Source of the DNA: Aurantiacibacter marinus
GTDB lineage: Bacteria; Pseudomonadota; Alphaproteobacteria; Sphingomonadales; Sphingomonadaceae
NCBI RefSeq assembly: GCF_001021555.1
Contig: NZ_LDCP01000004.1
Coordinates: 62,001 to 126,000, forward strand
Reading direction: 5' to 3'
DNA: 64,000 bases
The notes under the pieces were generated by a model that saw only the letters and a list, made by a program, of their open reading frames with translations, had not been told where the DNA came from and did not search any database. Below, piece after piece: positions 1-64,000 of this stretch (positions are counted from its first letter, which is position 1; each line of letters opens with the position of its first letter). Position numbers and translations under genes: made by a program.

Positions 1-1
1 C

Positions 2-1813
2 GCACATTCGGTGCTGCATTTCGGCACGCATGGCGCGCTGGAATTCATGCCCGGCAAGCAGACTGGCCTGTCTGCCGATTGCTGGCCGGAACGCCTGCTG
101 GGCGATCTGCCGAATTTCTATCTCTATGCGTCGAACAATCCGTCCGAAGGCATTCTGGCCAAGCGCCGCTCTGGCGCGACGCTGATCAGCTATCTCACGC
201 CTTCACTGGCACAGGCTGGCCTTTACAAAGGCTTTGCCGATCTCAAGACCAGCGTTGAACGGCTGCGCAATACCAATGATGCAGAAGAGCGCGCCGCGCT
301 GGAGGCAATGATTGCCGACCAGTGCGACGCGCTGGATATCGAAGGCGGCGATGCCAGCGATTTGGCCGCGCGCCTGTATGAACTCGAACGCACCTTGATC
401 CCTCACGGCCTGCATGTGCTGGGCAAGGCACCTGTGGGCGAAGAGCGCGTCGATATGCTCGACGCAATGATGGGCGCAGATCCGGACGCAGACCGCGACG
501 AATTGAACGCCCTGCTCGACAGCTGCAATGAACTCGGCTCGCTCGTCCATGCGCTGGATGGCGGCTACGTTCGCCCTGCACCCGGGGGCGATATTCTTGC
601 CAATCCGGCTGTGCTGCCGACGGGCCGCAACATCCATGGGTTCGACCCGTTCCGCATCCCCACGCGCTTCGCCTGCGAAGAAGGCCGCAAGCAGGCAGAG
701 GGGCTGATCGCCCGCCACGTGGAAAGCGGAGAGCCTTATCCCGAAAGCCTCGCCATGGTGCTGTGGGGCACGGACAATATGAAGAGCGAGGGCGTGCAGA
801 TCGCCCAGGTTCTCACCTTGATCGGCGCGCGCCCACGGATGGACAATTATGGCCGCCTTGCTGGTGCCGAACTGATCCCTCTGGAAGAACTGGGCCGCCC
901 GCGCATTGACGTGGTCGCCACCCTGTCCGGCATTTTCCGCGACCTGCTGCCACTTCAAACGCGCATGCTGGCCGAAGCTGCCCTACTGGCCTCACAAGCA
1001 GACGAGCCGCTGGAAATGAACTTCGTGCGCAAGCACAGCCTCGCCCATCAGGCGACGCACAATTGCGATCTCGAAACTGCATCGCTGCGGGTCTTCTCCA
1101 ATGCCGAAGGTGCCTACGGCGCCAATGTGAACCAGTTGATCGACGGCGGCGTGTGGACCGATCAGGATGATCTGGCCAACGCTTTCGAGAACAAGAAAGG
1201 CTACGCCTACGGGGTTTCCGGCGCGCCGGTGAAGCACAGCGCATTGCTGCGCAGCGCGCTAGCCGATGTCGAATTTACTTACCAGAACCTTGAAAGTGTC
1301 GAGATCGGCATCACTGACATCGATCAGTATGTCGATGGTCTGGGCGGCGTCACACGCTCTGTTGCGCGGGCGCGCGGCAAGAACGCCCCGGTTTATATTC
1401 TCGACGCGACGCAAGGCGGCGCTGCGAAAGTGCGTACGCTGTCCGAACAGGTCGCGCTCGAAACCCGCAGCCGCACGCTCAACCCCAAGTGGTACGAAGG
1501 GATGCTGAAGCACGGCTATGAAGGCGTGCGTAGCATCGAAAGCCACGTGACCAATACCTTTGGCTGGTCTGCCACTACCGGCCAGGTCGATCCGTGGGTC
1601 TACCAGAAAATCAGCGAGACTTTTGTGCTCGACCCCGAAATGCGTGAGCGGCTCTCCGCTCTCAACCCGAAAAGTTCGGCGCGTGTCGCAACGCGCCTGC
1701 TCGAAGCCTGCGAACGCAACCTTTGGGAACCGGACGAGGACACGCTGGAGGCACTCCGTGCTGCAAGTGATGATCTGGAAGACCGGCTCGAAGGCGTGAT
1801 TGCGGCTGAATAG
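2..1813 (+). CDS. bchH: Magnesium chelatase subunit BchH, C-terminal part (5' truncated by window edge)
   Basis: BchH is the large porphyrin-binding subunit of magnesium chelatase, which inserts Mg2+ into protoporphyrin IX with BchI and BchD, the first committed step of bacteriochlorophyll synthesis. The reading frame is open from base 2, so the gene starts outside the window; about 604 of the roughly 1,190 residues usual for the family are present. The conserved stretch HFGTHGALEFMPGKQ opens the visible part, and later segments such as NVNQLIDGG and FGWSATTG fit the cobN/Mg-chelatase family. It is followed after 9 nt by bchL, with AGGAGA in the gap as that gene's ribosome binding site. Identification is secure; only the N-terminal half is missing from view. 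Confidence 0.96.
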   Translation, partial: AHSVLHFGTHGALEFMPGKQTGLSADCWPERLLGDLPNFYLYASNNPSEGILAKRRSGATLISYLTPSLAQAGLYKGFADLKTSVERLRNTNDAEERAALEAMIADQCDALDIEGGDASDLAARLYELERTLIPHGLHVLGKAPVGEERVDMLDAMMGADPDADRDELNALLDSCNELGSLVHALDGGYVRPAPGGDILANPAVLPTGRNIHGFDPFRIPTRFACEEGRKQAEGLIARHVESGEPYPESLAMVLWGTDNMKSEGVQIAQVLTLIGARPRMDNYGRLAGAELIPLEELGRPRIDVVATLSGIFRDLLPLQTRMLAEAALLASQADEPLEMNFVRKHSLAHQATHNCDLETASLRVFSNAEGAYGANVNQLIDGGVWTDQDDLANAFENKKGYAYGVSGAPVKHSALLRSALADVEFTYQNLESVEIGITDIDQYVDGLGGVTRSVARARGKNAPVYILDATQGGAAKVRTLSEQVALETRSRTLNPKWYEGMLKHGYEGVRSIESHVTNTFGWSATTGQVDPWVYQKISETFVLDPEMRERLSALNPKSSARVATRLLEACERNLWEPDEDTLEALRAASDDLEDRLEGVIAAE

Positions 1814-2721
<908 letters not shown>

Positions 2722-2722
<1 letters not shown>

Positions 2723-3453
2723 TGGCCAGTCACGCCCAAACTCACCAGGCCCACACCAATCACGCTCCTACGCAGTATGATACGCAGCGCGAAAAGCTGG
2801 CCGAGTATTTCGACCGGACCGCACAGAAAGCATGGATCGACCTGACATCCGACGCCAAGGTCAGCGGCATCCGCGCCACTGTTCGTGCCGGGCGTGACGA
2901 GATGCGCGGCACCTTGCTCAGCTGGCTGCCGCAAGATTTGCGCCGCCAACGCATGCTCGATGCAGGCTGCGGCACAGGCGCACTCAGCATGGAAGCTGCC
3001 TGCCGGGGAGCGGACATCACCGCGATCGACATTGCTGGCGGCCTGGTGGACATCGCGCGCAAGCGGGCGGACACATTCCACGGCCATGGGCGGATCGACT
3101 GGCGCGTGGGCGATATGCTTGACCCGGCACTGGGTGAATTTGACCATGTGGTCGCGATGGATTCGCTGATCCACTATTCGCTGGATGACATGGTCGACAC
3201 GATCACATGGCTTACGCAGCGCACCAACCGCTCAATCCTCTTCACTTTCGCGCCCTACACTCCCGTGCTCGGCGCGATGCATACGGTGGGCAAGCTGTTC
3301 CCGCGTTCTGACCGGTCCCCCGCAATTGTGGTCGTTTCCGAAGAGCGCCTGCGCGAAAAGCTGGCCGGTATCGGTGAATGGCGCGTGGCCCGCAGCCACC
3401 GCGTCTCCAGCGGCTTTTACAAATCCCATGCAATGGAACTGGTGCGCCGCTAA
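2722..3453 (+). CDS. bchM: Magnesium-protoporphyrin IX O-methyltransferase BchM
   Basis: BchM methylates the C13 propionate of Mg-protoporphyrin IX with S-adenosylmethionine, making the substrate of the AcsF cyclase. The 243-residue protein has the class I methyltransferase SAM motif LDAGCGTGA at about 79-87, followed by an acidic end of strand 2 (AIDIAG). The N-terminus is His-rich (residues 1-14), an unusual but probably disordered tail. The start codon shares a base with the bchL stop, and its own stop shares a base with the lhaA start, so the three genes are coupled. Confidence 0.96.
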
Positions 3454-4880
3454 TGGAACAAGGCCCTCCCCAATCTGCGAACTGGCGCGCGGTAGCAACC
3501 GCGTGGCTGCCGTTTGCGGATGCGGCGAGTGCCGACCTGCCATTGAAGCAATTGCTGCGCCTTTCACTTTTCCAGTTCAGCGTCGGCATGGCGTTGGTAC
3601 TGCTCAACGGCACGCTCAACCGGGTCATGATTGTGGAACTTGGCATTCCCGCCTGGCTGGTCGCGCTGATGATCGCCGTTCCGCTGATGATTGCGCCATT
3701 TCGTGCCGCATTGGGCCACCGCTCCGACACGCACCGTTCAGTGCTCGGCTGGCGGCGCGTGCCCTACATCTGGTTCGGATCGCTGATGCAGTTCGGCGGG
3801 CTGGCCATCATGCCATTTGCGTTGTTGCTGATGAGCCGCCCGGATGCCTTTATCCTTGGGGTGGCCGCCAGCGCGCTGGCGTTCCTGCTGGCGGGTGCTG
3901 GCATGCACACGGTCCAGACAGCGGGCCTTGCGCTTGCGACAGACCTCGCCCCTGAGGAAAAGCGCCCGCGCGCCGTGGCCCTGCTCTATGTCATGCTGCT
4001 TGTCGGCATGATGTTTGCAGCGCTGGTCATTGGCGGTCTGCTGCGTGATTTCACGCCGACACGGCTTGTTCAGGTCATCCAAGGTGCAGCGGTCCTCACC
4101 ATCATTCTTAACATGATCGCCCTGTGGAAGCAGGAGCCGCGCAACCGCGCCCTGACCGACACCAGCGAACCGCGCATTCCTTTTGCGCATGTCTGGAAGG
4201 GCTTTACCGCGCAGCCAAACACCGTGCGCCTGCTGGTCGCCATTGGCCTGGGCACAATGGGCTTTGCCATGCAGGATGCGCTGCTTGAACCATTTGGCGG
4301 CGAAATTCTGCACCTTTCCGTAGGCGCAACTACCGGCTTGACCGGTGCATGGGCCTTTGGCGCGCTGCTGGGCTTCGCATTTTCTGCCAGCCACCTGACG
4401 CGCGGCACCGATCCTCTACGGCTTTCCGGGACAGGCGTGGTCATCGGCATTTCCGCCTTTATGATGGTTTTGTTCGCTGATCCGCTTGGCGCGCCCGCCT
4501 TGCTGGGTCTTGGCGCTGTTGCCATCGGTCTTGGCGTCGGCCTGTTTTCAGTCGGCACGCTGGTTGCCGCCATGGCGCTGGCGCCGAAGGAAAGTGCTGG
4601 CCTGGCTCTGGGCGCATGGGGCGCTGTGCAGGCAACGGCCATGGGCTTTGCCATCGCATTGGGCGGCATCATCCGCGACGTGGTTGGCAGCTTTGCTGCT
4701 GCCGAGGGTCTCGGCACAGCACTGGCGGACCGCGCAACCGGCTATACTGCGGTCTACACACTCGAAATCATTCTCTTGCTTGGCACATTGATCGTGCTTG
4801 GCCCCCTCGTTGGACGCACTCGCTCCGGCGGATCTGACAATGCAGCCACACCCTTCGGCTTGCAGGAATTCCCGACATGA
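3453..4880 (+). CDS. lhaA: Light-harvesting 1 assembly protein LhaA (PucC/BCH family MFS)
   Basis: LhaA belongs to the PucC/BCH2 branch of the major facilitator superfamily and assists assembly of the LH1 antenna around the reaction centre in the inner membrane. The start is taken at the ATG in TAATGG that overlaps the bchM stop, giving 475 residues; an open frame extends further upstream but lies inside bchM. About 12 hydrophobic segments are visible, and LGHRSDTHRSVLGWRRVPYI at about 88-107 is the signature of this family. It sits between bchM and puhA as in purple bacterial clusters. It is an assembly factor, not a solute transporter, by family knowledge. Confidence 0.93.
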   Translation: MEQGPPQSANWRAVATAWLPFADAASADLPLKQLLRLSLFQFSVGMALVLLNGTLNRVMIVELGIPAWLVALMIAVPLMIAPFRAALGHRSDTHRSVLGWRRVPYIWFGSLMQFGGLAIMPFALLLMSRPDAFILGVAASALAFLLAGAGMHTVQTAGLALATDLAPEEKRPRAVALLYVMLLVGMMFAALVIGGLLRDFTPTRLVQVIQGAAVLTIILNMIALWKQEPRNRALTDTSEPRIPFAHVWKGFTAQPNTVRLLVAIGLGTMGFAMQDALLEPFGGEILHLSVGATTGLTGAWAFGALLGFAFSASHLTRGTDPLRLSGTGVVIGISAFMMVLFADPLGAPALLGLGAVAIGLGVGLFSVGTLVAAMALAPKESAGLALGAWGAVQATAMGFAIALGGIIRDVVGSFAAAEGLGTALADRATGYTAVYTLEIILLLGTLIVLGPLVGRTRSGGSDNAATPFGLQEFPT

Positions 4881-4901
4881 TACCCGCGAAAGGAAACACC
4901 C

Positions 4902-5654
4902 ATGGCTAATGGCAATATCGACGTTGCGGAGCTGGCGCTCCTTTTATTCGTCCTGTTTTTCGTAACGCTGCTTTTCTACCTGCGGCGCGAAGACCGGCGG
5001 GAAGGTTATCCGTTGGAAGACGCCATGACGGGCCATATCAATCCACCGGGCGGCCCGCTCAATACCGCTGAGCCCAAGACGTTCAAACTGCCATTCGGCA
5101 AGGGCACAGCGACTGCACCGCATAACAATCGCGACGCGTTTGAACTTGCCGGCGAGCGCCGCGAGCCCTTTGACGGCGCACCCTATTTCCCCACCGGCAA
5201 TCCGCTGGTCGATGGCATGGGCCCGGCAGGTTACGCAGACCGCGCGAAATATCCTGATATGACCGCGCACGGCACGGCGCGCATCGTGCCAATTTCGCAG
5301 GACGATGATATCACCGTCGCACCGCTCAGCACCGATCCACGCGGGCTGAAGCTGGTCGCGGCAGATGGCAAGGTGGCTGGCACTATCACCGACCTGTGGG
5401 TCGACCGGGCCGAGCACATGATCCGCTATCTGGAAGTCGACATCGGCGAGAAAAAAGTGCTCGCACCAATGGCGATGGCCGTTGTTCGCAAAGACCGGGT
5501 GATGATCGATGCGATCAACGCTGCTGACTATGCTGGCGTGCCTGCGCTGGCATCGGGTGAAGAGATCACCCGTTACGAAGAGGAGCGCGTCGTCGCCTAC
5601 TTCGGCGGCGGATATCTCTACGCCAAGGAATGCCGTCAGGAGCCATTCGTATGA
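4902..5654 (+). CDS. puhA: Photosynthetic reaction centre H subunit
   Basis: PuhA caps the cytoplasmic side of the L-M reaction centre core and helps proton delivery to QB. The 250-residue protein has a single N-terminal transmembrane helix at about 9-27, then the conserved REDRREGYPLE, then a PRC-barrel-type cytoplasmic domain with DLWVDRAEHMIRYLEVD at about 167-183. AAAGGA lies about 10 bases before the start. Its ATGA overlap with puhB starts a run of coupled genes puhA-puhB-puhC-orf-acsF. Confidence 0.97.
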   Translation: MANGNIDVAELALLLFVLFFVTLLFYLRREDRREGYPLEDAMTGHINPPGGPLNTAEPKTFKLPFGKGTATAPHNNRDAFELAGERREPFDGAPYFPTGNPLVDGMGPAGYADRAKYPDMTAHGTARIVPISQDDDITVAPLSTDPRGLKLVAADGKVAGTITDLWVDRAEHMIRYLEVDIGEKKVLAPMAMAVVRKDRVMIDAINAADYAGVPALASGEEITRYEEERVVAYFGGGYLYAKECRQEPFV

Positions 5655-6280
5655 TCGAATATGATCATGAGCCTGTTCGCGGCCTGCCGGGTGACTTGCC
5701 TGCAGGAGAGGAAATCCTCTGGCAGGGAGCACCTGACTGGCGGGTCTTCCTGCGATCTGCACTGAAATCGCGGTGGATCATCGGCTATTTCGTCGCCATC
5801 GCGCTTGTCGCATTGGCAAGCGGATCGTTCGGTGGTGCACTTGCCAGCGCGATCAGCGGTGTGCTCGCCGTGGGCCTGCTCGCGGTCTATGCCGTTCTGG
5901 TGGCCCGAACCACGGTCTACACGATCACCAATCGCCGGGTTGTGCTGCGTATTGGCGTGGCGCTGAACAAGTGCATCAACCTGCCGCTCAAGCTGATCGG
6001 CGCTGCCCATCTTCGCCCACAAGGCGGTGAGTTCGGCGATATAGCGCTGGAGCTGCTGGGCCGCCACGGCCTTGGCTATGCGATGATCTGGCCGCATGCC
6101 CGCCCACTCAAGCTGCGCTCTGCCCAGCCGATGATGCGCGGCCTGCCGGATGCACAGAACGTTGCAGGCCTGCTGACCAAGGCTTGTGCAGCTGTGGTTG
6201 CCAACGCTCCAGTCAATGACGCTCCGAAGCAGGCAGGCGCAGCTGTACTTCCGGGCCGGTTTGAGGAAGCCATCGCATGA
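5651..6280 (+). CDS. puhB: Photosynthetic complex assembly protein PuhB
   Basis: PuhB is a membrane protein that assists reaction-centre and LH1 assembly. The start chosen is the ATG overlapping the puhA stop as ATGA; it gives MIEYDHEPVRGLPGDLP, which matches the usual N-terminus of the family, whereas the upstream in-frame codon would add seven residues inside puhA. The 209-residue protein has two or three hydrophobic segments at about 35-85 and the PH-like motif TVYTITNRRVVLRIG typical of bacterial PH (DUF304) proteins. It overlaps puhC by ATGA. Confidence 0.93.
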   Translation: MIEYDHEPVRGLPGDLPAGEEILWQGAPDWRVFLRSALKSRWIIGYFVAIALVALASGSFGGALASAISGVLAVGLLAVYAVLVARTTVYTITNRRVVLRIGVALNKCINLPLKLIGAAHLRPQGGEFGDIALELLGRHGLGYAMIWPHARPLKLRSAQPMMRGLPDAQNVAGLLTKACAAVVANAPVNDAPKQAGAAVLPGRFEEAIA

Positions 6281-6762
6281 GCCACGCGCATAGCCATGAA
6301 AACACCGTCCCGAAGCCTGCCCTTGTCGCAGCCGGGCTGCTGGTTGGTGCCTGCCTGCTGATGACGTCCGCCGTTTCGCTCGGCTTCATGGACAGACAAG
6401 CCGTGCCGACCGTAGCGCGCGCAGAAGCCAATGTTGCGCCCGTCACGCAGCGCTCGCTGCAATTCCTCGACCAGGAAGACGGCACTGTATTGATCGCCGA
6501 TGTCAGCACTGGCGAAACGGTCCAGGTAATCGACATGGAAACGCAAAGCGGCGGCTTTGTGCGCGGCGTATTGCGCGGTCTTGCCCGCGAACGCCGCCTT
6601 AACGGGATTGGATCTGAGCCTCCGTTCGACCTCACCCTGTGGGAAGATGGCGGAATTTCGCTGACCGACAGTGCAACGGGCCGGATCATTGAACTCGGTG
6701 CGTTCGGACCGGACAACCGCGCCGTTTTTGCCGCGATGCTGTCCGGCGGAAACATCACATGA
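6277..6762 (+). CDS. puhC: Photosynthetic complex assembly protein PuhC
   Basis: PuhC is a small membrane-anchored protein needed for efficient LH1-reaction centre organisation in Rhodobacter. The 161-residue product has a short His-rich cytoplasmic start (MSHAHSHEN), a single hydrophobic helix at about 14-35, and a periplasmic domain with SGGFVRGVLRGLARERR, the best-conserved PuhC segment. Both ends overlap neighbours by ATGA. Confidence 0.92.
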   Translation: MSHAHSHENTVPKPALVAAGLLVGACLLMTSAVSLGFMDRQAVPTVARAEANVAPVTQRSLQFLDQEDGTVLIADVSTGETVQVIDMETQSGGFVRGVLRGLARERRLNGIGSEPPFDLTLWEDGGISLTDSATGRIIELGAFGPDNRAVFAAMLSGGNIT

Positions 6763-7046
6763 TGCCGCAGACTTTCGACATGCCTTGCCGCATCGCGGTC
6801 GAACAAAGCGACGCGCATTTCCACGCGCATGTCGAACTGGCTGACAATATCGCCATCTATCCGGGAGACCGCGTGCGGGTTCACGGCGATCCTATCAGCG
6901 TCGATTTTGGCGAGAGTGCCACGTTTGAACGCATGGCCACCGTCACCAGGGCAGGCCCCATGCGGCGCGGCTGGACCAAGATTGCTGCCTATTTCGATTT
7001 TGCCGAACTTGTTGAAGTTAGTTTCAATCCAGGGAGGGTGCGATGA
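6759..7046 (+). CDS. Small unknown protein of the photosynthesis cluster, between puhC and acsF
   Basis: I do not recognise a named family. The 95-residue product is soluble, without signal peptide or membrane segment, and looks beta-rich ([16 protein letters not shown], then [14 protein letters not shown]), resembling a small barrel. It is genuine by context: ATGA overlaps link it to puhC upstream and acsF downstream. A short hypothetical gene occurs at this point in other aerobic phototroph clusters as I recall, so a role in pigment synthesis or complex assembly is inferred from position only. A second ATG at 6762 is an alternative start. Confidence 0.8.
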
Positions 7047-8104
7047 ACGCCCACACGCCGATCACCAGCGAAGACACCATGGAAATGGCCAAGCACGAAA
7101 CCGTGCTCAGCCCGCGTTTTTATACCACCGATTTCGATGCGCTCGACGCGATCGACGTGTCGCTGGTGCGCACCGAATGGGACTCGCTGATCGAGGAAAT
7201 GAAGGGCGATCCGAACAAGCAGCACTTCAAGAAGGACGACAGCTTCAAGGGCGCGATTGACCGGCTGGAGCCGGAGCTGCGCGCGGAGATGATCGACTTC
7301 CTGGTCAGCTCCCTGACGGCGGAGTTCTCCGGCTGTGTGCTGTATGCAGAAATCGCCAAGCGGACCAAGAACCCGGATGTGAAGCAGCTGTTCAAACTGC
7401 TTGCCCGTGATGAAAGCCGCCATGCCGGCTTTATCAATGAATCGCTGAAAGATGCCGGGATCGGGATTGATCTGGGCTATTTGACGAAGACCAAGAAATA
7501 CACCTTCTTCAAGCCGAAATTCATCTGGTATGCCGTCTATCTGTCTGAAAAGATCGGCTATGCGCGCTACATTACGATCTACCGCCATCTCGCCGCCAAT
7601 CCGGACAAGATGATCCACCCGATTTTCAACTGGTTCGAAGAATGGTGCAATGATGAATTCCGCCACGGCGATGCTTTCGCGCTGCTGATGCATGCCGATC
7701 CCAAGCTGCTGAAAGGCCATAACAAGCTGTGGATCCGGTTCTTCCTCCTGGCTGTATATGCCACCATGTATGTGCGCGATCACAATCGTCCGGTGTTTCA
7801 CGCCGCGCTGGGCATCGATCCAACCGAATATGACTACAAGGTCTTCTCGATCTGCAACCAGATCAGCCGCCAGGTCTTCCCGGTAGAACTGGACATTGAT
7901 GACCCCGCCTTCCGCCGCAAGATGGAGGCACTGCTTCAGGCCAGTCACAAGATCGAAGACGGTAAGGAACGCGGCGGTATCGTTGGCGGCTTGATGCGGC
8001 TCAGTGGCATGGCCGGTGCAGGCTGGAACTTTGCGCGCATGTATTTCCACCGCGCCAAGCCGAACACTCTTCCAGAAACCGTCAGGCTCCAGCCCGCATG
8101 GTAA
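7043..8104 (+). CDS. acsF: Mg-protoporphyrin IX monomethyl ester oxidative cyclase AcsF
   Basis: AcsF is the oxygen-dependent di-iron enzyme that forms the isocyclic (E) ring of bacteriochlorophyll. The 353-residue protein shows the ferritin-like ligand motifs: Glu94 in AEFSG, E124-xx-H127 in RDESRHAG, and E205-xx-H208 in NDEFRHGD. Length is normal. The start overlaps the upstream stop by ATGA; the 3' end overlaps puhE by 7 nt. The presence of the O2-dependent enzyme fits an aerobic phototroph; the anaerobic BchE is not in the window. Confidence 0.96.
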
Positions 8105-8910
8105 GCTGGAGCGGCCATATCCTGCCTGTTCTGGCGACGATTGCGATCTGGTTCATCGCCACGGGGCTCGTCGCATGGATCGATAACCGCGAACGCCGCA
8201 CTTTTCCGCGCAGTCTTGCGCTGGGCGGTATTGCTGGTCTCGTCGGATTGACCGCGATTTTCCTGACCATGGGTTCAGCCTCGCTCTGGTCTGCCTACAT
8301 CGCATTTGGCGGCGCAATTCTGGTCTGGGCATGGCACGAAATCGGCTTCCTGACCGGTGCGGTTTCCGGGCCTCGCCGGGAAAGGTGCGATCCTTCAGTC
8401 AGCGGCTGGGAAAGATTTCGTCAGGCCAGTGCAACGCTGATCCATCATGAAATTACTCTGGCAGTAACAGCGCTTCTCTTGATCTCGATCACCTGGAACG
8501 AAGCCAACCAGATCGCGGCGATGACTTTCACGCTGCTGTACGCAATGCGCCTATCGACCAAGCTCAACATCTTTTACGGCGTGCCCAATTCGGCAACCGA
8601 CATCCTGCCGCCACACCTGGCCTATATGAAGAGCTACTATGGTCCTGCCCGCCTCGGCTGGCCTTTGCCACTATCAATCGCCGCGGCTGCCGGACTTACA
8701 ATCTGGCTCGGCAATGTTGCCATGGCATCGCCCGCTGGTAGTGCAGAGGCGGTAGGCGCAAGCCTTTTGTTCGCATTTGCCGCGCTGGGCACAATTGAAC
8801 ACCTTTTTCTCGCCCTGCCGTTTCGCGACGGCGTGCTGTGGGGCTGGGCCTTGCCCAGTGCGCGGCGCAAGAAAATTGGGCGAAATCCGATTACCGAAGG
8901 GGATAGCTGA
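8098..8910 (+). CDS. puhE: Photosynthetic complex assembly protein PuhE (DUF3623)
   Basis: PuhE is a polytopic membrane protein of the puh group, implicated in reaction-centre assembly and bacteriochlorophyll regulation in Rhodobacter. The 270-residue product has about seven hydrophobic helices and the conserved cytoplasmic or loop segment [11 protein letters not shown] at about 157-167 followed by [10 protein letters not shown]. It begins 7 nt before the acsF stop and is followed by hemA after 2 nt. Confidence 0.92.
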
Positions 8911-8912
8911 CC

Positions 8913-10133
8913 ATGAATTTTGACGGGTTTTTCAAAGCTGAACTGGAAGCTGTCCGCGAAGAAGGGCGTTACCGGGTCTTCACTGAAATCGAGCGGCGAC
9001 GAGGCGCATTTCCACATGCCACGCGCTACGTTCAGGACGGCACGCAGGAAGTAACCGTCTGGTGTTCCAATGATTACCTGGGGATGGGTCAGCATTCCAT
9101 TGTTATCGATGCGATGCACAAGGTCCTTGACGAATGCGGAGCAGGTGCTGGCGGAACGCGCAATATCTCCGGTACAAATCATCACCACGTGTTGCTGGAA
9201 CAGGAATTGGCCGACCTGCACGGTAAGGAAGCTGCCCTACTGTTCACTAGCGGATACGTCTCCAACTGGGCGGGCCTTGGCACTTTAGCGAGCCGTATTC
9301 CCGGCTGCGTCGTGTTTTCTGACGCGCTCAACCACGCCTCCATGATCGAAGGCATTCGCCACAGCCGCGCAGAATACAAGATCTGGAAGCACAACGATCC
9401 CAAGGATCTCGATCGTCTGTTGTCGGCCTACGGTTCTGATGTGCCCAAGCTGGTCGCTTTCGAAAGCGTATATTCGATGGACGGCGATATCGCCCCCATC
9501 GCCGAGATCCTCGACGTGTGCGAGAAGCATGGCGCGATGACTTATATCGACGAAGTGCATGCCGTTGGCCTGTACGGCCCGCGCGGCGGCGGCATCGCCG
9601 AACGCGAAGGCCTGATGGACCGCATCACCGTGATCGAAGGAACGCTGGGCAAGGCATTCGGCGTGATGGGGGGCTACATTGCAGCCTCCGCCGACCTGGT
9701 GGATTTCGTGCGGACTTTCTCAAGCGGCTTCATCTTCAGCACGGCGCTTCCACCTGCAGTGGCTGCTGGCGCATGCGCCAGCATCAAACACCTTAAAGCC
9801 AGCAGTCATGAACGCGAAATGCAGCAGGACCGCGTGGCGACGGTGCGGCGCAAGCTCGACATGCTCGGCATCCCGCATCTGCCGAATCCCAGCCACATTA
9901 TTCCAGTGATGGTAGGCGATGCGCACAAGTGTAAGATGATCAGCGACTGGCTGATGGACAATCACGGTATCTATGTTCAGCCGATCAATTATCCGACTGT
10001 GCCGGTCGGGAGTGAACGACTGCGGATCACGCCCTCTCCTGTGCATGGCGATGGTGATATTGACCGGTTGATCAACGCGCTGAGCGATATCTGGTCTCAA
10101 TGCGAATTGGCCCGCGGGTCTGTCGCCGCCTGA
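8913..10133 (+). CDS. hemA: 5-aminolevulinate synthase
   Basis: This PLP enzyme condenses glycine and succinyl-CoA to 5-aminolevulinate, the first step of tetrapyrrole synthesis by the C4 (Shemin) route. The 406-residue protein has the PLP lysine in EGTLGKAFG (K247), the Asp and His partners in YIDEVHAVG (D213, H216), and the Gly-rich N-terminal substrate loop [13 protein letters not shown] at about 77-89. It is the last gene of the pigment operon, giving precursor supply linked to pigment demand. Whether a second hemA exists elsewhere cannot be seen here. Confidence 0.96.
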
Positions 10134-10155
10134 CATCTAAACCTTCGCCGGACAC

Positions 10156-10193
10156 AAAAAGGGGCGCGGACCATACGGTACGCGCCCCCTTTT
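10156..10193. terminator. Bidirectional hairpin terminator between hemA and cytochrome c gene
   Basis: AAAAGGGGCGCG is answered 12 bases later by CGCGCCCC-C-TTTT, a GC-rich stem with one bulged base, flanked by A-run on one side and T-run on the other. It lies between the convergent stops of hemA and the cytochrome gene, so it can end transcription from both sides. Confidence 0.85.
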
Positions 10194-10213
10194 GTTGGTC
10201 GTTAAAAAACCGC

Positions 10214-10726
10214 TTATTGAGCGCCAGCGCCCTGAAGATAGGCGATCACATCAGCGCGGTCCTGTCCTTCGGGAAGCCCAGCGAATGCCATCTTGGTGCC
10301 CGGCACGACGCGCGCAGGATTTTCAAGATACTGGAACATCTTCTCAGGTGTCCAGGTGATGCCGCTGTTGGCGTTTGCCGGCGTGTAGTTAAAGCCATCT
10401 ACCGTACCAGCTGCACGGCCAACGATACCAGCAAGCGATGGACCAACGCGGTTCACGCCTTCTTCAAGTACGTGGCATGTCTGGCACTGGGCGAAAACCT
10501 GTTCGCCATGCGCCACGTCCGGTGTGAAGGACGCAAGCGTTGTGCCGTCGAGCGTGTCAGTTGAATCGGCCGTGGGGGCAGCCGCTTCTGCAGTATCGCC
10601 AGCATCAGCGGTTTCGCTGGTTGTAGCTGGTGTGTCGTCCGCAGGTGGCGGTGCATCAGAGCCGCCACAGGCAGCGAGCAAACTGGCACCAGCGATGGCC
10701 GAAAGATACTTCAAACGAGTATTCAT
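10214..10726 (-). CDS. Lipoprotein class I cytochrome c (membrane-tethered cytochrome c2-like)
   Basis: Probable electron carrier to the photosynthetic reaction centre or to oxidases. From the ATG at 10726 the product is 170 residues: lipoprotein signal with lipobox LLAAC (Cys20), a low-complexity Ala/Thr/Asp/Pro linker at about 22-60, then a class I cytochrome domain with haem motif CQTCH (81-85) and axial Met in GTKMAF (M146). An upstream in-frame codon would bury the signal peptide and is rejected; AGGGG lies about 10 nt before the chosen start. It corresponds in position to the gene called cycA at the end of related clusters. The lipid anchor plus flexible tether is unlike soluble cytochrome c2. 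Confidence 0.88.
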   Translation of the reverse strand: MNTRLKYLSAIAGASLLAACGGSDAPPPADDTPATTSETADAGDTAEAAAPTADSTDTLDGTTLASFTPDVAHGEQVFAQCQTCHVLEEGVNRVGPSLAGIVGRAAGTVDGFNYTPANANSGITWTPEKMFQYLENPARVVPGTKMAFAGLPEGQDRADVIAYLQGAGAQ

Positions 10727-10959
10727 CAATTCAAACCCCTCTTCTATTTTTGTCGTATTACTCACGAAAAATATCGCGGATCTGTTTCTCAACGCACAAA
10801 TGCGAAACACGTGCCCAGGAAAATCTGCTTTTGAATTATAACTCACCCGTTTGCAAAGCAAAAGCTTGGTCTTTGGGCGGTGTTGGGGAGACCTGCGCGC
10901 CGTTATCCAGGATCAGACATCAATACAAAATAACAAGCAGACCCGCTGCCTTGCGATGT

Positions 10960-11718
10960 TCACCCATTGAAATCCGGTTTGCGTTTGCCAGCGAAGGCCG
11001 CGGCACCTTCTGCAAAGTCGCCGCGCATGAAGGCATCGGTAAAGATCGCCAGCGTCTGGTCGTCATCGCCGGTCTGACCATCGAGAACGCGGCGCACGAA
11101 CATCTTGATTTCACGGATTGAATGCGGACTGGCAGAAAGGATGTCATTCAACAAGCCGCGTGGACTGTCGGCGATCATCTCGACAAGTCCGATGCGCTGC
11201 GCTTCGGCGGCGTCCAGCAGTCCACCGGTGAATAGCATCCGCTTAGCCTGGCCCGGCCCGACAAGATCAGTCAGCAATTTCACATCATGCAGCGGGTATA
11301 CAATCCCCAACTTGCCCGGTGTAATTCCAAAACGCGCCTTGTCGGTTGCGACGCGCAGATCGCAGGCAATGGCGATCCCGCAGCCACCGCCCACACAATC
11401 CCCTTCGACAAAAGCAACGGTCGGCAGGGTCAGCCGCGCCAGATCATGTTGCACACGGTTGATCGCCGCCTGATTGGCCGCGAGCCACGCGCCATCGTCC
11501 TTATGCAGGAGCATTTCCTTAATGTCGGCACCAGCACAAAACACACCGCCTGGCTGCGCGGAGCGAATAACCAAGGTCCGCACGGCAGGATCAGCCCGCG
11601 CCTGTTCCAGCAAGCCCGGCATAGCTTCCCACATGGCCATATTGAACGCGTTGCGCTTATCCAGTCGGTCGATAAGCAAATGCGCGACGGGGCCATCGAA
11701 TTCGAGGCGAAGGTTCAT
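10960..11718 (-). CDS. Enoyl-CoA hydratase/isomerase (crotonase) family protein, atypical active site
   Basis: A crotonase-fold acyl-CoA enzyme of 252 residues. The oxyanion-hole segments are clear (FCAGADIKEM at about 61-70; CVGGGCGIAIACDLR at about 109-123). However the two catalytic glutamates of true enoyl-CoA hydratases are not where expected: GGGCE is GGGCG, and the PE after the FG motif is replaced in FGITPGKLG. It may be an isomerase, hydrolase or decarboxylase of the superfamily. It stands alone, with no acyl-CoA genes nearby, so the substrate is unknown. Confidence 0.85.
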   Translation of the reverse strand: MNLRLEFDGPVAHLLIDRLDKRNAFNMAMWEAMPGLLEQARADPAVRTLVIRSAQPGGVFCAGADIKEMLLHKDDGAWLAANQAAINRVQHDLARLTLPTVAFVEGDCVGGGCGIAIACDLRVATDKARFGITPGKLGIVYPLHDVKLLTDLVGPGQAKRMLFTGGLLDAAEAQRIGLVEMIADSPRGLLNDILSASPHSIREIKMFVRRVLDGQTGDDDQTLAIFTDAFMRGDFAEGAAAFAGKRKPDFNG

Positions 11719-11837
11719 GCTGAATGGCTTTCAGGAAGTGGTCTGCATTGGTCCACATCTTCAAAGCCTGCATGTCAATCCCTGCGAAGACAGCGAGGCC
11801 TGGAAAAAAAGCGAGTAAGCTGCTCAGCGAGGCTGTT

Positions 11838-12074
11838 TCAGATAATGTAGCTCCAGCCGTCGGGCAGCTTCGTCCGGTTGGCGACCATTCGGTCATGCAG
11901 ATGGGCGATCTGCTTACTGCCCGTTTTTATAAACAGGAATGGGAATACGCCGTGCAGAACGCAGGCCAATCCCGCCCAGATCATGCGGAACCCGAAACCT
12001 GATGCGTGAACAAGATGCTCACCATAGGTCTCACCGACGTCGGCGGGGTGCTGTGTGAAGGTCTTCAGGATCAT
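11838..12074 (-). CDS. DUF6356 family small protein
   Basis: A 78-residue protein recognisable from HPADVGETYGEHL near the N-terminus, the hydrophobic segment at about 32-49 (WAGLACVLHGVFPFLFI) and the conserved tail HDRMVANR. It is common in sphingomonads and related bacteria and sometimes misnamed a capsule protein. It has one probable membrane helix; function is unknown. It is divergent from the Lrp/AsnC regulator across about 100 bp. Confidence 0.85.
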   Translation of the reverse strand: MILKTFTQHPADVGETYGEHLVHASGFGFRMIWAGLACVLHGVFPFLFIKTGSKQIAHLHDRMVANRTKLPDGWSYII

Positions 12075-12178
12075 TTTTGCCTATCCATTCTGTTTGCAGG
12101 ACTTATATGCTACTGTCTGCTGAAATTCTTCCCAAATTTATCGCTTTTTTGCCTCATGTCAGTTAGTGTATCTCATAT

Positions 12179-12655
12179 ATGATCGATAAATTGAAACTTG
12201 ATTCCATAGACTGGGCCATCCTGGGCCAATTGCAGCGCGATGCTTCGCAAACAGTCCAGGCAATCGGCGATCAGGTCGGTCTGTCGTCCAATCCCTGCTG
12301 GAGGCGGATCAAGCGGATGGAGGATGCAGGAGTAATCGCCAAACGCGTCGCCCTGCTTGATCCGCACGCGGTGGGGCTGGCCACAACCGTCTTTGTGGCG
12401 ATCCGTATAAACCGGCACGATTCCGGATGGCTGGAGACTTTCGCCGCAGCCATCAATGCGCTCGACGAAGTGATAGAATGTCATCGGATGGCAGGAGATA
12501 TCGATTATATGCTGAAACTGAGGGTCCGGGACATTGCCGATTACGACCGCATCTATCAGCGCTTGATCGGGCGTGTTGCGGGCCTTTCGGATGTCACAGC
12601 CAGCTTCTCTATGGAGGAGATGAAATTCACTACCGCCTTGCCGCGGCCTGACTAA
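12179..12655 (+). CDS. Lrp/AsnC family transcriptional regulator
   Basis: A 158-residue regulator with an N-terminal winged HTH (LDSIDWAILGQLQRDAS through GLSSNPCWRRIKRMEDAGVI, about 7-53) and a C-terminal RAM ligand-binding domain (about 68-145, with the GDIDYMLKLRV strand). Family members respond to amino acids and often control the adjacent gene. The neighbours are a divergent DUF6356 gene and a convergent YeiH-type gene, neither an obvious amino-acid gene, so its target is open. Confidence 0.92.
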   Translation: MIDKLKLDSIDWAILGQLQRDASQTVQAIGDQVGLSSNPCWRRIKRMEDAGVIAKRVALLDPHAVGLATTVFVAIRINRHDSGWLETFAAAINALDEVIECHRMAGDIDYMLKLRVRDIADYDRIYQRLIGRVAGLSDVTASFSMEEMKFTTALPRPD

Positions 12656-12700
12656 CGCAAACTGGCTCCGGCTATTGTCCGCACGGCAGTACGCAGCTGG

Positions 12701-13771
12701 CTAGAGCAGCAAGCTGGCTACAGCGAAGGCGATTGCAAAAGAGGCAAGCGTCGCACCGATGACGGGAAGTAGTGTGGACCATCCCGCCTCCAGCAAATCG
12801 GACAAGCGAGAGCGCATTGCGGTGGCCGTCACTGCAAGCAATAGCAGAGCCTTGGAAGCATCCAGTGCGCCGCCGCGAACGACCGCCGGCACATCAATCA
12901 TGCTGTTCGCTATCAGCAAAACCAGAAACCCGATGATGAACCAAGGCAGAAATGCGCGGCCCCTGCTGGCAATTCCCTTTGCGCCCGATCCGCCCAGCCA
13001 GACAGCAACCAGCGCCACAATCGGACCAAGCATCGCAACACGCGCCAGTTTCACCACTGTTCCGTCGCGCCCGGCGGCGTCGGAATAGGCGAAGGCACCG
13101 CCAATTGCCTGCCCTGCATCATGCACCGATGCGCCGATTAGGAAGCCTGCCTGCCGGTCTGAAAACTCCGCCAGTTGCGCAAGCGCCGGATAGGCGGACA
13201 TGGCAATCGCGCTGGCAACTGCCACCCCGACCAACGTGACGGAAAAGCGCGCCTGATCCAGCCGGTCCTTGCCAATAACGCCGTACAGCGCGAGTGCGGC
13301 GGAGGCACCGCAAATCGCGGTCGCTCCGCCCGCCAGCATACCTGCTTCACGCGATTGCCCACTTAGGCGCGCTGTAATCATGGCTGCACCAAATGCGCCA
13401 AGCATCACCAACAGCAGGCCGCCAAAGGCCACCCAGCCCAGCGCCATGACTTGCGCGAAAGTGACTTGCAGCCCAAGCAATACAATACCGAATTGCAAGA
13501 ACCGTTTCGCCGCAAAATCCAGGCCAGGCGCAGTCACCTCGACTTCCGATACAAAGCTCAAAGCCAGACCGATAAGCAAACCCAGCAGGATAACCGGGAA
13601 GCCATATTGGCTCGCTAGCCAGGCCGCCGCCAGTGCTGCGGTCCCGCAGAGTAACAATCCCGGAACATATTCGCTGAAAGCCCGCTGCGCAGCGGGAGCC
13701 GCCGTGTCTTCGGCAAGATACAGTTCCCCGAACAGATCGCCAGCGTTGTAGTCGGATGAGCGCCGCGTCAT
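12701..13771 (-). CDS. YeiH/PSE-type putative sulfate exporter family membrane protein
   Basis: A 356-residue polytopic protein with about ten helices of the YeiH (UPF0324) family, annotated as putative sulfate exporters; related proteins are linked to sulfite/taurine or cysteine metabolism. Family-specific segments include FGIVLLGLQVTF at about 93-104, GGATAICGASAA at about 147-158 and SVHDAGQAIGGAFA at about 215-228. The N-terminal 30 residues are polar and extra to the core. The start overlaps the cdd stop by ATGA, so it is the third gene of the yhhQ-cdd-yeiH operon, although no shared pathway is evident. Confidence 0.88.
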   Translation of the reverse strand: MTRRSSDYNAGDLFGELYLAEDTAAPAAQRAFSEYVPGLLLCGTAALAAAWLASQYGFPVILLGLLIGLALSFVSEVEVTAPGLDFAAKRFLQFGIVLLGLQVTFAQVMALGWVAFGGLLLVMLGAFGAAMITARLSGQSREAGMLAGGATAICGASAALALYGVIGKDRLDQARFSVTLVGVAVASAIAMSAYPALAQLAEFSDRQAGFLIGASVHDAGQAIGGAFAYSDAAGRDGTVVKLARVAMLGPIVALVAVWLGGSGAKGIASRGRAFLPWFIIGFLVLLIANSMIDVPAVVRGGALDASKALLLLAVTATAMRSRLSDLLEAGWSTLLPVIGATLASFAIAFAVASLLL

Positions 13772-14193
13772 TCGAGGATAAAGGCGTTCGGAAGAAGTGT
13801 GCTGATATCTGTGTGCAGGCGGTCTTCACCCGCCGCATCGCAGCAGATAATCCGGGTATTGCTCTTTGCCAATTGCGCGGCCTCCGCAATCGCCTGCCTG
13901 CACCCTCCGCATGGCGTGATCGCGCCATTACCGCCTTCGGTATCGCTACGGTGTCCGCCAACGATTGCAATGCGCGCAACATTTTCGAGGCCGAAGGCCT
14001 GCTGTGCCGCGGTCAGAGCGGATTGCTCTGCACACACGCCCAGCCGGTAACAGGCGTTTTCCATATTCGCGCCCACGGCAATCCGGCCATCGGTGCTTTC
14101 CACCGCACAGCCGACCAGGAAATTCGAATAGGGCGCATGGGCCCGTGCCCTTGCCTCGCGCGCCATGGCGATCAGCGCGTCCTCGTTCTTCAT
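13768..14193 (-). CDS. cdd: Cytidine deaminase
   Basis: Deaminates cytidine and deoxycytidine to uridine forms in pyrimidine salvage. The 141-residue product has the size of the homotetrameric class and the zinc motifs CAEQSAL (about 54-60) and PCGGCRQ (about 94-100), with three Cys as zinc ligands and Glu as proton shuttle. It overlaps the transporter upstream and the YeiH gene downstream by ATGA. A NupC-type nucleoside transporter is encoded divergently about 800 bp away, giving uptake plus deamination. Confidence 0.95.
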   Translation of the reverse strand: MKNEDALIAMAREARARAHAPYSNFLVGCAVESTDGRIAVGANMENACYRLGVCAEQSALTAAQQAFGLENVARIAIVGGHRSDTEGGNGAITPCGGCRQAIAEAAQLAKSNTRIICCDAAGEDRLHTDISTLLPNAFILE

Positions 14194-14852
14194 GCTTCAC
14201 GGTCCAGACGTTTCGCCAGGGCAACCGCGCCAGCAATCAGGAACGGCACCAGCACGAAAGAAAGCACAACCTTGGCGATGGCTTGGCCGACGAGCAAATT
14301 GCCAATGGGGAATTCGCCATAGAATGCCAGCGTTATGAAGATCAGCGTATCGACCGCCTGACTGATGGCAGAGGCAATCGCGCCGCGCGCCATGAGCCAG
14401 AAGCCGCCCCCATCGCCCTTGCCGCGCAGTTTGTTGAATATCCAGACATTCAGCAGCAGTGATACACCATAGGCGACCGGCCCGGCCGCCATGATCCGCG
14501 GCGTCTGCCCATGGACCGTATCAAATGCTGCGAGATTTTCGGCAGGCATTTCTGGCGAAGCCGGCAACGCGAGCACCAGGAAAATGAGGCCGATGGAAAA
14601 GGCGAGCGGCAAAAAGCCCCACAGCACCAACCTGTCGGCAACTGGCTTGCCATGCTGCTGCGAAACAACGCTGGAAATCACAACCAGCAACAAGAACGCC
14701 AGAATGCCGCTTTCGACCACAATGGGCCCGATCGCGAACTGTTTGAAAGCCAGCACCCCCGCGATCACGGTCATCCCGCCATACAGCAGGGTCATCACGA
14801 AGAGCGAGCGGGCAATCGGCACGGTGCCGGCGGGCAATGGTGGGTTGGTCAT
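14190..14852 (-). CDS. Queuosine precursor transporter family protein (YhhQ/VUT)
   Basis: A 220-residue membrane protein with about six helices belonging to the VUT (DUF165/YhhQ) family of queuine or preQ0/preQ1 importers. Supporting segments are GPIVVESGILAFLLLVVIS near 42-60 and the second half RGAIASAISQAVDTLIFITLAF at about 152-173, where the SQxxDT motif is characteristic. It begins the operon with cdd and yeiH. No preQ1 riboswitch was identified in its short leader. Confidence 0.88.
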   Translation of the reverse strand: MTNPPLPAGTVPIARSLFVMTLLYGGMTVIAGVLAFKQFAIGPIVVESGILAFLLLVVISSVVSQQHGKPVADRLVLWGFLPLAFSIGLIFLVLALPASPEMPAENLAAFDTVHGQTPRIMAAGPVAYGVSLLLNVWIFNKLRGKGDGGGFWLMARGAIASAISQAVDTLIFITLAFYGEFPIGNLLVGQAIAKVVLSFVLVPFLIAGAVALAKRLDREA

Positions 14853-14976
14853 CCACGATGGCTATGGCCCGAAGGCAGCGATTGGCAAGTCCTCGTGCGG
14901 GATAACTCCCAATTTCCGTTTGTACACGGCGGGGGAATCGGCAAGGACCCAAATCGACTGCATGTTAGGAGAAGCC

Positions 14977-16320
14977 GTGCCTCCCCAAATCGTATCACTC
15001 GCCGGGATCGCTGTGATCCTGTTGATCGCATTCCTGTTATCAACCGGAAAGCGCCGCATCAAATTGCGTATCGTCGGGGCGGCCTTTGCGCTTCAGGCGC
15101 TGATGGCAGTTCTTGTGCTCAGTACGCCTTGGGGCGTGCAGGCGATCCAGTTTCTGTCCAATGGCGTCATCGCGCTGCTGGACTATTCCAAGGTCGGGAT
15201 CGAAGCCGTGTTCGGCTCCATGGATGCAAACCCCTTCACCAACACCTTTGTTATCGCGGCGTTGCCTGTGATCGTGTTCTTCGCAGCGATTGTTTCGATT
15301 CTGTACCATTGGGGCATCATGCAGCGGCTGGTGCGCTGGGTTGGCGGAGCGATTGGCTGGATTACCGGCATCAGCAAAGTGGAAGCGCTGGGCAGTGCAG
15401 CCAATATCTTTGTCGGCCAGTCGGAAAGCCCGCTTGTCGTGCGGCCATATCTTGCAGCTCTCTCTCCGAGCCGGTTGTTCACCTTGATGACCGTGGGCAT
15501 GGCCGGGGTCGCAGGGACTATTCTTGCGGCATACGCCAGTTTTATCGGTTCAGAAGCTGTCCCGTTCTTGCTGGCCGCTGCCTTCATGTCCGCACCTGGC
15601 GGTATCCTGATGGCCAAGATCATCATGCCCGACGATGAAAGCGATCTGGCGCGCGATGCGGCCATATTGTCCGGTGTCGAAACCGAAGAGATCAAACTGC
15701 CTGATGCGCGTATCAGCGCGGAGGGGCCAGCTGCACTTACCGAAGGCGGAAAGGCGCATGAGGTCGAGGTCGCCGAAACCTTTGAAGAAGGGCACAAGCC
15801 CGCAAACGTGATCGAAGCTGCCGCACAGGGTACACAGACGGGCGTAAAGCTGGCCGTGGCAGTAGGCGCGATGGTGATGGTCTTTGTCGCGCTGGTGGCG
15901 CTGGCCAATGGCATCCTTGGCGGCGTTGGCGGCTGGTTCGGCTATCCCGATGTCAGTTTCCAGCAGTTGCTCGGCTTTGTCTTTGCACCGGTGATGTATC
16001 TGATCGGCGTGCCTTGGAACGAGGCCGGAATCGCCGGAGGTTTGTTCGGCACCAAGATCGTTCTCAACGAATTTGTGGCGTTCATTGAACTGGGCAGCCT
16101 GAGCGAGGGCACGTTTTCGGTACGCACAACTGCCATCGTGACCTTTGCACTATGCGGCTTTGCCAATTTCAGTTCGATTGCCATCCAGATGGCGGTGACA
16201 GGAGGCCTTGCGCCCAATCAGCGTCCGGTTATTGCAAAGCTGGGCCTGCGCGCACTGGCGGCAGGCTCTCTTGCCAATTTGATGAGCGCGGCACTGGCCG
16301 GGCTCTTGCTGCCCTACTGA
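14977..16320 (+). CDS. NupC-family concentrative nucleoside transporter
   Basis: Proton- or sodium-driven nucleoside importer of the inner membrane. I choose the GTG at 14977 because AGGAG sits five bases before it; an ATG at 14962 is in frame but has no such site. The resulting 447-residue protein has the CNT organisation: N-terminal helices, nucleoside-recognition/gate core with NIFVGQSESPLVVRPYL at about 142-158, a hydrophilic insert at about 220-280, and the C-terminal NEFVAFIEL and CGFANFSSIAIQ segments. It is divergent from yhhQ-cdd and precedes the 2OG oxygenase by 11 bases. Confidence 0.92.
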   Translation: MPPQIVSLAGIAVILLIAFLLSTGKRRIKLRIVGAAFALQALMAVLVLSTPWGVQAIQFLSNGVIALLDYSKVGIEAVFGSMDANPFTNTFVIAALPVIVFFAAIVSILYHWGIMQRLVRWVGGAIGWITGISKVEALGSAANIFVGQSESPLVVRPYLAALSPSRLFTLMTVGMAGVAGTILAAYASFIGSEAVPFLLAAAFMSAPGGILMAKIIMPDDESDLARDAAILSGVETEEIKLPDARISAEGPAALTEGGKAHEVEVAETFEEGHKPANVIEAAAQGTQTGVKLAVAVGAMVMVFVALVALANGILGGVGGWFGYPDVSFQQLLGFVFAPVMYLIGVPWNEAGIAGGLFGTKIVLNEFVAFIELGSLSEGTFSVRTTAIVTFALCGFANFSSIAIQMAVTGGLAPNQRPVIAKLGLRALAAGSLANLMSAALAGLLLPY

Positions 16321-16331
16321 GGACCCGGGAA

Positions 16332-17255
16332 ATGGCCGAGCTTGCATCCATATCACTCGAACAGCCGCTGGAAGAGATTTCAGACGAGCTGGGTAACAGC
16401 TTTGCCGAATTCGGTTTCGCTATCGTCCGCGATCACGGCATTCCGCAGGATCTGATCGATCGAGCAGAAGATTTGGCCAAAGCCTTTTTCGCGCTCCCGG
16501 AAAATACGAAGAAAGCGTACCATATTGCGGGCGGCGGCGGAGCGCGAGGCTACACTCCCTTTGGAACAGAAATTGCCAAGGACGCAGAGGTCCATGACCT
16601 GAAGGAATTCTGGCACGTCGGGCGTAGCCTGCCGGAAGGCCATGCGCTTTCGGATTTCATGGCACCCAATATCTGGCCATCCGAAATCCCGGGCTTTCAA
16701 CAAACTTTCGAGCAGCTTTATACAGAGTTCGAAAAAGCGGGCGACACGATCCTGCGGGCCATCGCGATGCACCTTGGTCTGGCAGATGATTACTTCGTAC
16801 CAACGGTGGAGGACGGCAATTCGGTAATGCGCCTGCTGCATTATCCACCACTCGCCAATGACGTGCCCAAAGGCGCGATCAGAGCTGCCGCGCATGGTGA
16901 TATCAACACCATCACGCTGCTGCTTGGAGCCGAAGAAGCAGGGCTGGAACTGCTGAACAAGCAAGGCGAATGGGTGCCTGTCTCGCCGCCCAAGGGCGCG
17001 TTGGCAGTCAATGTGGGGGACATGCTGGAACGGCTGACAAACTGCCGCCTGCGGTCAACGACGCACCGCGTCGTCAATCCCGGCGGCGAGGCAGCGCGCC
17101 GCTCACGTTATTCCATGCCGTTCTTCCTCCATTTCCGGCCAGATTTCGTGATCGAGCCGCTGGAACAATGCCTCGCGCCAGGTGACAAACCTGCCCCGCC
17201 GATCACCTCCCATGAGTTTTTGCTCCAGCGATTGCGGGAAATCGGCCTCGCCTGA
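16332..17255 (+). CDS. 2-oxoglutarate/Fe(II)-dependent oxygenase, isopenicillin N synthase-like family
   Basis: A 307-residue non-haem iron oxygenase. The DIOX-type N-terminal region (FGFAIVRDHGIP at about 27-38) is followed by the jelly-roll core with iron ligands H-x-D in AAHGDINTIT (about 187-196) and the distal His in STTHRVVNP (about 242-250), then the 2OG-binding R-x-S in RYSMPFF. The start is the ATG just after the nupC stop; the open frame upstream lies inside nupC. The 11-base gap implies cotranscription with the nucleoside transporter, so a nucleoside or pyrimidine base is a possible substrate, an inference from context. Confidence 0.9.
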   Translation: MAELASISLEQPLEEISDELGNSFAEFGFAIVRDHGIPQDLIDRAEDLAKAFFALPENTKKAYHIAGGGGARGYTPFGTEIAKDAEVHDLKEFWHVGRSLPEGHALSDFMAPNIWPSEIPGFQQTFEQLYTEFEKAGDTILRAIAMHLGLADDYFVPTVEDGNSVMRLLHYPPLANDVPKGAIRAAAHGDINTITLLLGAEEAGLELLNKQGEWVPVSPPKGALAVNVGDMLERLTNCRLRSTTHRVVNPGGEAARRSRYSMPFFLHFRPDFVIEPLEQCLAPGDKPAPPITSHEFLLQRLREIGLA

Positions 17256-17493
17256 CAGGCTCAACCGATTCGCAGGGAAATTGACGGATTGCACCGCTTG
17301 GGCTCGCCAGAATGTTGCGATGCAGCAACAGTTGCTTCTGAAACCATGCTCAACCCACAAGAAATAGCCCGAATCTGACCCCTAGAGATTGCAGTGTCAC
17401 ATCTCTGTAAGAAAAGTGCCGTTGAGCACGGCTATCCAGCCAATCACCCACTCTCAGGGCTAAGCGTTCTCCAGATCAAGGATTTCCAGGGAC
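17256..17493. other. Leader/promoter region of the Oar-like receptor
   Basis: A 238-bp gap without a supportable gene. It contains a nested repeat of GTTGC/GCAAC/GTTGC at 17314-17335 that does not carry a T-run and so is not a convincing terminator. No clear -35/-10 pair or regulator motif was identified; the motif found at the alginate promoters is absent. Confidence 0.5.
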
Positions 17494-20400
17494 ATGAAAA
17501 TCAGATTCCTTCTTGCTGCCAGTGTGGCAAGCATCGCCAGCGCCGCAATGCTGCCGCAAATGGCACAGGCCCAGCAAATTACTTCCGGCGTTCAGGGCGA
17601 AGTCACGGACTCCGAAGGCAACCCGCTTCCTGGCGCGGTTGTTACCGTCACTGACACCCGTACTGACAATACTCGCACACAAACTGCCGATGTCGACGGG
17701 TCCTTCCGCTTCGGCTCGCTGGTTTCGGGCGGTCCCTACACCGTTACCGTCACCGCGCCGGGTTTCGAAGGCCAGTCGGTTGAAGACCAGTACATCAGCA
17801 TTTCGGGCAACACGTCCTACACCTTCGCTCTGACATCTGCTGCGGCCGCCAGCGAAAACGTGATCGTCGTCAGCGGCGCGCGTGTGAACGTGCAGCAGCT
17901 TGCCGTCGGGCCGAGCTTGTCCTTCGACCAGCAGACACTGGAAAGCTTCCCTTCGATTACGCGTGACGTGCGCGACATCATCCGCATCGACCCTCGCGTC
18001 AGCCTCGACCGCGACAACGAAGTTGACCGCATTTCCTGCCTGGGCGGCAACGATCGCGGCAACACTTTCACCGTTGACGGCACCATTCAGGCTGACGTTT
18101 TCGGCTTGAACGGCACGCCGTTCGCAGCGCGTAACGCCCTGCCCCTGCCGTTTGACACCATCCGTGAAACATCGGTCGAATTCGCTCCGTTCGATGTGGA
18201 ATACTCGGACTTCACCGGCTGTCTCGTGAACGTTGTTACAAAGTCGGGCACCAATCAGTTCCACGGCAGCGCGTTCTTCAATTACCGCGATTCCGCATTG
18301 CGTGGCAACTCGATCGATGGCGACGATTTCAGCGTCGATCCTTTCCAGGAAAAGCGTTGGGGCGCGACACTGGGTGGTCCAATCATCCCTGATCGCCTGT
18401 TCTTCTTCGCCGGTTACGAAGAAACCGACCTTGGCGGTGCCAATGATTTCGGTCCGTTCGGCGCCAACTTCCCGAACGAGGCACTTTTCGTAACGCAAGG
18501 CCAGTTCGACGAATTCTCCCAGATCGCAAGCAGCGTCTATGGCCAGGAAACCGGCGGCTACCCCCGCACACTGGCAGAATCTTCGGTCCGTTATTTCGGT
18601 CGTCTCGATGCTTACATCACTGACGGGCAGCGTCTGGAAGCGACCTACCAGCGCCTTGAAGAAACCAATGTCGAAAGCGATTTCGGCGGCGACAATCTGA
18701 CCGGCCTGAATTCGTTCGAAGACGAAGGCACGATCTCCGACTATTATTCGCTGCGTCTGTATTCCGACTGGAATGACGTGCTTTCTACCGAAATCCGCCT
18801 CAGCCGCGCAGACGTGGCCGATCAGCAGGGCCCGTTCGGTGGTGGTGAAGCCCAGTCGGACAATCCGATCCCGCGTCTGGTCGTGGGTGTAACCGGCCCC
18901 GGCGCTGATGGCGTCATCGGAACTGCCGATGACCGCAATGGCGTGCTGTCCACCGGCCCGGGCATCTTCCGCTCGGCCAACCAGCTCAACACCAACATCG
19001 ACCAGATCAAGGTTCAGGCGAACCTCAATCTCGATCGTCACCAGATCAAGTTCGGTGCGGACATAAACGATCTGGAAGTGTTCAATCTGTTCGCAATCAA
19101 CGCGACGGGTTCGCTCTACTTCCAGAGCCTGGCGGACTTCCAGCAAGGCCTGCTGTCTGACGGTAGCGAGCTGTTCCCGGATGCAGACGAAGTTGTTGCC
19201 GGCCTTGCATATGGTGCTGACATCAACGCTGCGTCGGGCGGCGATATCAACAACGCTGCCGCAGCATTCAGCCGCCGCATCTATTCCATCTACTTCCAGG
19301 ATGAAATCCAGGCGACGCCGCAGCTTAGCCTTACCGCAGGTTTGCGTCTGCAATGGTATGATGGCGACGAGCCGACTGAAAACCCCAATTTCATCACGCG
19401 TTATGGCTTTTCAAACGCCACATCGTTCAGTGATCTGGGCAAGCTTTGGTTGCCGCGCCTTTCGGCCACTTATGAGCTGGACAACGACGGGTTCCTTTCC
19501 AACTCCAGCCTTACCGGCGGCATCGGCCGCTTTGCTGGCGGCGATCCGGTCGTATATTTCTCGAACGCATTTTCGAACAACGGCTTCTCGTCCGCACTTG
19601 GCGCACTTACTTTCGGCTGCAACACGCCGAATGATGGTGTCCAGGCCGATGTTGTCACCAACGGCACCTTCACAGGCTTCCCGCAGTGCGTAATCGACAG
19701 CGGCGCGAATACCGCTGCTGCCGGCCTGGCCGACACCCAGTCGACCGATCCGGAATTCAATGTACCAAGCGTGTGGCGTGCCAACATCGGCTTCGCCACG
19801 GAAATTGGCACCGAGGGAGGCTTCTTCAGCAACTGGAACCTGAATCTCGATTATATCTACAGCCGGTATATCGATACGCTAAACTTCGTCGACCTGTCGC
19901 AGACGCCTAACATCACGCGCGGCCTCAACGGCTTTACCGTAGATGGCCGTCCGATTTACGCGGCAATCGATCCGACCGATTCAGATGCGGCAGGGTGTAA
20001 CGCAAATCTGGTCTATCCAGGTGGCACTCCGCCGGTTTGGAACAACGTGACCGCACAGTGTTTCAACCGCATTGGCCGTGATGATGAAATCCAGCTGACC
20101 AACGGCCCGGATTATTCCAGCCAGACCGCATCGGTGATCCTGAACAAGCGCTTCGACGGCGGACTGTTCACGCAAGGCGGCAGCACACGTATGACCTTTG
20201 GTTATGCCTGGACTGATGCCGACAACAACCGCAACGTCGGTTCTTCCACCGCGACTTCGTCCTATGACGTGACTGCGGCGTTCGACCGGCAGAACCCGGC
20301 AATTTCGCGGTCCAACTACGAAACGCGTCACAATTTCACTGCTGCGCTCTCGCTCCGTGAAGAATTCATCGAGGACTATTCCACCAGCCTCGGCATCTTC

Positions 20401-20976
20401 TTCTCTGCACGTTCGGGCCGTCCATACAGCCTGACATTCAACGGCGGCGGCGTGTTCAACGACAGTTCTTCGGGTAATGACAACGCACTGCTTTATGTGC
20501 CGACCGGCCCGAACGATCCAAACGTCGTTTTCCGCGATTATGTCGTAAGGGGCAATGTAGTCCAGACGGCACAGCAGGCTTCGGATCGGTTGTTCGCCTA
20601 TCTCGACGATAACCCTCTCAATTGTGACATCCCGCGCGGTCAGACGATCGAGCGTAACACCTGCAGCAATGACTGGTATTACGACGTGGATCTGCGCATG
20701 AGCCAGGAACTCCCGTTCCTCGGTTCGGTCACAGGTCTGGTGCAGGACAAGATCGAGTTGTTCTTCGACTTCGACAACTTCCTGAACTTCGTCGATGATG
20801 GTGCGAACCTGTTCACCCGTCGCGGCGGCTTCCAGCAGACTGTCGAATTGATCGATACTTCCGTTGATTCGCAGGGCCGCTACGTGCTCTCCAACTTCAA
20901 CGCGAATGACTTTGAATCGCTCGGTCTCTCGGCTTCGATCTGGCGCATCCAGGTGGGCGTCCGTTACGAGTTCTGA
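17494..20976 (+). CDS. Oar-like TonB-dependent receptor with carboxypeptidase-regulatory domain
   Basis: Large outer membrane receptor of 1,160 residues. Signal peptide ends near AQAQ (about 27); a carboxypeptidase regulatory-like beta-sandwich follows (VQGEVTDSEGNPLPGAVVTV, about 33-52, through 115); then the plug (about 125-235) and a barrel ending in a terminal Phe (QVGVRYEF). This arrangement is that of Oar-type TonB receptors, associated with protein or other polymer uptake; the substrate is not established. Downstream are a hairpin terminator, then a secreted 5'-nucleotidase, AMP nucleosidase and nuclease, so nucleic-acid-derived substrates are one possibility by context. Confidence 0.92.
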   Translation: MKIRFLLAASVASIASAAMLPQMAQAQQITSGVQGEVTDSEGNPLPGAVVTVTDTRTDNTRTQTADVDGSFRFGSLVSGGPYTVTVTAPGFEGQSVEDQYISISGNTSYTFALTSAAAASENVIVVSGARVNVQQLAVGPSLSFDQQTLESFPSITRDVRDIIRIDPRVSLDRDNEVDRISCLGGNDRGNTFTVDGTIQADVFGLNGTPFAARNALPLPFDTIRETSVEFAPFDVEYSDFTGCLVNVVTKSGTNQFHGSAFFNYRDSALRGNSIDGDDFSVDPFQEKRWGATLGGPIIPDRLFFFAGYEETDLGGANDFGPFGANFPNEALFVTQGQFDEFSQIASSVYGQETGGYPRTLAESSVRYFGRLDAYITDGQRLEATYQRLEETNVESDFGGDNLTGLNSFEDEGTISDYYSLRLYSDWNDVLSTEIRLSRADVADQQGPFGGGEAQSDNPIPRLVVGVTGPGADGVIGTADDRNGVLSTGPGIFRSANQLNTNIDQIKVQANLNLDRHQIKFGADINDLEVFNLFAINATGSLYFQSLADFQQGLLSDGSELFPDADEVVAGLAYGADINAASGGDINNAAAAFSRRIYSIYFQDEIQATPQLSLTAGLRLQWYDGDEPTENPNFITRYGFSNATSFSDLGKLWLPRLSATYELDNDGFLSNSSLTGGIGRFAGGDPVVYFSNAFSNNGFSSALGALTFGCNTPNDGVQADVVTNGTFTGFPQCVIDSGANTAAAGLADTQSTDPEFNVPSVWRANIGFATEIGTEGGFFSNWNLNLDYIYSRYIDTLNFVDLSQTPNITRGLNGFTVDGRPIYAAIDPTDSDAAGCNANLVYPGGTPPVWNNVTAQCFNRIGRDDEIQLTNGPDYSSQTASVILNKRFDGGLFTQGGSTRMTFGYAWTDADNNRNVGSSTATSSYDVTAAFDRQNPAISRSNYETRHNFTAALSLREEFIEDYSTSLGIFFSARSGRPYSLTFNGGGVFNDSSSGNDNALLYVPTGPNDPNVVFRDYVVRGNVVQTAQQASDRLFAYLDDNPLNCDIPRGQTIERNTCSNDWYYDVDLRMSQELPFLGSVTGLVQDKIELFFDFDNFLNFVDDGANLFTRRGGFQQTVELIDTSVDSQGRYVLSNFNANDFESLGLSASIWRIQVGVRYEF

Positions 20977-20998
20977 TCGCTTCGATCATAACGAATAA

Positions 20999-21034
20999 AA
21001 AGGCGGCGGCGTTCGAAAGAGCGCCGCCGCCTTT
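20999..21034. terminator. Hairpin terminator after the Oar-like receptor
   Basis: AAAGGCGGCGGCG pairs perfectly over 13 bases with CGCCGCCGCCTTT across a 10-base loop, followed by CTTTTG. It sits 22 bases after the receptor stop and separates it from the 5'-nucleotidase gene. Confidence 0.9.
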
Positions 21035-21066
21035 CTTTTGTCACAAGCTTGGGCATAAGGGATGGC

Positions 21067-22764
21067 ATGAACACGAAACTCTGTGCCGCGCTGCTCGGCA
21101 GTCTTTCACTTTCCGCCTGTGCGACGGTGCCCGCCAATGTCCTTGGCGCGCCATCCGAAAGCGCTGCCGTGACTGTGCAAATCCTCGCGATCAACGATTT
21201 CCACGGCAATCTGGAAACGCCGCAAGGCACCTACACATTTGTCGATTCAGGCGAGACAAGACGCGCCCGGCTTGGCGGTGCAGCGCACCTTGCCGCCGCG
21301 CTAAACAATCTGCGCGAAGGCAATTCAGTGACGGTAGCCGCTGGCGATCTTATCGGTGCAAGCCCGCTTATTTCGTCACTTTTCCTTGATGAACCATCGG
21401 TCCGCGCATTGTCGGAAATGGGTCTAGAGATAGCTTCTGTTGGCAACCACGAATTTGACCGCGGCACGCAGGAATTGCTGCGGATTCAGCAAGGCGGCTG
21501 TGAAAAGTTCACCTTGCGGGAGCCATGCGCGGTGGAGCCATTCGCAGGTGCCGGATTCGCTTATCTCGCCGGCAATGTCGTGGACAGCACCGGCAGGACT
21601 TTGCTTCCCGGCACATCCATGCGCGAAATCGACGGTGCGCAGATTGGCTTCATCGGTCTGACGCTGCAAGATACCGCCAATCTGGTGGCTGCCCAGGCGA
21701 CCGAGGGATATGATTTTCTGGACGAGGCAGACACTGCAAACAGGCTTGCGATGGACCTGCGCGAACAGGGCGCGGATACTGTGATCTTGCTTATCCATGA
21801 AGGCGCAGATGTTGAAGGCCGGTACAGTCTTGCCGGTTGCCCAGAGGTGTCCGGTCCAATTGTGTCGATTGTGGAACGGCTCGATCCGTCGATTTCGCTA
21901 GTCGTCTCAGGCCACACCCATCAGGCTTATGTCTGTAATGTCGCTAATTCTGCGGGCGGAGAGACATTGCTGACCTCTGGAGGAAGTTTCGGCGGCTTCG
22001 TGACAGACATCACCATGACGATTGATCCGGTCAGCGATACGGTCTCGTCCGTCAATGGCCGCAATGTCGCAGTCGACGGGAGCGCCGGCAGCGACGCTGC
22101 GATCGAGAGCCTTGTCGCGGTTTATGCAGAGGCATCGGGACCAGTGACCAACAGGGCCGTCGGCACAATCACCGACAATGGCGAACGCGGAGAAGACTGC
22201 GCAGACAATTCCGCCCAGGGTCTGGTTGCAGATTCCTACCTCGCCGGCGCAAACGCTGCCCTGACGGAACCGGTTGATCTTGCTTTGGTCAATTCCGGCG
22301 GCGTCCGTGCAGATCTTTCGGGCGCTGATGACGGCTTGCTGACCTTCGGAGAGCTTGCCGCTATTGCGCCGTTCGGCAACGCACTGATCGTATTGGAAAT
22401 GTCAGGCGCAGAAATTAGCGCTGCGCTGGAGCAACAGTTTTGCGAAGAGGGGCCGGCAACCATCTGTACTTCGCGCATTATCCCGTCTGCCGCCATGCAA
22501 TATACCGTCGATCGCGCGCTTCCGGTCCGGCAGCGCGTTACGTCGATCACGCTCGGCGGAGAGCCGCTGGATGAAGCGCGCAAGTACCGCGTCGTCACCA
22601 ACAGCTTCCTTGTCGGCGGCGGTGATGGCTTCGTCCAGTTCACGCAGGTCCCAGAGATCGACAATGTCGGCTTCGATATCGACGCACTGGAAGCGTATGT
22701 AGCAGCGGGCAGCCTGACTGTTCCCGTGTGTGGGCGCGTGCGCGACCTTACGCCCCGCAGCTAA
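21067..22764 (+). CDS. Lipoprotein bifunctional metallophosphatase/5'-nucleotidase
   Basis: UshA-like secreted enzyme releasing phosphate from nucleotides. From the ATG at 21067 the 565-residue product starts with a lipoprotein signal (LLGSLSLSAC, Cys near 17). The N-terminal calcineurin-like domain carries the dinuclear metal motifs NDFHGN (about 46-51), GNHEFD and SGHTHQAY; the C-terminal 5'-nucleotidase domain has NSGGVRADLSG and GGGDGF. AAGGGA precedes this start; a TTG six codons earlier is rejected. The lipobox suggests membrane anchoring at the periplasmic or outer face. Confidence 0.93.
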   Translation: MNTKLCAALLGSLSLSACATVPANVLGAPSESAAVTVQILAINDFHGNLETPQGTYTFVDSGETRRARLGGAAHLAAALNNLREGNSVTVAAGDLIGASPLISSLFLDEPSVRALSEMGLEIASVGNHEFDRGTQELLRIQQGGCEKFTLREPCAVEPFAGAGFAYLAGNVVDSTGRTLLPGTSMREIDGAQIGFIGLTLQDTANLVAAQATEGYDFLDEADTANRLAMDLREQGADTVILLIHEGADVEGRYSLAGCPEVSGPIVSIVERLDPSISLVVSGHTHQAYVCNVANSAGGETLLTSGGSFGGFVTDITMTIDPVSDTVSSVNGRNVAVDGSAGSDAAIESLVAVYAEASGPVTNRAVGTITDNGERGEDCADNSAQGLVADSYLAGANAALTEPVDLALVNSGGVRADLSGADDGLLTFGELAAIAPFGNALIVLEMSGAEISAALEQQFCEEGPATICTSRIIPSAAMQYTVDRALPVRQRVTSITLGGEPLDEARKYRVVTNSFLVGGGDGFVQFTQVPEIDNVGFDIDALEAYVAAGSLTVPVCGRVRDLTPRS

Positions 22765-22775
22765 CTGATCAGCAG

Positions 22776-24236
22776 CTAACGCAAAGGAGGTTCGTCGAAG
22801 CTGCGCAGCTTGCGGCTGTGGAAACTGCCGCCGACCTTACTCAGCAGGGCCAGAGTCTCGATCCCGATCCGCAGATGCTGGCTAATCGACGTTTCGTAGA
22901 AACTGTTCGCTTGTCCCGGCAGCTTTATCTCACCGTGCAGCGGCTTGTCAGACACGCACAGCAAGGTGCCATAGGGTACCCGGAAGCGATACCCCTGGGC
23001 AGCCACAGTTGCTGATTCCATATCAATCGCCACGGCGCGGCTCTGATTGAACCGCAAGGCCGAGCGGGTGTAGTGCAGTTCCCAATTGCGATCATCGGTC
23101 GTTACTACCGTGCCCGTGCGCAGGCGGCCCTTCAGCTGCTCGTCGCTATCGCTGGTAATGTTACGAGCGGCATCGAACATCGCTGTTTGAACCTCTGCAA
23201 TCGGAGGTATCGGAATTTCGGGCGGGATTTCATTGTCGAGCACATTGTCATCGCGCAAATACGCATGGGCCAGCACGTAATCGCCGATCTTCTGACTGGG
23301 CCGCAATCCGCCGCAATGGCCGATCATCAACCAGACCTCCGGCCGCAATACTGCAATGTGATCACAAATGGTTTTCGCGTTGGAAGGACCCACACCGATA
23401 TTGACCAGCGTGATGCCCGAATTGTCTTTGCCGACCAGGTGATAGGCAGGCATCTGGTGCTTGCGCCAGGTGCCCTCCGTAACTTTCGCGCGCGCGCCTT
23501 CCAGATTGCCGCGTTCGATCACCACGCCGGGCGCGGAAAAACTGTCATAGCGGCTGTCAGGATCGGCCAATTGGGCCAGTGCAAAATCAATGAATTCTTC
23601 GACATACCGGATATAGTTTGTGAACAATACATAGCGCTGGAAATGCTGCGCCGGCGTGCCGGCGTAATGCCGCAACCGGGCAAGGCTGAAGTCGGTGCGA
23701 AGCGCGTCAAACAAGGACAAAGGCCGCTGGTCGGACCCGTCACTGATCCATGTGCCATCGACCACTTCGTCGCCGATCTTTACCAGATCGGAAGCCGGAA
23801 AATGGCGAGTCAGCTCGGCGCTGCTGGCGCCCTGCAATTCAAGCGCGCCGCCATCCAGCACATATTGATAAGGTATTTCGTCAGCGGATCGGCCTACTTC
23901 CAGTTCGACGGGATAGTCATTCACCAGATGCTGCAACTGCTCTTTCAAATAAGGCCGGAAAAGCCCCGGTTCTGCAATGGAGCTGCAATAAGTGCCGGAC
24001 TGGTTCAGCCGCGCGAAAGAACGGGCCGGATGGCTGGTCCGCTCGTCATCGGAATACCGCAGTGTCAGTTCAGGATAGGCAAAAATGCCTTTCGCCCTTG
24101 CAGCGGGATCCGGCGGTGTCCGGTCCTCCGCATAGCGGCGCACGGCCGCTACCAGATTGGCGCGGGAGGAATTCGAGATTTCCTCCAGCTGGTCCAGAAT
24201 ACCGTCAATTTCGCCTGCTGTTGTCGGCACAAACAC
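22776..24236 (-). CDS. amn: AMP nucleosidase
   Basis: Cleaves AMP to adenine and ribose-5-phosphate in purine salvage and adenylate control. The 486-residue protein has the N-terminal AMP nucleosidase domain (to about 180) and the C-terminal PNP/UDP-like domain with NIGVGPSNAKTICDHIA at about 275-291, IGHCGGL, and the ribose-binding DMESATVAAQG at about 410. The length agrees with the E. coli type. It is convergent with the 5'-nucleotidase, 11 bp apart. Confidence 0.94.
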   Translation of the reverse strand: MFVPTTAGEIDGILDQLEEISNSSRANLVAAVRRYAEDRTPPDPAARAKGIFAYPELTLRYSDDERTSHPARSFARLNQSGTYCSSIAEPGLFRPYLKEQLQHLVNDYPVELEVGRSADEIPYQYVLDGGALELQGASSAELTRHFPASDLVKIGDEVVDGTWISDGSDQRPLSLFDALRTDFSLARLRHYAGTPAQHFQRYVLFTNYIRYVEEFIDFALAQLADPDSRYDSFSAPGVVIERGNLEGARAKVTEGTWRKHQMPAYHLVGKDNSGITLVNIGVGPSNAKTICDHIAVLRPEVWLMIGHCGGLRPSQKIGDYVLAHAYLRDDNVLDNEIPPEIPIPPIAEVQTAMFDAARNITSDSDEQLKGRLRTGTVVTTDDRNWELHYTRSALRFNQSRAVAIDMESATVAAQGYRFRVPYGTLLCVSDKPLHGEIKLPGQANSFYETSISQHLRIGIETLALLSKVGGSFHSRKLRSFDEPPLR

Positions 24237-24271
24237 TCCATTTTCAAAACTGCTGATTTCGATGGCCTAGC

Positions 24272-25096
24272 CTACCTTTCGGCAAACACCCAATCGAGAT
24301 AGGCTGCCAGTCGAATGCCCGATTGGGCGAGGCGTTCCTCTGCGGACGGCATCCATGTCCAATAATAATCATAACGGATTCTCACGGGCGATTCCCGTGT
24401 GCCCATGCCCAGCTCCGGCCCGGTCTCGGGATAGATGCGATCGCGCAGTGCACTGCTTTCGGCAATCCAGGTGACCGGATCAGCATCCCACCATCCCAGC
24501 ACTTCTTCCGATCCGATCCGCCGTTCCAGCCGGTCTGCATATTCAGTATAGGAAAGCTGCTGTTGCAGGATCATTCCCGAATCCCAGACCGAATGCAGAT
24601 TGGTCGTTTCGTCAAACCATCTGACGATCACGTTATTGCCGCCGCGATCAGTGCCGTTCCCGGTATGCAACGGCTGATGCAGGTCGGACACGATGTGCAC
24701 GATAAAGCGCAAGGCCAGCGCCTTCTCTTCCCGGGTGGCCGTTTCGTCCCGCAATGTAGCCGTAAACCGTTCCAGCGCCGTTAGTGCATCGCCTTCGGGG
24801 GGATGCTCCAACTGATCGGCTGATCGGCCTTCTGGCAGCGTGACATAGTGGAAAGGACCAGCCTCTTCCTGCCAGAATGGTGCCGGATTGGAACGCTGTT
24901 CATCCGGCCAGGTGCTGCCTTCTGGCAATCCTTCGGTGCCCAGGATCGCTGCAATCTCGGCGCGCGTTCTCCCGCTGATATTGTCTTCGGCGATTTCGGC
25001 CGTGACCCGGTGACCGATAGGCCCCCAGGCAGCGGCAGGGATCGACGAGAAGAGCGCGGTAGCGGCGAGCGAGAATGCGAGTGTTTTGATCATCAT
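24272..25096 (-). CDS. Secreted S1/P1-type nuclease
   Basis: Zinc-dependent nuclease that degrades single-stranded DNA/RNA and 3'-nucleotides. From the ATG at 25096, 274 residues: signal peptide ending SIPAAA, so the mature protein begins with Trp (WGPIGHR), whose N-terminus and side chains ligate zinc as in P1 nuclease. Further zinc ligands fall in HIVSDLHQPLH and NLHSVWD. Another ATG three bases in and a TTG two codons earlier are alternative starts. With the lipoprotein nucleotidase and AMP nucleosidase it could provide phosphate and bases from nucleic acids. Confidence 0.92.
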   Translation of the reverse strand: MMIKTLAFSLAATALFSSIPAAAWGPIGHRVTAEIAEDNISGRTRAEIAAILGTEGLPEGSTWPDEQRSNPAPFWQEEAGPFHYVTLPEGRSADQLEHPPEGDALTALERFTATLRDETATREEKALALRFIVHIVSDLHQPLHTGNGTDRGGNNVIVRWFDETTNLHSVWDSGMILQQQLSYTEYADRLERRIGSEEVLGWWDADPVTWIAESSALRDRIYPETGPELGMGTRESPVRIRYDYYWTWMPSAEERLAQSGIRLAAYLDWVFAER

Positions 25097-25216
25097 GCGC
25101 AATTAGCTACACGATATGACATCGCTGTGAATACCGAACTCAACGTTTCTGGGGATGCCGCAAGCTCTATAAAGAGTGGGTGCGGCTGAAGGCACACTTG
25201 CAAAATGCATGGATAA

Positions 25217-25248
25217 AGGGGCAGCGATGCATCAGCACCGCTACCCCT
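25217..25248 (-). terminator. Candidate hairpin after the kdgK end of the alginate operon
   Basis: AGGGGCAGCG (25217-25226) pairs with CGCTACCCCT (25239-25248) with one mismatch across a 12-base loop; read on the minus strand it is followed only by a short TTTAT. A second small hairpin TCCGA-TTATG-TCGGA with a T6 tail on the plus strand lies at 25262-25282. Together they are the likely 3' boundary of the operon, but neither is a strong minus-strand terminator. Confidence 0.45.
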
Positions 25249-25286
25249 CTGTGCGCGTAATTCCGATTATGTCGGATTTTTTGCGG

Positions 25287-26318
25287 TTAGCGCTGGACGC
25301 GGCCCGATCCGTCACCAGTCATCAGTTTTTCAACTTCCGGAACGCTTACGCGATTGAAGTCGCCCATGATTGTGTGCTTGAGCGCGCTGGCTGCCACAGC
25401 AAATTCAAGGCTTTGCTGGCGATCTTCGTAGGCGTTGAGGCCGTAAATCAGCGCCGATGCAAAACTGTCACCACCGCCAACACGGTCTACAATATCGGTC
25501 AATTCATAACGCTTGGACAGCATGAAGCCGTCATCGCGCGTGCGCAGGCAGGCGGACCAATTGTTGCGGTCAGCGCTCAGGCTTTCACGCAGAGTGATCG
25601 CGATTGTGTGCATATCGGGGTAAATATCGAGCACCTTCTGGCCCAGCGCTTCATATTTCGCCGTATCCAGTTCGCCCGATTCCACATCGACATCGACAGA
25701 GATATCGAGCGACTTCTGGCAGTCTTCTTCATTGGCGATGCCGACATCGACATATTTCACCAGTTCACGCATCACTTCAGGCGCGGTCTTGCCGTACTTC
25801 CACAGCTTCCCGCGGAAGTTGAAGTCGCACGATACGGTAACGCCCGCGTCTTTGGCAGCTTTCACGCAGGCCATCGAAAGATCGGCCGCCGACTGGCTGA
25901 GCGCAGGAGTAATACCGGTAATGTGCAGCCACTTCACGCCGTTGAAGATGGTGGGCCAATCAAACTCGTCTGCACTGGCATTGCAGATGGAGGAATTGGC
26001 GCGGTCGTAAACAACCTTCGAGGCGCGCTGGTTGGAGCCCGTTTCCAGGAAATAGATGCCGACACGGTCGCCGGAACGGCTGACGTGGGCGGTGTCCACG
26101 CCAAACTTGCGCAGTTCCATGATGGCGTTTTCGCCAATGTCATTGTCGGGTAACGCGCTGACAAAACCTGCATCGAGGCCGTAATTGCACAGTGCTACCG
26201 CGACATTGGCTTCGCCGCCGCCGAAAGTCGCTTCGAAACCGGGCGACTGGAAAAACCGCTCGTGCCCCGGTGTCTTGAGACGCAACATGATTTCACCGAA
26301 TGAAAGAAAATCCGCCAT
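25287..26318 (-). CDS. kdgK: 2-keto-3-deoxygluconate kinase (PfkB family)
   Basis: Phosphorylates KDG to KDPG, the penultimate step of alginate (and pectin) catabolism. The start is the ATG giving [18 protein letters not shown], four bases after the kdgA stop; upstream in-frame codons lie within kdgA. The 343-residue product has the PfkB N-terminal Gly-rich segment [11 protein letters not shown] at about 33-43 and the catalytic signature [16 protein letters not shown] at about 288-303, where the Asp is the general base. It is the last gene of the alginate operon. Confidence 0.95.
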
Positions 26319-26322
26319 AGTC

Positions 26323-26976
26323 TTAACCTTGGTTCCTTGATTTGCCTGCGATCGCGACAGCTTCGCGGGCGAGTTGTTCGACAGCGGCGAAATCACCACC
26401 ATGCGTTGATTCTTTTGGTGTCAGCCAGCTTCCGCCACATGCCAGGACGTGCGGCAGGGCCAGAAAATCAGGCAGGTTGGCAGCGCTGACGCCGCCGGTT
26501 GGCATGAACCGCATGTCGCGGAACACCGATCCCAGCGCTTTCAACATGGGAACGCCCCCCGCCAGGGTTGCCGGGAAGAACTTCACATCGCGCAGGCCCA
26601 GCGCATAGGCGCGCTGCACTTCGCCAGCGGTCATGGTGCCGGGATAGACCGGGATATCCTCACCCATGCAGTATTCGACGATGTCATCGACAAGGCCGGG
26701 GCAAACCGTGAACTGGCTGCCAGCCTTCTGGACCGCCTGTGCCTGCTCGCGCGTCAGGACGGTGCCCGCCCCCACGATCAGACCTTCGGTCTCGGCAATG
26801 ATGGCTTCCATGCCTTGCAATGCCGCATCGCTGCGCATCACCACTTCGATAACGGTCAGGCCGCCAGCTTGCAGCGCCTTTGCCGTCTTTACCGCGATAG
26901 CCGGATCATCCTCTGCGATAAGAGGGACGACCGGGGCTACCGCGAGACGGGCGGCCAGATCTTCTTTAATTGTCAC
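26323..26976 (-). CDS. eda: KDPG aldolase
   Basis: Splits 2-keto-3-deoxy-6-phosphogluconate into pyruvate and glyceraldehyde-3-phosphate. The 217-residue class I aldolase has the catalytic Glu in [10 protein letters not shown] (about 40-49) and the Schiff-base lysine in [13 protein letters not shown] (about 129-141), followed by [12 protein letters not shown] for phosphate binding. It lies between the SDR (30 bp) and kdgK (4 bp) in the operon. A separate Entner-Doudoroff eda could exist elsewhere in the genome. Confidence 0.94.
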
Positions 26977-27006
26977 TTGTGTCCACCTGCATCTGCGATT
27001 CGGGGC

Positions 27007-27759
27007 TTAAGAGTAGCCGAGGCCCCCGTTTATATCCAAATTGACACCGGTGACAAATGAAGCTTCGTCTGATGCCAAATATGCCACGGCATCAGCGATT
27101 TCCTCGGCCTTGCCCTGACGCTTGAGAGGAGTTGCATTGGCGACGTTTTCCCGGGCTGCATCGGGCGTAAACGTATCGTGGAACGTGGTTGCGATCATGC
27201 CGGGGCACAGGGCGTTCACGCGAATGCCGTCCGGGCCAAGTTCCTTTGCCAGACCTCGTGTAAAGGTCATCACAGCGCCCTTGGACGTGGCATAGGCAAT
27301 CGCGCCGCCGCCGCCGCCATCACGGCCGGCCAGAGAGGCAAGGTTCACGATCGCGCTGCCTTTGGACATATGCGGCACGACAGCCTTGCACGTCATGAAC
27401 GTAGATGTGAGGTTGAGCTGCATGACATGGTTGAAGAATTCTTCGTCCATTTCACCCAGCTTCTTGCGTGCGACCATACCGCCAGCATTGTTCACAAGGA
27501 TATGGATGTGATCGCCAAAAGCGTCGCGCGCGGCTGCCACCAATGCATCGACATCGGCAGATTTGGTCACATCGGCCTTCACCTTGATCGCCTTGCCGCC
27601 TGCCGCTTCGACAGCTGCTACCGCTGCATCGGCATCTGCTTCATTGCTGTTGTAGTTGATGACAACGTTGGCGCCTTCACTTCCCAGCTTCACACACACG
27701 GCCCGGCCGATGTCGCGACTGCCGCCAGTGACGATGGCGGTTTTGCCTGCAAATTTCAT
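27007..27759 (-). CDS. SDR oxidoreductase, probable DEH reductase of alginate catabolism
   Basis: Expected to reduce 4-deoxy-L-erythro-5-hexoseulose uronate (DEH), the product of exolytic alginate lyase, to KDG with NAD(P)H. The 250-residue classical SDR has TGGSRDIG at about 11-18 (the usual middle Gly is Asp here), NNAGG at about 89-93, the catalytic Ser in NLASLAG and YATSK for Tyr/Lys. In Sphingomonas sp. A1 the known DEH reductases are SDRs, and its place between the MFS and aldolase genes supports that role. Cofactor preference cannot be read with certainty. Confidence 0.88.
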   Translation of the reverse strand: MKFAGKTAIVTGGSRDIGRAVCVKLGSEGANVVINYNSNEADADAAVAAVEAAGGKAIKVKADVTKSADVDALVAAARDAFGDHIHILVNNAGGMVARKKLGEMDEEFFNHVMQLNLTSTFMTCKAVVPHMSKGSAIVNLASLAGRDGGGGGAIAYATSKGAVMTFTRGLAKELGPDGIRVNALCPGMIATTFHDTFTPDAARENVANATPLKRQGKAEEIADAVAYLASDEASFVTGVNLDINGGLGYS

Positions 27760-27773
27760 GATATTATCCCTGA

Positions 27774-29063
27774 TTATCCGAGTTGGTTATTTGGTTTATT
27801 TGCATTGAGAGGTTTGATTTCCGGGCACAGAATGAAGATCGACAGAACAGTCAGGATCGCCAGTGCCGCGCCGACCACGAATGCCGGAGTGTATGAATTG
27901 ACCGTGATGACCGGGATCAGGAAATTGAGCCCGACCACCGCCAGCTTGGCCGCTGTCCCTGCGAAGCCTGCCAGCGAGCCCACGGAAGCGCCGCTGTAGA
28001 AATCACTCGGCAGCGTCTGGATATTGCCAATCGCTGTCTGGAACCCGAACAGGATCACCGCCATGATCAGCACCGCGGTCAGCGGTGTGGCTGCCTGCGT
28101 TGTGAGCAATAGCGACACCAGCATGATCAAACCGCCAAGCGCGATCACGGTTTTCCGCGTGCGATTGACTGTCCAGCCCGATTTGATCCGGTTGCCTGCC
28201 AGCCAACCGCCGAACCATGCGCCGAACATCGCGCCAACATATGGTACCCAGGCGTAGGTCGCGATTTCTTCGACGCCGAAGCCATAGGTGTTGAACAGGT
28301 AGATCGGCAGCCAGCCAACGAACAGCCACCAGATCGGATCGATGAAGAAGCTGGCGAGAATTACACCCCAGCTTTCCTTGCGGCTGAGGATTTCGCCGGT
28401 CTTTGGCGCATAGTCGGCGATCTCGTTGGTTTCTGCATTACGCTGGCCTTTGAGAATGAACTGCCGCTCTTCCTCACCAAGCCACGGGTGCGCCTCAGGT
28501 CCTGATTTGTAGACGATCAACCAAGGCACGAGCCACAGGAAGCCCAGCGCACCAACCGCGATGAAAGTTGCCTGCCAGCTGCCAAGAAATACGAACAACA
28601 GGCCGATGATCGGGGCTGATACGATACCGCCAATGGCAGCACCGGAATTGAAAATTCCTTGTGCCAGCGCGCGTTCGTCAATCGGAAACCATTCGGCATT
28701 TGCCTTGGTCGCTCCTGGCCAGTTGCCCGCTTCCGACACGCCCAGAAGCCCCCGGAATAACGCAAACGTCATCAGGGAGTGAGCGACCGCATGAAGCATT
28801 GTGGCTGCCGACCAGACAACGATGGACAGGACAAAGCCCAACCGCACACCGATCCAGTCGAATATTTTCCCGAAAATCGATTGGCCGAATGCATAGGCGA
28901 ACGTGAACACATTCAGGATGATGGCATAATCCGTTTCGGTCAGCCCGAGCTCGGAAGATATTTCCGGCCACAAGAACCCCAACGCCCCGCGATCAATATA
29001 ATTGATGATGGTTGCCAGAGCGACAAGCCCCACAATCCAGAACCGGAATTTACCCTTCATCAT
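27774..29063 (-). CDS. MFS transporter (ACS/hexuronate type), probable DEH or oligoalginate importer
   Basis: A 429-residue, 12-helix major facilitator of the anion:cation symporter group (ExuT-like): INYIDRGALGFLWPEI at about 20-35 is the typical TM1 motif, with the intracellular DWIGVRLGF segment near 68-76. Its start overlaps the PL17 stop by ATGATG, so it is translationally coupled to the lyase. By context it carries unsaturated uronate monomer or short alginate oligomers across the inner membrane, comparable to ToaA/B-type symporters of marine bacteria; this assignment is inference. Confidence 0.88.
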   Translation of the reverse strand: MMKGKFRFWIVGLVALATIINYIDRGALGFLWPEISSELGLTETDYAIILNVFTFAYAFGQSIFGKIFDWIGVRLGFVLSIVVWSAATMLHAVAHSLMTFALFRGLLGVSEAGNWPGATKANAEWFPIDERALAQGIFNSGAAIGGIVSAPIIGLLFVFLGSWQATFIAVGALGFLWLVPWLIVYKSGPEAHPWLGEEERQFILKGQRNAETNEIADYAPKTGEILSRKESWGVILASFFIDPIWWLFVGWLPIYLFNTYGFGVEEIATYAWVPYVGAMFGAWFGGWLAGNRIKSGWTVNRTRKTVIALGGLIMLVSLLLTTQAATPLTAVLIMAVILFGFQTAIGNIQTLPSDFYSGASVGSLAGFAGTAAKLAVVGLNFLIPVITVNSYTPAFVVGAALAILTVLSIFILCPEIKPLNANKPNNQLG

Positions 29064-31243
29064 GTGTCGTCTCCCCCTCCCAGAGGTACACGCGCGGCAT
29101 AGCCCCGCCAGTTGATTTCGCGCCCTTCAATCGTGACGCTGTGTTGTGCTGCGGGATCATTGTCCCACGATATGGCGACAACCACTTCCTGACCGGCAAG
29201 CGTCTCGATAAAAACAAGGTCATACCCGTGGGAGCGGACATGGTGCAGCGATGCGATCTGGCTGTTGCTGCCAATCGTCTGTTCAGTTGCGCCGTCATAA
29301 AGACCGTGCGATTCCAGCACACTGACGAAGCTTGCACTGTCCGTACCGCTGACCCGCTGGATCACCAGCGGTTCGCGCCGCAGGTTGAAGTCCGGATCGT
29401 TTGCGCCGCTTTCGCCCAGGATCACTTCCATGCCCGCGCTCGGTACGAAACGGTAAGTGTAAAACCGGCCATCCAGCAGCCATGTCATAAAACCTTGGTC
29501 AGGCGCAGGCGTGGCGCTGCCATCGACCCAGATGTGCTGATAGCCATTGTCAGCGCCAAGAACCGGGCGACCCGCAATGTTGCGCACAGGATCAAACCCC
29601 AGCCGCATGATGTGGCCCGAATAATGCAGTGGCAGGTCGAATTGTACTTCGCTTGTGCCCTGCGCCCGCAGCACATCGAGCGCCAGCGGCTGTGACAGGC
29701 CTTCGATATCAACCATAGCCAGAACGCGCGTCATGCTGACGCCTTCATTCGGATAGGCACTGTCGATCCCGGCCGCGCTGACCTGGAACCCATCTTCAAC
29801 GTTGAAGTAATGCTGCGTAGGCCACGCTGTATCGGCCAGATCGCGCACGCCGTAAAAATGGCTCTGCTCGTTCACGACCAGCGCATTGTGAGCGATGGTC
29901 TGCTTGGCCCAGGTCTCGTTTTCCGGCAGGTAGCGACCACCCTCCTTCGCCTCGATATTGAGGAACCGTGCGGCACCATAATCACGCACGATTTCATTGC
30001 CGCGATCATACAGCTGCCAGCTCAATTTATCGAAATGGCCGTGCCCCATCCCTTGCGACGCATTTTTGGCGACCATTGCCATGTGCATCGGGCCCTGCCC
30101 GCTGCGCATCACTGCAACAGCGCCCTGATCACCGTCAGGCCCGTCGCTGAACAGCATGGAACGGAACTGGAAGGGTTCCGCTTCGTCAGCTGCCAGCGCA
30201 CGCGACATTTCCAGCCCGGCAGGTGTGATAACTGTGCGCCCCTGCTGGCGCGCAATATCCAGCAGGGCAGGATCACGGGTTACCGAATATCCGATGGCAA
30301 CGCCTTCATACAGCTCGGCCGTATTCAGGCTCTTGTCGCGGATGGCATCGTTGAACGGGAAGAAATACCCGTCATAGGTCAGCTGGATCGTCGCGTTGAG
30401 CGCCTTCACCAGAATGCCGCCGCGATGTTCGAATATGCGCAAGGCCGGATCATTACGCTGTATCGCGCCCGCAAATACCATAAACGGCAACATGGCGAAG
30501 CGCTGGTAATAGGGGCCTTCGGTATAATATCCATCCGGCGAGAACAGCAGTTCGGTCTGGCGGACAAAGCCAGCCTCGCCGTCACCCGCGCTGCCATACA
30601 GCGCGCGGTGAACCAGATCATCATCGCCCAGCACATAACCGGCCATGCCCACACCTGCTGTTGCCCACGTGGCGTGATTGTGGATGAGGTTGAAGGTCGC
30701 TTCTGAATCAACCGACAGGAATTCGGCTGCGCGGCGGAAAACGTCATCATCGATGCGCTGGCGGTCCGCCGTATCAAGGTCATCGCGCACGGTTTCATAT
30801 GCCTGCACCGCGTGCACCATCCACATGGCATCATTCAGCACCTGCCAGAACAAGCGCCCGACGTTCTGGTTGGCACGCGCGGGATGATCCCCAAGTGTAG
30901 GATAAAGGTCCGCATATTCGAGCAGCATATCGCGCACGAATGCCAGATAGCGTTCTTCGCCTGTCAATTGATAAAGATGGCCGGCAAGGTACATCGCGCG
31001 GTAATTGCGCTTGTGCTGTTCGTGGGTGTAGCCGCCGCCCGGATCGGCAGGGACGGGCACAGTTATGCCCGCCGCGATCATGCCGTTTACGAATTCCTCT
31101 GCGAGCGCCATTTCGCTGGCGAACAGCTGTGGATACGCCATTGCTGACGCGGATTGCCCGGCAGCATCAAATTCCTGTGCCGCAGCGGGCAGCGACAACG
31201 CCAGTCCAGTTGCAGCAAGAGCGAGTGCGATAGAGCGCTTCAT
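29060..31243 (-). CDS. Oligoalginate lyase, polysaccharide lyase family 17
   Basis: Exolytic lyase releasing unsaturated monouronate (DEH) from alginate oligomers. The 727-residue product has a signal peptide (to AAAQ, about 23), an alpha/alpha-barrel domain with the catalytic Asn/His pair in LIHNHATW (N189, H190) and Tyr residues in DGYYTEGPYYQRFA (about 238-250), then a beta-sheet heparinase II/III-like domain with MGHGHFDKL (about 399-407). Length and motifs match PL17 enzymes such as Alg17C. It probably acts in the periplasm or at the surface. It overlaps both PL6 and the transporter by ATGA-type junctions. Confidence 0.94.
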   Translation of the reverse strand: MKRSIALALAATGLALSLPAAAQEFDAAGQSASAMAYPQLFASEMALAEEFVNGMIAAGITVPVPADPGGGYTHEQHKRNYRAMYLAGHLYQLTGEERYLAFVRDMLLEYADLYPTLGDHPARANQNVGRLFWQVLNDAMWMVHAVQAYETVRDDLDTADRQRIDDDVFRRAAEFLSVDSEATFNLIHNHATWATAGVGMAGYVLGDDDLVHRALYGSAGDGEAGFVRQTELLFSPDGYYTEGPYYQRFAMLPFMVFAGAIQRNDPALRIFEHRGGILVKALNATIQLTYDGYFFPFNDAIRDKSLNTAELYEGVAIGYSVTRDPALLDIARQQGRTVITPAGLEMSRALAADEAEPFQFRSMLFSDGPDGDQGAVAVMRSGQGPMHMAMVAKNASQGMGHGHFDKLSWQLYDRGNEIVRDYGAARFLNIEAKEGGRYLPENETWAKQTIAHNALVVNEQSHFYGVRDLADTAWPTQHYFNVEDGFQVSAAGIDSAYPNEGVSMTRVLAMVDIEGLSQPLALDVLRAQGTSEVQFDLPLHYSGHIMRLGFDPVRNIAGRPVLGADNGYQHIWVDGSATPAPDQGFMTWLLDGRFYTYRFVPSAGMEVILGESGANDPDFNLRREPLVIQRVSGTDSASFVSVLESHGLYDGATEQTIGSNSQIASLHHVRSHGYDLVFIETLAGQEVVVAISWDNDPAAQHSVTIEGREINWRGYAARVPLGGGDDT

Positions 31244-33480
31244 TGGGCGGAGATTTCGGTAGTGAGGTTTTCGCTCATTTCGACACGCGGTTCACCCGCA
31301 TAGTTCAGCTCAGTCAATTCCGGTCCGGGCGTCGCAGCGAAGGTATTGCGAGTTATGGCGGTAACCGGCGTCCCGACGGTATGTGTGATGCCAATAGGCG
31401 CTGAAGAGACAAACGCATTCTGGCCGATCATCGTGCGCTGCGCGCCATGCAGGTCGATGGAACTGCGCGACCCCGATCCAACATTCTCAAAAATGGACCC
31501 AGCAATGTTCACGTGCGGACCAAAAGTGCTTTCGTCGCGCCCGCCGCGATATACTTCTGCCGCAGAGCCGGTGACGTTCCGGACGATAGAATCCTGAATA
31601 TCGAGATATTCGATATTGTACTGGCCCTGGTCATCATATTCGGATGCCGCAGAAACAACCGCTCCGCTGATATTTTCGAATATACTGTCACGAATATCGA
31701 CCCGGTCTGCGAGCGTGGACTTGCCGAAATAAATGACGTCGAAATCGCGGTTCACATCGAGATTGCGGACGACGACGCGCTCCAGCTCAATCTGCAGATT
31801 GCCGCGGATCGGGATGCTGGCTGTGCGGATTACCGCGTTGCCGGATGCGTCGTCCGCCTCTGCGCCGTCGATTGTCAGGTCCTCCAATCGCAACCGTCCA
31901 CCTTCGCGCATCTCGAACAACGTGGGCCGCACGAATGTAAGTATCGTGTCGCTTTCGCCCGTGATCGTCAGCGAGCGGCTGATGGGAATGATCCGATCAA
32001 CCACATAGTGGCCCGGCGAAAGCTGCAATGTATCACCGTCATGGGCATCAGCTATTGCGTCTATAAGTGCAGTGCCGGACATTTCGACTTCGATCGCGCG
32101 CCCTGTTCCGAATGGCTCCTGCGCGCCCGGCTTCGGGTACCAGTCCACGCCAACTTCATCCAGCGACATGACCCGCAAGTCACGCGGGGCACCTACTGCG
32201 GCAAGCGAAGGGTCTACCGGATAGAGCAGGCCGTTCCCGCCCCGCTCCATTGCCGTGTCAACACGCCGGACCGCGTCCAATGCGCTGTGGAGCTGCCCGG
32301 AAACTACCGCATTTCCAGCGAACGCGATGCCGGAGATATCGGCATCCACTTCGAGGAATGTCCCCTCCTCGCGCCCGCCAAGAAGGTTGGAATAGAAATA
32401 ACTGTCTGACGGTGCAGCAGAGCGTTCTTCATCAGCACCTGCGCCAAAGGTTATCCTGTCACTGTCGATAATCGTGTTGCGCAGGATCTGTGCATATTGC
32501 ACTTCAACATAGCGGTTGGCGGGCGAGTTGGGCACGCCGTTCATCACGGTCAACGCGCTGGCAAAGCCATTGCCGCGCAGGCCTTCCATATAATTGTCCT
32601 GCACTGTCTGACGGCGATTGATGACGCGGATCCCGCCAGTGTGGTCTTCACCATCGCCGATAAAGACATTGCGCTCCACCAAATTACCGTCGCCGTGGCG
32701 CAGCGTCAGCGCCCCGCGTGACCGCAGGAACAGATTGCCCCGCACGGTATTGCCACCAGCCTTGACCGAGATGATTTCCACCTCACCGCTGCAGCGATCA
32801 AAGACGTTGTTTTCCACCAGCGTATTTGAATCAAATTCTGCAAAATGGCTGGTCCCGATGCGCAGGGTTTCCCCCCCATTGGAACCAAGGTTCGGGCGCG
32901 GTCCGAAATAGTTGTGATCGATGCTGTGGTTGTTTTCACGGCTGCCTTCGGTGTTGAGCCGTACCGCCAAAGTCACACCGCGATTGGTCTTGCCCACCAG
33001 ATGATTGTGATCGAAACGGTTGTCTTGCCCGTAGATGCCAACCCAATAGTCAGTTTCATTGCGGTCCGGCTTGCTGAAATGATCAATTACAGTTTGCGTC
33101 ACACGCGAATTGCGCGCCAGATCTTCGCTGTCGCGGCGGAAGGAAATCACTTCCCCTGTGGGGCTGAAACCATCGCGGAATACAAGCCCTGACACGATAA
33201 TGTGCTGGCCACCGATACGCAGATTTGATTGGCCAGTCAGGACAACTTCGCCCGGAGTTTCCGCCGCCAATGTAATCGGCGCATCGGCACTGCCTTGGCC
33301 AGTAATCACAATTTCAAAATCGCGCCACTCGCCATTGGCCAGGGTGATCGTGTCGCCTGCGCTCACTTGCCCTAGTGCGGCCGCGTATTCATCCGGATTG
33401 CTGACAAAGCGATCTTCCGCGCGGGCTGGTGCGACCCAAAGGGAAAGCGCCGCAACGCAAAGGCCCATCCTGCCGAACAT
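31240..33480 (-). CDS. Alginate lyase, polysaccharide lyase family 6, with a second beta-helix domain
   Basis: First gene of the alginate operon. The 746-residue protein has a signal peptide (to ARAE, about 21) and an N-terminal parallel beta-helix with the PL6 (chondroitinase B-like) signatures: Ca-binding region GSNGGETLRIG (E204), catalytic Lys in IISVKAGGN (K240) and Arg in LTLRHGDGN (R261). Residues from about 460 form a second beta-helix (DTLQLSPGHYVVDRI onward), as in two-domain PL6 enzymes. It would cut polymeric alginate for PL17 to finish. A promoter and a conserved operator-like site lie upstream. Confidence 0.93.
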   Translation of the reverse strand: MFGRMGLCVAALSLWVAPARAEDRFVSNPDEYAAALGQVSAGDTITLANGEWRDFEIVITGQGSADAPITLAAETPGEVVLTGQSNLRIGGQHIIVSGLVFRDGFSPTGEVISFRRDSEDLARNSRVTQTVIDHFSKPDRNETDYWVGIYGQDNRFDHNHLVGKTNRGVTLAVRLNTEGSRENNHSIDHNYFGPRPNLGSNGGETLRIGTSHFAEFDSNTLVENNVFDRCSGEVEIISVKAGGNTVRGNLFLRSRGALTLRHGDGNLVERNVFIGDGEDHTGGIRVINRRQTVQDNYMEGLRGNGFASALTVMNGVPNSPANRYVEVQYAQILRNTIIDSDRITFGAGADEERSAAPSDSYFYSNLLGGREEGTFLEVDADISGIAFAGNAVVSGQLHSALDAVRRVDTAMERGGNGLLYPVDPSLAAVGAPRDLRVMSLDEVGVDWYPKPGAQEPFGTGRAIEVEMSGTALIDAIADAHDGDTLQLSPGHYVVDRIIPISRSLTITGESDTILTFVRPTLFEMREGGRLRLEDLTIDGAEADDASGNAVIRTASIPIRGNLQIELERVVVRNLDVNRDFDVIYFGKSTLADRVDIRDSIFENISGAVVSAASEYDDQGQYNIEYLDIQDSIVRNVTGSAAEVYRGGRDESTFGPHVNIAGSIFENVGSGSRSSIDLHGAQRTMIGQNAFVSSAPIGITHTVGTPVTAITRNTFAATPGPELTELNYAGEPRVEMSENLTTEISAQ

Positions 33481-33511
33481 CCGTCATCCCTCTCATTATA
33501 GTTTGAGAAGG

Positions 33512-33539
33512 ACAATACGGTTGGCGGGCTCTGTGTCAA
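33512..33539 (-). promoter_or_regulatory. Promoter of the alginate operon (before PL6)
   Basis: On the minus strand a perfect TTGACA (33534-33539) is followed after 16 bases by TATTGT (33512-33517), with the PL6 ATG 54 bases after the start of the -35 box. The same distance occurs at the two alginate TonB receptor genes, which supports the call. Confidence 0.7.
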
Positions 33540-33564
33540 CCAGATTTCTATGCCAAATCTAGAT

Positions 33565-33580
33565 AACTGTCATACCAGTT
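33565..33580. promoter_or_regulatory. Alginate regulon operator-like site A
   Basis: AACTGTCATACCAGTT, an inverted repeat (AACTG-N6-CAGTT) whose core read on the minus strand, CTGGTATGACAG, fits the TGGTNNNACCA type of site bound by FadR-group GntR proteins. It is centred 36 bp upstream of the -35 box of the PL6 promoter and shares 15 of 16 bases with the site before the second TonB receptor. Confidence 0.7.
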
Positions 33581-33593
33581 TACCAGGTGTGAC

Positions 33594-34352
33594 CTAATGT
33601 AGCTTTGCGGCAGAAAGGAAGCGTTCGCGGCTCGCGCTGGCACGCTCCTGCACCTCTGCAAGCGCCTGCCGCTCGGTCGCATCAAGCATCGTTTCGATCA
33701 GTCGTTGAAAATGTTCGCGCATTGCCGCGCGCGCTGCGCCCGAATCGCGTGCCTTCAAGGCCTGAAAGACGGCGCGGTGCTCTTCCGTGCGGATATGCTT
33801 ATCGTGGTTGCAGACGGATTCGTAGACAGCTTTTACCTGCGGTATCGAATCACGCATCCGCCACAATTGCTTCACGCTATGGAGGATTGCCGCGTTCCTG
33901 GAAGCCGATGCGATCGTCTCGTGGAACATCTCATCGGCCAGGTCTGCTTGTTCTTTATTGCCAACCGCCATGCGATTGACGAGGTCTTCTATCTGGTCGA
34001 TCTGTTCATCGGTGATGTGGTGCGCTGCCAGCGCCGCAGCCTCGGATTCGATCAGCATGCGCGCTTCGGTAACTTCAAATGCGCTAACGCTTGGCAGCCG
34101 CTCTTCGGATTGGGGCATGCCTTCGCTGACATATACGCCGGACCCTGTCTTGATTTCGAGCCGGCCGATTGCCTGCAGCGCGATTTCCGCCTCGCGGATC
34201 GTCACGCGGCTGACATCGAACTTTTCGGCAAGCTCACGCTCACCGGGCAAGCGTGAGCCGATAGGGAAGGCTCCCTCGTCGATCATCTCGGCAATTTGCC
34301 TTGCGATGGATTGGTAAAGTCTTTTCGCAGTCATCCCCTGCCCCGAATTCAT
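33594..34352 (-). CDS. GntR/FadR-family transcriptional regulator of the alginate locus
   Basis: A regulator of about 252 residues with an N-terminal winged HTH (RLYQSIARQIAEMIDEGAFPI; ELAEKFDVSRVTIREAEIAL) and a C-terminal all-helical FCD domain with metal/ligand His residues (FHETIASASRN, EEHRAVFQALKARD, MREHFQRLIE). Starts at 34352 (ATG, chosen) or 34334 (ATG preceded by CAGGGG) are both possible. It lies upstream of PL6 on the same strand and is the obvious candidate to bind the shared operator-like motif; its ligand may be DEH, KDG or KDPG. A half-site AATTGGT at 34387 hints at autoregulation. Confidence 0.9.
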   Translation of the reverse strand: MNSGQGMTAKRLYQSIARQIAEMIDEGAFPIGSRLPGERELAEKFDVSRVTIREAEIALQAIGRLEIKTGSGVYVSEGMPQSEERLPSVSAFEVTEARMLIESEAAALAAHHITDEQIDQIEDLVNRMAVGNKEQADLADEMFHETIASASRNAAILHSVKQLWRMRDSIPQVKAVYESVCNHDKHIRTEEHRAVFQALKARDSGAARAAMREHFQRLIETMLDATERQALAEVQERASASRERFLSAAKLH

Positions 34353-34421
34353 GTGCACAGATGCGCGCTATGTTAAACTCCAGACTAATTGGTTTTGCCA
34401 CTGATCGCAACTGAGTGAAAT

Positions 34422-34457
34422 TGAGAGGTGCCCATAACGCGGTACGGGCACCTCTCA
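34422..34457. terminator. Hairpin after the first alginate TonB receptor
   Basis: TGAGAGGTGCCC pairs perfectly over 12 bases with GGGCACCTCTCA across a 12-base loop, just downstream of the receptor stop at 34466 and before the promoter region of the GntR gene. On the minus strand it is followed by AATTTCA, a weak U-tract. Confidence 0.75.
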
Positions 34458-34465
34458 GGGAGAAA

Positions 34466-37400
34466 TCAGAAGCGGAAACGCACGCCGGCAAAGAACCTTG
34501 GCCCATATACCGAAGCTGATGAGAAATCGTCCGGTGCGCCGCGATAATCGATGCGCGGCTCGTTGAACAGGTTGATCCCTTCGAGACGAACTGTGACATT
34601 ATCGGCCACACGCAGCGATATCCGCGCCTCGAAGACGCTGGTATCGTCAACGTAACGGATACGGCCTGGTGTCGCCACGAACTGCTGGAAGTAGTTCGAA
34701 CGATATTTCCACACACCTTGCAGCTCGATCGGGCCAATTTCGTAATATGCCTGCGCCGATACAACGTGCTTCGACAGACCGAAGATGTTTGCCGGAACGA
34801 TGAGGCCCTCCTGCACTCCGGCGATCGAACCATCATCGTTGAAGTTGGTTACCGCGCCGAGCGTATCGTCCTCGAATTCGAAATTCGAATTCGCGTAGTT
34901 ATAGCTCAGCTTGAAGCCCAGCCCGTCAAGCGGCGCAGGCAACCAGCTGAACCGGTGTGCTGCGGTAAGTTCCAGCCCATAGATGTCGCTGCTTTCGCCA
35001 GTGACATTCGTGGTGGACACGATCGTTTCCAGATCGATGCCATCGACATTGAAGATTTCGGTCTGGCGGGAGTTTACGAAGCCACCATCGAAGTTCTTGT
35101 AATACACGCCGACCGCCAGGATCGAATCTTCGTCCGGATACCATTCAAGCGCAACGTCCGCGTTCCATGACAGAAGCGGTTGGGTGAAAGGATTACCGGT
35201 TGCGCCCGCAGAACCCAGCGCTTCTTCGACGGAGAACACCGGTGCACCTTCGTCAACCAGGGCGTTGAAAGTACGCCCAAAGCTAAGCGAAGACGGGTCC
35301 GGACGCGAAAGCGCGCGATAGACTGCGAAGCGTCCGAGCAAATCGGGAGTGAATTCGCCAGTCAAGTTGAAGCTCGGCAAATATTCCGTGTAGGAGCCAC
35401 CGCCCGAGACGACGACGAGCGAATTTTCGTCCGAAACGATGTCGATCAGTTCACCGGTCGTATCATCAAACACAGCGTTCAGTGTTCCGCGGAAACCGCG
35501 CGAGTCCACTTCAGTATGAACCACGCGGACACCGAGGTTCCCACGCACCGGAAGCGAACCGAGATCACCGTTGAAGTTGGCCTGGACGTAACCGGCCCAG
35601 GTACGCTCTGTAACATCGCTGTTCTGGATTGAATCGAAATCGCCGGTCGGGAAAATCGGCACGCCATTGTTGTCGAAAGAGAGGCCCGAGGGGTCTTCAC
35701 GCTCCAGCACCTGCACCACGCAAAGCGCGTCGAACGTGGCGTAAGAGTTGGCAGTGCCAATCACATTGCCATTTTCATCAAGGTTCGTGATCAGCGGATT
35801 GCCACCCGATACCGAGGACAGGAAGCCGGAAACCGGGAAGCTGGTCCGGCATTCACGGTTGGCTGCGGCCAATGCGCCTGTATCGTCAGTGTCGTTGTAG
35901 TTGTTTTCAAACCGGCTTGAGCCAGAGGCACCCGGGACGTCGCGATAGTTCAGATCCTGGTAGCGCACACCGGTCATGATGGATGAAATGAAACCATCCA
36001 GTTCATATTCGGCATCCAACCGTCCGGCCCAGATCGAATTGTACCGGTCCTGTTCAAGATCGGCGCGCACGCGTGGATCGTTTGCGAACAGATCGTGGTT
36101 GGTCACGTCGAAATTCTGGGTGAAGAAATTCAGCGCCTGCGAACCATTTTGCATGATCTGCACAGCAGTTTCGACGCGGTCGTTGGTCGAACTGCCATCG
36201 CTTTCGCGGGCGTCGGGCCACACTGCGGCACCCGTGATATCTTCGTTATCCTCCGTCCGGAAACGGACCTGCACGGCCTGTTCGATCCGCTGTGTTTCAG
36301 AATAGGAAACGTCACCCGAAATGGTCAGGCGATCACCAGGCGAAGCGACAAAGTTGATGCCGCCACCGTAATAGTTCTCCTCACGCTGGAGATATTCGCT
36401 GATTGCTTCGATACGCTGTTCGCCAGTGTACTGACGCAGGGCGCCGCTTTCGGTGTAGATCAGGGGCAGATCGATGCGGTTCGGATCACCCGGCGCATCC
36501 ACGCGGCGGCCTTCCACAAAACCAAGGTCGCTGCGCTGCTCCCTGTAGAAACGCTTCGCATACTGGAAATCGGCATTCAGCTCGAAGGTCGGCGAAGGCC
36601 GGTACTGAAGCGCAGCGAAGAAGGAATCGCGCTCGTCATCGGTAATGTTGGTACGCAGGCCATAACTGTTACGCGCGATGATGAAATCGTTGGTATTCGT
36701 GCCGTCGCGCAGCGCGTTGACGACGTCTTCGTTGGAGTTGCAATTGCCGTCATCATAGACCCCTGCGTTCGGCGTTGTCGGATCAAGGACACACGCCTGG
36801 ATCGTATTGCTGACATTCGCTTCGCGTTCCGGGTTGGTGGAGCGGTTGGTCTGGTAGCCGAGCGAAATTCCCAGCTCGCCAAACCCGCCGAGATCATACT
36901 GATCGACATAGCTGAGCGTAATCCGGTGACCGAAATCACGGAAACGCTGGTCTTCATCAACGTTGAAATTCTGCGGATTGTAAGGAAGTTTGTACTCGGC
37001 CTGGAACCGTCGGCGGCCGTAATCGAGCGGCGCTACGGTTTCCAGCGCGATCTGGCCTGCCACACCGCCTTCAATCAGGCTGGCAGACTGGGTTTTGTAG
37101 ATGGCCAGCGTGTTGAACAGTTCCGAAGGGAACTGGCTGAAGTTAACCGAACGGTCGCCACTGCCGTTTGTGGCAATGCGGCCGTTGATCGTGGTTGAAC
37201 TGAGGAACGGCCCAAGGCCGCGAAGTGCGATTTCCGTGGCCCCGCCCTGTTCGCGGTGAGAAGCTGCACCGGTAATCGTTTCAAGCGCTTCACCAATGGA
37301 CAATGCCGGAAGATCGCCGATTTCATCCGATGTCAGCACGTCGACAATCAGATCGTTTTCGCGCTTTTCCTCAATGGAAGACTGGATTGTGCCGCGAATA

Positions 37401-37564
37401 CCCGTGACGACGATGTCACCCCCCGGTGCCGCGCCTTCGTCACCAGCATCCTGCGCCATGACCGGCACTGCCGACAAGACCATTGCGCTGGTGGCAAGCA
37501 AACCCGCCATCATGTGCTGCTTCTTATTAGAGCGGCGAGCACCGTCCATACCAAAACCCATCAT
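34466..37564 (-). CDS. TonB-dependent receptor of the alginate locus (first)
   Basis: Outer membrane transporter of 1,032 residues, of the long Caulobacter-type TonB receptors used for polysaccharide oligomers. Signal peptide ends at VMAQ (about 38); the plug starts at DIVVTGIRGTIQSSIEEKR (about 50-68) and the barrel ends in a terminal Phe (GVRFRF). GGGAGAG lies before the two adjacent ATGs at 37564 and 37561. It is transcribed separately from the lyase operon but its promoter carries the same -35 box and upstream site, so it is predicted to be co-regulated and to import alginate oligosaccharides. Confidence 0.92.
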   Translation of the reverse strand: MMGFGMDGARRSNKKQHMMAGLLATSAMVLSAVPVMAQDAGDEGAAPGGDIVVTGIRGTIQSSIEEKRENDLIVDVLTSDEIGDLPALSIGEALETITGAASHREQGGATEIALRGLGPFLSSTTINGRIATNGSGDRSVNFSQFPSELFNTLAIYKTQSASLIEGGVAGQIALETVAPLDYGRRRFQAEYKLPYNPQNFNVDEDQRFRDFGHRITLSYVDQYDLGGFGELGISLGYQTNRSTNPEREANVSNTIQACVLDPTTPNAGVYDDGNCNSNEDVVNALRDGTNTNDFIIARNSYGLRTNITDDERDSFFAALQYRPSPTFELNADFQYAKRFYREQRSDLGFVEGRRVDAPGDPNRIDLPLIYTESGALRQYTGEQRIEAISEYLQREENYYGGGINFVASPGDRLTISGDVSYSETQRIEQAVQVRFRTEDNEDITGAAVWPDARESDGSSTNDRVETAVQIMQNGSQALNFFTQNFDVTNHDLFANDPRVRADLEQDRYNSIWAGRLDAEYELDGFISSIMTGVRYQDLNYRDVPGASGSSRFENNYNDTDDTGALAAANRECRTSFPVSGFLSSVSGGNPLITNLDENGNVIGTANSYATFDALCVVQVLEREDPSGLSFDNNGVPIFPTGDFDSIQNSDVTERTWAGYVQANFNGDLGSLPVRGNLGVRVVHTEVDSRGFRGTLNAVFDDTTGELIDIVSDENSLVVVSGGGSYTEYLPSFNLTGEFTPDLLGRFAVYRALSRPDPSSLSFGRTFNALVDEGAPVFSVEEALGSAGATGNPFTQPLLSWNADVALEWYPDEDSILAVGVYYKNFDGGFVNSRQTEIFNVDGIDLETIVSTTNVTGESSDIYGLELTAAHRFSWLPAPLDGLGFKLSYNYANSNFEFEDDTLGAVTNFNDDGSIAGVQEGLIVPANIFGLSKHVVSAQAYYEIGPIELQGVWKYRSNYFQQFVATPGRIRYVDDTSVFEARISLRVADNVTVRLEGINLFNEPRIDYRGAPDDFSSASVYGPRFFAGVRFRF

Positions 37565-37593
37565 TACTCTCCCAGAGTCGTTGTTATGGGTTC

Positions 37594-37621
37594 AGGGTAC
37601 GCTGGGAGGCAACTATGTCAA
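37594..37621 (-). promoter_or_regulatory. Promoter of the first alginate TonB receptor
   Basis: Minus-strand TTGACA (37616-37621) with a weak -10 TACCCT (37594-37599) 16 bases on; the ATG is 52 bases from the start of the -35 box, nearly as at the PL6 and second receptor promoters. Confidence 0.6.
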
Positions 37622-37647
37622 CCTAACGGACATGCCAATATGGGTTA

Positions 37648-37663
37648 TCCTGTAATACCAATT
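37648..37663. promoter_or_regulatory. Alginate regulon operator-like site C
   Basis: TCCTGTAATACCAATT matches 13 of 16 bases of the site before the second receptor and lies 37 bp (centre to centre) upstream of the -35 box. A further partial copy on the opposite strand (GTTGGTATG core) lies at 37693-37708. Confidence 0.55.
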
Positions 37664-37780
37664 GGTGTGTTGTAAATATGATACATTTTGCGAGTTGGTA
37701 TGGATGTCCATAAACCACAGCTGCTTTCTCCCATTGCGCAGGGGCTTGGCCTGGAGGTTTCACATTACCTGCCCACAACG

Positions 37781-37813
37781 AAAAAGCGCCCCACAATCGT
37801 GAGACGCTTTTCC
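37781..37813 (-). terminator. Hairpin terminator after the second alginate TonB receptor
   Basis: Read on the minus strand, AAAAGCGTCTCAC pairs with GTGGGGCGCTTTT (three G-U pairs in RNA) across GATT and runs into TTTTT. It starts 27 bases after the receptor stop at 37840. Confidence 0.8.
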
Positions 37814-37839
37814 TTTGTTCGGTGATGTTACCGCGAGCG

Positions 37840-40800
37840 TTAGAAGCTGAGCGTAGCACCAAAGGTGAGGCGGCGATCTGGCAGACCCTGGAAACAGAAC
37901 AGTCCGCCTTCGTTCACGCATGACTGCGTAATGTCGGACTTGGTCAGGTTCACACCTTCAACACCAAAACTCAGGTAATCCGTCACATTGTAGACCACAC
38001 TGGCGTTAAGCTGCCCCCTTGCTTCCGTAACGACCGGGAAGCCAAGGGTACTGTTTGTTGATGCACCACCAGCTGTATCGAGCGTGCGGAACGCGTCACG
38101 CCAGGTGTAGCGTGCACGGGCCGACAGTCCGTACTTCTCGTAGAACAGCGTCACGTTGTACGCATGCGGCGAGAAGTCGAGCAAGCCCTGGACGGCAGTG
38201 ACTTCAACGAAGTCGACAATGTTGTAAACGCCATTGATCGCGTTGAAAATATCCGTGCCGCGGTTCGCAGAAGTGTTGAACGCCTCACCACCACCAAATT
38301 CCTGGTAGGTGTAGTTGGCAATCACACCAAAGCCGGATGCGAAGCCCAGAGTATCTTCGAAATCGGACAAATCATACTGGAACGCCACTTCGATACCGGT
38401 CTGCGTGGTCGATGCAGTGTCGTTAATCTGCGTGATGATATCCACGCAGATACCCGTGCCCTGGATATTGGAAGATACATTACGGTTGGCGATCGGGTTG
38501 AAGATACCGCCGGCTTCGCAAGGCGCGGTGATATCCCGGAACCCGTTCCCATCTTCTGCAGCCTGTTCAAGCTGCTCCACAAACAGATTGTCACGCACCT
38601 TGTGGAAGACACCTACGCTCAACAAAGCTGATGGCGCGAAGTACCAGTCAACAGAAGCATCATAGGAAGCCACGGTTTCCGGTGCCAGGCCTGGGTTGCC
38701 GATCCGGATGGCAGCCTGCGAACTGGTGCCGAACACTGTCGACGTGGACAGCGAGTTGAAATCGGGACGGTTGATATCCTCTGTATAGGATGCCCGCAGA
38801 ACAACGTTTTCGATCGGTTCTGCAACCAGGTTTACGCGCGGCAACCATTCGTCATAATTGCCGGTCGTCGTCTCCCGAGTGACACCCCCGGTATCCTGGT
38901 TGATGTTGTTGCCGGTCGAATCCACGGAGGTCCCGAGATAGCGTAGACCGATATTGCCGCGCAGGATTCCGAAATCGAAGTTCGCCTGGGCATAGGCTGC
39001 TACAGTTGTTTCATCGATATTGAAGAAGCCCGTTGGGACTGCCTCTGCATCACCGATTGTCTTCATTCCCGGCACCGTCAGAAGCGCAGCTCGCAAAGCG
39101 TTCAGCGTGCCTTCCGGATCGTTGAAAGACCTGTCTGGATCGATCAGCAGGAAGTCCCGGAACGCCAGTTCACGCCCGTCGAAATCACCGGCGAAATCAG
39201 GCCCCGGTACAAGCAGGTCCGCAAAGGCGGTGCCGCGAGGACTATCGCTCAGGCGGGTCAGGTTGAGGTTGGACGCAACATCCTGGAAGTAGCTGTTCCG
39301 ATTGTTGTAACGCACACCGAAGTCGAGCGATTCAACGATCTGCAGCCAGTCCGAAGTATCGTAAGATACGTCGACACGGAAAGCATCTTCGCTGTTCTCG
39401 ATTTCGTCATTTCCGACCGTAATCGACTGCAAAACGACGTTCGCCGGATTCAGCAGATCGGCAATCGACGGGGCAAAAGGCGACTGGGTATCAATGCCGA
39501 ACGTCAAGCCGTTGCTCAGATCGTAGCGGAACGGCACTGAGTTGTCGTTCAGCGGATTGTTGCCGCCATCAAGCGGGGCATTTGGATTGATGAAGTTGAG
39601 CGTGGTGCTGAGATTGGGGTTGCGTGTGTCCGAACGCGAAGTCGAACCTTCGACGCGGATTGAAACGCGGCCAAGTTCCCAATCGAAGCCGGCGCGGTAG
39701 AGCTGGCTTTCGGTCAGGCGAGCGCCGGTGTCGCTGGAGAAGCGCAGGTTCGGATCGTCATCATCGGCAGTCAAAACCACATCAACGGTCCCCGTAAGGG
39801 CGGCCTGGATGCTGCCCAGCTCAACACCGTCGAGCGAACCGAAGTTCACGGTTTCGAACGTGTCGGGCACGTTGAAGTTGAGAACAGAGCTTACGCCTGA
39901 TCCCTGGATGCGGCTGCTTTCCTGGCGACGCTGCTGGTCGTTGTAGAAGGCATCAAAGAAGAACGTCAGATTGTCAGCAGGTGCCCACTCGACGGAACCG
40001 GCGAAGTTCACGGTCTCATACTGGAAATTTTCCAGTTCCTGGTTCAGGAATTGAATTCCGAGGAAATCAAAGCTCTGCGCTGCCGGACGACGTGTTGCCT
40101 GATCTTCCAGGGTCAGTTCCGGCGGAGTTGCATTGTTGAACCGAAAGACATCGGCATTCACATTTTCCACAAGGCCGCCATCGCGGTCAACGCGTGGACG
40201 CAGCGAAAGGGCGTCTTGTTCGGTATAGCTGCCGGATACCACGATGCCGATGTCACCAATTCCGGTCTGCCAGTTGTCACCGAAGCTGGCGGCGACGCGC
40301 GGTGTGATACTGTCCGCAAATTCGCTGTACTCACCCTGCACCCGGAGTGATGCAACGCGGCCGACGATTTCGAGCGGGCGAATGGTGCGCAGGTTGATCG
40401 TACCGCCGACCGACCCTTCGATCGTGCGGGCTTCCGGCGCCTTGATCACTTCGAGCGAAGCAATGATGGCGGCGTTCACATCTTCAAAGTTGATGCCGCC
40501 ACGGCCGGAGCCTGAACCCACGGTCGAAACGCCGTTGATTTCTGTGCGGTTGTCGTTGGTACCGCGGATCTGCACACCGCTGCCGACACCGGCGCGGCGA
40601 GTGATCTGGACACCGGGGATGTTTTCAAGAACTTCTGCGAGGTTCTGATCGGGCAGTTTACCGATGTCCTCCGCCTGGATGACCTCAATCAGACTGCCGG
40701 CATTGCGCTCTTCATTCAGGGCGCTCTGAAGCGCGCTGCGAATGCCGGTTACGACAATCACTTCGCTTTCGTCAACTGCAGGGTCTTCGCCTACGGTTGC

Positions 40801-40908
40801 GGCGTCCTGAGCCAGAGCGGGCGCGGTGCTGATAGCGAGAGCACTTCCGGCCAGAAGACCAGCGACAATACGATCACGACGGCAAAAGCCGCCCTTAAAA
40901 TTCCTCAC
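37840..40908 (-). CDS. TonB-dependent receptor of the alginate locus (second)
   Basis: A 1,022-residue TonB receptor with signal peptide ending ALAQ (about 34), plug beginning EVIVVTGIRSALQSALNEER (about 49-68) with IPGVQITRRAG, and barrel ending RRLTFGATLSF. It is related to the first receptor in domain plan but not a near duplicate. The pair may divide long and short or G- and M-rich oligomers, which is speculative. Its promoter has the best-preserved regulon site after that of PL6. Confidence 0.92.
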   Translation of the reverse strand: MRNFKGGFCRRDRIVAGLLAGSALAISTAPALAQDAATVGEDPAVDESEVIVVTGIRSALQSALNEERNAGSLIEVIQAEDIGKLPDQNLAEVLENIPGVQITRRAGVGSGVQIRGTNDNRTEINGVSTVGSGSGRGGINFEDVNAAIIASLEVIKAPEARTIEGSVGGTINLRTIRPLEIVGRVASLRVQGEYSEFADSITPRVAASFGDNWQTGIGDIGIVVSGSYTEQDALSLRPRVDRDGGLVENVNADVFRFNNATPPELTLEDQATRRPAAQSFDFLGIQFLNQELENFQYETVNFAGSVEWAPADNLTFFFDAFYNDQQRRQESSRIQGSGVSSVLNFNVPDTFETVNFGSLDGVELGSIQAALTGTVDVVLTADDDDPNLRFSSDTGARLTESQLYRAGFDWELGRVSIRVEGSTSRSDTRNPNLSTTLNFINPNAPLDGGNNPLNDNSVPFRYDLSNGLTFGIDTQSPFAPSIADLLNPANVVLQSITVGNDEIENSEDAFRVDVSYDTSDWLQIVESLDFGVRYNNRNSYFQDVASNLNLTRLSDSPRGTAFADLLVPGPDFAGDFDGRELAFRDFLLIDPDRSFNDPEGTLNALRAALLTVPGMKTIGDAEAVPTGFFNIDETTVAAYAQANFDFGILRGNIGLRYLGTSVDSTGNNINQDTGGVTRETTTGNYDEWLPRVNLVAEPIENVVLRASYTEDINRPDFNSLSTSTVFGTSSQAAIRIGNPGLAPETVASYDASVDWYFAPSALLSVGVFHKVRDNLFVEQLEQAAEDGNGFRDITAPCEAGGIFNPIANRNVSSNIQGTGICVDIITQINDTASTTQTGIEVAFQYDLSDFEDTLGFASGFGVIANYTYQEFGGGEAFNTSANRGTDIFNAINGVYNIVDFVEVTAVQGLLDFSPHAYNVTLFYEKYGLSARARYTWRDAFRTLDTAGGASTNSTLGFPVVTEARGQLNASVVYNVTDYLSFGVEGVNLTKSDITQSCVNEGGLFCFQGLPDRRLTFGATLSF

Positions 40909-40939
40909 AATTTCTCTCCCATTTAATATTCTTTACGCA

Positions 40940-40967
40940 AAACTAGATTTGCATACCTGTTTGTCAA
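40940..40967 (-). promoter_or_regulatory. Promoter of the second alginate TonB receptor
   Basis: Minus-strand TTGACA (40962-40967) and TAGTTT (40940-40945), spacer 16, ATG 54 bases from the start of the -35 box: the same geometry as the PL6 promoter. Extra GGTATG cores occur inside the spacer and between this promoter and site B. Confidence 0.65.
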
Positions 40968-40992
40968 CCCCAATTCATACCTCTTGGGGTTA

Positions 40993-41008
40993 AACTGTCA
41001 TACCAATT
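40993..41008. promoter_or_regulatory. Alginate regulon operator-like site B
   Basis: AACTGTCATACCAATT, 15 of 16 bases identical to the site before PL6 and centred 36 bp upstream of the -35 box of the second receptor. Confidence 0.7.
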
Positions 41009-41010
41009 TG

Positions 41011-41301
41011 CCGATTCTTCGCTGGACCCTCTTGTCGCCGTTACGTCCAAGAGCCGGATCAGGATCGGCATCTCTCATTTGCCTCTCTCGCCACGCGGTT
41101 CCGCAGCTCAAGCTCTTCCCCCTTAAGTACAAATTATCGAAAATGACAGCGGTGTCATTACGGCAGGCAATGATCGTGCTGGCGTAGTGGCCATTTTGAC
41201 ACAGTCGTGAGGGAATGATGATTTGTGAACGAGCTGGTATGCCAAAGCTGACGAACACAATCGCCTGCGGGGCGTTGGGTCGGGGCGCTGGGTCGGGGTG
41301 C
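41011..41301. other. Intergenic region upstream of the second alginate receptor
   Basis: With the promoter to its left this is the longest gene-free stretch (about 390 bp, 40909-41301). I see no supportable gene. It holds a perfect 7-bp inverted repeat AATGACA-GCGG-TGTCATT at 41142-41159 without a T-run, a weak GGTATG-containing copy of the alginate motif near 41232, and two 13-bp direct repeats (GCGTTGGGTCGGG/GCGCTGGGTCGGG) at 41272-41297 next to the tetR stop. Confidence 0.5.
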
Positions 41302-41940
41302 TTATCCGGATTGGGGTGCGGTCGCGTAGGCGCGGCAGAAGACCTCTACCGCCTGTTCGATGCGCTGGCGGTTTCGGTTTTCATCGATCGGCTTGCCAAA
41401 GCGCCGGTCCAGATCTCCCATACCCTTGCACATACTGGCAAACTGCTCGGCTGCCAGTTCCGGATCATCAACTACCAGTTCCCCCGCCTCCACCATCGCC
41501 AGGATGAAAGCGGTAAACGCAGCCTTCATCCTGTGCGGCCCTGCCGCAAGAAAGGCGGCGCCTATTTCGGGCTCCGCTTCTGTTTCGGCAGCGATCCGGC
41601 GTTCGAACTGGACCATTTCGTCCCGCGACAGGAATTGCACCATCGCTTCACCAATCGCGGTCAGCCTTTGGCGCAGAGTGCCGCGCGTGATGTTCTCTAT
41701 GGAAAAATGCTCCCGCATCATCTCGCACTGGCTTTCTACCGCAGCCACAAACAGGCCGCGCTTGTCCTGGAAATGGTTGTAGATGGTAACTTTGGAAACG
41801 CCCGCGTCGGCAGCAATCTGCTCGATAAAAGACCCTGCGAAACCTTTGTCGAAAAATGCCGCAGTGGCAGCGGCGATAATGGCCGCCCGCTTTGCCGCGT
41901 CCGCTGGTCTGCCGATACGTCTTTCAGGCTGGGTTGACAA
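41302..41940 (-). CDS. TetR-family regulator, divergent from the export system
   Basis: A 212-residue regulator: N-terminal HTH with IAAATAAFFDKGFAGSFIEQIA and GVSKVTIYNHFQDKRGLF (about 22-65), and an AefR-type C-terminal domain. It is transcribed away from the ABC export operon with only 140 bp between start codons, so it most likely represses that operon and itself. The gap contains TGAACG half-sites at 41943 and 41981 and CGTTCA at 41971. Confidence 0.92.
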   Translation of the reverse strand: MSTQPERRIGRPADAAKRAAIIAAATAAFFDKGFAGSFIEQIAADAGVSKVTIYNHFQDKRGLFVAAVESQCEMMREHFSIENITRGTLRQRLTAIGEAMVQFLSRDEMVQFERRIAAETEAEPEIGAAFLAAGPHRMKAAFTAFILAMVEAGELVVDDPELAAEQFASMCKGMGDLDRRFGKPIDENRNRQRIEQAVEVFCRAYATAPQSG

Positions 41941-41970
41941 AATGAACGGCTCCGTACAATTAAACGCGAC

Positions 41971-41986
41971 CGTTCAATAATGAACG
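41971..41986. promoter_or_regulatory. Candidate TetR operator
   Basis: CGTTCA-ATAA-TGAACG is a perfect 6-bp inverted repeat; a third half-site TGAACG lies at 41943-41948, 28 bp upstream of the CGTTCA half. The position between the divergent tetR and permease genes fits an operator. Confidence 0.5.
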
Positions 41987-41991
41987 TATCG

Positions 41992-42076
41992 CGTCAGCAT
42001 GGCAAGGACGTCAGCAAGGCCGGGGCGTCAGCAAGGCCGGGGCGTCAGCAAGACAGGGCCGTCAGCAAGACAGGGG
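41992..42076 (+). repeat. Five tandem 17-bp repeats before the export permease
   Basis: Consecutive copies start at 41992, 42009, 42026, 42043 and 42060. Copies 2 and 3 are identical (CGTCAGCAAGGCCGGGG); copies 4 and 5 (CGTCAGCAAGACAGGGC/G) differ from each other at one base; copy 1 is more diverged. The array ends six bases before the permease ATG, and the AGGGG of the last copy is in ribosome-binding-site position. A 17-bp unit shifts frame every copy, so a coding role is unlikely. Confidence 0.9.
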
Positions 42077-42082
42077 ATACGC

Positions 42083-43219
42083 ATGAACTGGATTGCCATT
42101 CGCATGCTCACCGGCGACGCGCAGAAATTCTACGGCCTGCTGTTCGGCATTGCTTTCTCGACTCTGCTGATCACCCAGCAATTGACGGTTTTCGTCAATC
42201 TGATCGAGCGGGGGGCGAGCGGTGTTTATAACGAACCGACTGCGGATGTCTGGGTGATGGATGAAGTCAGCCGCACAACGGATGTGAACTTCCCGATGCC
42301 GTCTACTGCGCTGGATTCGGTTCGCGGCGTGGAAGGTGTTGAATGGGCCGTTCCGCATTTGCGCGCCAATGCCTCTGTCAGAACGCGCGAAGGTGATCTG
42401 GAAGGCGTGACTGTTATCGGCGTCGATGATGCGACATTGATCGGCCTGCCGGCCCGGATGGCCGAAGGCAGTGCCGATGTGCTGTCGCAGCCCGATACGG
42501 TGATCATCGATGATGTGGGTGTGGGCAATCTGTTTGAAGCCGGTCAGTCGCCCATCGGTGTCCGGCTGGAACTCAACGATCAGCGCGCAGTGATACGCGG
42601 CGTTGCAGACGCAATACCCAGCTTCACCAGCCAGGTCTCGCTTTACACCAAATACAGCCAGGCGCTGCAATATGTGCCGGGTACGCGCAATCGGCTGTCC
42701 TTCATTCTGGTAAGCGCCGCAGATGGTATCACCCCGCAGCAGCTTGCTGACAGGATTCAGGCCGACACTGGCCTTCGCGCGCGCACCCGCGATCAATTCG
42801 CCCGTGACGGTGTGGATTTCATTATCGAAAACACCGGCATTCCCATTAACTTCGGGATCACAGTTGTGCTTGGTTTCATAGTCGGGGTTGCGATTGTCGG
42901 GCTGACATTCAGCCTGTTTATCCGCGACAACATCAAACAGTTCGGCGCGCTGAAAGCGATTGGCGTTCGCAATGGCAAGATCCGCGGCATGGTTGCCACG
43001 CAGGCGGGAATGGTCGGGTTGATCGGATATGCGCTCGGCCTGCTGGGCACAGTAGGCTTTATCTGGGGCAATTCCGGCAGTGCTTTCTTCAAGGGCTTTT
43101 ATATCCCTTGGGAAGTGCCGTTGATCAGCCTTGTGGCGATGATTGTCATTATCACCATCACTGGCTGGCTAGCCCTGCGCGGCGTCATGAAGACAGAACC
43201 GGCGGCGGTTTTCCGGTGA
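42083..43219 (+). CDS. ABC export system permease (FtsX/DevC-like)
   Basis: A 378-residue inner membrane protein with an N-terminal helix (about 19-40), a large periplasmic domain (about 45-270) and three C-terminal helices (about 274-370), the plan of MacB/DevC-type permeases; the cytoplasmic FGALKAIGVRNGKIRGMV coupling segment is at about 314-331. The ATG at 42083 is chosen because MNWIAIRML begins the typical N-terminus; the frame open further upstream runs through the tandem repeats. Its TGA overlaps the GTG start of the ATPase gene. Confidence 0.9.
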   Translation: MNWIAIRMLTGDAQKFYGLLFGIAFSTLLITQQLTVFVNLIERGASGVYNEPTADVWVMDEVSRTTDVNFPMPSTALDSVRGVEGVEWAVPHLRANASVRTREGDLEGVTVIGVDDATLIGLPARMAEGSADVLSQPDTVIIDDVGVGNLFEAGQSPIGVRLELNDQRAVIRGVADAIPSFTSQVSLYTKYSQALQYVPGTRNRLSFILVSAADGITPQQLADRIQADTGLRARTRDQFARDGVDFIIENTGIPINFGITVVLGFIVGVAIVGLTFSLFIRDNIKQFGALKAIGVRNGKIRGMVATQAGMVGLIGYALGLLGTVGFIWGNSGSAFFKGFYIPWEVPLISLVAMIVIITITGWLALRGVMKTEPAAVFR

Positions 43220-43953
43220 GCGAGACCAGGCCCATTACCGCCACGCGCACCGGTCGCGCCGCAATTTCGGCGCGCAATATCTCGCGCGATTTCGAGGCAG
43301 GTCAGGAAACGATCCGGGTGCTGCACGGCATCGACCTTGATGTGTGCCCGGGTGAATTGACCTATCTTGTCGGTGAAAGCGGATCGGGCAAGACGACACT
43401 TATTTCGATAATGTGCGGCATTCTGTGGCCGACAGAAGGCTCGGTGGAGGTATTCGGCACCGATATCTACGGGCTGACGGATGATGATCTGGTCGATTTC
43501 AGATTGCAGAACATCGGCTTCATATTCCAGCAGTACAATCTGATCCCGGCCATCGATGCGGCCAGCAACGCTGCGGTGCCGCTGATTGCGCAAGGCATGG
43601 ACCGCCGCAAAGCCCGCGCCAAGGCGGCTGAAATGCTTGACGCGCTAAATATCGCCGATCAGGCCGACAAATTGCCGAACCAGCTTTCCGGCGGCCAGCA
43701 GCAGCGCGTCGCCATTGCCCGCGCTCTGGTGCACGAACCGCGCCTTGTCGTGTGCGATGAACCGACCGCTGCGCTTGATGCCAAATCGGGCCGCCGCGTT
43801 ATGGACCTGCTGCGCGATGTCGCTCTGGCAGAGGATCGCAGCGTCATCATCGTAACGCACGACAACCGCATTTTCGATCTCGCCGACCGTATCCTTGTTC
43901 TGGAAGACGGCCGCATTACCCATGACGGCACCGACGTGCCGGACGATCACTAG
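43216..43953 (+). CDS. ABC export system ATPase (LolD/MacB/DevA-like)
   Basis: A 245-residue nucleotide-binding subunit: Walker A GESGSGKTT at about 55-63, Q-loop FQQYN, signature LSGGQQQR, Walker B LVVCDEPTAALD and H-loop VTHD. The start is the GTG overlapping the permease stop (GTGA); an upstream frame would lie within the permease gene. It powers the mechanotransmission-type export system with its neighbours. Confidence 0.92.
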   Translation: MSETRPITATRTGRAAISARNISRDFEAGQETIRVLHGIDLDVCPGELTYLVGESGSGKTTLISIMCGILWPTEGSVEVFGTDIYGLTDDDLVDFRLQNIGFIFQQYNLIPAIDAASNAAVPLIAQGMDRRKARAKAAEMLDALNIADQADKLPNQLSGGQQQRVAIARALVHEPRLVVCDEPTAALDAKSGRRVMDLLRDVALAEDRSVIIVTHDNRIFDLADRILVLEDGRITHDGTDVPDDH

Positions 43954-43962
43954 ACTGGATGC

Positions 43963-44949
43963 ATGATGGCCAATCCGTTCAAGAACCTGTCTTTCTCGCG
44001 CCAGATCCTGCCTGCTTTGGCGGTTCTCGGGCTGATCGTGGCAGCTGCGTTTATCTCGGGTACATTGCCGAACCGGGAACTGACCGAGCCCGAACGCGAA
44101 CCTCCCCGCGCTACAGGTGATCTGGCCAATTCCGCACGCATTGCAGGGTCCGGAGTGGTTGAACCGTCAAGCGAGGTTATCGCCATTGGCACGGCGCTTT
44201 CAGGGCTGGTGACAGACTTGCTTGTGCAGCCCGGAGATTTCGTTTCGCAGGGTCAGCCGCTCTTCACAGTAGACACGCGCGCCATCCGTTCGCAGCTTGC
44301 CGAAGCCAATTCCGCGATTGCCGAAGCACAGGCCGCAATTTCGGAAGCGCGCACTGCACAAACTACTGCCATCCGCCAGCTTGACCTGTATCGAAATGTG
44401 TCGGACCCGGCTGCGGTCAGCCGCGCCGAAGTCATCCGGGCTGAAGGCGATGCGATGGCGGCCGGGGAACGGCTCAATCTCGCTCGGGCACGTTTGGGTG
44501 CCGCTCAGGCCCGGGCAAGTTCCATCCAGACAGAACTGGGCAGAGCAACCGTGCGCGCGCCGATGGCCGGGCAGATTCTCAGCGTGGATATCCGCCCCGG
44601 CGAGTTTCTTTCTACCGGCGGCGGCGGATCGCAGAACATCATCGAAATGGGCGAAACCCGTCCGCTCCATATCCGCATTGACGTTGACGAAGAGCAGGCA
44701 CCGCGCGTCGATCTTGGAGCGCCAGCGATCGTATCCCCGCGCGGGGCGGCAGAAAATCAGGTCAGCGCCAGCTTTGTGCGCGCCGAACCGGTTGTGGTGC
44801 CCAAGCGGCAGTTGACCAATACGGCGGCCGAGCGCGTGGACGTGCGGGTGCTACAGATCATTTACGCCCTGCCCGACAGTGCCCGCGAGAATTTCCGCGT
44901 AGGGCAGCAGGTCGATGCCTTCATCCCGGCAACCGGGGACGAGGGCTGA
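43963..44949 (+). CDS. Membrane fusion protein (HlyD/DevB-like)
   Basis: Periplasmic adaptor of 328 residues with one N-terminal membrane helix (about 16-33), a lipoyl-like half (VTDLLVQPGDFVSQGQPLF), an alpha-helical hairpin of moderate length rich in Ala/Glu (about 105-190), the second lipoyl half (ATVRAPMAGQILSVDIRPGEF) and a beta-barrel. It bridges the permease to the outer membrane factor encoded next. It starts 9 bases after the ATPase stop. Confidence 0.92.
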   Translation: MMANPFKNLSFSRQILPALAVLGLIVAAAFISGTLPNRELTEPEREPPRATGDLANSARIAGSGVVEPSSEVIAIGTALSGLVTDLLVQPGDFVSQGQPLFTVDTRAIRSQLAEANSAIAEAQAAISEARTAQTTAIRQLDLYRNVSDPAAVSRAEVIRAEGDAMAAGERLNLARARLGAAQARASSIQTELGRATVRAPMAGQILSVDIRPGEFLSTGGGGSQNIIEMGETRPLHIRIDVDEEQAPRVDLGAPAIVSPRGAAENQVSASFVRAEPVVVPKRQLTNTAAERVDVRVLQIIYALPDSARENFRVGQQVDAFIPATGDEG

Positions 44950-44953
44950 ACCT

Positions 44954-46360
44954 ATGCGCACGCCTGCCATCCTTTCCGCTCTGCTTCCTGCAATGGCGCT
45001 CGGTGCCTGCGTTGCCGGTCCTCCGCCCGAAATCGCAACCCCTGCGCCAGCGCTGCCTGCCGAGTTCCTGTTCGCTGCCGGATCCAGTACGGATGCAAGC
45101 GTAGCGCAGTTGCTGCCGCATGATGACCCGGCCTATCAGGCACTTTCCTCACAGGCGCTCTCAGGTTCACCATCGCTGGCTGAAGCTATCGCTCGCATTG
45201 ATCAGGCCCGGGCCGGAGCCGCACGCGCAAGCGCCGGACGATTGCCCGAAGCGGGGATGAACGGTTCGGTCACCGGAAGCCGCCAGAACATCAACATTCC
45301 CGCCAATTCGCCATTCTCGATCGAAACGGAGCAAATCAGCTACTCGGCAAATCTGGTTGCGAGCTGGGATCCGGACATCTTCGGCGTATTGCGCGAACAG
45401 GAGCGCGCGGCGGTCGCCCGCATTGATGCTGCCCAAGCTGGCGCGGCTGCAGTGCAGCTGGCGTTGCTGGCGGAAATCGCCGGAACGGTCATCGACTGGC
45501 GGACCATTGAAGCGCGCGAAACCGCATTGCAGCGTGACCTTGAGGCCGCGCTTGAATTGGTGCGCCTTTCGCGGGTGCGCGAAGATGCGGGCATCGCGCC
45601 CGGATTCGACCGTGTTCGCGCAGAAAGCGCCGCAGCTTCTTCCCGCAGCCGTCTGGCCAGCCTTGCCAGCGAACGCAACCGGCTGGCCGGCAGGCTGGTT
45701 ACCCTGACAGCCCAGCCCATGCGGCAAGTGCTGGACGCCCTCGCCCTGCCCGCACCGCTTCTAACCCTGCCCGCTGTGCCAGCGGCCGCGCCTTCTTTGC
45801 TGCTGACCAACCGGCCTGATGTGCTGCGAGCTGCTGCCAATCTCGCCGCCGAAGATGCGGAGCTTGCCGCAACGGTCCGCAGCCGGTTCCCCAAGTTCGA
45901 TCTAAGCGCCGCGCTCGGCCTGCTCTCTTTCGATCTGGGCGACCTGCTGGACGAAGACAGCATAGTCGGTTCGCTTGCTGCGTCTGTGGCCGCACCATTG
46001 CTCGATTTTGGTCGCCTTGAAGCGGAAATTGACGGTGCTGCCGCGCAAAAGCGAGCGGCATTTCAAGCCTATCGCGGCGCTGTCTACAACGCGCTTGGGG
46101 AGGCAGAGACGAGCTACGGCCTTGTCGCCTCCACTGATGCCGAGGCAGGATTTGCCATCGCAGAGCGGGACAGCGCGGAGCGTAGCGCAAGACTTGCCAA
46201 CACCCGCTTCGAGGCTGGACTTGCCGATTTCCTCACCGTGCTGGATGCGCGCCGCGTTGCTGATGCCAGTGGAGAACGCGCCGCTGCCGCCATAGGCCGG
46301 GCACGCCGCGCGCGGGTGCTGTTGTGGCAATCCTTGGGCGGAGACCGACAGACTGATTAG
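44954..46360 (+). CDS. Outer membrane factor lipoprotein (NodT/TolC-like)
   Basis: A 468-residue outer membrane channel subunit with lipobox ALGAC (Cys near 19), two OEP repeats (ASAGRLPEAGMNGSVTGS; then RSRFPKFDLSAALGLLSF) and long Ala-rich helices. The start is the ATG four bases after the stop of the adaptor gene; the frame upstream lies inside that gene. It completes a tripartite exporter for an unknown compound. Confidence 0.92.
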   Translation: MRTPAILSALLPAMALGACVAGPPPEIATPAPALPAEFLFAAGSSTDASVAQLLPHDDPAYQALSSQALSGSPSLAEAIARIDQARAGAARASAGRLPEAGMNGSVTGSRQNINIPANSPFSIETEQISYSANLVASWDPDIFGVLREQERAAVARIDAAQAGAAAVQLALLAEIAGTVIDWRTIEARETALQRDLEAALELVRLSRVREDAGIAPGFDRVRAESAAASSRSRLASLASERNRLAGRLVTLTAQPMRQVLDALALPAPLLTLPAVPAAAPSLLLTNRPDVLRAAANLAAEDAELAATVRSRFPKFDLSAALGLLSFDLGDLLDEDSIVGSLAASVAAPLLDFGRLEAEIDGAAAQKRAAFQAYRGAVYNALGEAETSYGLVASTDAEAGFAIAERDSAERSARLANTRFEAGLADFLTVLDARRVADASGERAAAAIGRARRARVLLWQSLGGDRQTD

Positions 46361-46441
46361 GTTTCATTGCGATCCGACCTTTGTTTGGAGGGCGTGCGGC
46401 GCTAAACAGTCCCAAAGACTGCAAAACCCCAAGAGGATCCG

Positions 46442-48376
46442 ATGATGCGAGACCTGGTTCAACGCCCAGAAGGCACCGCAAGCACCCATTGCACGGCGGA
46501 GCAATACGACGCGATGTACCGCCAGTCCCTCGCGAACCCTGACGCCTTCTGGCTGGAGCAAGCGCAGCGGCTGGACTGGTCTACTTTTCCGACCAAGGCT
46601 GGCGAATGGTCCTTCGATCCGGTGGACATTGCCTGGTATTCCGACGGCTCGCTGAACCTGTGCCACAACGCGGTGGACCGGCATCTGGCGGACAATGGCG
46701 ATACCGTCGCTTTCATATTCGAACCGGACAGTCCGGACAGCCCCTCGCGCAGCCTGACTTACCGCGAACTGCACAGCGAAGTCGTGCGCATGGCCAATGC
46801 ACTGAAAGCCATGGGTGTTACGAAGGGTGACCGCGTCACGCTGTATATGCCGATGATCGTGGAAGGGGCCGCAGCGATGCTGGCCTGCGCGCGCATTGGC
46901 GCGATCCACTCGGTCGTGTTCGGCGGCTTTTCGCCAGAGGCTCTGGCAGGCCGGATCGAAGGCTGCGAAAGTCGCTTTATCGTGACCGCCGATGAAGGTC
47001 TGCGCGGCACGAAGCGCGTGCCGCTGAAAGACAATATCGATGCTGCCATCGCGCTGCTCGATGCAAACTCGCCCGTCGATGGCGTGCTGGTCATCCGGCA
47101 TACCGGCGGCAAGATCGCCATGCAGGATGGCCGCGACCACTGGTATACGGATGTTGCCAGCGATGCCGATTGCCCGTGCGTGGAAATGCATGCGGAAGAC
47201 CCATTGTTCATCCTCTACACCAGCGGCTCCACCGGAAAGCCGAAGGGCGTGCTGCACACAACCGGCGGATACGCCGTGTGGGCGGCGGCAACTTTCTATT
47301 ACACTTTCGATTACCAGCCGGGCGAAGTCTTCTGGTGCAGCGCCGATATCGGCTGGGTCACCGGCCACAGCTATGTCACTTACGGCCCGCTGCTGAACGG
47401 CGGCACCAGCGTCATCTTTGAAGGCGTGCCCAATTATCCCGACCATGGCCGGTTCTGGGATGTGATCGACAGGCACAAGGTCAACATCTTCTACACCGCA
47501 CCCACCGCGATCCGTGCACTGATGCGCGAAGGCAATGACTGGGTCACGAGCCGCGACTTGTCCTCGCTCCGCCTGCTCGGCACCGTAGGAGAACCCATCA
47601 ATCCGGAGGCATGGCGCTGGTATTACGAAGTTGTCGGCAAAAGCAATTGTCCGATCGTCGACACATGGTGGCAGACGGAAACGGGCGGCCACATGATCAC
47701 CACCCTGCCTTATGCGCATGACATGAAGCCGGGCAGCGCGGGCAAGCCCTTCTTCGGAGTGCAGCCGCTGCTGGTTGATAATGAAGGCAATCCGCTGGAA
47801 GGGGCGGCGGACGGTAATCTGTGCATCACCCATAGTTGGCCGGGGCAGGCGCGCACGGTGTACGGCGATCATGACCGCTTTATCGAGGCATATTTCAGCA
47901 CCTTTCCGGGCCGCTATTTCACTGGCGACGGATGCAGGCGCGATGAGGATGGTTATTACTGGATCACAGGCCGCGTGGATGATGTGATCAACGTTTCAGG
48001 GCACCGCATGGGCACTGCCGAGGTTGAGAGCGCGCTGGTGCTGCATCCCAAGGTTTCAGAGGCGGCCGTCGTCGGCTTCCCGCATGATATCAAGGGCCAA
48101 GGCATCTATTGTTACGTGACGTTGATGGAAGGCGAAAACACCAGCGCCGCGTTGACGGCGGAATTGCGCCAATGGGTGCGCAAGGAAATCGGCCCCATCG
48201 CTACGCCGGACCACCTGCAATTCACCAGCGGCCTGCCTAAAACCCGCAGCGGCAAGATCATGCGCCGCATCTTGCGCAAGATTGCGGAGAATGATTACGG
48301 CGCTTTGGGTGATACTTCTACGCTGGCCGATCCCTCTCTGGTGGACCGTTTGATAGAGGGCCGGCAAAACCGCTGA
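46442..48376 (+). CDS. acs: Acetyl-CoA synthetase
   Basis: AMP-forming ligase activating acetate to acetyl-CoA. The 644-residue protein has the family length, the ATP/AMP loop [13 protein letters not shown] at about 257-269, the acetyl-pocket segment [13 protein letters not shown] at about 406-418 and the C-terminal regulatory lysine in [15 protein letters not shown] at about 600-614, target of acetylation in other bacteria. AAGAGGA precedes the adjacent ATGs at 46442 and 46445. It is monocistronic and convergent with an MFS gene 10 bp away. Confidence 0.95.
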
Positions 48377-48386
48377 GCTTTTCCGC

Positions 48387-49697
48387 TCACCCCTGCTCGT
48401 GAACCCAGTCCTTGCGCAGGAACGGCCCGGCAAGCGCCATAAGCAATGCGGCGAGCACATACAGCACCAGCGCATAAAGCATCGAATAGCGTAAGGCTTC
48501 ATCACCATAAATGGGCTGAAGCAGGTCTGAAAAAGCTCCGAGCGCATAAATCCCGCCGCCAAGGCCGATGAGATTGTTGATCAGCAGGAACAGCGCAGAT
48601 GCCGTGGAGCGCGCCGCCGGCACCACCAAATGCTGGATCGCCGAGAGCACTGGCCCAAGCCAGACATAGGCGAGCGCTTGCGGCAGGAGGAACAGCAGGA
48701 AGGCAAACTGCGCGTCGCTGCTGGTAATGCCAGCCGCAAACAGAGGCGCACCAAGCAGGAACGCGATGCCGGGCAACCATGCAAAATAGGCGCGGTCGCG
48801 GCCTCCCAGCCGGTCCGCGATCAAGCCGCCTGCCATCACCCCGACAACTCCGCCGATAAGCAGCAGAGCGCCGAAGAATTGCGATGCCTGCACCAGATCA
48901 TAACCGAAGCTTCGGATCAGCAGGCTGGGTAGCCAGAAGGCTATGCCGTAGCCGAGCATGGACGATGTCGCTGCTCCGAATGAGAGCAACCAGAACGACG
49001 GCTTGTGGGCGAGAACGGCGGCGGTTTCTTTCAGCGTGGGCCGGATCGAAACCTCTGCCGTGGTATCTGCCACTCCGACTGCCAGAGGGGCGGATTTGGC
49101 CTTATCGCGCACCAGCAATTTGAAGATCGGCGCAATGATGACGCCGGACAATCCGACTGCGAAAAACGCCGTGCGCCAATCCACTGTCGCAGCAATGTAT
49201 CCGCCAACCAGCACGCCAAGGCCGGAGCCGATGGGAATGCCCAGCGAATAAACAGAAAGCGCTGTGGCCCGCTGCGAGCTGGGAAAATAGTCGCCGATCA
49301 GTGCGTAGGACGGGGCAACGCCGCCCGCCTCGCCAATACCGACACCCAGCCGGGCGAGGAATATCTGCCAGAAATTGGTCGCCAGACCGCACAGCGCGGT
49401 AAAGCCGCTCCATGCCGCCAGCGATACGGTAATGACCCAGCTACGGCTCGTGCGATCTGCCAGAGCCGCCAGAGGCACCGCCATCGTGGAATAGAGGAGC
49501 GCGAACGCAATCCCGCCCAGCAGCCCCATTTCGCCGTCGGACAATTGCAAATCGGCCTGAATCGGCGCGGCGAGGATCGACAGGATTTGCCGGTCTACGA
49601 AATTGAAGATGTAGACCACCAGCAGCATCAACAATACCGTGTTGCGGTTGGGATCGCCTTTGGCCGGGGCACCTACCGCTGCTTGGTCAGAGTTCAT
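48387..49697 (-). CDS. MFS transporter (spinster-like)
   Basis: A 436-residue, 12-helix major facilitator with the TM1 motif YIFNFVDRQILSIL at about 29-42 and ALADRTSRSWVI between TM2 and TM3, as in the spinster-like group common in sphingomonads. Its start overlaps the hydrolase stop by ATGA and it ends the TonB receptor-hydrolase-MFS operon. The three genes make a plausible outer-membrane uptake, hydrolysis, inner-membrane uptake chain; the substrate is unknown. Confidence 0.88.
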   Translation of the reverse strand: MNSDQAAVGAPAKGDPNRNTVLLMLLVVYIFNFVDRQILSILAAPIQADLQLSDGEMGLLGGIAFALLYSTMAVPLAALADRTSRSWVITVSLAAWSGFTALCGLATNFWQIFLARLGVGIGEAGGVAPSYALIGDYFPSSQRATALSVYSLGIPIGSGLGVLVGGYIAATVDWRTAFFAVGLSGVIIAPIFKLLVRDKAKSAPLAVGVADTTAEVSIRPTLKETAAVLAHKPSFWLLSFGAATSSMLGYGIAFWLPSLLIRSFGYDLVQASQFFGALLLIGGVVGVMAGGLIADRLGGRDRAYFAWLPGIAFLLGAPLFAAGITSSDAQFAFLLFLLPQALAYVWLGPVLSAIQHLVVPAARSTASALFLLINNLIGLGGGIYALGAFSDLLQPIYGDEALRYSMLYALVLYVLAALLMALAGPFLRKDWVHEQG

Positions 49698-50563
49698 CCG
49701 TAATGCTCCTTTAGGAAAGCCGTGATGCCCGAAAGCGCCGCTGGCTCATCCAGCATCGGAGCGTGGCCGCGATTGGGCACTTCTATGGCCGTGAATGGCC
49801 CCTGATGAAGCTCTTCCATCCGCCCTAGCGTACCCGGTGAAAGCAAGTCCGACAATGCACCGCGCACGGCAAGCACCGGCGTTTCGCCCAATGCCTGCCA
49901 TAGCGGCCACAAATCAGCCTGCGGAGTATCACCGATATCGGCAAACCCCTGCGCTATGGCCGGATCATAGGCGAAGGCTATGTGGCCATCAGGCAAGGTG
50001 CGGCAGGTTCGCTGCGCCCACTGCTGCCAATCGGCCTTAACGAAATCTGGAAAGGCAGTTGCATTGATTGCGGCGCAGGCCCCCGCTGCATCATCCCAGC
50101 TTTCGAAAGTCGTGCCCCCGCCGACATAGCCCGCGATACGTGCAAGCCCCTCCTCCGCCAGTTCCGGACCCACATCGTTGAAGATGATTGCCGGAAATGC
50201 ACTGGGTTGCATCGCATTCATCACCAGCGCGATCAGCCCGCCCATGGACGTGCCTATCAGCGCCGGGCTTTCAAGGCCCAGACTGCCGAGAAGCGCGAAC
50301 ATATCGCCGGCATAGATATCGGGTCGGTAGTTCGCCGGATCAGGATCGTCCTGCGACAGCCCCCGCCCTCGTTGATCGGGAACGATCAGCCGGTACTCGC
50401 TTGCCAGATGCACTGCCAGAGGCTCGAAATCTGCGCTGTTACGAGTCAGCCCGTGCATCATCAGCACGGGCTGACCCGCCCCCCCATAATCGCGCGCGAA
50501 CAATTCAAGCCGCCCGCACGCGCTGGTATAGCGATGCTCAACGTAATCCGTCACGCCGTCCAT
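49694..50563 (-). CDS. Alpha/beta-hydrolase fold enzyme
   Basis: A 289-residue serine hydrolase with oxyanion region MMHGLTRNSADFEPLA at about 35-50, nucleophile elbow GTSMGG near 103-108, acidic residue in AVRGALSDLLSP and catalytic His in NRGHAPMLDEP near 267-277. The ATG at 50563 (AGGAA just before) is chosen over a TTG inside the receptor gene. It may cleave an ester or lactone entering through the upstream TonB receptor; there is no signal peptide, so it acts in the cytoplasm. Confidence 0.88.
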   Translation of the reverse strand: MDGVTDYVEHRYTSACGRLELFARDYGGAGQPVLMMHGLTRNSADFEPLAVHLASEYRLIVPDQRGRGLSQDDPDPANYRPDIYAGDMFALLGSLGLESPALIGTSMGGLIALVMNAMQPSAFPAIIFNDVGPELAEEGLARIAGYVGGGTTFESWDDAAGACAAINATAFPDFVKADWQQWAQRTCRTLPDGHIAFAYDPAIAQGFADIGDTPQADLWPLWQALGETPVLAVRGALSDLLSPGTLGRMEELHQGPFTAIEVPNRGHAPMLDEPAALSGITAFLKEHYG

Positions 50564-50585
50564 TTCCTGTCCGCCGCGCAGGCGA

Positions 50586-52937
50586 TCAGAATTCAATGGT
50601 AGCGGTGACGTAGACCTGGCGCGGATTGCCGTAGAATGCCGTCAACGTGCCTTCTGTCCCGAGGTTCGGTGTTGGCTGCCCGCCGGTCAGCACCGGCTCG
50701 CCGGTCACCGGATTGATCGCGATGAACGTATAGCCCGATGTGCGATACTCCTTGTCGGTCAGATTCCTGCCGTAAAGGCCCAGGCTCCAACCGCTGTCGT
50801 CATTGTAGACAATACTGGCATCGACAAGCGCATAGCCGCCTTGGTCGAGGAACGGGTTGGCGATCTCGAACTGCGTGGTGGAACTGCGGAAAGACACCGT
50901 GCTTCCCAGATACAGCTCTCCATTGCCGACCGGAGTGCTGTAACCCAGCGTCGCGCTGCCGCTCCATTCCGGTGTATTCTGCACTTCGCGGAATTCCGAC
51001 ACTTCGGTGGGCGTGCGGCCGATATCGGTGATGAACTGCGTGTATTCCGCATCGATCCAGCCGAGCGATCCGATGAAGCGTAGTTCATCACCAGAACCGA
51101 GAAGGTCGCGCGCCAGACGGGCATTGGTTTCCAGCTCCAGCCCCATGAACTCGGCGGCACCAGCATTGGAGACAACACCGCAGAACGATGGAGCGCCGTT
51201 GTCGGTACAAGCGACTGAACCCGGGATCTGGACATCTGTATAATCGGCGTAAAAGCCAGCCAGCGCGATATAGACGGCATCATCCAGCAAACTGCCCTTG
51301 TAGCCGACTTCGTAGCTGTCGACCGATTCCGGTGCGAAGCTCAGGAAGTCGGCGACTTCCGCGTCGGTTGGCGAGCCGGGAGTTGCCGCAGGGGCGTTCA
51401 GCCCGACACCGCGCGGATCGAACCCACCGCCTTTGAAGCCTTGGGAGAAACTCGCGTAAATATTGTGGTCCGGTGTCGGCTGATAGCTGAGCGAGACGCG
51501 CGGAGTGAACTTGTTGAAATTCTCCGACCCGTCAAAATCGGTGCTCGGCCCAGCGCCAAAGAACGGGGTGCCCGGGCCGCCGAATACCGGGGAACCCCCG
51601 CCCTGGTAATTCTGGCGCAGAATGGTCGCGGAGCGTTCATCCCAAGTGTAGCGGCCACCGACAGACAGGCTGAGTTGATCGGTAATGTCATAGGTAAAAT
51701 CGCCGAAGACAGCGTAGGTCTCGGTATCGACATTGGCCTGCGTGAACGCGGTAAAGCCGCCGAATGTGGTGAACAGGCGCACATCGAACTGCGTATCGGC
51801 AGCGGCATTCAGATAGTACCCGCCGAGCAGGCCGGTGAAACGCCCGCCATCGTCCCAGATCAGCTGCAACTCCTGGCTTGTCTGCTCGTTATTGTAAAAC
51901 GCCGGCACATCCAGGTCGACCGCAGGCAAAGCATCGAAATCAATTGGCGATGCGCTCTGGTCGGCGCGGTATGCGGTGATGGACCGCAAGGTCAGCGCGT
52001 CTGACAGGTCGATGCGGGCATTGATCGCAATGCCATATGCTTCCACGTCCTGATCAGGATCGACAAGCCCGCCGCGCGTGTCGAACACATTGTCCAGCAC
52101 AGGCGCCCCCGATGCTACGCCGGGGATCAGGCGATGGCCGCCGCGCGCATTGCTGAGGTCGTGCGTGTAATCGCCGGAAATGCGCAGCAGATATGACTCG
52201 CCATTGCCGCCGACTTCGATCGTGCCGCGCGCAGCCCAGATGTCCTTGTTATAATTGTCCTCACCCGTGGTCAGGTTTTCACCAAAACCGCCGCGTGACA
52301 GGCGTGCCACCGAAGCGCCGACACGGACCGGATCGGCGATAGGGGCGGACACGGTTACCACACCTTCAGCGCGGTCAAAAGTTCCGTACGTCCCACGCAG
52401 CCGGACGCTGAATTCATCGGGCAATTCGCGGGTGACATATTTTACCGCGCCGCCAATCGTATTGCGGCCATACAGCGTGCCCTGCGGACCACGCAGCACT
52501 TCAATCCGCTCGACATCATAGATATCCAGCACGGCGGCTTGCGGGCGGTTCAGGTAAACATCGTCCAGATAAATGCCGACGCCCTGCTCAAAGCCGGAAA
52601 CCGGATCTTGCTGCCCGATGCCGCGAATGAAGGCGGACAAGGTGGAGTTGGTGCCGCGCGATTCTTCCAGCGTGGTGTTGGGCGTGATCTGCGCAATATC
52701 AGTGATGTCGACCGAACCACGGCGTTGCAATTCCTCCGCGCCAAAGCTGCTGACGGCGACAGGCACATCGAGCAAGCGCTCTTCCCGGCGGCGAGCAGTG
52801 ACGACGATAGAACCGCCACTGGCCTCCTCGGCTTGCACTTCATCAGGACCACCCTGTTGTTGCGCATGCGCTGGCACGGCCAAGGCACAAAGGACCAGCG
52901 CGGAGGCAGCGGACTGCCGCAGAAAGGCTTTCGACAT
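50586..52937 (-). CDS. TonB-dependent receptor of the catabolic region
   Basis: A 783-residue receptor with signal peptide ending AHAQ (about 25), TonB-box-like segment SIVVTARRREERLLDVPVAV (about 43-62), plug with VLRGPQGTLYGRNTIGGAV, and barrel ending YVTATIEF. This FecA/sphingomonad type is frequent near genes for aromatic, terpenoid or steroid degradation. GGGAGAG precedes the ATG; the TTG one codon earlier is less likely. It is divergent from a TetR regulator. Confidence 0.92.
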   Translation of the reverse strand: MSKAFLRQSAASALVLCALAVPAHAQQQGGPDEVQAEEASGGSIVVTARRREERLLDVPVAVSSFGAEELQRRGSVDITDIAQITPNTTLEESRGTNSTLSAFIRGIGQQDPVSGFEQGVGIYLDDVYLNRPQAAVLDIYDVERIEVLRGPQGTLYGRNTIGGAVKYVTRELPDEFSVRLRGTYGTFDRAEGVVTVSAPIADPVRVGASVARLSRGGFGENLTTGEDNYNKDIWAARGTIEVGGNGESYLLRISGDYTHDLSNARGGHRLIPGVASGAPVLDNVFDTRGGLVDPDQDVEAYGIAINARIDLSDALTLRSITAYRADQSASPIDFDALPAVDLDVPAFYNNEQTSQELQLIWDDGGRFTGLLGGYYLNAAADTQFDVRLFTTFGGFTAFTQANVDTETYAVFGDFTYDITDQLSLSVGGRYTWDERSATILRQNYQGGGSPVFGGPGTPFFGAGPSTDFDGSENFNKFTPRVSLSYQPTPDHNIYASFSQGFKGGGFDPRGVGLNAPAATPGSPTDAEVADFLSFAPESVDSYEVGYKGSLLDDAVYIALAGFYADYTDVQIPGSVACTDNGAPSFCGVVSNAGAAEFMGLELETNARLARDLLGSGDELRFIGSLGWIDAEYTQFITDIGRTPTEVSEFREVQNTPEWSGSATLGYSTPVGNGELYLGSTVSFRSSTTQFEIANPFLDQGGYALVDASIVYNDDSGWSLGLYGRNLTDKEYRTSGYTFIAINPVTGEPVLTGGQPTPNLGTEGTLTAFYGNPRQVYVTATIEF

Positions 52938-52979
52938 CAATTCTCTCCCAGAGACTTCTTATTGTTGGATCGCCTGATA

Positions 52980-53002
52980 TTGAAACATGAACCACCTTTC
53001 AA
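52980..53002. promoter_or_regulatory. Inverted repeat in the receptor/TetR divergent promoter region
   Basis: TTGAAA-N11-TTTCAA lies midway between the start codons of the TonB receptor (52937) and the TetR gene (53047), as expected for a TetR operator. Each arm could also serve as a -35-like element. Confidence 0.4.
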
Positions 53003-53046
53003 CTTTAATCTTTGCACCTCGCTGCAATTCGGGTTAGCACCGTGTC

Positions 53047-53673
53047 ATGGCCGCAACACAGAGCAACGATCCGGGAGACCACGCCAAAGTACCGCGCACC
53101 GCGCGCGGCCGGGAAACACTGCGCAAATTGCTTGATGCAGCAGCGCTGGAGTTTGGCGAAAAGGGATTCCACGAAGCCTCCATCAGCGGGATAACGCGCC
53201 GCGCAGGCACCGCGCTGGGCAGTTTCTACACCTATTTCGAGAGCAAGGACGCGATCTTCCGGGCGCTGGTGAAAGACATGAGCGCGCAGGTTGCGCGGCA
53301 AGTAGGGGAAGCAGTTGCGCCGGAAACGGCCGCGTTCGATATCGAGCGCGCCGCGCTGCATTCCTTCCTGGATTTTGCCCGAGAGCATAAGGAAATCTAC
53401 CGCATCATTGATGAAGCAGAATTCGTCGATCCGACAAGTTTCCGGCAGCACTATGAAACAACCGCCGTCCGCATCCTCGATCGTTTGCACAAGGGCGAAG
53501 CAGACGGGGAATTTCGTGACGGTATGGAAGAAGCGCACGCCTGGGCGCTGATGGGCATGAACGTCTTCCTCGGACTGCGGTTTTCAGTCTGGTCGGAAAG
53601 CTGCGATGCGGAGCGGATCGCGGGCCTCGCCAACGACATGCTGAGGTCCGGCATTGGCCGCAGCGGCGACTGA
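53047..53673 (+). CDS. TetR-family regulator of the catabolic region
   Basis: A 208-residue regulator with HTH LLDAAALEFGEKGFHEASIS and AGTALGSFYTYFESKDAIF (about 28-73) and a C-terminal ligand domain resembling regulators of acyl-CoA or phenylacetyl-CoA pathways (FLDFAREHKEIYRIIDEAEF). It is divergent from the TonB receptor, so receptor, hydrolase and MFS are likely targets. Confidence 0.9.
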   Translation: MAATQSNDPGDHAKVPRTARGRETLRKLLDAAALEFGEKGFHEASISGITRRAGTALGSFYTYFESKDAIFRALVKDMSAQVARQVGEAVAPETAAFDIERAALHSFLDFAREHKEIYRIIDEAEFVDPTSFRQHYETTAVRILDRLHKGEADGEFRDGMEEAHAWALMGMNVFLGLRFSVWSESCDAERIAGLANDMLRSGIGRSGD

Positions 53674-53681
53674 TCGGCGGC

Positions 53682-54383
53682 TTAGCGCGCCATCGCCAGC
53701 AGCGCTGGACGGTCGATAATCTCGACGGCGCGCCGGTTGGGCAACGCAATGACGCCTGAGCGGTTGAGCGCCATCATCTGACGGCTGACAGTCTCTATTG
53801 TAAGGCCCAGCACATCGCCGATCTGTTGCCGCGAAAACGGAAGATCAAACCCTTTGAGTGGTTGCGGATTGGCCCCGCCTTCGCAATCGGCAGGGGCCAG
53901 CCTTTCAGACATTTCGAGCAGGAAAGTCGCGACCTTCTCCTGAGCATTCTTGCGCGACAGCAACAGCATCCAGCGCCGCGTCCGGTCAAGTTCTGTCAGT
54001 GTACGTTCCAGCAATTTGTGTTCAAGCCTGGGATGCTCGCCCGCAAACCTGTCAAAATCAGACCGCGCGAACACACACACTTCCGCATCGGTCAGGGCGG
54101 TTACCGTGTATTCGGTCGATCGCCCGAAAGGGCGGCCAATGAAATCAGCCGGATAGACAACCCCGACAATCTGCTCTCGGCCATCCTCTGTGCCAGCGCT
54201 CAGCTTCAGCAGGCCGCTAATCACATTGGCGACGAGCACAGAATCTTCGCCTTCCCAAACTAGCGATTCGCCAGGTGCAAGCTTGCGCTGGCGGCCGATA
54301 GTACTGAGCAGCGCAATCTCTCCTGCATCAAGGCCGGAACAGATCGCAGTGTTGCGTACCACGCATGTGTCGCAGGATGACAT
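53682..54383 (-). CDS. fnrL: Crp/Fnr-family oxygen regulator, FnrL-type
   Basis: A 233-residue regulator with Cys4, Cys7 and Cys15 at the N-terminus (SCDTCVVRNTAIC) and Cys103, a set able to ligate a 4Fe-4S cluster as in Fnr/FnrL. The cAMP-binding-like barrel (about 25-120), dimer helix (LDRTRRWMLLLSRKNAQEKV) and C-terminal HTH with FSRQQIGDVLGLTIETVSRQ follow. In purple bacteria FnrL controls anaerobic and tetrapyrrole genes including hemA, so it may act on the photosynthesis genes 44 kb away; that link is inference. It is convergent with the TetR gene. Confidence 0.88.
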   Translation of the reverse strand: MSSCDTCVVRNTAICSGLDAGEIALLSTIGRQRKLAPGESLVWEGEDSVLVANVISGLLKLSAGTEDGREQIVGVVYPADFIGRPFGRSTEYTVTALTDAEVCVFARSDFDRFAGEHPRLEHKLLERTLTELDRTRRWMLLLSRKNAQEKVATFLLEMSERLAPADCEGGANPQPLKGFDLPFSRQQIGDVLGLTIETVSRQMMALNRSGVIALPNRRAVEIIDRPALLAMAR

Positions 54384-54425
54384 AAGTCATGCCTTACCAG
54401 CGATACAGGCTTGCCTCAAACGTAA

Positions 54426-54439
54426 TTGATCAATCGCAA
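54426..54439. promoter_or_regulatory. FNR-box-like sequence upstream of the fnrL-type gene
   Basis: TTGATCAATCGCAA has the TTGAT-N4-ATCAA pattern with 8 of 10 positions matching, about 43 bp before the regulator start and overlapping the end of the thiolase gene. It may give autoregulation. Confidence 0.4.
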
Positions 54440-55611
54440 TTTTCGATGACCAGCGCGATGCCCTGCCCGCCGCCGATGCACATGGTAATCAGGCCATACT
54501 TGCCCCCGATCCGTTTCAGCTCATACATGCATTTGACCGTCAGAATTGCGCCCGTCGCTCCTACAGGATGACCCAGAGATACGCCCGAGCCGTTGGGATT
54601 GGTCTTTGCCGGATCAAAGCCCAGCTGCTTCGCCACGCCGCAAGCCTGCGCTGCAAATGCCTCGTTGCTTTCGATCACGTCGATATCATCGAGAGAGACG
54701 CCAGCACGCTCCAATGCGATCGGAACGGCATGCACCGGGCCAAGGCCCATCACTTCAGGATCGACCCCTGCGTGGCCCCAGCCAAGGATCTTGGCCATCG
54801 GCTTCAGGCCTTGTTCGTCGACTGCTTTGCCGCTTGCTAGCACCACAGCCGCCGCCCCGTCATTGATGCCGCTGGCATTGCCGGCGGTAACGGTGCCGTC
54901 TTTCTTGAACACAGGTCGCAGGCCTGCCATCGATTCCATCGTAGCATCGGCGCGGACATGTTCATCGGTATCGAAATGCGTCACGCCCTTGCGCGATTGG
55001 ATTTCGACCGCGACGATCTGATCCTTGAAGTACCCTTGCTCGGTCGCATTCGCCGCACGCTTGTGGCTTTCGACCGCCAGCGCGTCCTGCTCTTCACGGC
55101 TGATGGACAGGCGCTCGGCCACATTTTCTGCGGTGATGCCCATGTGGAAATTCTCGAACGGATCGTGCAGCGCGCCCAGCATCCCGTCCTGCAAAGTCAA
55201 ATCACCCAGCTTCGTGCCGTAGCGCGCGCCGTTCGTCATGTGCGGAGCGTGAGACATCACCTCCGCCCCAGCCCCGATCGCGAAATCGCACTCACCCAGC
55301 GCAATCGCCTGCGAGACAGAAACAATTGCCTGCAAGCCCGATCCGCACAGCCGGTTCACATTCATAGCCGTGCTTTCAACGGGAATTCCGGCATTTACCG
55401 AGGCAACCCGGCTGACATAGGCATCGGAAGGCTGGGTCGGGATCACAATGCCCATGGCAGTCTGCGAGATTTTTGCAGGAGCCACTCCGGCACGCTCCAG
55501 CGCTTCCTTGATCACGATCGTGCCAAGCTCTGCCGGGCGAAATTTCGCGAGCGTTCCGCCAAAAGTGCCGATGGCCGTGCGGGCGCCGGAGAGAATATAG
55601 ATGTCTTGCAT
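54430..55611 (-). CDS. Acetyl-CoA acetyltransferase (thiolase)
   Basis: A 393-residue thiolase II-type enzyme interconverting acetoacetyl-CoA and acetyl-CoA, or cleaving 3-ketoacyl-CoA. Active-site residues are visible: nucleophilic Cys in NRLCGSGLQ (about 86-94), His in SLGHPVGATGA (about 348-358) and Cys in MCIGGGQG (about 377-384). It is divergent from the Rieske oxygenase gene and could end the pathway encoded around it or serve polyhydroxybutyrate synthesis. Confidence 0.93.
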   Translation of the reverse strand: MQDIYILSGARTAIGTFGGTLAKFRPAELGTIVIKEALERAGVAPAKISQTAMGIVIPTQPSDAYVSRVASVNAGIPVESTAMNVNRLCGSGLQAIVSVSQAIALGECDFAIGAGAEVMSHAPHMTNGARYGTKLGDLTLQDGMLGALHDPFENFHMGITAENVAERLSISREEQDALAVESHKRAANATEQGYFKDQIVAVEIQSRKGVTHFDTDEHVRADATMESMAGLRPVFKKDGTVTAGNASGINDGAAAVVLASGKAVDEQGLKPMAKILGWGHAGVDPEVMGLGPVHAVPIALERAGVSLDDIDVIESNEAFAAQACGVAKQLGFDPAKTNPNGSGVSLGHPVGATGAILTVKCMYELKRIGGKYGLITMCIGGGQGIALVIENCD

Positions 55612-55859
55612 TGTCAGGGTCCACTGCCTTGGGTTGTCTTCAAATCAGCGCATGAGCTAAGTTGCTCTTTGCAATATCGGGTCGGCGCTTCCTAGAACCG
55701 CGCCATTCTAAGGCCAAGCTGCGATTAGCCGCTATCCTCTTGGTTCAGCCTATCATGCCTCTTGGTGATGGCCCATATACAAGGCAATAAAAAAACATTC
55801 ATGATTGTTTTATCCGTTAGCCGCGTTATGGTCATTAACCCAAGCTGGAGGATGCGAAA
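55612..55859. other. Divergent region between thiolase and Rieske oxygenase genes
   Basis: A 248-bp region without a gene. It contains the near-palindromic site described at 55794-55809 and an A-run just before it. No other element was identified. Confidence 0.5.
55794..55809. promoter_or_regulatory. Operator-like site before the Rieske oxygenase gene
   Basis: AACATTCATGATTGTT is palindromic except for one mismatched symmetric base pair (the fifth and twelfth bases, T and T), centred on CATG, about 58 bp before the start codon. The right 12 bases CATGATTGTTTT recur exactly in the VOC/MaoC promoter region. Confidence 0.55.
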
Positions 55860-57071
55860 ATGGACGCGGCGCAGACGGCCCAGATAAAGCAGAACATGGA
55901 GATGGAGGCGGAGCGCAAAGCTCCGCCGAGCGGTTTTCCGCGCCTTCCTGCAATCCCCGCTGGCCGCTACGTAGATGACGAGTTTCTCGGCCTGGAGCGC
56001 GAATTCATGTGGAAGCGCGCTTGGCTGTATGGCTGCCATGCGGACCAGATTCCTGATCCGGGTGACTGGATGCTGATCCGCAATACCGGTTCCCCCATCA
56101 TCGTCCTGCGCGATTTGTCCGGCGAATTTCGGGCCTTCTACAACACCTGCCAGCACCGCGGCGCGCCTTTGGTGACCGAAGATGCAGGCAATGGCCGCGG
56201 TTTTGTATGCGGCTATCACGGATGGTCCTACACGATGGATGGCAGGCTGGTCGCCGTACGTGACAAGCGCGATTTTGCCGATTTCGACATGTCATGCCAT
56301 TCGCTCAAGCCTGTTCGCTGTGAAACTCTGGGCAAGCTGATCTTCATCAACGAAGACCCCGAAGCCGAACCGCTGATGGACCATTTCGGCCCGATGGCGG
56401 CCGAGTTCGAGCAGTTCGAATTCGACAAGCTCGATTTTGTCGAAAGCCGGTCTTACGAAGTCGAATGCAACGTAAAGGTACTGCTGGATGCCTTTCTCGA
56501 AGTGTACCACCTCAAGTCCATCCATCAAAAATCGGTCGACCGGTTCCTCGATCATCGCGGCATGACCGCTGTGCTATGGCCCAAGGGTCATTCGCGCATG
56601 GTAACGCCCAACAAGCGGCCTGATTGGCAGGACCCCGGCACAATCGGCATGCCCAAGCTGCCCCATGTCACAGAAATTCCACGCGACAATAACGTCAGCT
56701 ACATGATCTATCCCAATTTCGTGATGCCGCCGTCCGACAGCGGCGTTCCGCTGCTGCAATTCTGGCCGACCGGGACCAATACCTGCCGGGTTGTCTCCAC
56801 ATGGATTGCGCCGGAGTATGATCCCGAAAATCCGCACCCCAAATGGGCGGAGCGCACCGCCAATTGGGAGCGTATCCTGTATGAAGATCTGCAATATGCT
56901 CCGCAAATTCAGGAATCACTGGAATCGCCGGGCTTTGTAGGTATGCCGTTGAATTATCAGGAGCGGCGCCTCTATCATTGGCATGAAGAACTGGACCGCC
57001 GTATCGGTGCGAACCGCCTGCCGGAAAACCTCGCGGTGGAGCCGGTTTTGCAAGATTGGGTGGACGCGTGA
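55860..57071 (+). CDS. Rieske non-haem iron oxygenase, alpha subunit
   Basis: A 403-residue ring-hydroxylating or demethylating oxygenase subunit. Rieske cluster ligands C-x-H and C-x2-H appear in TCQHRGAP and CGYHGWSY (about 96-123); the mononuclear iron site is in LDAFLEVYHLKSIH (about 208-221) with the preceding acidic bridge residue. No beta subunit is present, so it belongs to an alpha-only group. It needs electrons; a small Rieske ferredoxin is encoded at 61.4 kb but no obvious reductase gene is in the window. It overlaps the next gene by GTGA. Confidence 0.92.
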   Translation: MDAAQTAQIKQNMEMEAERKAPPSGFPRLPAIPAGRYVDDEFLGLEREFMWKRAWLYGCHADQIPDPGDWMLIRNTGSPIIVLRDLSGEFRAFYNTCQHRGAPLVTEDAGNGRGFVCGYHGWSYTMDGRLVAVRDKRDFADFDMSCHSLKPVRCETLGKLIFINEDPEAEPLMDHFGPMAAEFEQFEFDKLDFVESRSYEVECNVKVLLDAFLEVYHLKSIHQKSVDRFLDHRGMTAVLWPKGHSRMVTPNKRPDWQDPGTIGMPKLPHVTEIPRDNNVSYMIYPNFVMPPSDSGVPLLQFWPTGTNTCRVVSTWIAPEYDPENPHPKWAERTANWERILYEDLQYAPQIQESLESPGFVGMPLNYQERRLYHWHEELDRRIGANRLPENLAVEPVLQDWVDA

Positions 57072-57985
57072 ACACATTTGATCCGGTAACGTCCGCAGAC
57101 CCCTCCACTTCAGAGAGCCGCCCGAAATTCGGCTTCACCAATGAACAATTGGCAGCGATGGACACGGTCTACCGTGATGGCTTGCTTGACGGTCAGGTCG
57201 TCATTGTCAGCGGCGGCGGCTCGGGAATTGGCAAAGGCATCGCCTTCCTGTGCAACCGCCTTGGCGCTGAAGTTGTGATTTGTGGGCGAACCGAAGACAA
57301 GCTGCTCTCCGCAGCTGACGGTATGGAAGCCGCGACCGGACGACGCCCGATGCACATACCCATGTCCATCCGCGAGCCGGAGGAGGTGGATGCCTTCTAC
57401 GATGCCGTCTTCGAACGTTTTGGCAAAGTAGATCACCTTATCAACAATGCCGGCGGACAATTTCCGCAGGACGCGATAGACTTCAGTCGCAAGGGCTGGA
57501 TGTCGGTGATTGACCTCAACCTCAATGGCACCTGGTGGATGACGCAGACGCTGGCGCAGCGATGGCGTGAAGCTGGCGCGCCAGGCAATGTGCTTTCGAT
57601 TGTCGCCAATGTGGAGCGCGGCATGCCGCAGGCAGCCCATACATGCGCGGCGCGTGCGGGCGTAATTTACTTGTCGAAGACGCTGGCGACCGAGTGGGCT
57701 CCGCTCGGTATCCGCGTGAACTGCATCGCGCCCGGAGTGATCGAAAGCGAAGGCTTCCGCGTCTATCCGCCAGAAGCGCTGGAACGCTTTCACGACGCGA
57801 ACCCGATGAAGAAGCGCGGCGATGTTTGGGATATTGCCGAGGCATGCGTCTATCTGATGGCACCATCAGGCGATTTCATCACCGGGGATCTGCTGGTCAT
57901 CGACGGCGGGCAAGCCCAGAATGGCGCAGTATGGCCCGCAGGCCGGCCAGATTGGTTCGGCGGCACAAAGTCCGACCGGACCTGA
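57068..57985 (+). CDS. SDR oxidoreductase, peroxisomal 2-enoyl/2,4-dienoyl-CoA reductase-like
   Basis: From the GTG overlapping the oxygenase stop, 305 residues. The Rossmann motif SGGGSGIGKGIA (about 42-53) and NNAGGQFPQ (about 122-130) are clear. Near the active site the sequence HTCAARAGVIYLSKTLATEWA resembles the PECR/DECR group, which lacks the classical YxxxK arrangement at this position; an Arg stands where DECR has Lys. A TTG four codons earlier is an alternative start. It likely reduces an unsaturated acyl-CoA in the pathway begun by the oxygenase and ligase. Confidence 0.88.
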   Translation: MNTFDPVTSADPSTSESRPKFGFTNEQLAAMDTVYRDGLLDGQVVIVSGGGSGIGKGIAFLCNRLGAEVVICGRTEDKLLSAADGMEAATGRRPMHIPMSIREPEEVDAFYDAVFERFGKVDHLINNAGGQFPQDAIDFSRKGWMSVIDLNLNGTWWMTQTLAQRWREAGAPGNVLSIVANVERGMPQAAHTCAARAGVIYLSKTLATEWAPLGIRVNCIAPGVIESEGFRVYPPEALERFHDANPMKKRGDVWDIAEACVYLMAPSGDFITGDLLVIDGGQAQNGAVWPAGRPDWFGGTKSDRT

Positions 57986-58013
57986 TTACTCCGGCCTGAT
58001 TGGCTTCGCCTTA

Positions 58014-59648
58014 TCAGCTTTCCAGGTCAAGTTCCCTGATCAGCTCGTCGCGCAGGCGGAATTTCTGAATCTTCGATGTCGACATCGGCCAGCTTTCCAC
58101 GAAGCGAATATCGCGTGGCAATTTGAAATTGGCGATCTGGCCGCGGCAATGCTCGATCAGTTCCTGCGGGCTGGCCTGCTTGCCTTGCGCAAGCTCCACA
58201 AATCCTACCGGCACCTCGACATAACGCTCATCCGGAATGCCCACGACTTGCGCCAGCTTCACCGCATCATGCGTTTGAAGCGCGCCTTCAATTTCTGCCG
58301 CTGCGACGTTTTCCCCGCCGACCTTCAGCATATCCTTGGTGCGCCCGTGGAACATGATCGTTCCGGCCTCATCGAGCGAACCAATGTCGCCGGTGTGCAG
58401 CCAGCCATCGCGAATACTCTCTGCCGTCTTCTCAGGTGAGTTGTAATAGCCATCGAGCATATTCGGCCCACGCGCGCAGATTTCGCCGCGCTCTCCCGTC
58501 GCGCATTCGCGCCCTGTTTCAAAGTCGACGATGCGCAGTTCCCACTCATCCAACGGCACGCCGAGCCTGGTGGTGCGGCTTTCTTCGCTTTCATCCAGTG
58601 CGCTGGTGCAGATCGTACCTGCGGCTTCTGTCAAACCATATGTGCCGACATGGATGATGGACGGCATTGCTTTGATCATCGCAGTTTTGATCCAAGCTGG
58701 CTGGACGGCAAAATTGCTGTTCATCAGACGCATGGAGGACAGATCGGTCTTGGCGAAGCGCTCGTGCGAAATAAGGTCCTGCATAATCGTGACGAAGGCG
58801 GGATAAGCAATTGTCGCGCGCTCCCGCTCCAGCATTTCCAGCGCAGTACCGGCTTCGAAGAAGGTTACGGTGAGATATGCCCCGCCTGCATCGATCACCA
58901 TCATCATCGGCAGAATTCCGGCGATGTGGTAGATCGGCAGCGGTGACCAGACTTTGTCATCGGCCGTCACTTGATAACGCTTGCCGAGATTGCGGCTGTT
59001 ACCGACCATCGCCCGGTTGCTGATCATGCAGCCTTTCGGATTGGAAGTGGTGCCCGAGGTGTAGAGGATGAGGCCGATATCGCTTGGCTCGACGGCTTCG
59101 GCGCATTCATCAATGACAGCCTGAGGTATTTCCCGGCCAAGCTCCATGGCTTTGCTGCGCGGTAGAACGGAAGGGCTGCATCGCTCCTCCAGGCAGATAA
59201 TCTGACGCAATTCTGGTGCTTCTGCCAAATCGAGAGCCATCGGATCCTGAGCGGACTGCAACGTTGGCAGAGCGGTGTGCAACCGCTCCTGAAAGTCCAG
59301 CGAGTCGGCGACCTTACCAGTCGTCACCATGATGCGGAGCGCGGCATCCTTAGTCAGATAGGCCAATTCCCCCGGCTGGTAGCGCGCATTGATGGGAACA
59401 GCGACCGCGCCGAGCAGTGCGCAGCCGAAGTAGACTTCCAGAAAGTCCGGGCAGGTCGGCAGCAATATGCCGATATGATCACCCCGTTTTACTCCCAGCG
59501 CGGTGAATGCGCGCGCCCAATCGGATGCTTGCTGGTAAAGCTGCGTGTAGCTTAGGCGCCGGTCCGGAAAGACCAGCGCGTCTCCATCCCCGATCGCATC
59601 TGCCCTGTCCTTCAGCAGCTTGCCGATCGTGTAGATTTCATCACTCAT
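58014..59648 (-). CDS. AMP-dependent acyl-CoA synthetase/ligase
   Basis: A 544-residue ANL-superfamily ligase with ATP loop LILYTSGTTSNPKG at about 185-198, YGLTEAAG near 338-345, hinge/adenylate motif LHTGDIGSLDEAG near 418-430 and C-terminal DMLKVGGENVAAAEIE. The start at 59648 is preceded by GGAGAG; the TTG four codons upstream is rejected. It would activate a carboxylic acid to its CoA thioester; the substrate (aromatic or alicyclic acid, medium-chain acid) cannot be read. It is downstream of the VOC gene on the same strand. Confidence 0.92.
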   Translation of the reverse strand: MSDEIYTIGKLLKDRADAIGDGDALVFPDRRLSYTQLYQQASDWARAFTALGVKRGDHIGILLPTCPDFLEVYFGCALLGAVAVPINARYQPGELAYLTKDAALRIMVTTGKVADSLDFQERLHTALPTLQSAQDPMALDLAEAPELRQIICLEERCSPSVLPRSKAMELGREIPQAVIDECAEAVEPSDIGLILYTSGTTSNPKGCMISNRAMVGNSRNLGKRYQVTADDKVWSPLPIYHIAGILPMMMVIDAGGAYLTVTFFEAGTALEMLERERATIAYPAFVTIMQDLISHERFAKTDLSSMRLMNSNFAVQPAWIKTAMIKAMPSIIHVGTYGLTEAAGTICTSALDESEESRTTRLGVPLDEWELRIVDFETGRECATGERGEICARGPNMLDGYYNSPEKTAESIRDGWLHTGDIGSLDEAGTIMFHGRTKDMLKVGGENVAAAEIEGALQTHDAVKLAQVVGIPDERYVEVPVGFVELAQGKQASPQELIEHCRGQIANFKLPRDIRFVESWPMSTSKIQKFRLRDELIRELDLES

Positions 59649-59679
59649 CGCTCTCTCCAATTGACGCGTTATCTCGCGC

Positions 59680-60264
59680 TCAAAGCTCGCGTAACAAGGT
59701 TGCCGGGTCGCCGTCCCAAGTGTCTCCGGCGCGTTCTATCGCGGCGAAGAAGCTGCGAATGGCGGGGCTGTCTTCCAATATCTCGACCATATGACCCAGC
59801 GCGCTGCGGCAATCGACGTAGCAGAACCTGACCGCGCCAAAGAGGCCGCTGCTGGCCACTTCAAAGCCTTGCGCGGTGTAATGCTCTAAAGCGGCATCGT
59901 AATCGCTCGCCATGATTGCGGTGTGGTGCATGCCTTCTTCGCCCGCCGGCACCATGTCGCGGTAGCAGGAGGGGTTGTCGTCATGCTGCTGCACCAGTTC
60001 CACCTGCACTGGCCCGGCCTGCGCAATGGCGGTTGAGAAGTCGATTGGGCCAGCCGTGCCGCGATACATCGGCTCTGCAATGGCGATGTGCCGGTTGACC
60101 AGAAACGGGCCAACGCCAGTCGTGCGATGCCAGCGATGCGCCGCCTCTTCGAGATCGGCGACCACCCAGGACATTTGAAAAATGCCCGGTCCTGATTCTG
60201 GGTTGCGCATCCGCTTTGGCCCTGATTGGTTATAGAAGTGCACAATAGCATTGCCGCCCGCCAT
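59680..60264 (-). CDS. VOC (glyoxalase/dioxygenase superfamily) protein
   Basis: A protein of up to 194 residues with two beta-alpha-beta-beta-beta modules. The N-terminal module starts at IFQMSWVVADLEEAAHRW (about 28-45), the second has HHTAIMASDYDAALEHY (about 113-129) and ends GHMVEILED; the likely metal ligands are His and Glu in these segments. The ATG at 60264 is used; the ATG at 60210 is an alternative and would start directly at the domain. Members next to acyl-CoA genes include epimerase-like and lactone- or ring-modifying enzymes; the exact reaction is unknown. Confidence 0.82.
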   Translation of the reverse strand: MAGGNAIVHFYNQSGPKRMRNPESGPGIFQMSWVVADLEEAAHRWHRTTGVGPFLVNRHIAIAEPMYRGTAGPIDFSTAIAQAGPVQVELVQQHDDNPSCYRDMVPAGEEGMHHTAIMASDYDAALEHYTAQGFEVASSGLFGAVRFCYVDCRSALGHMVEILEDSPAIRSFFAAIERAGDTWDGDPATLLREL

Positions 60265-60271
60265 GTAAACA

Positions 60272-60289
60272 TACAGGCATGATTGTTTT
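60272..60289. promoter_or_regulatory. Operator-like site between the VOC and MaoC genes
   Basis: TACAGGCATGATTGTTTT matches the site before the Rieske oxygenase at 13 of its 16 positions, including an exact 12-base CATGATTGTTTT, and is about 55 bp before the MaoC start codon. Confidence 0.55.
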
Positions 60290-60334
60290 TTTGTGACGAG
60301 GCCCTAGAAATGAGGTCAGCAAGGAACCCCATAA

Positions 60335-60790
60335 ATGTCGACCAAGCGCCCCTTATTAAAGTTCGAAGATCTGGAAATCGGGCTGTCCCGAAAGTCCTCC
60401 AGCCGCACCATAACCGAAGCGGAAATCGTGGAGTTTGCGCGGCAATATGATCCGCAGTGGTTTCACACCGATCCCGAAGCGGCAAAGCAATCGACCTTTG
60501 GCGAAGTCGTGGCGAGCGGGGTGCATGTGCTGGCGATATGGCGGCAGCTTGATCACGAGATCAATTCGGACATCGACTACGTCTGCGGCATCGGATTCGA
60601 CAATTTCCGACTGAAGAATGCACTTCGCCCGGGTGACACGGTGTTCGTGACGTCTCGTATACTGTCCAAGGAGCCATCAAAAAGCGGAAAGCCGCGCGGA
60701 ACCTGTGTTGGGTATTACGAAATGCGCAACCAGAAGGACGAGATCGTGCTGCATTTCGAAAGCATCAATCTGGTTCACACGCGGCGTTAG
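60335..60790 (+). CDS. MaoC-like (R)-specific enoyl-CoA hydratase
   Basis: A 151-residue hotdog-fold dehydratase. The catalytic Asp/His motif is in FARQYDPQWFHTDPEAA (about 34-50) and the following FGEVVASGVHVLAIW is typical. It would hydrate an enoyl-CoA intermediate. It is divergent from the VOC-ligase pair and convergent with the flavoprotein gene 4 bp away. Confidence 0.91.
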   Translation: MSTKRPLLKFEDLEIGLSRKSSSRTITEAEIVEFARQYDPQWFHTDPEAAKQSTFGEVVASGVHVLAIWRQLDHEINSDIDYVCGIGFDNFRLKNALRPGDTVFVTSRILSKEPSKSGKPRGTCVGYYEMRNQKDEIVLHFESINLVHTRR

Positions 60791-60794
60791 CGTA

Positions 60795-61412
60795 TTACCA
60801 ATCGCGCGCTAGTGTCACAGCCTTTTCGCTGGCCGTATCCATCGCCTTCGCCACTTCATCTTCCGCTCCGAAAGTCGGCGATACATTCACCGTGTCGATT
60901 TGCGTAACGCCGATAAAGCCGAGCCACGCCTCCAGATACTTCGACTGGAAATCGAGGATGTCCAATCCGGCATCCTGTCCGAAAGGCATCGCGCTGGCAG
61001 CAACGATCAAGGCACGCTTTCCTGCGGCCAGCCCTTCAACATTGCCCGCCGCATCATTGCGGAACGTCATTCCCGGCTGGGTCACCACATCAACGAAGTG
61101 CTTCAGCCTGTAAGGAATGCCGAAATTCCACATCGGCGTGCTGATCAAAAAGCTGTCGTGATCCAGAAAGGACTGCGCAACAGCGCTGATTGCGCCCCAT
61201 TGGTTCGACACATCCTCCGGCACGGGATTACCGTGCAGCAGATCATAGCGTCCTTCGATCATGTCACCTTCCAGTGTCGGCAGATTCATCGACCAGAGAT
61301 CGGCATGAGTTACACTGGTTGAAGATGGCAACGCCGCCAGAAAGCGCTGCGCGACTTCCCGGGAGCGGGAACGGTTCGCGCGCGGGCTTGCATCGAGATG
61401 GAGAAGGCGCAC
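60795..61412 (-). CDS. azoR: FMN-dependent NADH:quinone oxidoreductase/azoreductase
   Basis: A 205-residue flavodoxin-like protein of the AzoR family: N-terminal LHLDASPRANRSRSREVA binds the FMN phosphate (about 4-21), with PMWNFGIPYRLKHFVD (about 92-107) and TFRN as conserved flavin/dimer segments. Such enzymes reduce quinones or azo dyes. As last gene of the PQQ dehydrogenase-ACAD-ferredoxin run it may handle quinoid intermediates; that is inference. Confidence 0.92.
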   Translation of the reverse strand: MRLLHLDASPRANRSRSREVAQRFLAALPSSTSVTHADLWSMNLPTLEGDMIEGRYDLLHGNPVPEDVSNQWGAISAVAQSFLDHDSFLISTPMWNFGIPYRLKHFVDVVTQPGMTFRNDAAGNVEGLAAGKRALIVAASAMPFGQDAGLDILDFQSKYLEAWLGFIGVTQIDTVNVSPTFGAEDEVAKAMDTASEKAVTLARDW

Positions 61413-61416
61413 GGCG

Positions 61417-61749
61417 CTAGTCCTCGGGCGGATCGAGCCGAATGGAAAGGTCGACGGCGATCCCCTCTTCCGTCTCCTCGCAGTGCCACGCCTTGATAGG
61501 TTTATCGGTCAATTTGCCCTTCGGACAGCCATTGCGCAAATCAAAGCCAGCGCCGTGCAGGGGACAGAAGATCATCACCTTCTTTACCTTGCCGCCGTGC
61601 AATTCCTGATAGGCATGGCTGCATCTGTTTTCGACCGCGAAGACGCCGAAGGCGGTCCGCGCCAGCAGCACTTGCTCACCGCCATGTTCCACAACGACGG
61701 TGTCGTTCAAAGGCACCTCTTCGGCCTGCGCGATCAGTTCCAGCGCCAT
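61417..61749 (-). CDS. Small Rieske-type ferredoxin
   Basis: A 110-residue [2Fe-2S] protein with C-x-H in RCSHAYQEL (about 42-50) and C-x2-H in FCPLHGAGFDLRNG (about 61-74). The ATG two bases after the ACAD stop is chosen because the family begins a few residues before this; an upstream frame lies within ACAD. It is the likely electron donor to the Rieske oxygenase at 55.9 kb, although encoded in another operon. Confidence 0.92.
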   Translation of the reverse strand: MALELIAQAEEVPLNDTVVVEHGGEQVLLARTAFGVFAVENRCSHAYQELHGGKVKKVMIFCPLHGAGFDLRNGCPKGKLTDKPIKAWHCEETEEGIAVDLSIRLDPPED

Positions 61750-61750
61750 G

Positions 61751-62911
61751 TCAGGCGCGCTGGTTGAAGCGGCGGCCCACCATGGCGCTGGCGATGTTGG
61801 TTTTCTGGATATCAATCGCTCCACCAGCAATACCCCAGCCCCATGAATCGCGCATCCGGCGCTCCATCGGGAAATCCTTGCTGTAGCCATAGGCGCCCAT
61901 CAGCTGGACCGCATTGCCGGTAACTTCGCGCGAAATCGAATTGGCGAAGCATTTGGCGATGGAGCTTTCCTGGATTGAAGGAAGGCCGTCCTGCGCATTG
62001 GACGCTGCGCGCCAGATCAACAGCCGCGCCGCATCAACCTGCATCTGCATTTCCGCCAGCTTCAGCTGTACAGCCTGAAAATCGACAATCGGCTTGCCGA
62101 ACTGCTTACGCTCCTGAACATATTCAATGACATCTTCCAGCGCGCCGGACGCCTGCGCCATGGACATGGTAGCATTGCCGCAACGTTCCAGATCGAAAGC
62201 TTCCATCAGTTTCTTGAAGCCGCCTGCGGGTACGACCACATTCTCTTTCGGCACACGGCATTCATCGAACATCAGGTCCGACGATGGGATACCGCGAAAG
62301 CCCATCAGCTCTTCATTAGGGCCGAAGGTCAATCCGGGCGTGTCCGCCTCTACGAATACCGCCCCAATGCCGCGCGCGCCGGGATCATCCGACATGCGGC
62401 AGTAAACGACATAGCCATCGGCGTGGCCGCCGCCTGAACACCATCGCTTGGTACCGGTGACGACCAGATGATCGCCATCATCTACCGCGCGGGTCGTCAA
62501 ATCGGTAAGCGCGCTGCCAGCATCGGGCTCGGACATGCTGACCGCCACGATCATATCGCCGCTGCATACGGCAGGCACCACGCGCTGTTTCAGGGCATCG
62601 CCTGCAAAACGCTCAATCGCGCGGACCGGGCCGACTGCAGATTCGAAAATCGGAAATGCCACAGCAGAGGAAATCTTGCCGAATTCCTCCAGCACGAGCA
62701 GCGCCTCCAAATTGCCCAGCCCCATTCCGCCAAGTTCTTCGGGGATGTTCATGCCGAGAAAGCCCAGCTCCGCATATTGCTTTACCAATGCGCGCGAGGG
62801 CGGCTTGTTTGTTGCCTCCAGCTCGTTTGCAATGGCGGGCAATTCCTCGCGCGCGAAGCGCCGCGCTGCATCCTGCAATTCGCGCTGATCATCGGTAAGC
62901 TGAAAGTTCAT
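61751..62911 (-). CDS. Acyl-CoA dehydrogenase
   Basis: A 386-residue flavoprotein of the ACAD family with AVSMSEPDAGSALTDLTT at about 120-137, the CSGGGHADGYVV middle domain and the C-terminal helices with QLMGAYGYSKDFPMERRMRD. The usual C-terminal catalytic Glu (YEGT motif) is replaced in GIAGGAIDIQ, but a Glu is present in FDLERCGN at the place used by isovaleryl-CoA dehydrogenase. The start at 62911 gives the standard MNFQLTDDQRELQDAARRF; upstream frame lies in the PQQ protein gene. Substrate unknown, perhaps branched or alicyclic acyl-CoA. Confidence 0.91.
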   Translation of the reverse strand: MNFQLTDDQRELQDAARRFAREELPAIANELEATNKPPSRALVKQYAELGFLGMNIPEELGGMGLGNLEALLVLEEFGKISSAVAFPIFESAVGPVRAIERFAGDALKQRVVPAVCSGDMIVAVSMSEPDAGSALTDLTTRAVDDGDHLVVTGTKRWCSGGGHADGYVVYCRMSDDPGARGIGAVFVEADTPGLTFGPNEELMGFRGIPSSDLMFDECRVPKENVVVPAGGFKKLMEAFDLERCGNATMSMAQASGALEDVIEYVQERKQFGKPIVDFQAVQLKLAEMQMQVDAARLLIWRAASNAQDGLPSIQESSIAKCFANSISREVTGNAVQLMGAYGYSKDFPMERRMRDSWGWGIAGGAIDIQKTNIASAMVGRRFNQRA

Positions 62912-62918
62912 CGGGTTC

Positions 62919-64000
62919 CTATTGCTTCTCGAACACGAGCAAGACGTTGCCCGGCAAATGGAAGTAAAGGCCATAGCCGCTGTTGGCGATGACATGGCCG
63001 TTGTAAACTGCTGGCCCGGGGCCGCTCATGCCGCCGCCGCGCCCGATTGCGCCGGTCACAGTGTCAACCTGCTGTCGGGTGTTGTAATTCCACAGCACCC
63101 TGCCGGTGCGCCTGTCATAGGCGCGCAAGCGTCCATCGAGGTGGCCAGCGATAACTGCGCCAGGAACGGAAGTGGCCGCCGCTGATATTCCCGGATCGCA
63201 ATACAGCTCTCCATCGCAGATATTGTTCGCCTTGTTGCGCCACAAAATGCGCCCGTCGGCGGCGTTGATGGCATGAATGCCTGCGCCGTTGATCGACGTA
63301 TCGTATTCGCGGCCATCATGTGTGTCGGCAAGGTCCGTAATGGGAACGTAGACCGTGCTGCCCTGGCTCGACATGCCGAAGTGGACGCCGCCCTGCGTGC
63401 CGCCGTGGCCAAGTCTGCGCTCCCAAACCTGCCGGCCTGTTTCAGGATCGACCCCGTGGACTACGCCGGATTTGGAACCGACCACGATCATGTCCCGGCC
63501 ATTGCCGATCGGGACAAGCAAGGCCGATGCCGCGATATCGAGATCGGGGCCGTTTTCCTCAGGGCAATTTTCATTACCCATCATGCAGCCCACATTCCAC
63601 GCGTCGTTTTCAGTGAATTGCACGTGCCATAGCTTGCGCCCGGTCCGGGCATCGACGGCAAATAGTGCATCAGAATTGCCATCTGCCGGGGATGAGTAAT
63701 TTTCGCCTGACCCGAAATAGAACCGGTTGCGGGCCGGATCATAGGTCGGGCTGTTCCACACAGGAGCACCGGATGGGCCAAGTATGCGCGCACCCGCGCT
63801 GGTTTCGCCCTGCTGGGTCGGCGGATTGGGGACGGTATAGGTCTTCCACTCCCGCTCTCCCGTGGCGGGGTTGAGCGCAACCACCGCGCCGCGGAATGTG
63901 CAGCAGGAATAATTCGGATCAGCGGCCGATGTTACCTCCAGCGAGGATACCGGCACGGCCAGCATTCCGCCGCCCAGTGTCGGGGTGCCGGTGATGGTTG
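62919..64000 (-). CDS. PQQ-propeller dehydrogenase, C-terminal part (5' truncated by window edge)
   Basis: About 360 residues of a beta-propeller with PQQ-type repeats are visible (VALNPATGEREWKTY, FAVDARTGRKLWHVQF, HGVDPETGRQVWERRL, HAINAADGRILWRN, RAYDRRTGRVLWNYNT), resembling polyvinyl-alcohol dehydrogenase and related quinoproteins. An adjacent Cys pair occurs in YSCCTF, and a Cys-rich loop in MMGNENCPEENGPD. The frame is still open at base 63998 (reading TITGTPTLGGG before the first internal Met), so the N-terminus with signal and any cytochrome domain is outside. It would oxidise an alcohol in the periplasm. It starts the visible operon with ACAD 7 bp downstream. Confidence 0.85.
   Translation of the reverse strand, partial: TITGTPTLGGGMLAVPVSSLEVTSAADPNYSCCTFRGAVVALNPATGEREWKTYTVPNPPTQQGETSAGARILGPSGAPVWNSPTYDPARNRFYFGSGENYSSPADGNSDALFAVDARTGRKLWHVQFTENDAWNVGCMMGNENCPEENGPDLDIAASALLVPIGNGRDMIVVGSKSGVVHGVDPETGRQVWERRLGHGGTQGGVHFGMSSQGSTVYVPITDLADTHDGREYDTSINGAGIHAINAADGRILWRNKANNICDGELYCDPGISAAATSVPGAVIAGHLDGRLRAYDRRTGRVLWNYNTRQQVDTVTGAIGRGGGMSGPGPAVYNGHVIANSGYGLYFHLPGNVLLVFEKQ

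Follow-up and report, generated by a model that had tools for sequence, protein, structure and literature searches.

Lying on the minus strand of the DNA analysed here (64,000 nucleotides, hereafter the window) is a compact cluster of alginate-related genes, preceded at three places by a recurrent control site (Table 1). Behind the first site come, in close succession, the genes for PL6, PL17, MFS, SDR, eda and kdgK, separated by small gaps or none; they probably form one operon (PL6-PL17-MFS-SDR-eda-kdgK). The assignment of its first gene to PL6 comes from a match to Chondroitinas_B, which we take to be the corresponding family. As many relatives of KdgK align only from residue 13-29, the true start of this gene may lie downstream of 26402. 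The regulatory gene gntR is positioned between PL6 and TonB2, and the other two sites precede the two TonB-dependent receptor genes, TonB2 and TonB1. We set the gntR start where the alignment with its relatives begins; the longest frame starts at 34358.

Table 1. Genes and candidate control elements of the alginate cluster (window coordinates).
Feature	Position	Strand	Remarks
KDG kinase (PfkB family), kdgK	25287..26402	-	
KDPG aldolase (eda)	26323..26976	-	TIGR01182 above cut-off
SDR oxidoreductase, likely DEH reductase	27007..27759	-	DEH role assigned from context
MFS transporter	27774..29063	-	
PL17 oligoalginate lyase	29060..31243	-	NF042990, 937.9 bits, below cut-off of 1400
PL6-type alginate lyase, first gene of catabolic operon	31240..33480	-	Chondroitinas_B, 345 bits
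-10-like hexamer TATTGT, PL6	33512..33517	-	4/6 matches; consensus only
-35 hexamer TTGACA, PL6	33534..33539	-	GG directly before; 16-nt spacer to TATTGT
Box O2, PL6 operon promoter	33550..33555	-	TGGCAT within AGATTTGGCATAGAAATCT
Box O1, PL6 operon promoter	33565..33580	-	AACTGGTATGACAGTT; core TGGTAT 33577-33572
gntR, FadR-subfamily GntR regulator (GntR + FCD domains), proposed binder	33594..34334	-	
TonB-dependent receptor TonB2	34466..37564	-	TIGR01782 above cut-off
-35 hexamer TTGACA, TonB2	37616..37621	-	16 nt to weak TACCCT (3/6)
Box O2, TonB2	37632..37637	-	TGGCAT
Box O1, TonB2	37648..37663	-	AATTGGTATTACAGGA
TonB-dependent receptor TonB1 (GTG start)	37840..40908	-	TIGR01782 above cut-off
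Possible third box GGTAT, TonB1, between -35 and -10	40953..40957	-	
-35 hexamer TTGACA, TonB1	40962..40967	-	16 nt to weak TAGTTT (3/6)
Box O2, TonB1	40976..40981	-	GGTATG
Box O1, TonB1	40993..41008	-	AATTGGTATGACAGTT

An earlier note on this DNA had described three copies of a 16-nt motif at a fixed distance from TTGACA in front of PL6, TonB2 and TonB1. This observation is real: the copies (box O1 in Table 1) lie at the places claimed, and their centre-to-centre distances to TTGACA are confirmed as 36 (PL6), 37 (TonB2) and 36 bp (TonB1). The gap between TTGACA and the start, which the note gave as near-constant and ending at an ATG, is indeed near-constant at 53 (PL6), 51 (TonB2) and 53 bases (TonB1), the listed start of TonB1 being GTG, not ATG. 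Searching the window for the 16-mer with up to 3 mismatches, we found 4 matches, namely the three sites and one at 23540, against 0.35 expected, and 0 of 100 shuffles reached that number. A sigma-70-like promoter scan of the region recovered the PL6 promoter (10/12 matches) and not those of TonB1 and TonB2; its 6 matches in the region do not exceed chance expectation (mean 3.3, s.d. 2.0).

Across the full genome (2,835,898 bases, 2.84 Mb), the 16-mer without mismatches was found only at the two sites that built the pattern. With up to 3 mismatches there were 25 matches compared with 10 for the reversed control pattern, and the 16-mer alone is thus weakly specific. The full-genome scan that the earlier note had proposed as a check showed that the layout of box plus TTGAC is specific: TGGYATNA-N(29-33)-TTGAC has 4 matches, compared with 0 for the control, at the PL6, TonB2 and TonB1 promoters and at C1:1288615, inside a 958-aa open frame. 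This distribution bears on the idea that the boxes are a general feature of TonB-receptor promoters in this clade and not the mark of an alginate regulon. TonB receptors account for two of the three targets and for the three unlinked matches described below, but PL6 promoters carry the layout too, the genome itself has it only at the three promoters and inside the one open frame, and genomes without the regulator rarely have it. We therefore rejected a general TonB-receptor promoter motif, which we regard as extremely improbable.

We examined the same promoters in relatives. PL6 was present at E 1e-100 in 28 of 249 genomes of the family, the window's genome included, and 28 loci were taken from the other 27 (one with two), their genes being mapped by means of the window's proteins. 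The upstream regions of PL6, TonB1 and TonB2 orthologues, including the window's three, numbered 61; 55 were anchored on TTGAC, and the 6 without TTGAC in the expected range were left out of the counts. Because TTGAC served as the anchor, its own conservation is overestimated; the conservation of the boxes is not affected. In 39 of the 55 anchored promoters (window plus 28 loci), the O1 core TGGYAT begins 37-41 bp ahead of TTGAC, with 22 at 39 bp, 10 at 38, 4 at 40, 2 at 37 and 1 at 41. Within these 39 promoters, the spacing from O1 to TTGAC has an s.d. of 0.8 bp, and the distance from TTGAC to the start ranges from 51 to 110 bp (s.d. 10). The conserved unit in relatives, in minus-strand reading, is AAATTGGTATKACA. 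A 16-bp inverted repeat, AACTG..CAGTT, was rejected as the operator because only TTGGTATKACA and an AT-rich flank are conserved.

A second box, O2, which the earlier note had missed, lies ~23 bp downstream of O1, between O1 and the -35. In 23 of the 55 anchored promoters GGNRT begins precisely 15 bp ahead of TTGAC, and in 8 the other half, ATRCC, does so at 12 bp, so that one half or the other is present in 28; the window's TonB1 O2 is left out of this strict count because it lies 14, not 15, bp before TTGAC. Both boxes are present in 22 promoters, at least one in 45 and neither in 10, and among the 19 genera with anchored promoters O1 occurs in 17 and O2 in 16. Counted without reference to TTGAC, same-strand box pairs 22-24 bp apart were seen 19 times, compared with 0.26 expected from random sequences of matching neighbour frequencies; a lower peak, of 7 pairs, was found at 13 bp. 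At one locus, L059, O2 is a full palindrome, AGTTTGGCATGCCAAACT.

Furthermore, GG directly precedes TTGAC in 37 of the 55 promoters, compared with a background of ~10% (1105 TTGAC, both strands, 36 loci), and a third contact may therefore include the -35 itself; TTGAC is followed by A in 44 of the 55. With O2 15 bp before TTGAC and GG at its edge, the box array reaches the -35, and the single box near -70 that had been proposed is not borne out. Between the -35 and -10, GGYAT or ATRCC was found in 8 of the 16 TonB1 promoters of the training set (null mean 1.8) and at chance level in PL6 (3/23; null 2.7) and TonB2 promoters (3/16; null 1.9), and the TonB1 spacer box was not replicated in the held-out genomes described below (8/16 in the first set, 1/8 held-out). 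GG beginning at +11 of TonB promoters gave a weaker signal, in 9 of 32 and, among the held-out promoters, 6 of 22. TGGYAT occurs 36-93 nt before the gntR start in 9 of 23 relatives and at 141 nt in one more relative, and is absent upstream of gntR in the window; none of 27 loci, the window among them, showed TTGGYAT in the 380 nt upstream of MFS.

The prediction was fixed before inspection of 19 further PL6 genomes, obtained from a wider search of 397 genomes, which provided 44 upstream regions (8 without TTGAC in range; 36 distinct anchors, one duplicate anchor having been dropped). O1 was present in 19 of these 36 promoters (shuffle null mean 0.34, maximum 2 in 300 draws) and O2 in 23 (null mean 0.57, maximum 4), with at least one box in 26 and neither in 10. 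When the loci were divided by the presence of gntR in the fetched stretch (13/19), at least one box was found in 25 of 30 promoters of gntR-bearing loci and in 1 of 6 of the other loci. The two-box layout thus predicts held-out promoters and, as shown below, finds unlinked alginate-linked genes in relatives.

The protein that binds these boxes is very probably the FadR-subfamily GntR regulator encoded within the cluster, judging from its sequence and its company. It combines an N-terminal GntR winged helix (PF00392, 67.7 bits; cut-off 27) with a C-terminal FCD-type effector domain (PF07729, 80.1 bits; cut-off 24.3), and its nearest solved relatives are GntR-family proteins, including PdhR and NanR. 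D134, H138, H186 and H208, presumably the metal ligands of the FCD domain, are conserved without exception in the 28 aligned copies, some of which are paralogues. In the same 28 copies, the recognition helix VSRVTIREAEIALQA is near invariant, which fits an unchanged site. Searched against its own genome at E 0.001, the regulator matched only itself. A published operator consensus for the FadR subfamily is TKGT-N2/3-ACMA (accessible portion of PMC4494728); the O1 consensus, TGGT-ATK-ACA, fits TKGT-N3-ACMA up to the last base, which is A in 14, G in 15, T in 7 and C in 3 promoters (n=39).

The distribution of the regulator follows that of the boxes. It was present in the fetched stretch around PL6 in 23 of the 28 related loci. 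At E 1e-40 it had matches in 66 of the 249 family genomes, with a gap in identities that separates orthologues (at least 52% identity, E 1e-72 or better), found in 26 genomes, each with PL6, from the remaining matches at 46% or less; in a wider search of the class at E 1e-60, 1 of 385 genomes, the window's own, gave a match. The strict layout occurs in 16 of 26 genomes with the orthologue and in 16 of 222 without it, G248 being set aside because its locus was available only in part (Fisher p 2.7e-10, a value that overstates independence because the genomes are related). In one of the former 16, G233, the only strict layout match is not at the alginate cluster. Conversely, G060, which has PL6, had no regulator match at E 1e-40 and no TGGYAT upstream of PL6 and TonB1; a few kb from its TonB1 is a frame that reads, by eye, like a LacI-type regulator.

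Tandem repeats spaced by about two helical turns next to the -35 are also bound by AraC-type activators. Since the direct repeats found here, 22-24 bp apart beside the -35, resemble such sites, another regulator of this kind could read the boxes while the GntR protein controls something else. The co-travel of gntR with the boxes, including G060, where neither was found, the confinement of the orthologue to PL6 genomes of the sample and the fit of O1, up to the last base, to the FadR-subfamily consensus argue against this reading, which we consider improbable. The local regulon of PL6, TonB2 and TonB1 proposed in the earlier note, with the GntR/FadR protein as its likely regulator, is supported by linkage, by recurrence across genera and in held-out genomes, and by the genome in which neither regulator nor boxes were found; we put the probability of an alginate regulon with GntR as its regulator at about 0.85.

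The layout also extends beyond the cluster in some relatives. It was found before unlinked TonB receptors in three genomes of genus g5 (G248, G160 and G004); close to the layout-bearing receptor, two of them, G248 and G004, also encode a PL7 alginate lyase. Further strict layout matches in regulator-bearing genomes are at G233:C1 and G004:C2. In G090, a genome without the regulator, the neighbours of one layout match matched no cluster protein, and no clear box pair was present in the stretch read around PL7 of G068. By eye, the boxes at two PL7 genes, in two genomes of one genus, lie downstream of promoter-like sequence.

The double control site before three alginate-related genes is real: a regulatory switch of known general type with an unusually strict layout. 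It defines a concrete, testable alginate-use regulon across one bacterial family, which by its gene content would be alphaproteobacteria of the Sphingomonadales type. Among the titles and abstract openings surveyed on alginate GntR, TonB, PL6 and Erythrobacteraceae, a body that lies mostly outside the subscription journals, we found no description of this regulon. For a Sphingomonas, the available text of PMC8286568 and PMC8778563 names a single alginate regulator, AlgO of strain A1, and a gntR knock-out in Vibrio appears in the accessible part of PMC13390454, which does not state the sign of regulation.

Several known regulators offer comparisons. AusR of the flavobacterium Zobellia galactanivorans, likened here by descriptions in other papers alone, is likewise a GntR-family alginate regulator; according to excerpts of those papers, it binds single, double or triple operator copies and is released by alginate products (PMC8286568, PMC7874173). 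E. coli NanR, a FadR-subfamily member, is a sequence relative of the regulator (3.1e-12) and uses GGTAT-type boxes in direct repeat, as here. The repeats of the NanR operator are closely spaced. Two boxes, rather than three closely spaced GGTATA repeats of the NanR type, are present in the promoters studied here. In the text available from PMC8012715 and PMC4494728, the NanR operator is given as (GGTATA)3, bound cooperatively by dimers, with a sugar-acid effector. The repeats of NanR lie downstream of the polymerase-binding site (same part of PMC8012715), whereas those found here have a spacing of 22-24 bp and precede the -35. NanR cooperativity depends on a 32-residue N-terminal extension, and none is present in this protein, where only a few residues separate the start that we chose from the winged helix.

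The best NCBIfam match of the regulator is ExuR, at 113.7 bits far below the equivalog cut-off of 396, and its score for the UxuR equivalog (95.7 bits) is likewise below the cut-off (442). With ExuR and UxuR the uronate pathway is common ground, the differences being hexuronate instead of alginate genes and the two-box layout found here. The best O2, TTTGGCATGCCAAA at L059, resembles the 2-nt core spacing of UxuR (PMC4494728, in part).

As to mechanism, the explanation that we would back as a whole at even odds is a two-box GntR repressor released by an alginate product. The FadR-subfamily GntR protein would bind a two-box operator ahead of each of three transcription units: TonB1, TonB2 and the PL6-PL17-MFS-SDR-eda-kdgK operon. 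On the assumption that transcription starts ~34 bp after the first T of TTGACA, O1 (AAATTGGTATKACA) would be centred ~68 bp and O2 (TTGGYATRCC, often one half only) ~45 bp before the predicted start, the two boxes being 22-24 bp, or about two helical turns, apart and both rigidly tied to a consensus -35. Two dimers side by side would, without alginate, keep RNA polymerase off the -35, and a product of alginate breakdown in the FCD pocket, be it DEH, KDG or a short unsaturated oligouronate, would free the operator. Repression is favoured by the consensus -35 with its following A, by GG at the -35 and by the -10 boxes of PL6 promoters, which are above chance (mean 3.9/6 compared with 2.6 shuffled; held-out, 3.3 compared with 2.65), as well as by box placement at the PL7 genes and the precedents of AusR and NanR.

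O1, the best conserved box, lies upstream of the core promoter, a position that belongs more commonly to activators than to repressors, and activators typically keep a rigid distance to the -35. In line with the earlier note, the GntR protein might accordingly be read as an activator that, with an alginate product bound, brings in RNA polymerase through dimers at O1 (about -68) and O2 (about -45), or, in a variant, as a dual regulator that represses without ligand and activates with it. The distances of O1 and O2 to the -35 are fixed while that to the start codon drifts, the core promoter itself has no robust box, and TonB promoters have -10 boxes that do not surpass shuffled sequence (mean 2.97 compared with 2.84; held-out, 2.77 compared with 2.89), which would suit activator-dependent promoters. 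No more than 16 of 55 promoters and, held-out, 7 of 36 have TAnnnT at a distance of 15-17 nt from TTGACA on its downstream side. The view that all promoters are intrinsically strong was dropped, as the -10 box comparison supports it for PL6 only. E. coli FadR governs fatty-acid genes through palindromic sites and has acyl-CoA as its effector. It belongs to the same wHTH family and is reported to activate fabA and fabB as well as to repress (excerpts of PMC4537474 and PMC4259882), so the earlier note went too far in calling an upstream activator-like site unusual for this family. Against activation stand the PL6 promoters, which pair a consensus -35 with better-than-chance -10 boxes, the by-eye placement of boxes at the two PL7 genes, and AusR, the published alginate GntR, which is described as a repressor (PMC8286568, PMC7874173, in part).

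We therefore hold activation to be somewhat short of an even bet, and give a similar, tentative standing to a rigid two-dimer platform locked to the -35 that would serve as an inducer-dependent activator or dual switch. Such a promoter architecture is not described for GntR regulators in the portions of the literature examined, and the regulon offers a clean test of GntR-type action from upstream of the -35. Our odds on repression, previously three in five, were lowered because the TonB -10 boxes are weak; the choice between repression and activation is now nearly balanced, with a slight lean towards repression.

Besides O1 and O2, the two boxes that precede the -35 TTGAC(A) at PL6, TonB2 and TonB1, we found a further O2-type box. 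It lies farther upstream than the TonB1 boxes, by approximately 230 bp, and outside the tetR frame, beyond its 3' end; it is possibly an auxiliary site or a chance occurrence. In several related loci (for example, L067, L068 and L159), an additional GGTAT box precedes O1 by 13 bp, a step equal to that separating O2 from the GG of GGTTGAC. The PL6 upstream region of L164 (G737) was entered as not anchored; it contains TTGGTAT boxes, with a TTGAC lying outside the distance range used for anchoring, and the PL6 start codon in this locus is probably misplaced.

Two genomes possess a second, unlinked locus (L142 in G248 and L144 in G004), where a TonB receptor gene with the box-to-TTGAC layout is accompanied by a PL7 alginate lyase and an esterase of the BD-FAE type. 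The PL7 genes have TTGGYAT boxes in their own upstream regions, directly 3' of promoter-like sequence.

Second copies of gntR, the gene for the proposed FadR-subfamily binder, were identified in L149 (G023) and L077 (G146), each adjoined by a TonB2-type receptor; the copy in L077 has diverged (44%), and the TonB2 promoter that goes with it keeps both O1 and O2. In the C-terminal tail encoded by gntR, past the FCD effector domain, an SRERF motif is near invariant among 28 aligned copies. The gap between TonB2 and gntR contains a very stable hairpin (-30 kcal/mol over a 66-nt stretch, z -5.7), with no clear U run found after the stem.

Coordinates of features in the window
Feature	Position	Strand	Sequence
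O2-type box	41232-41249		AGCTGGTATGCCAAAGCT
SRERF, gntR tail	33618-33632	-	
Hairpin	34422-34457	-	

Neither gntR nor the boxes were found in L056 (G060). One frame in this locus resembles a regulator of the LacI type, and two ACCGGTGTCA repeats stand ahead of TonB1; together these suggest a regulator swap. A short remnant resembling KDG kinase lies ahead of the PL6 frame of L056 and in phase with it.
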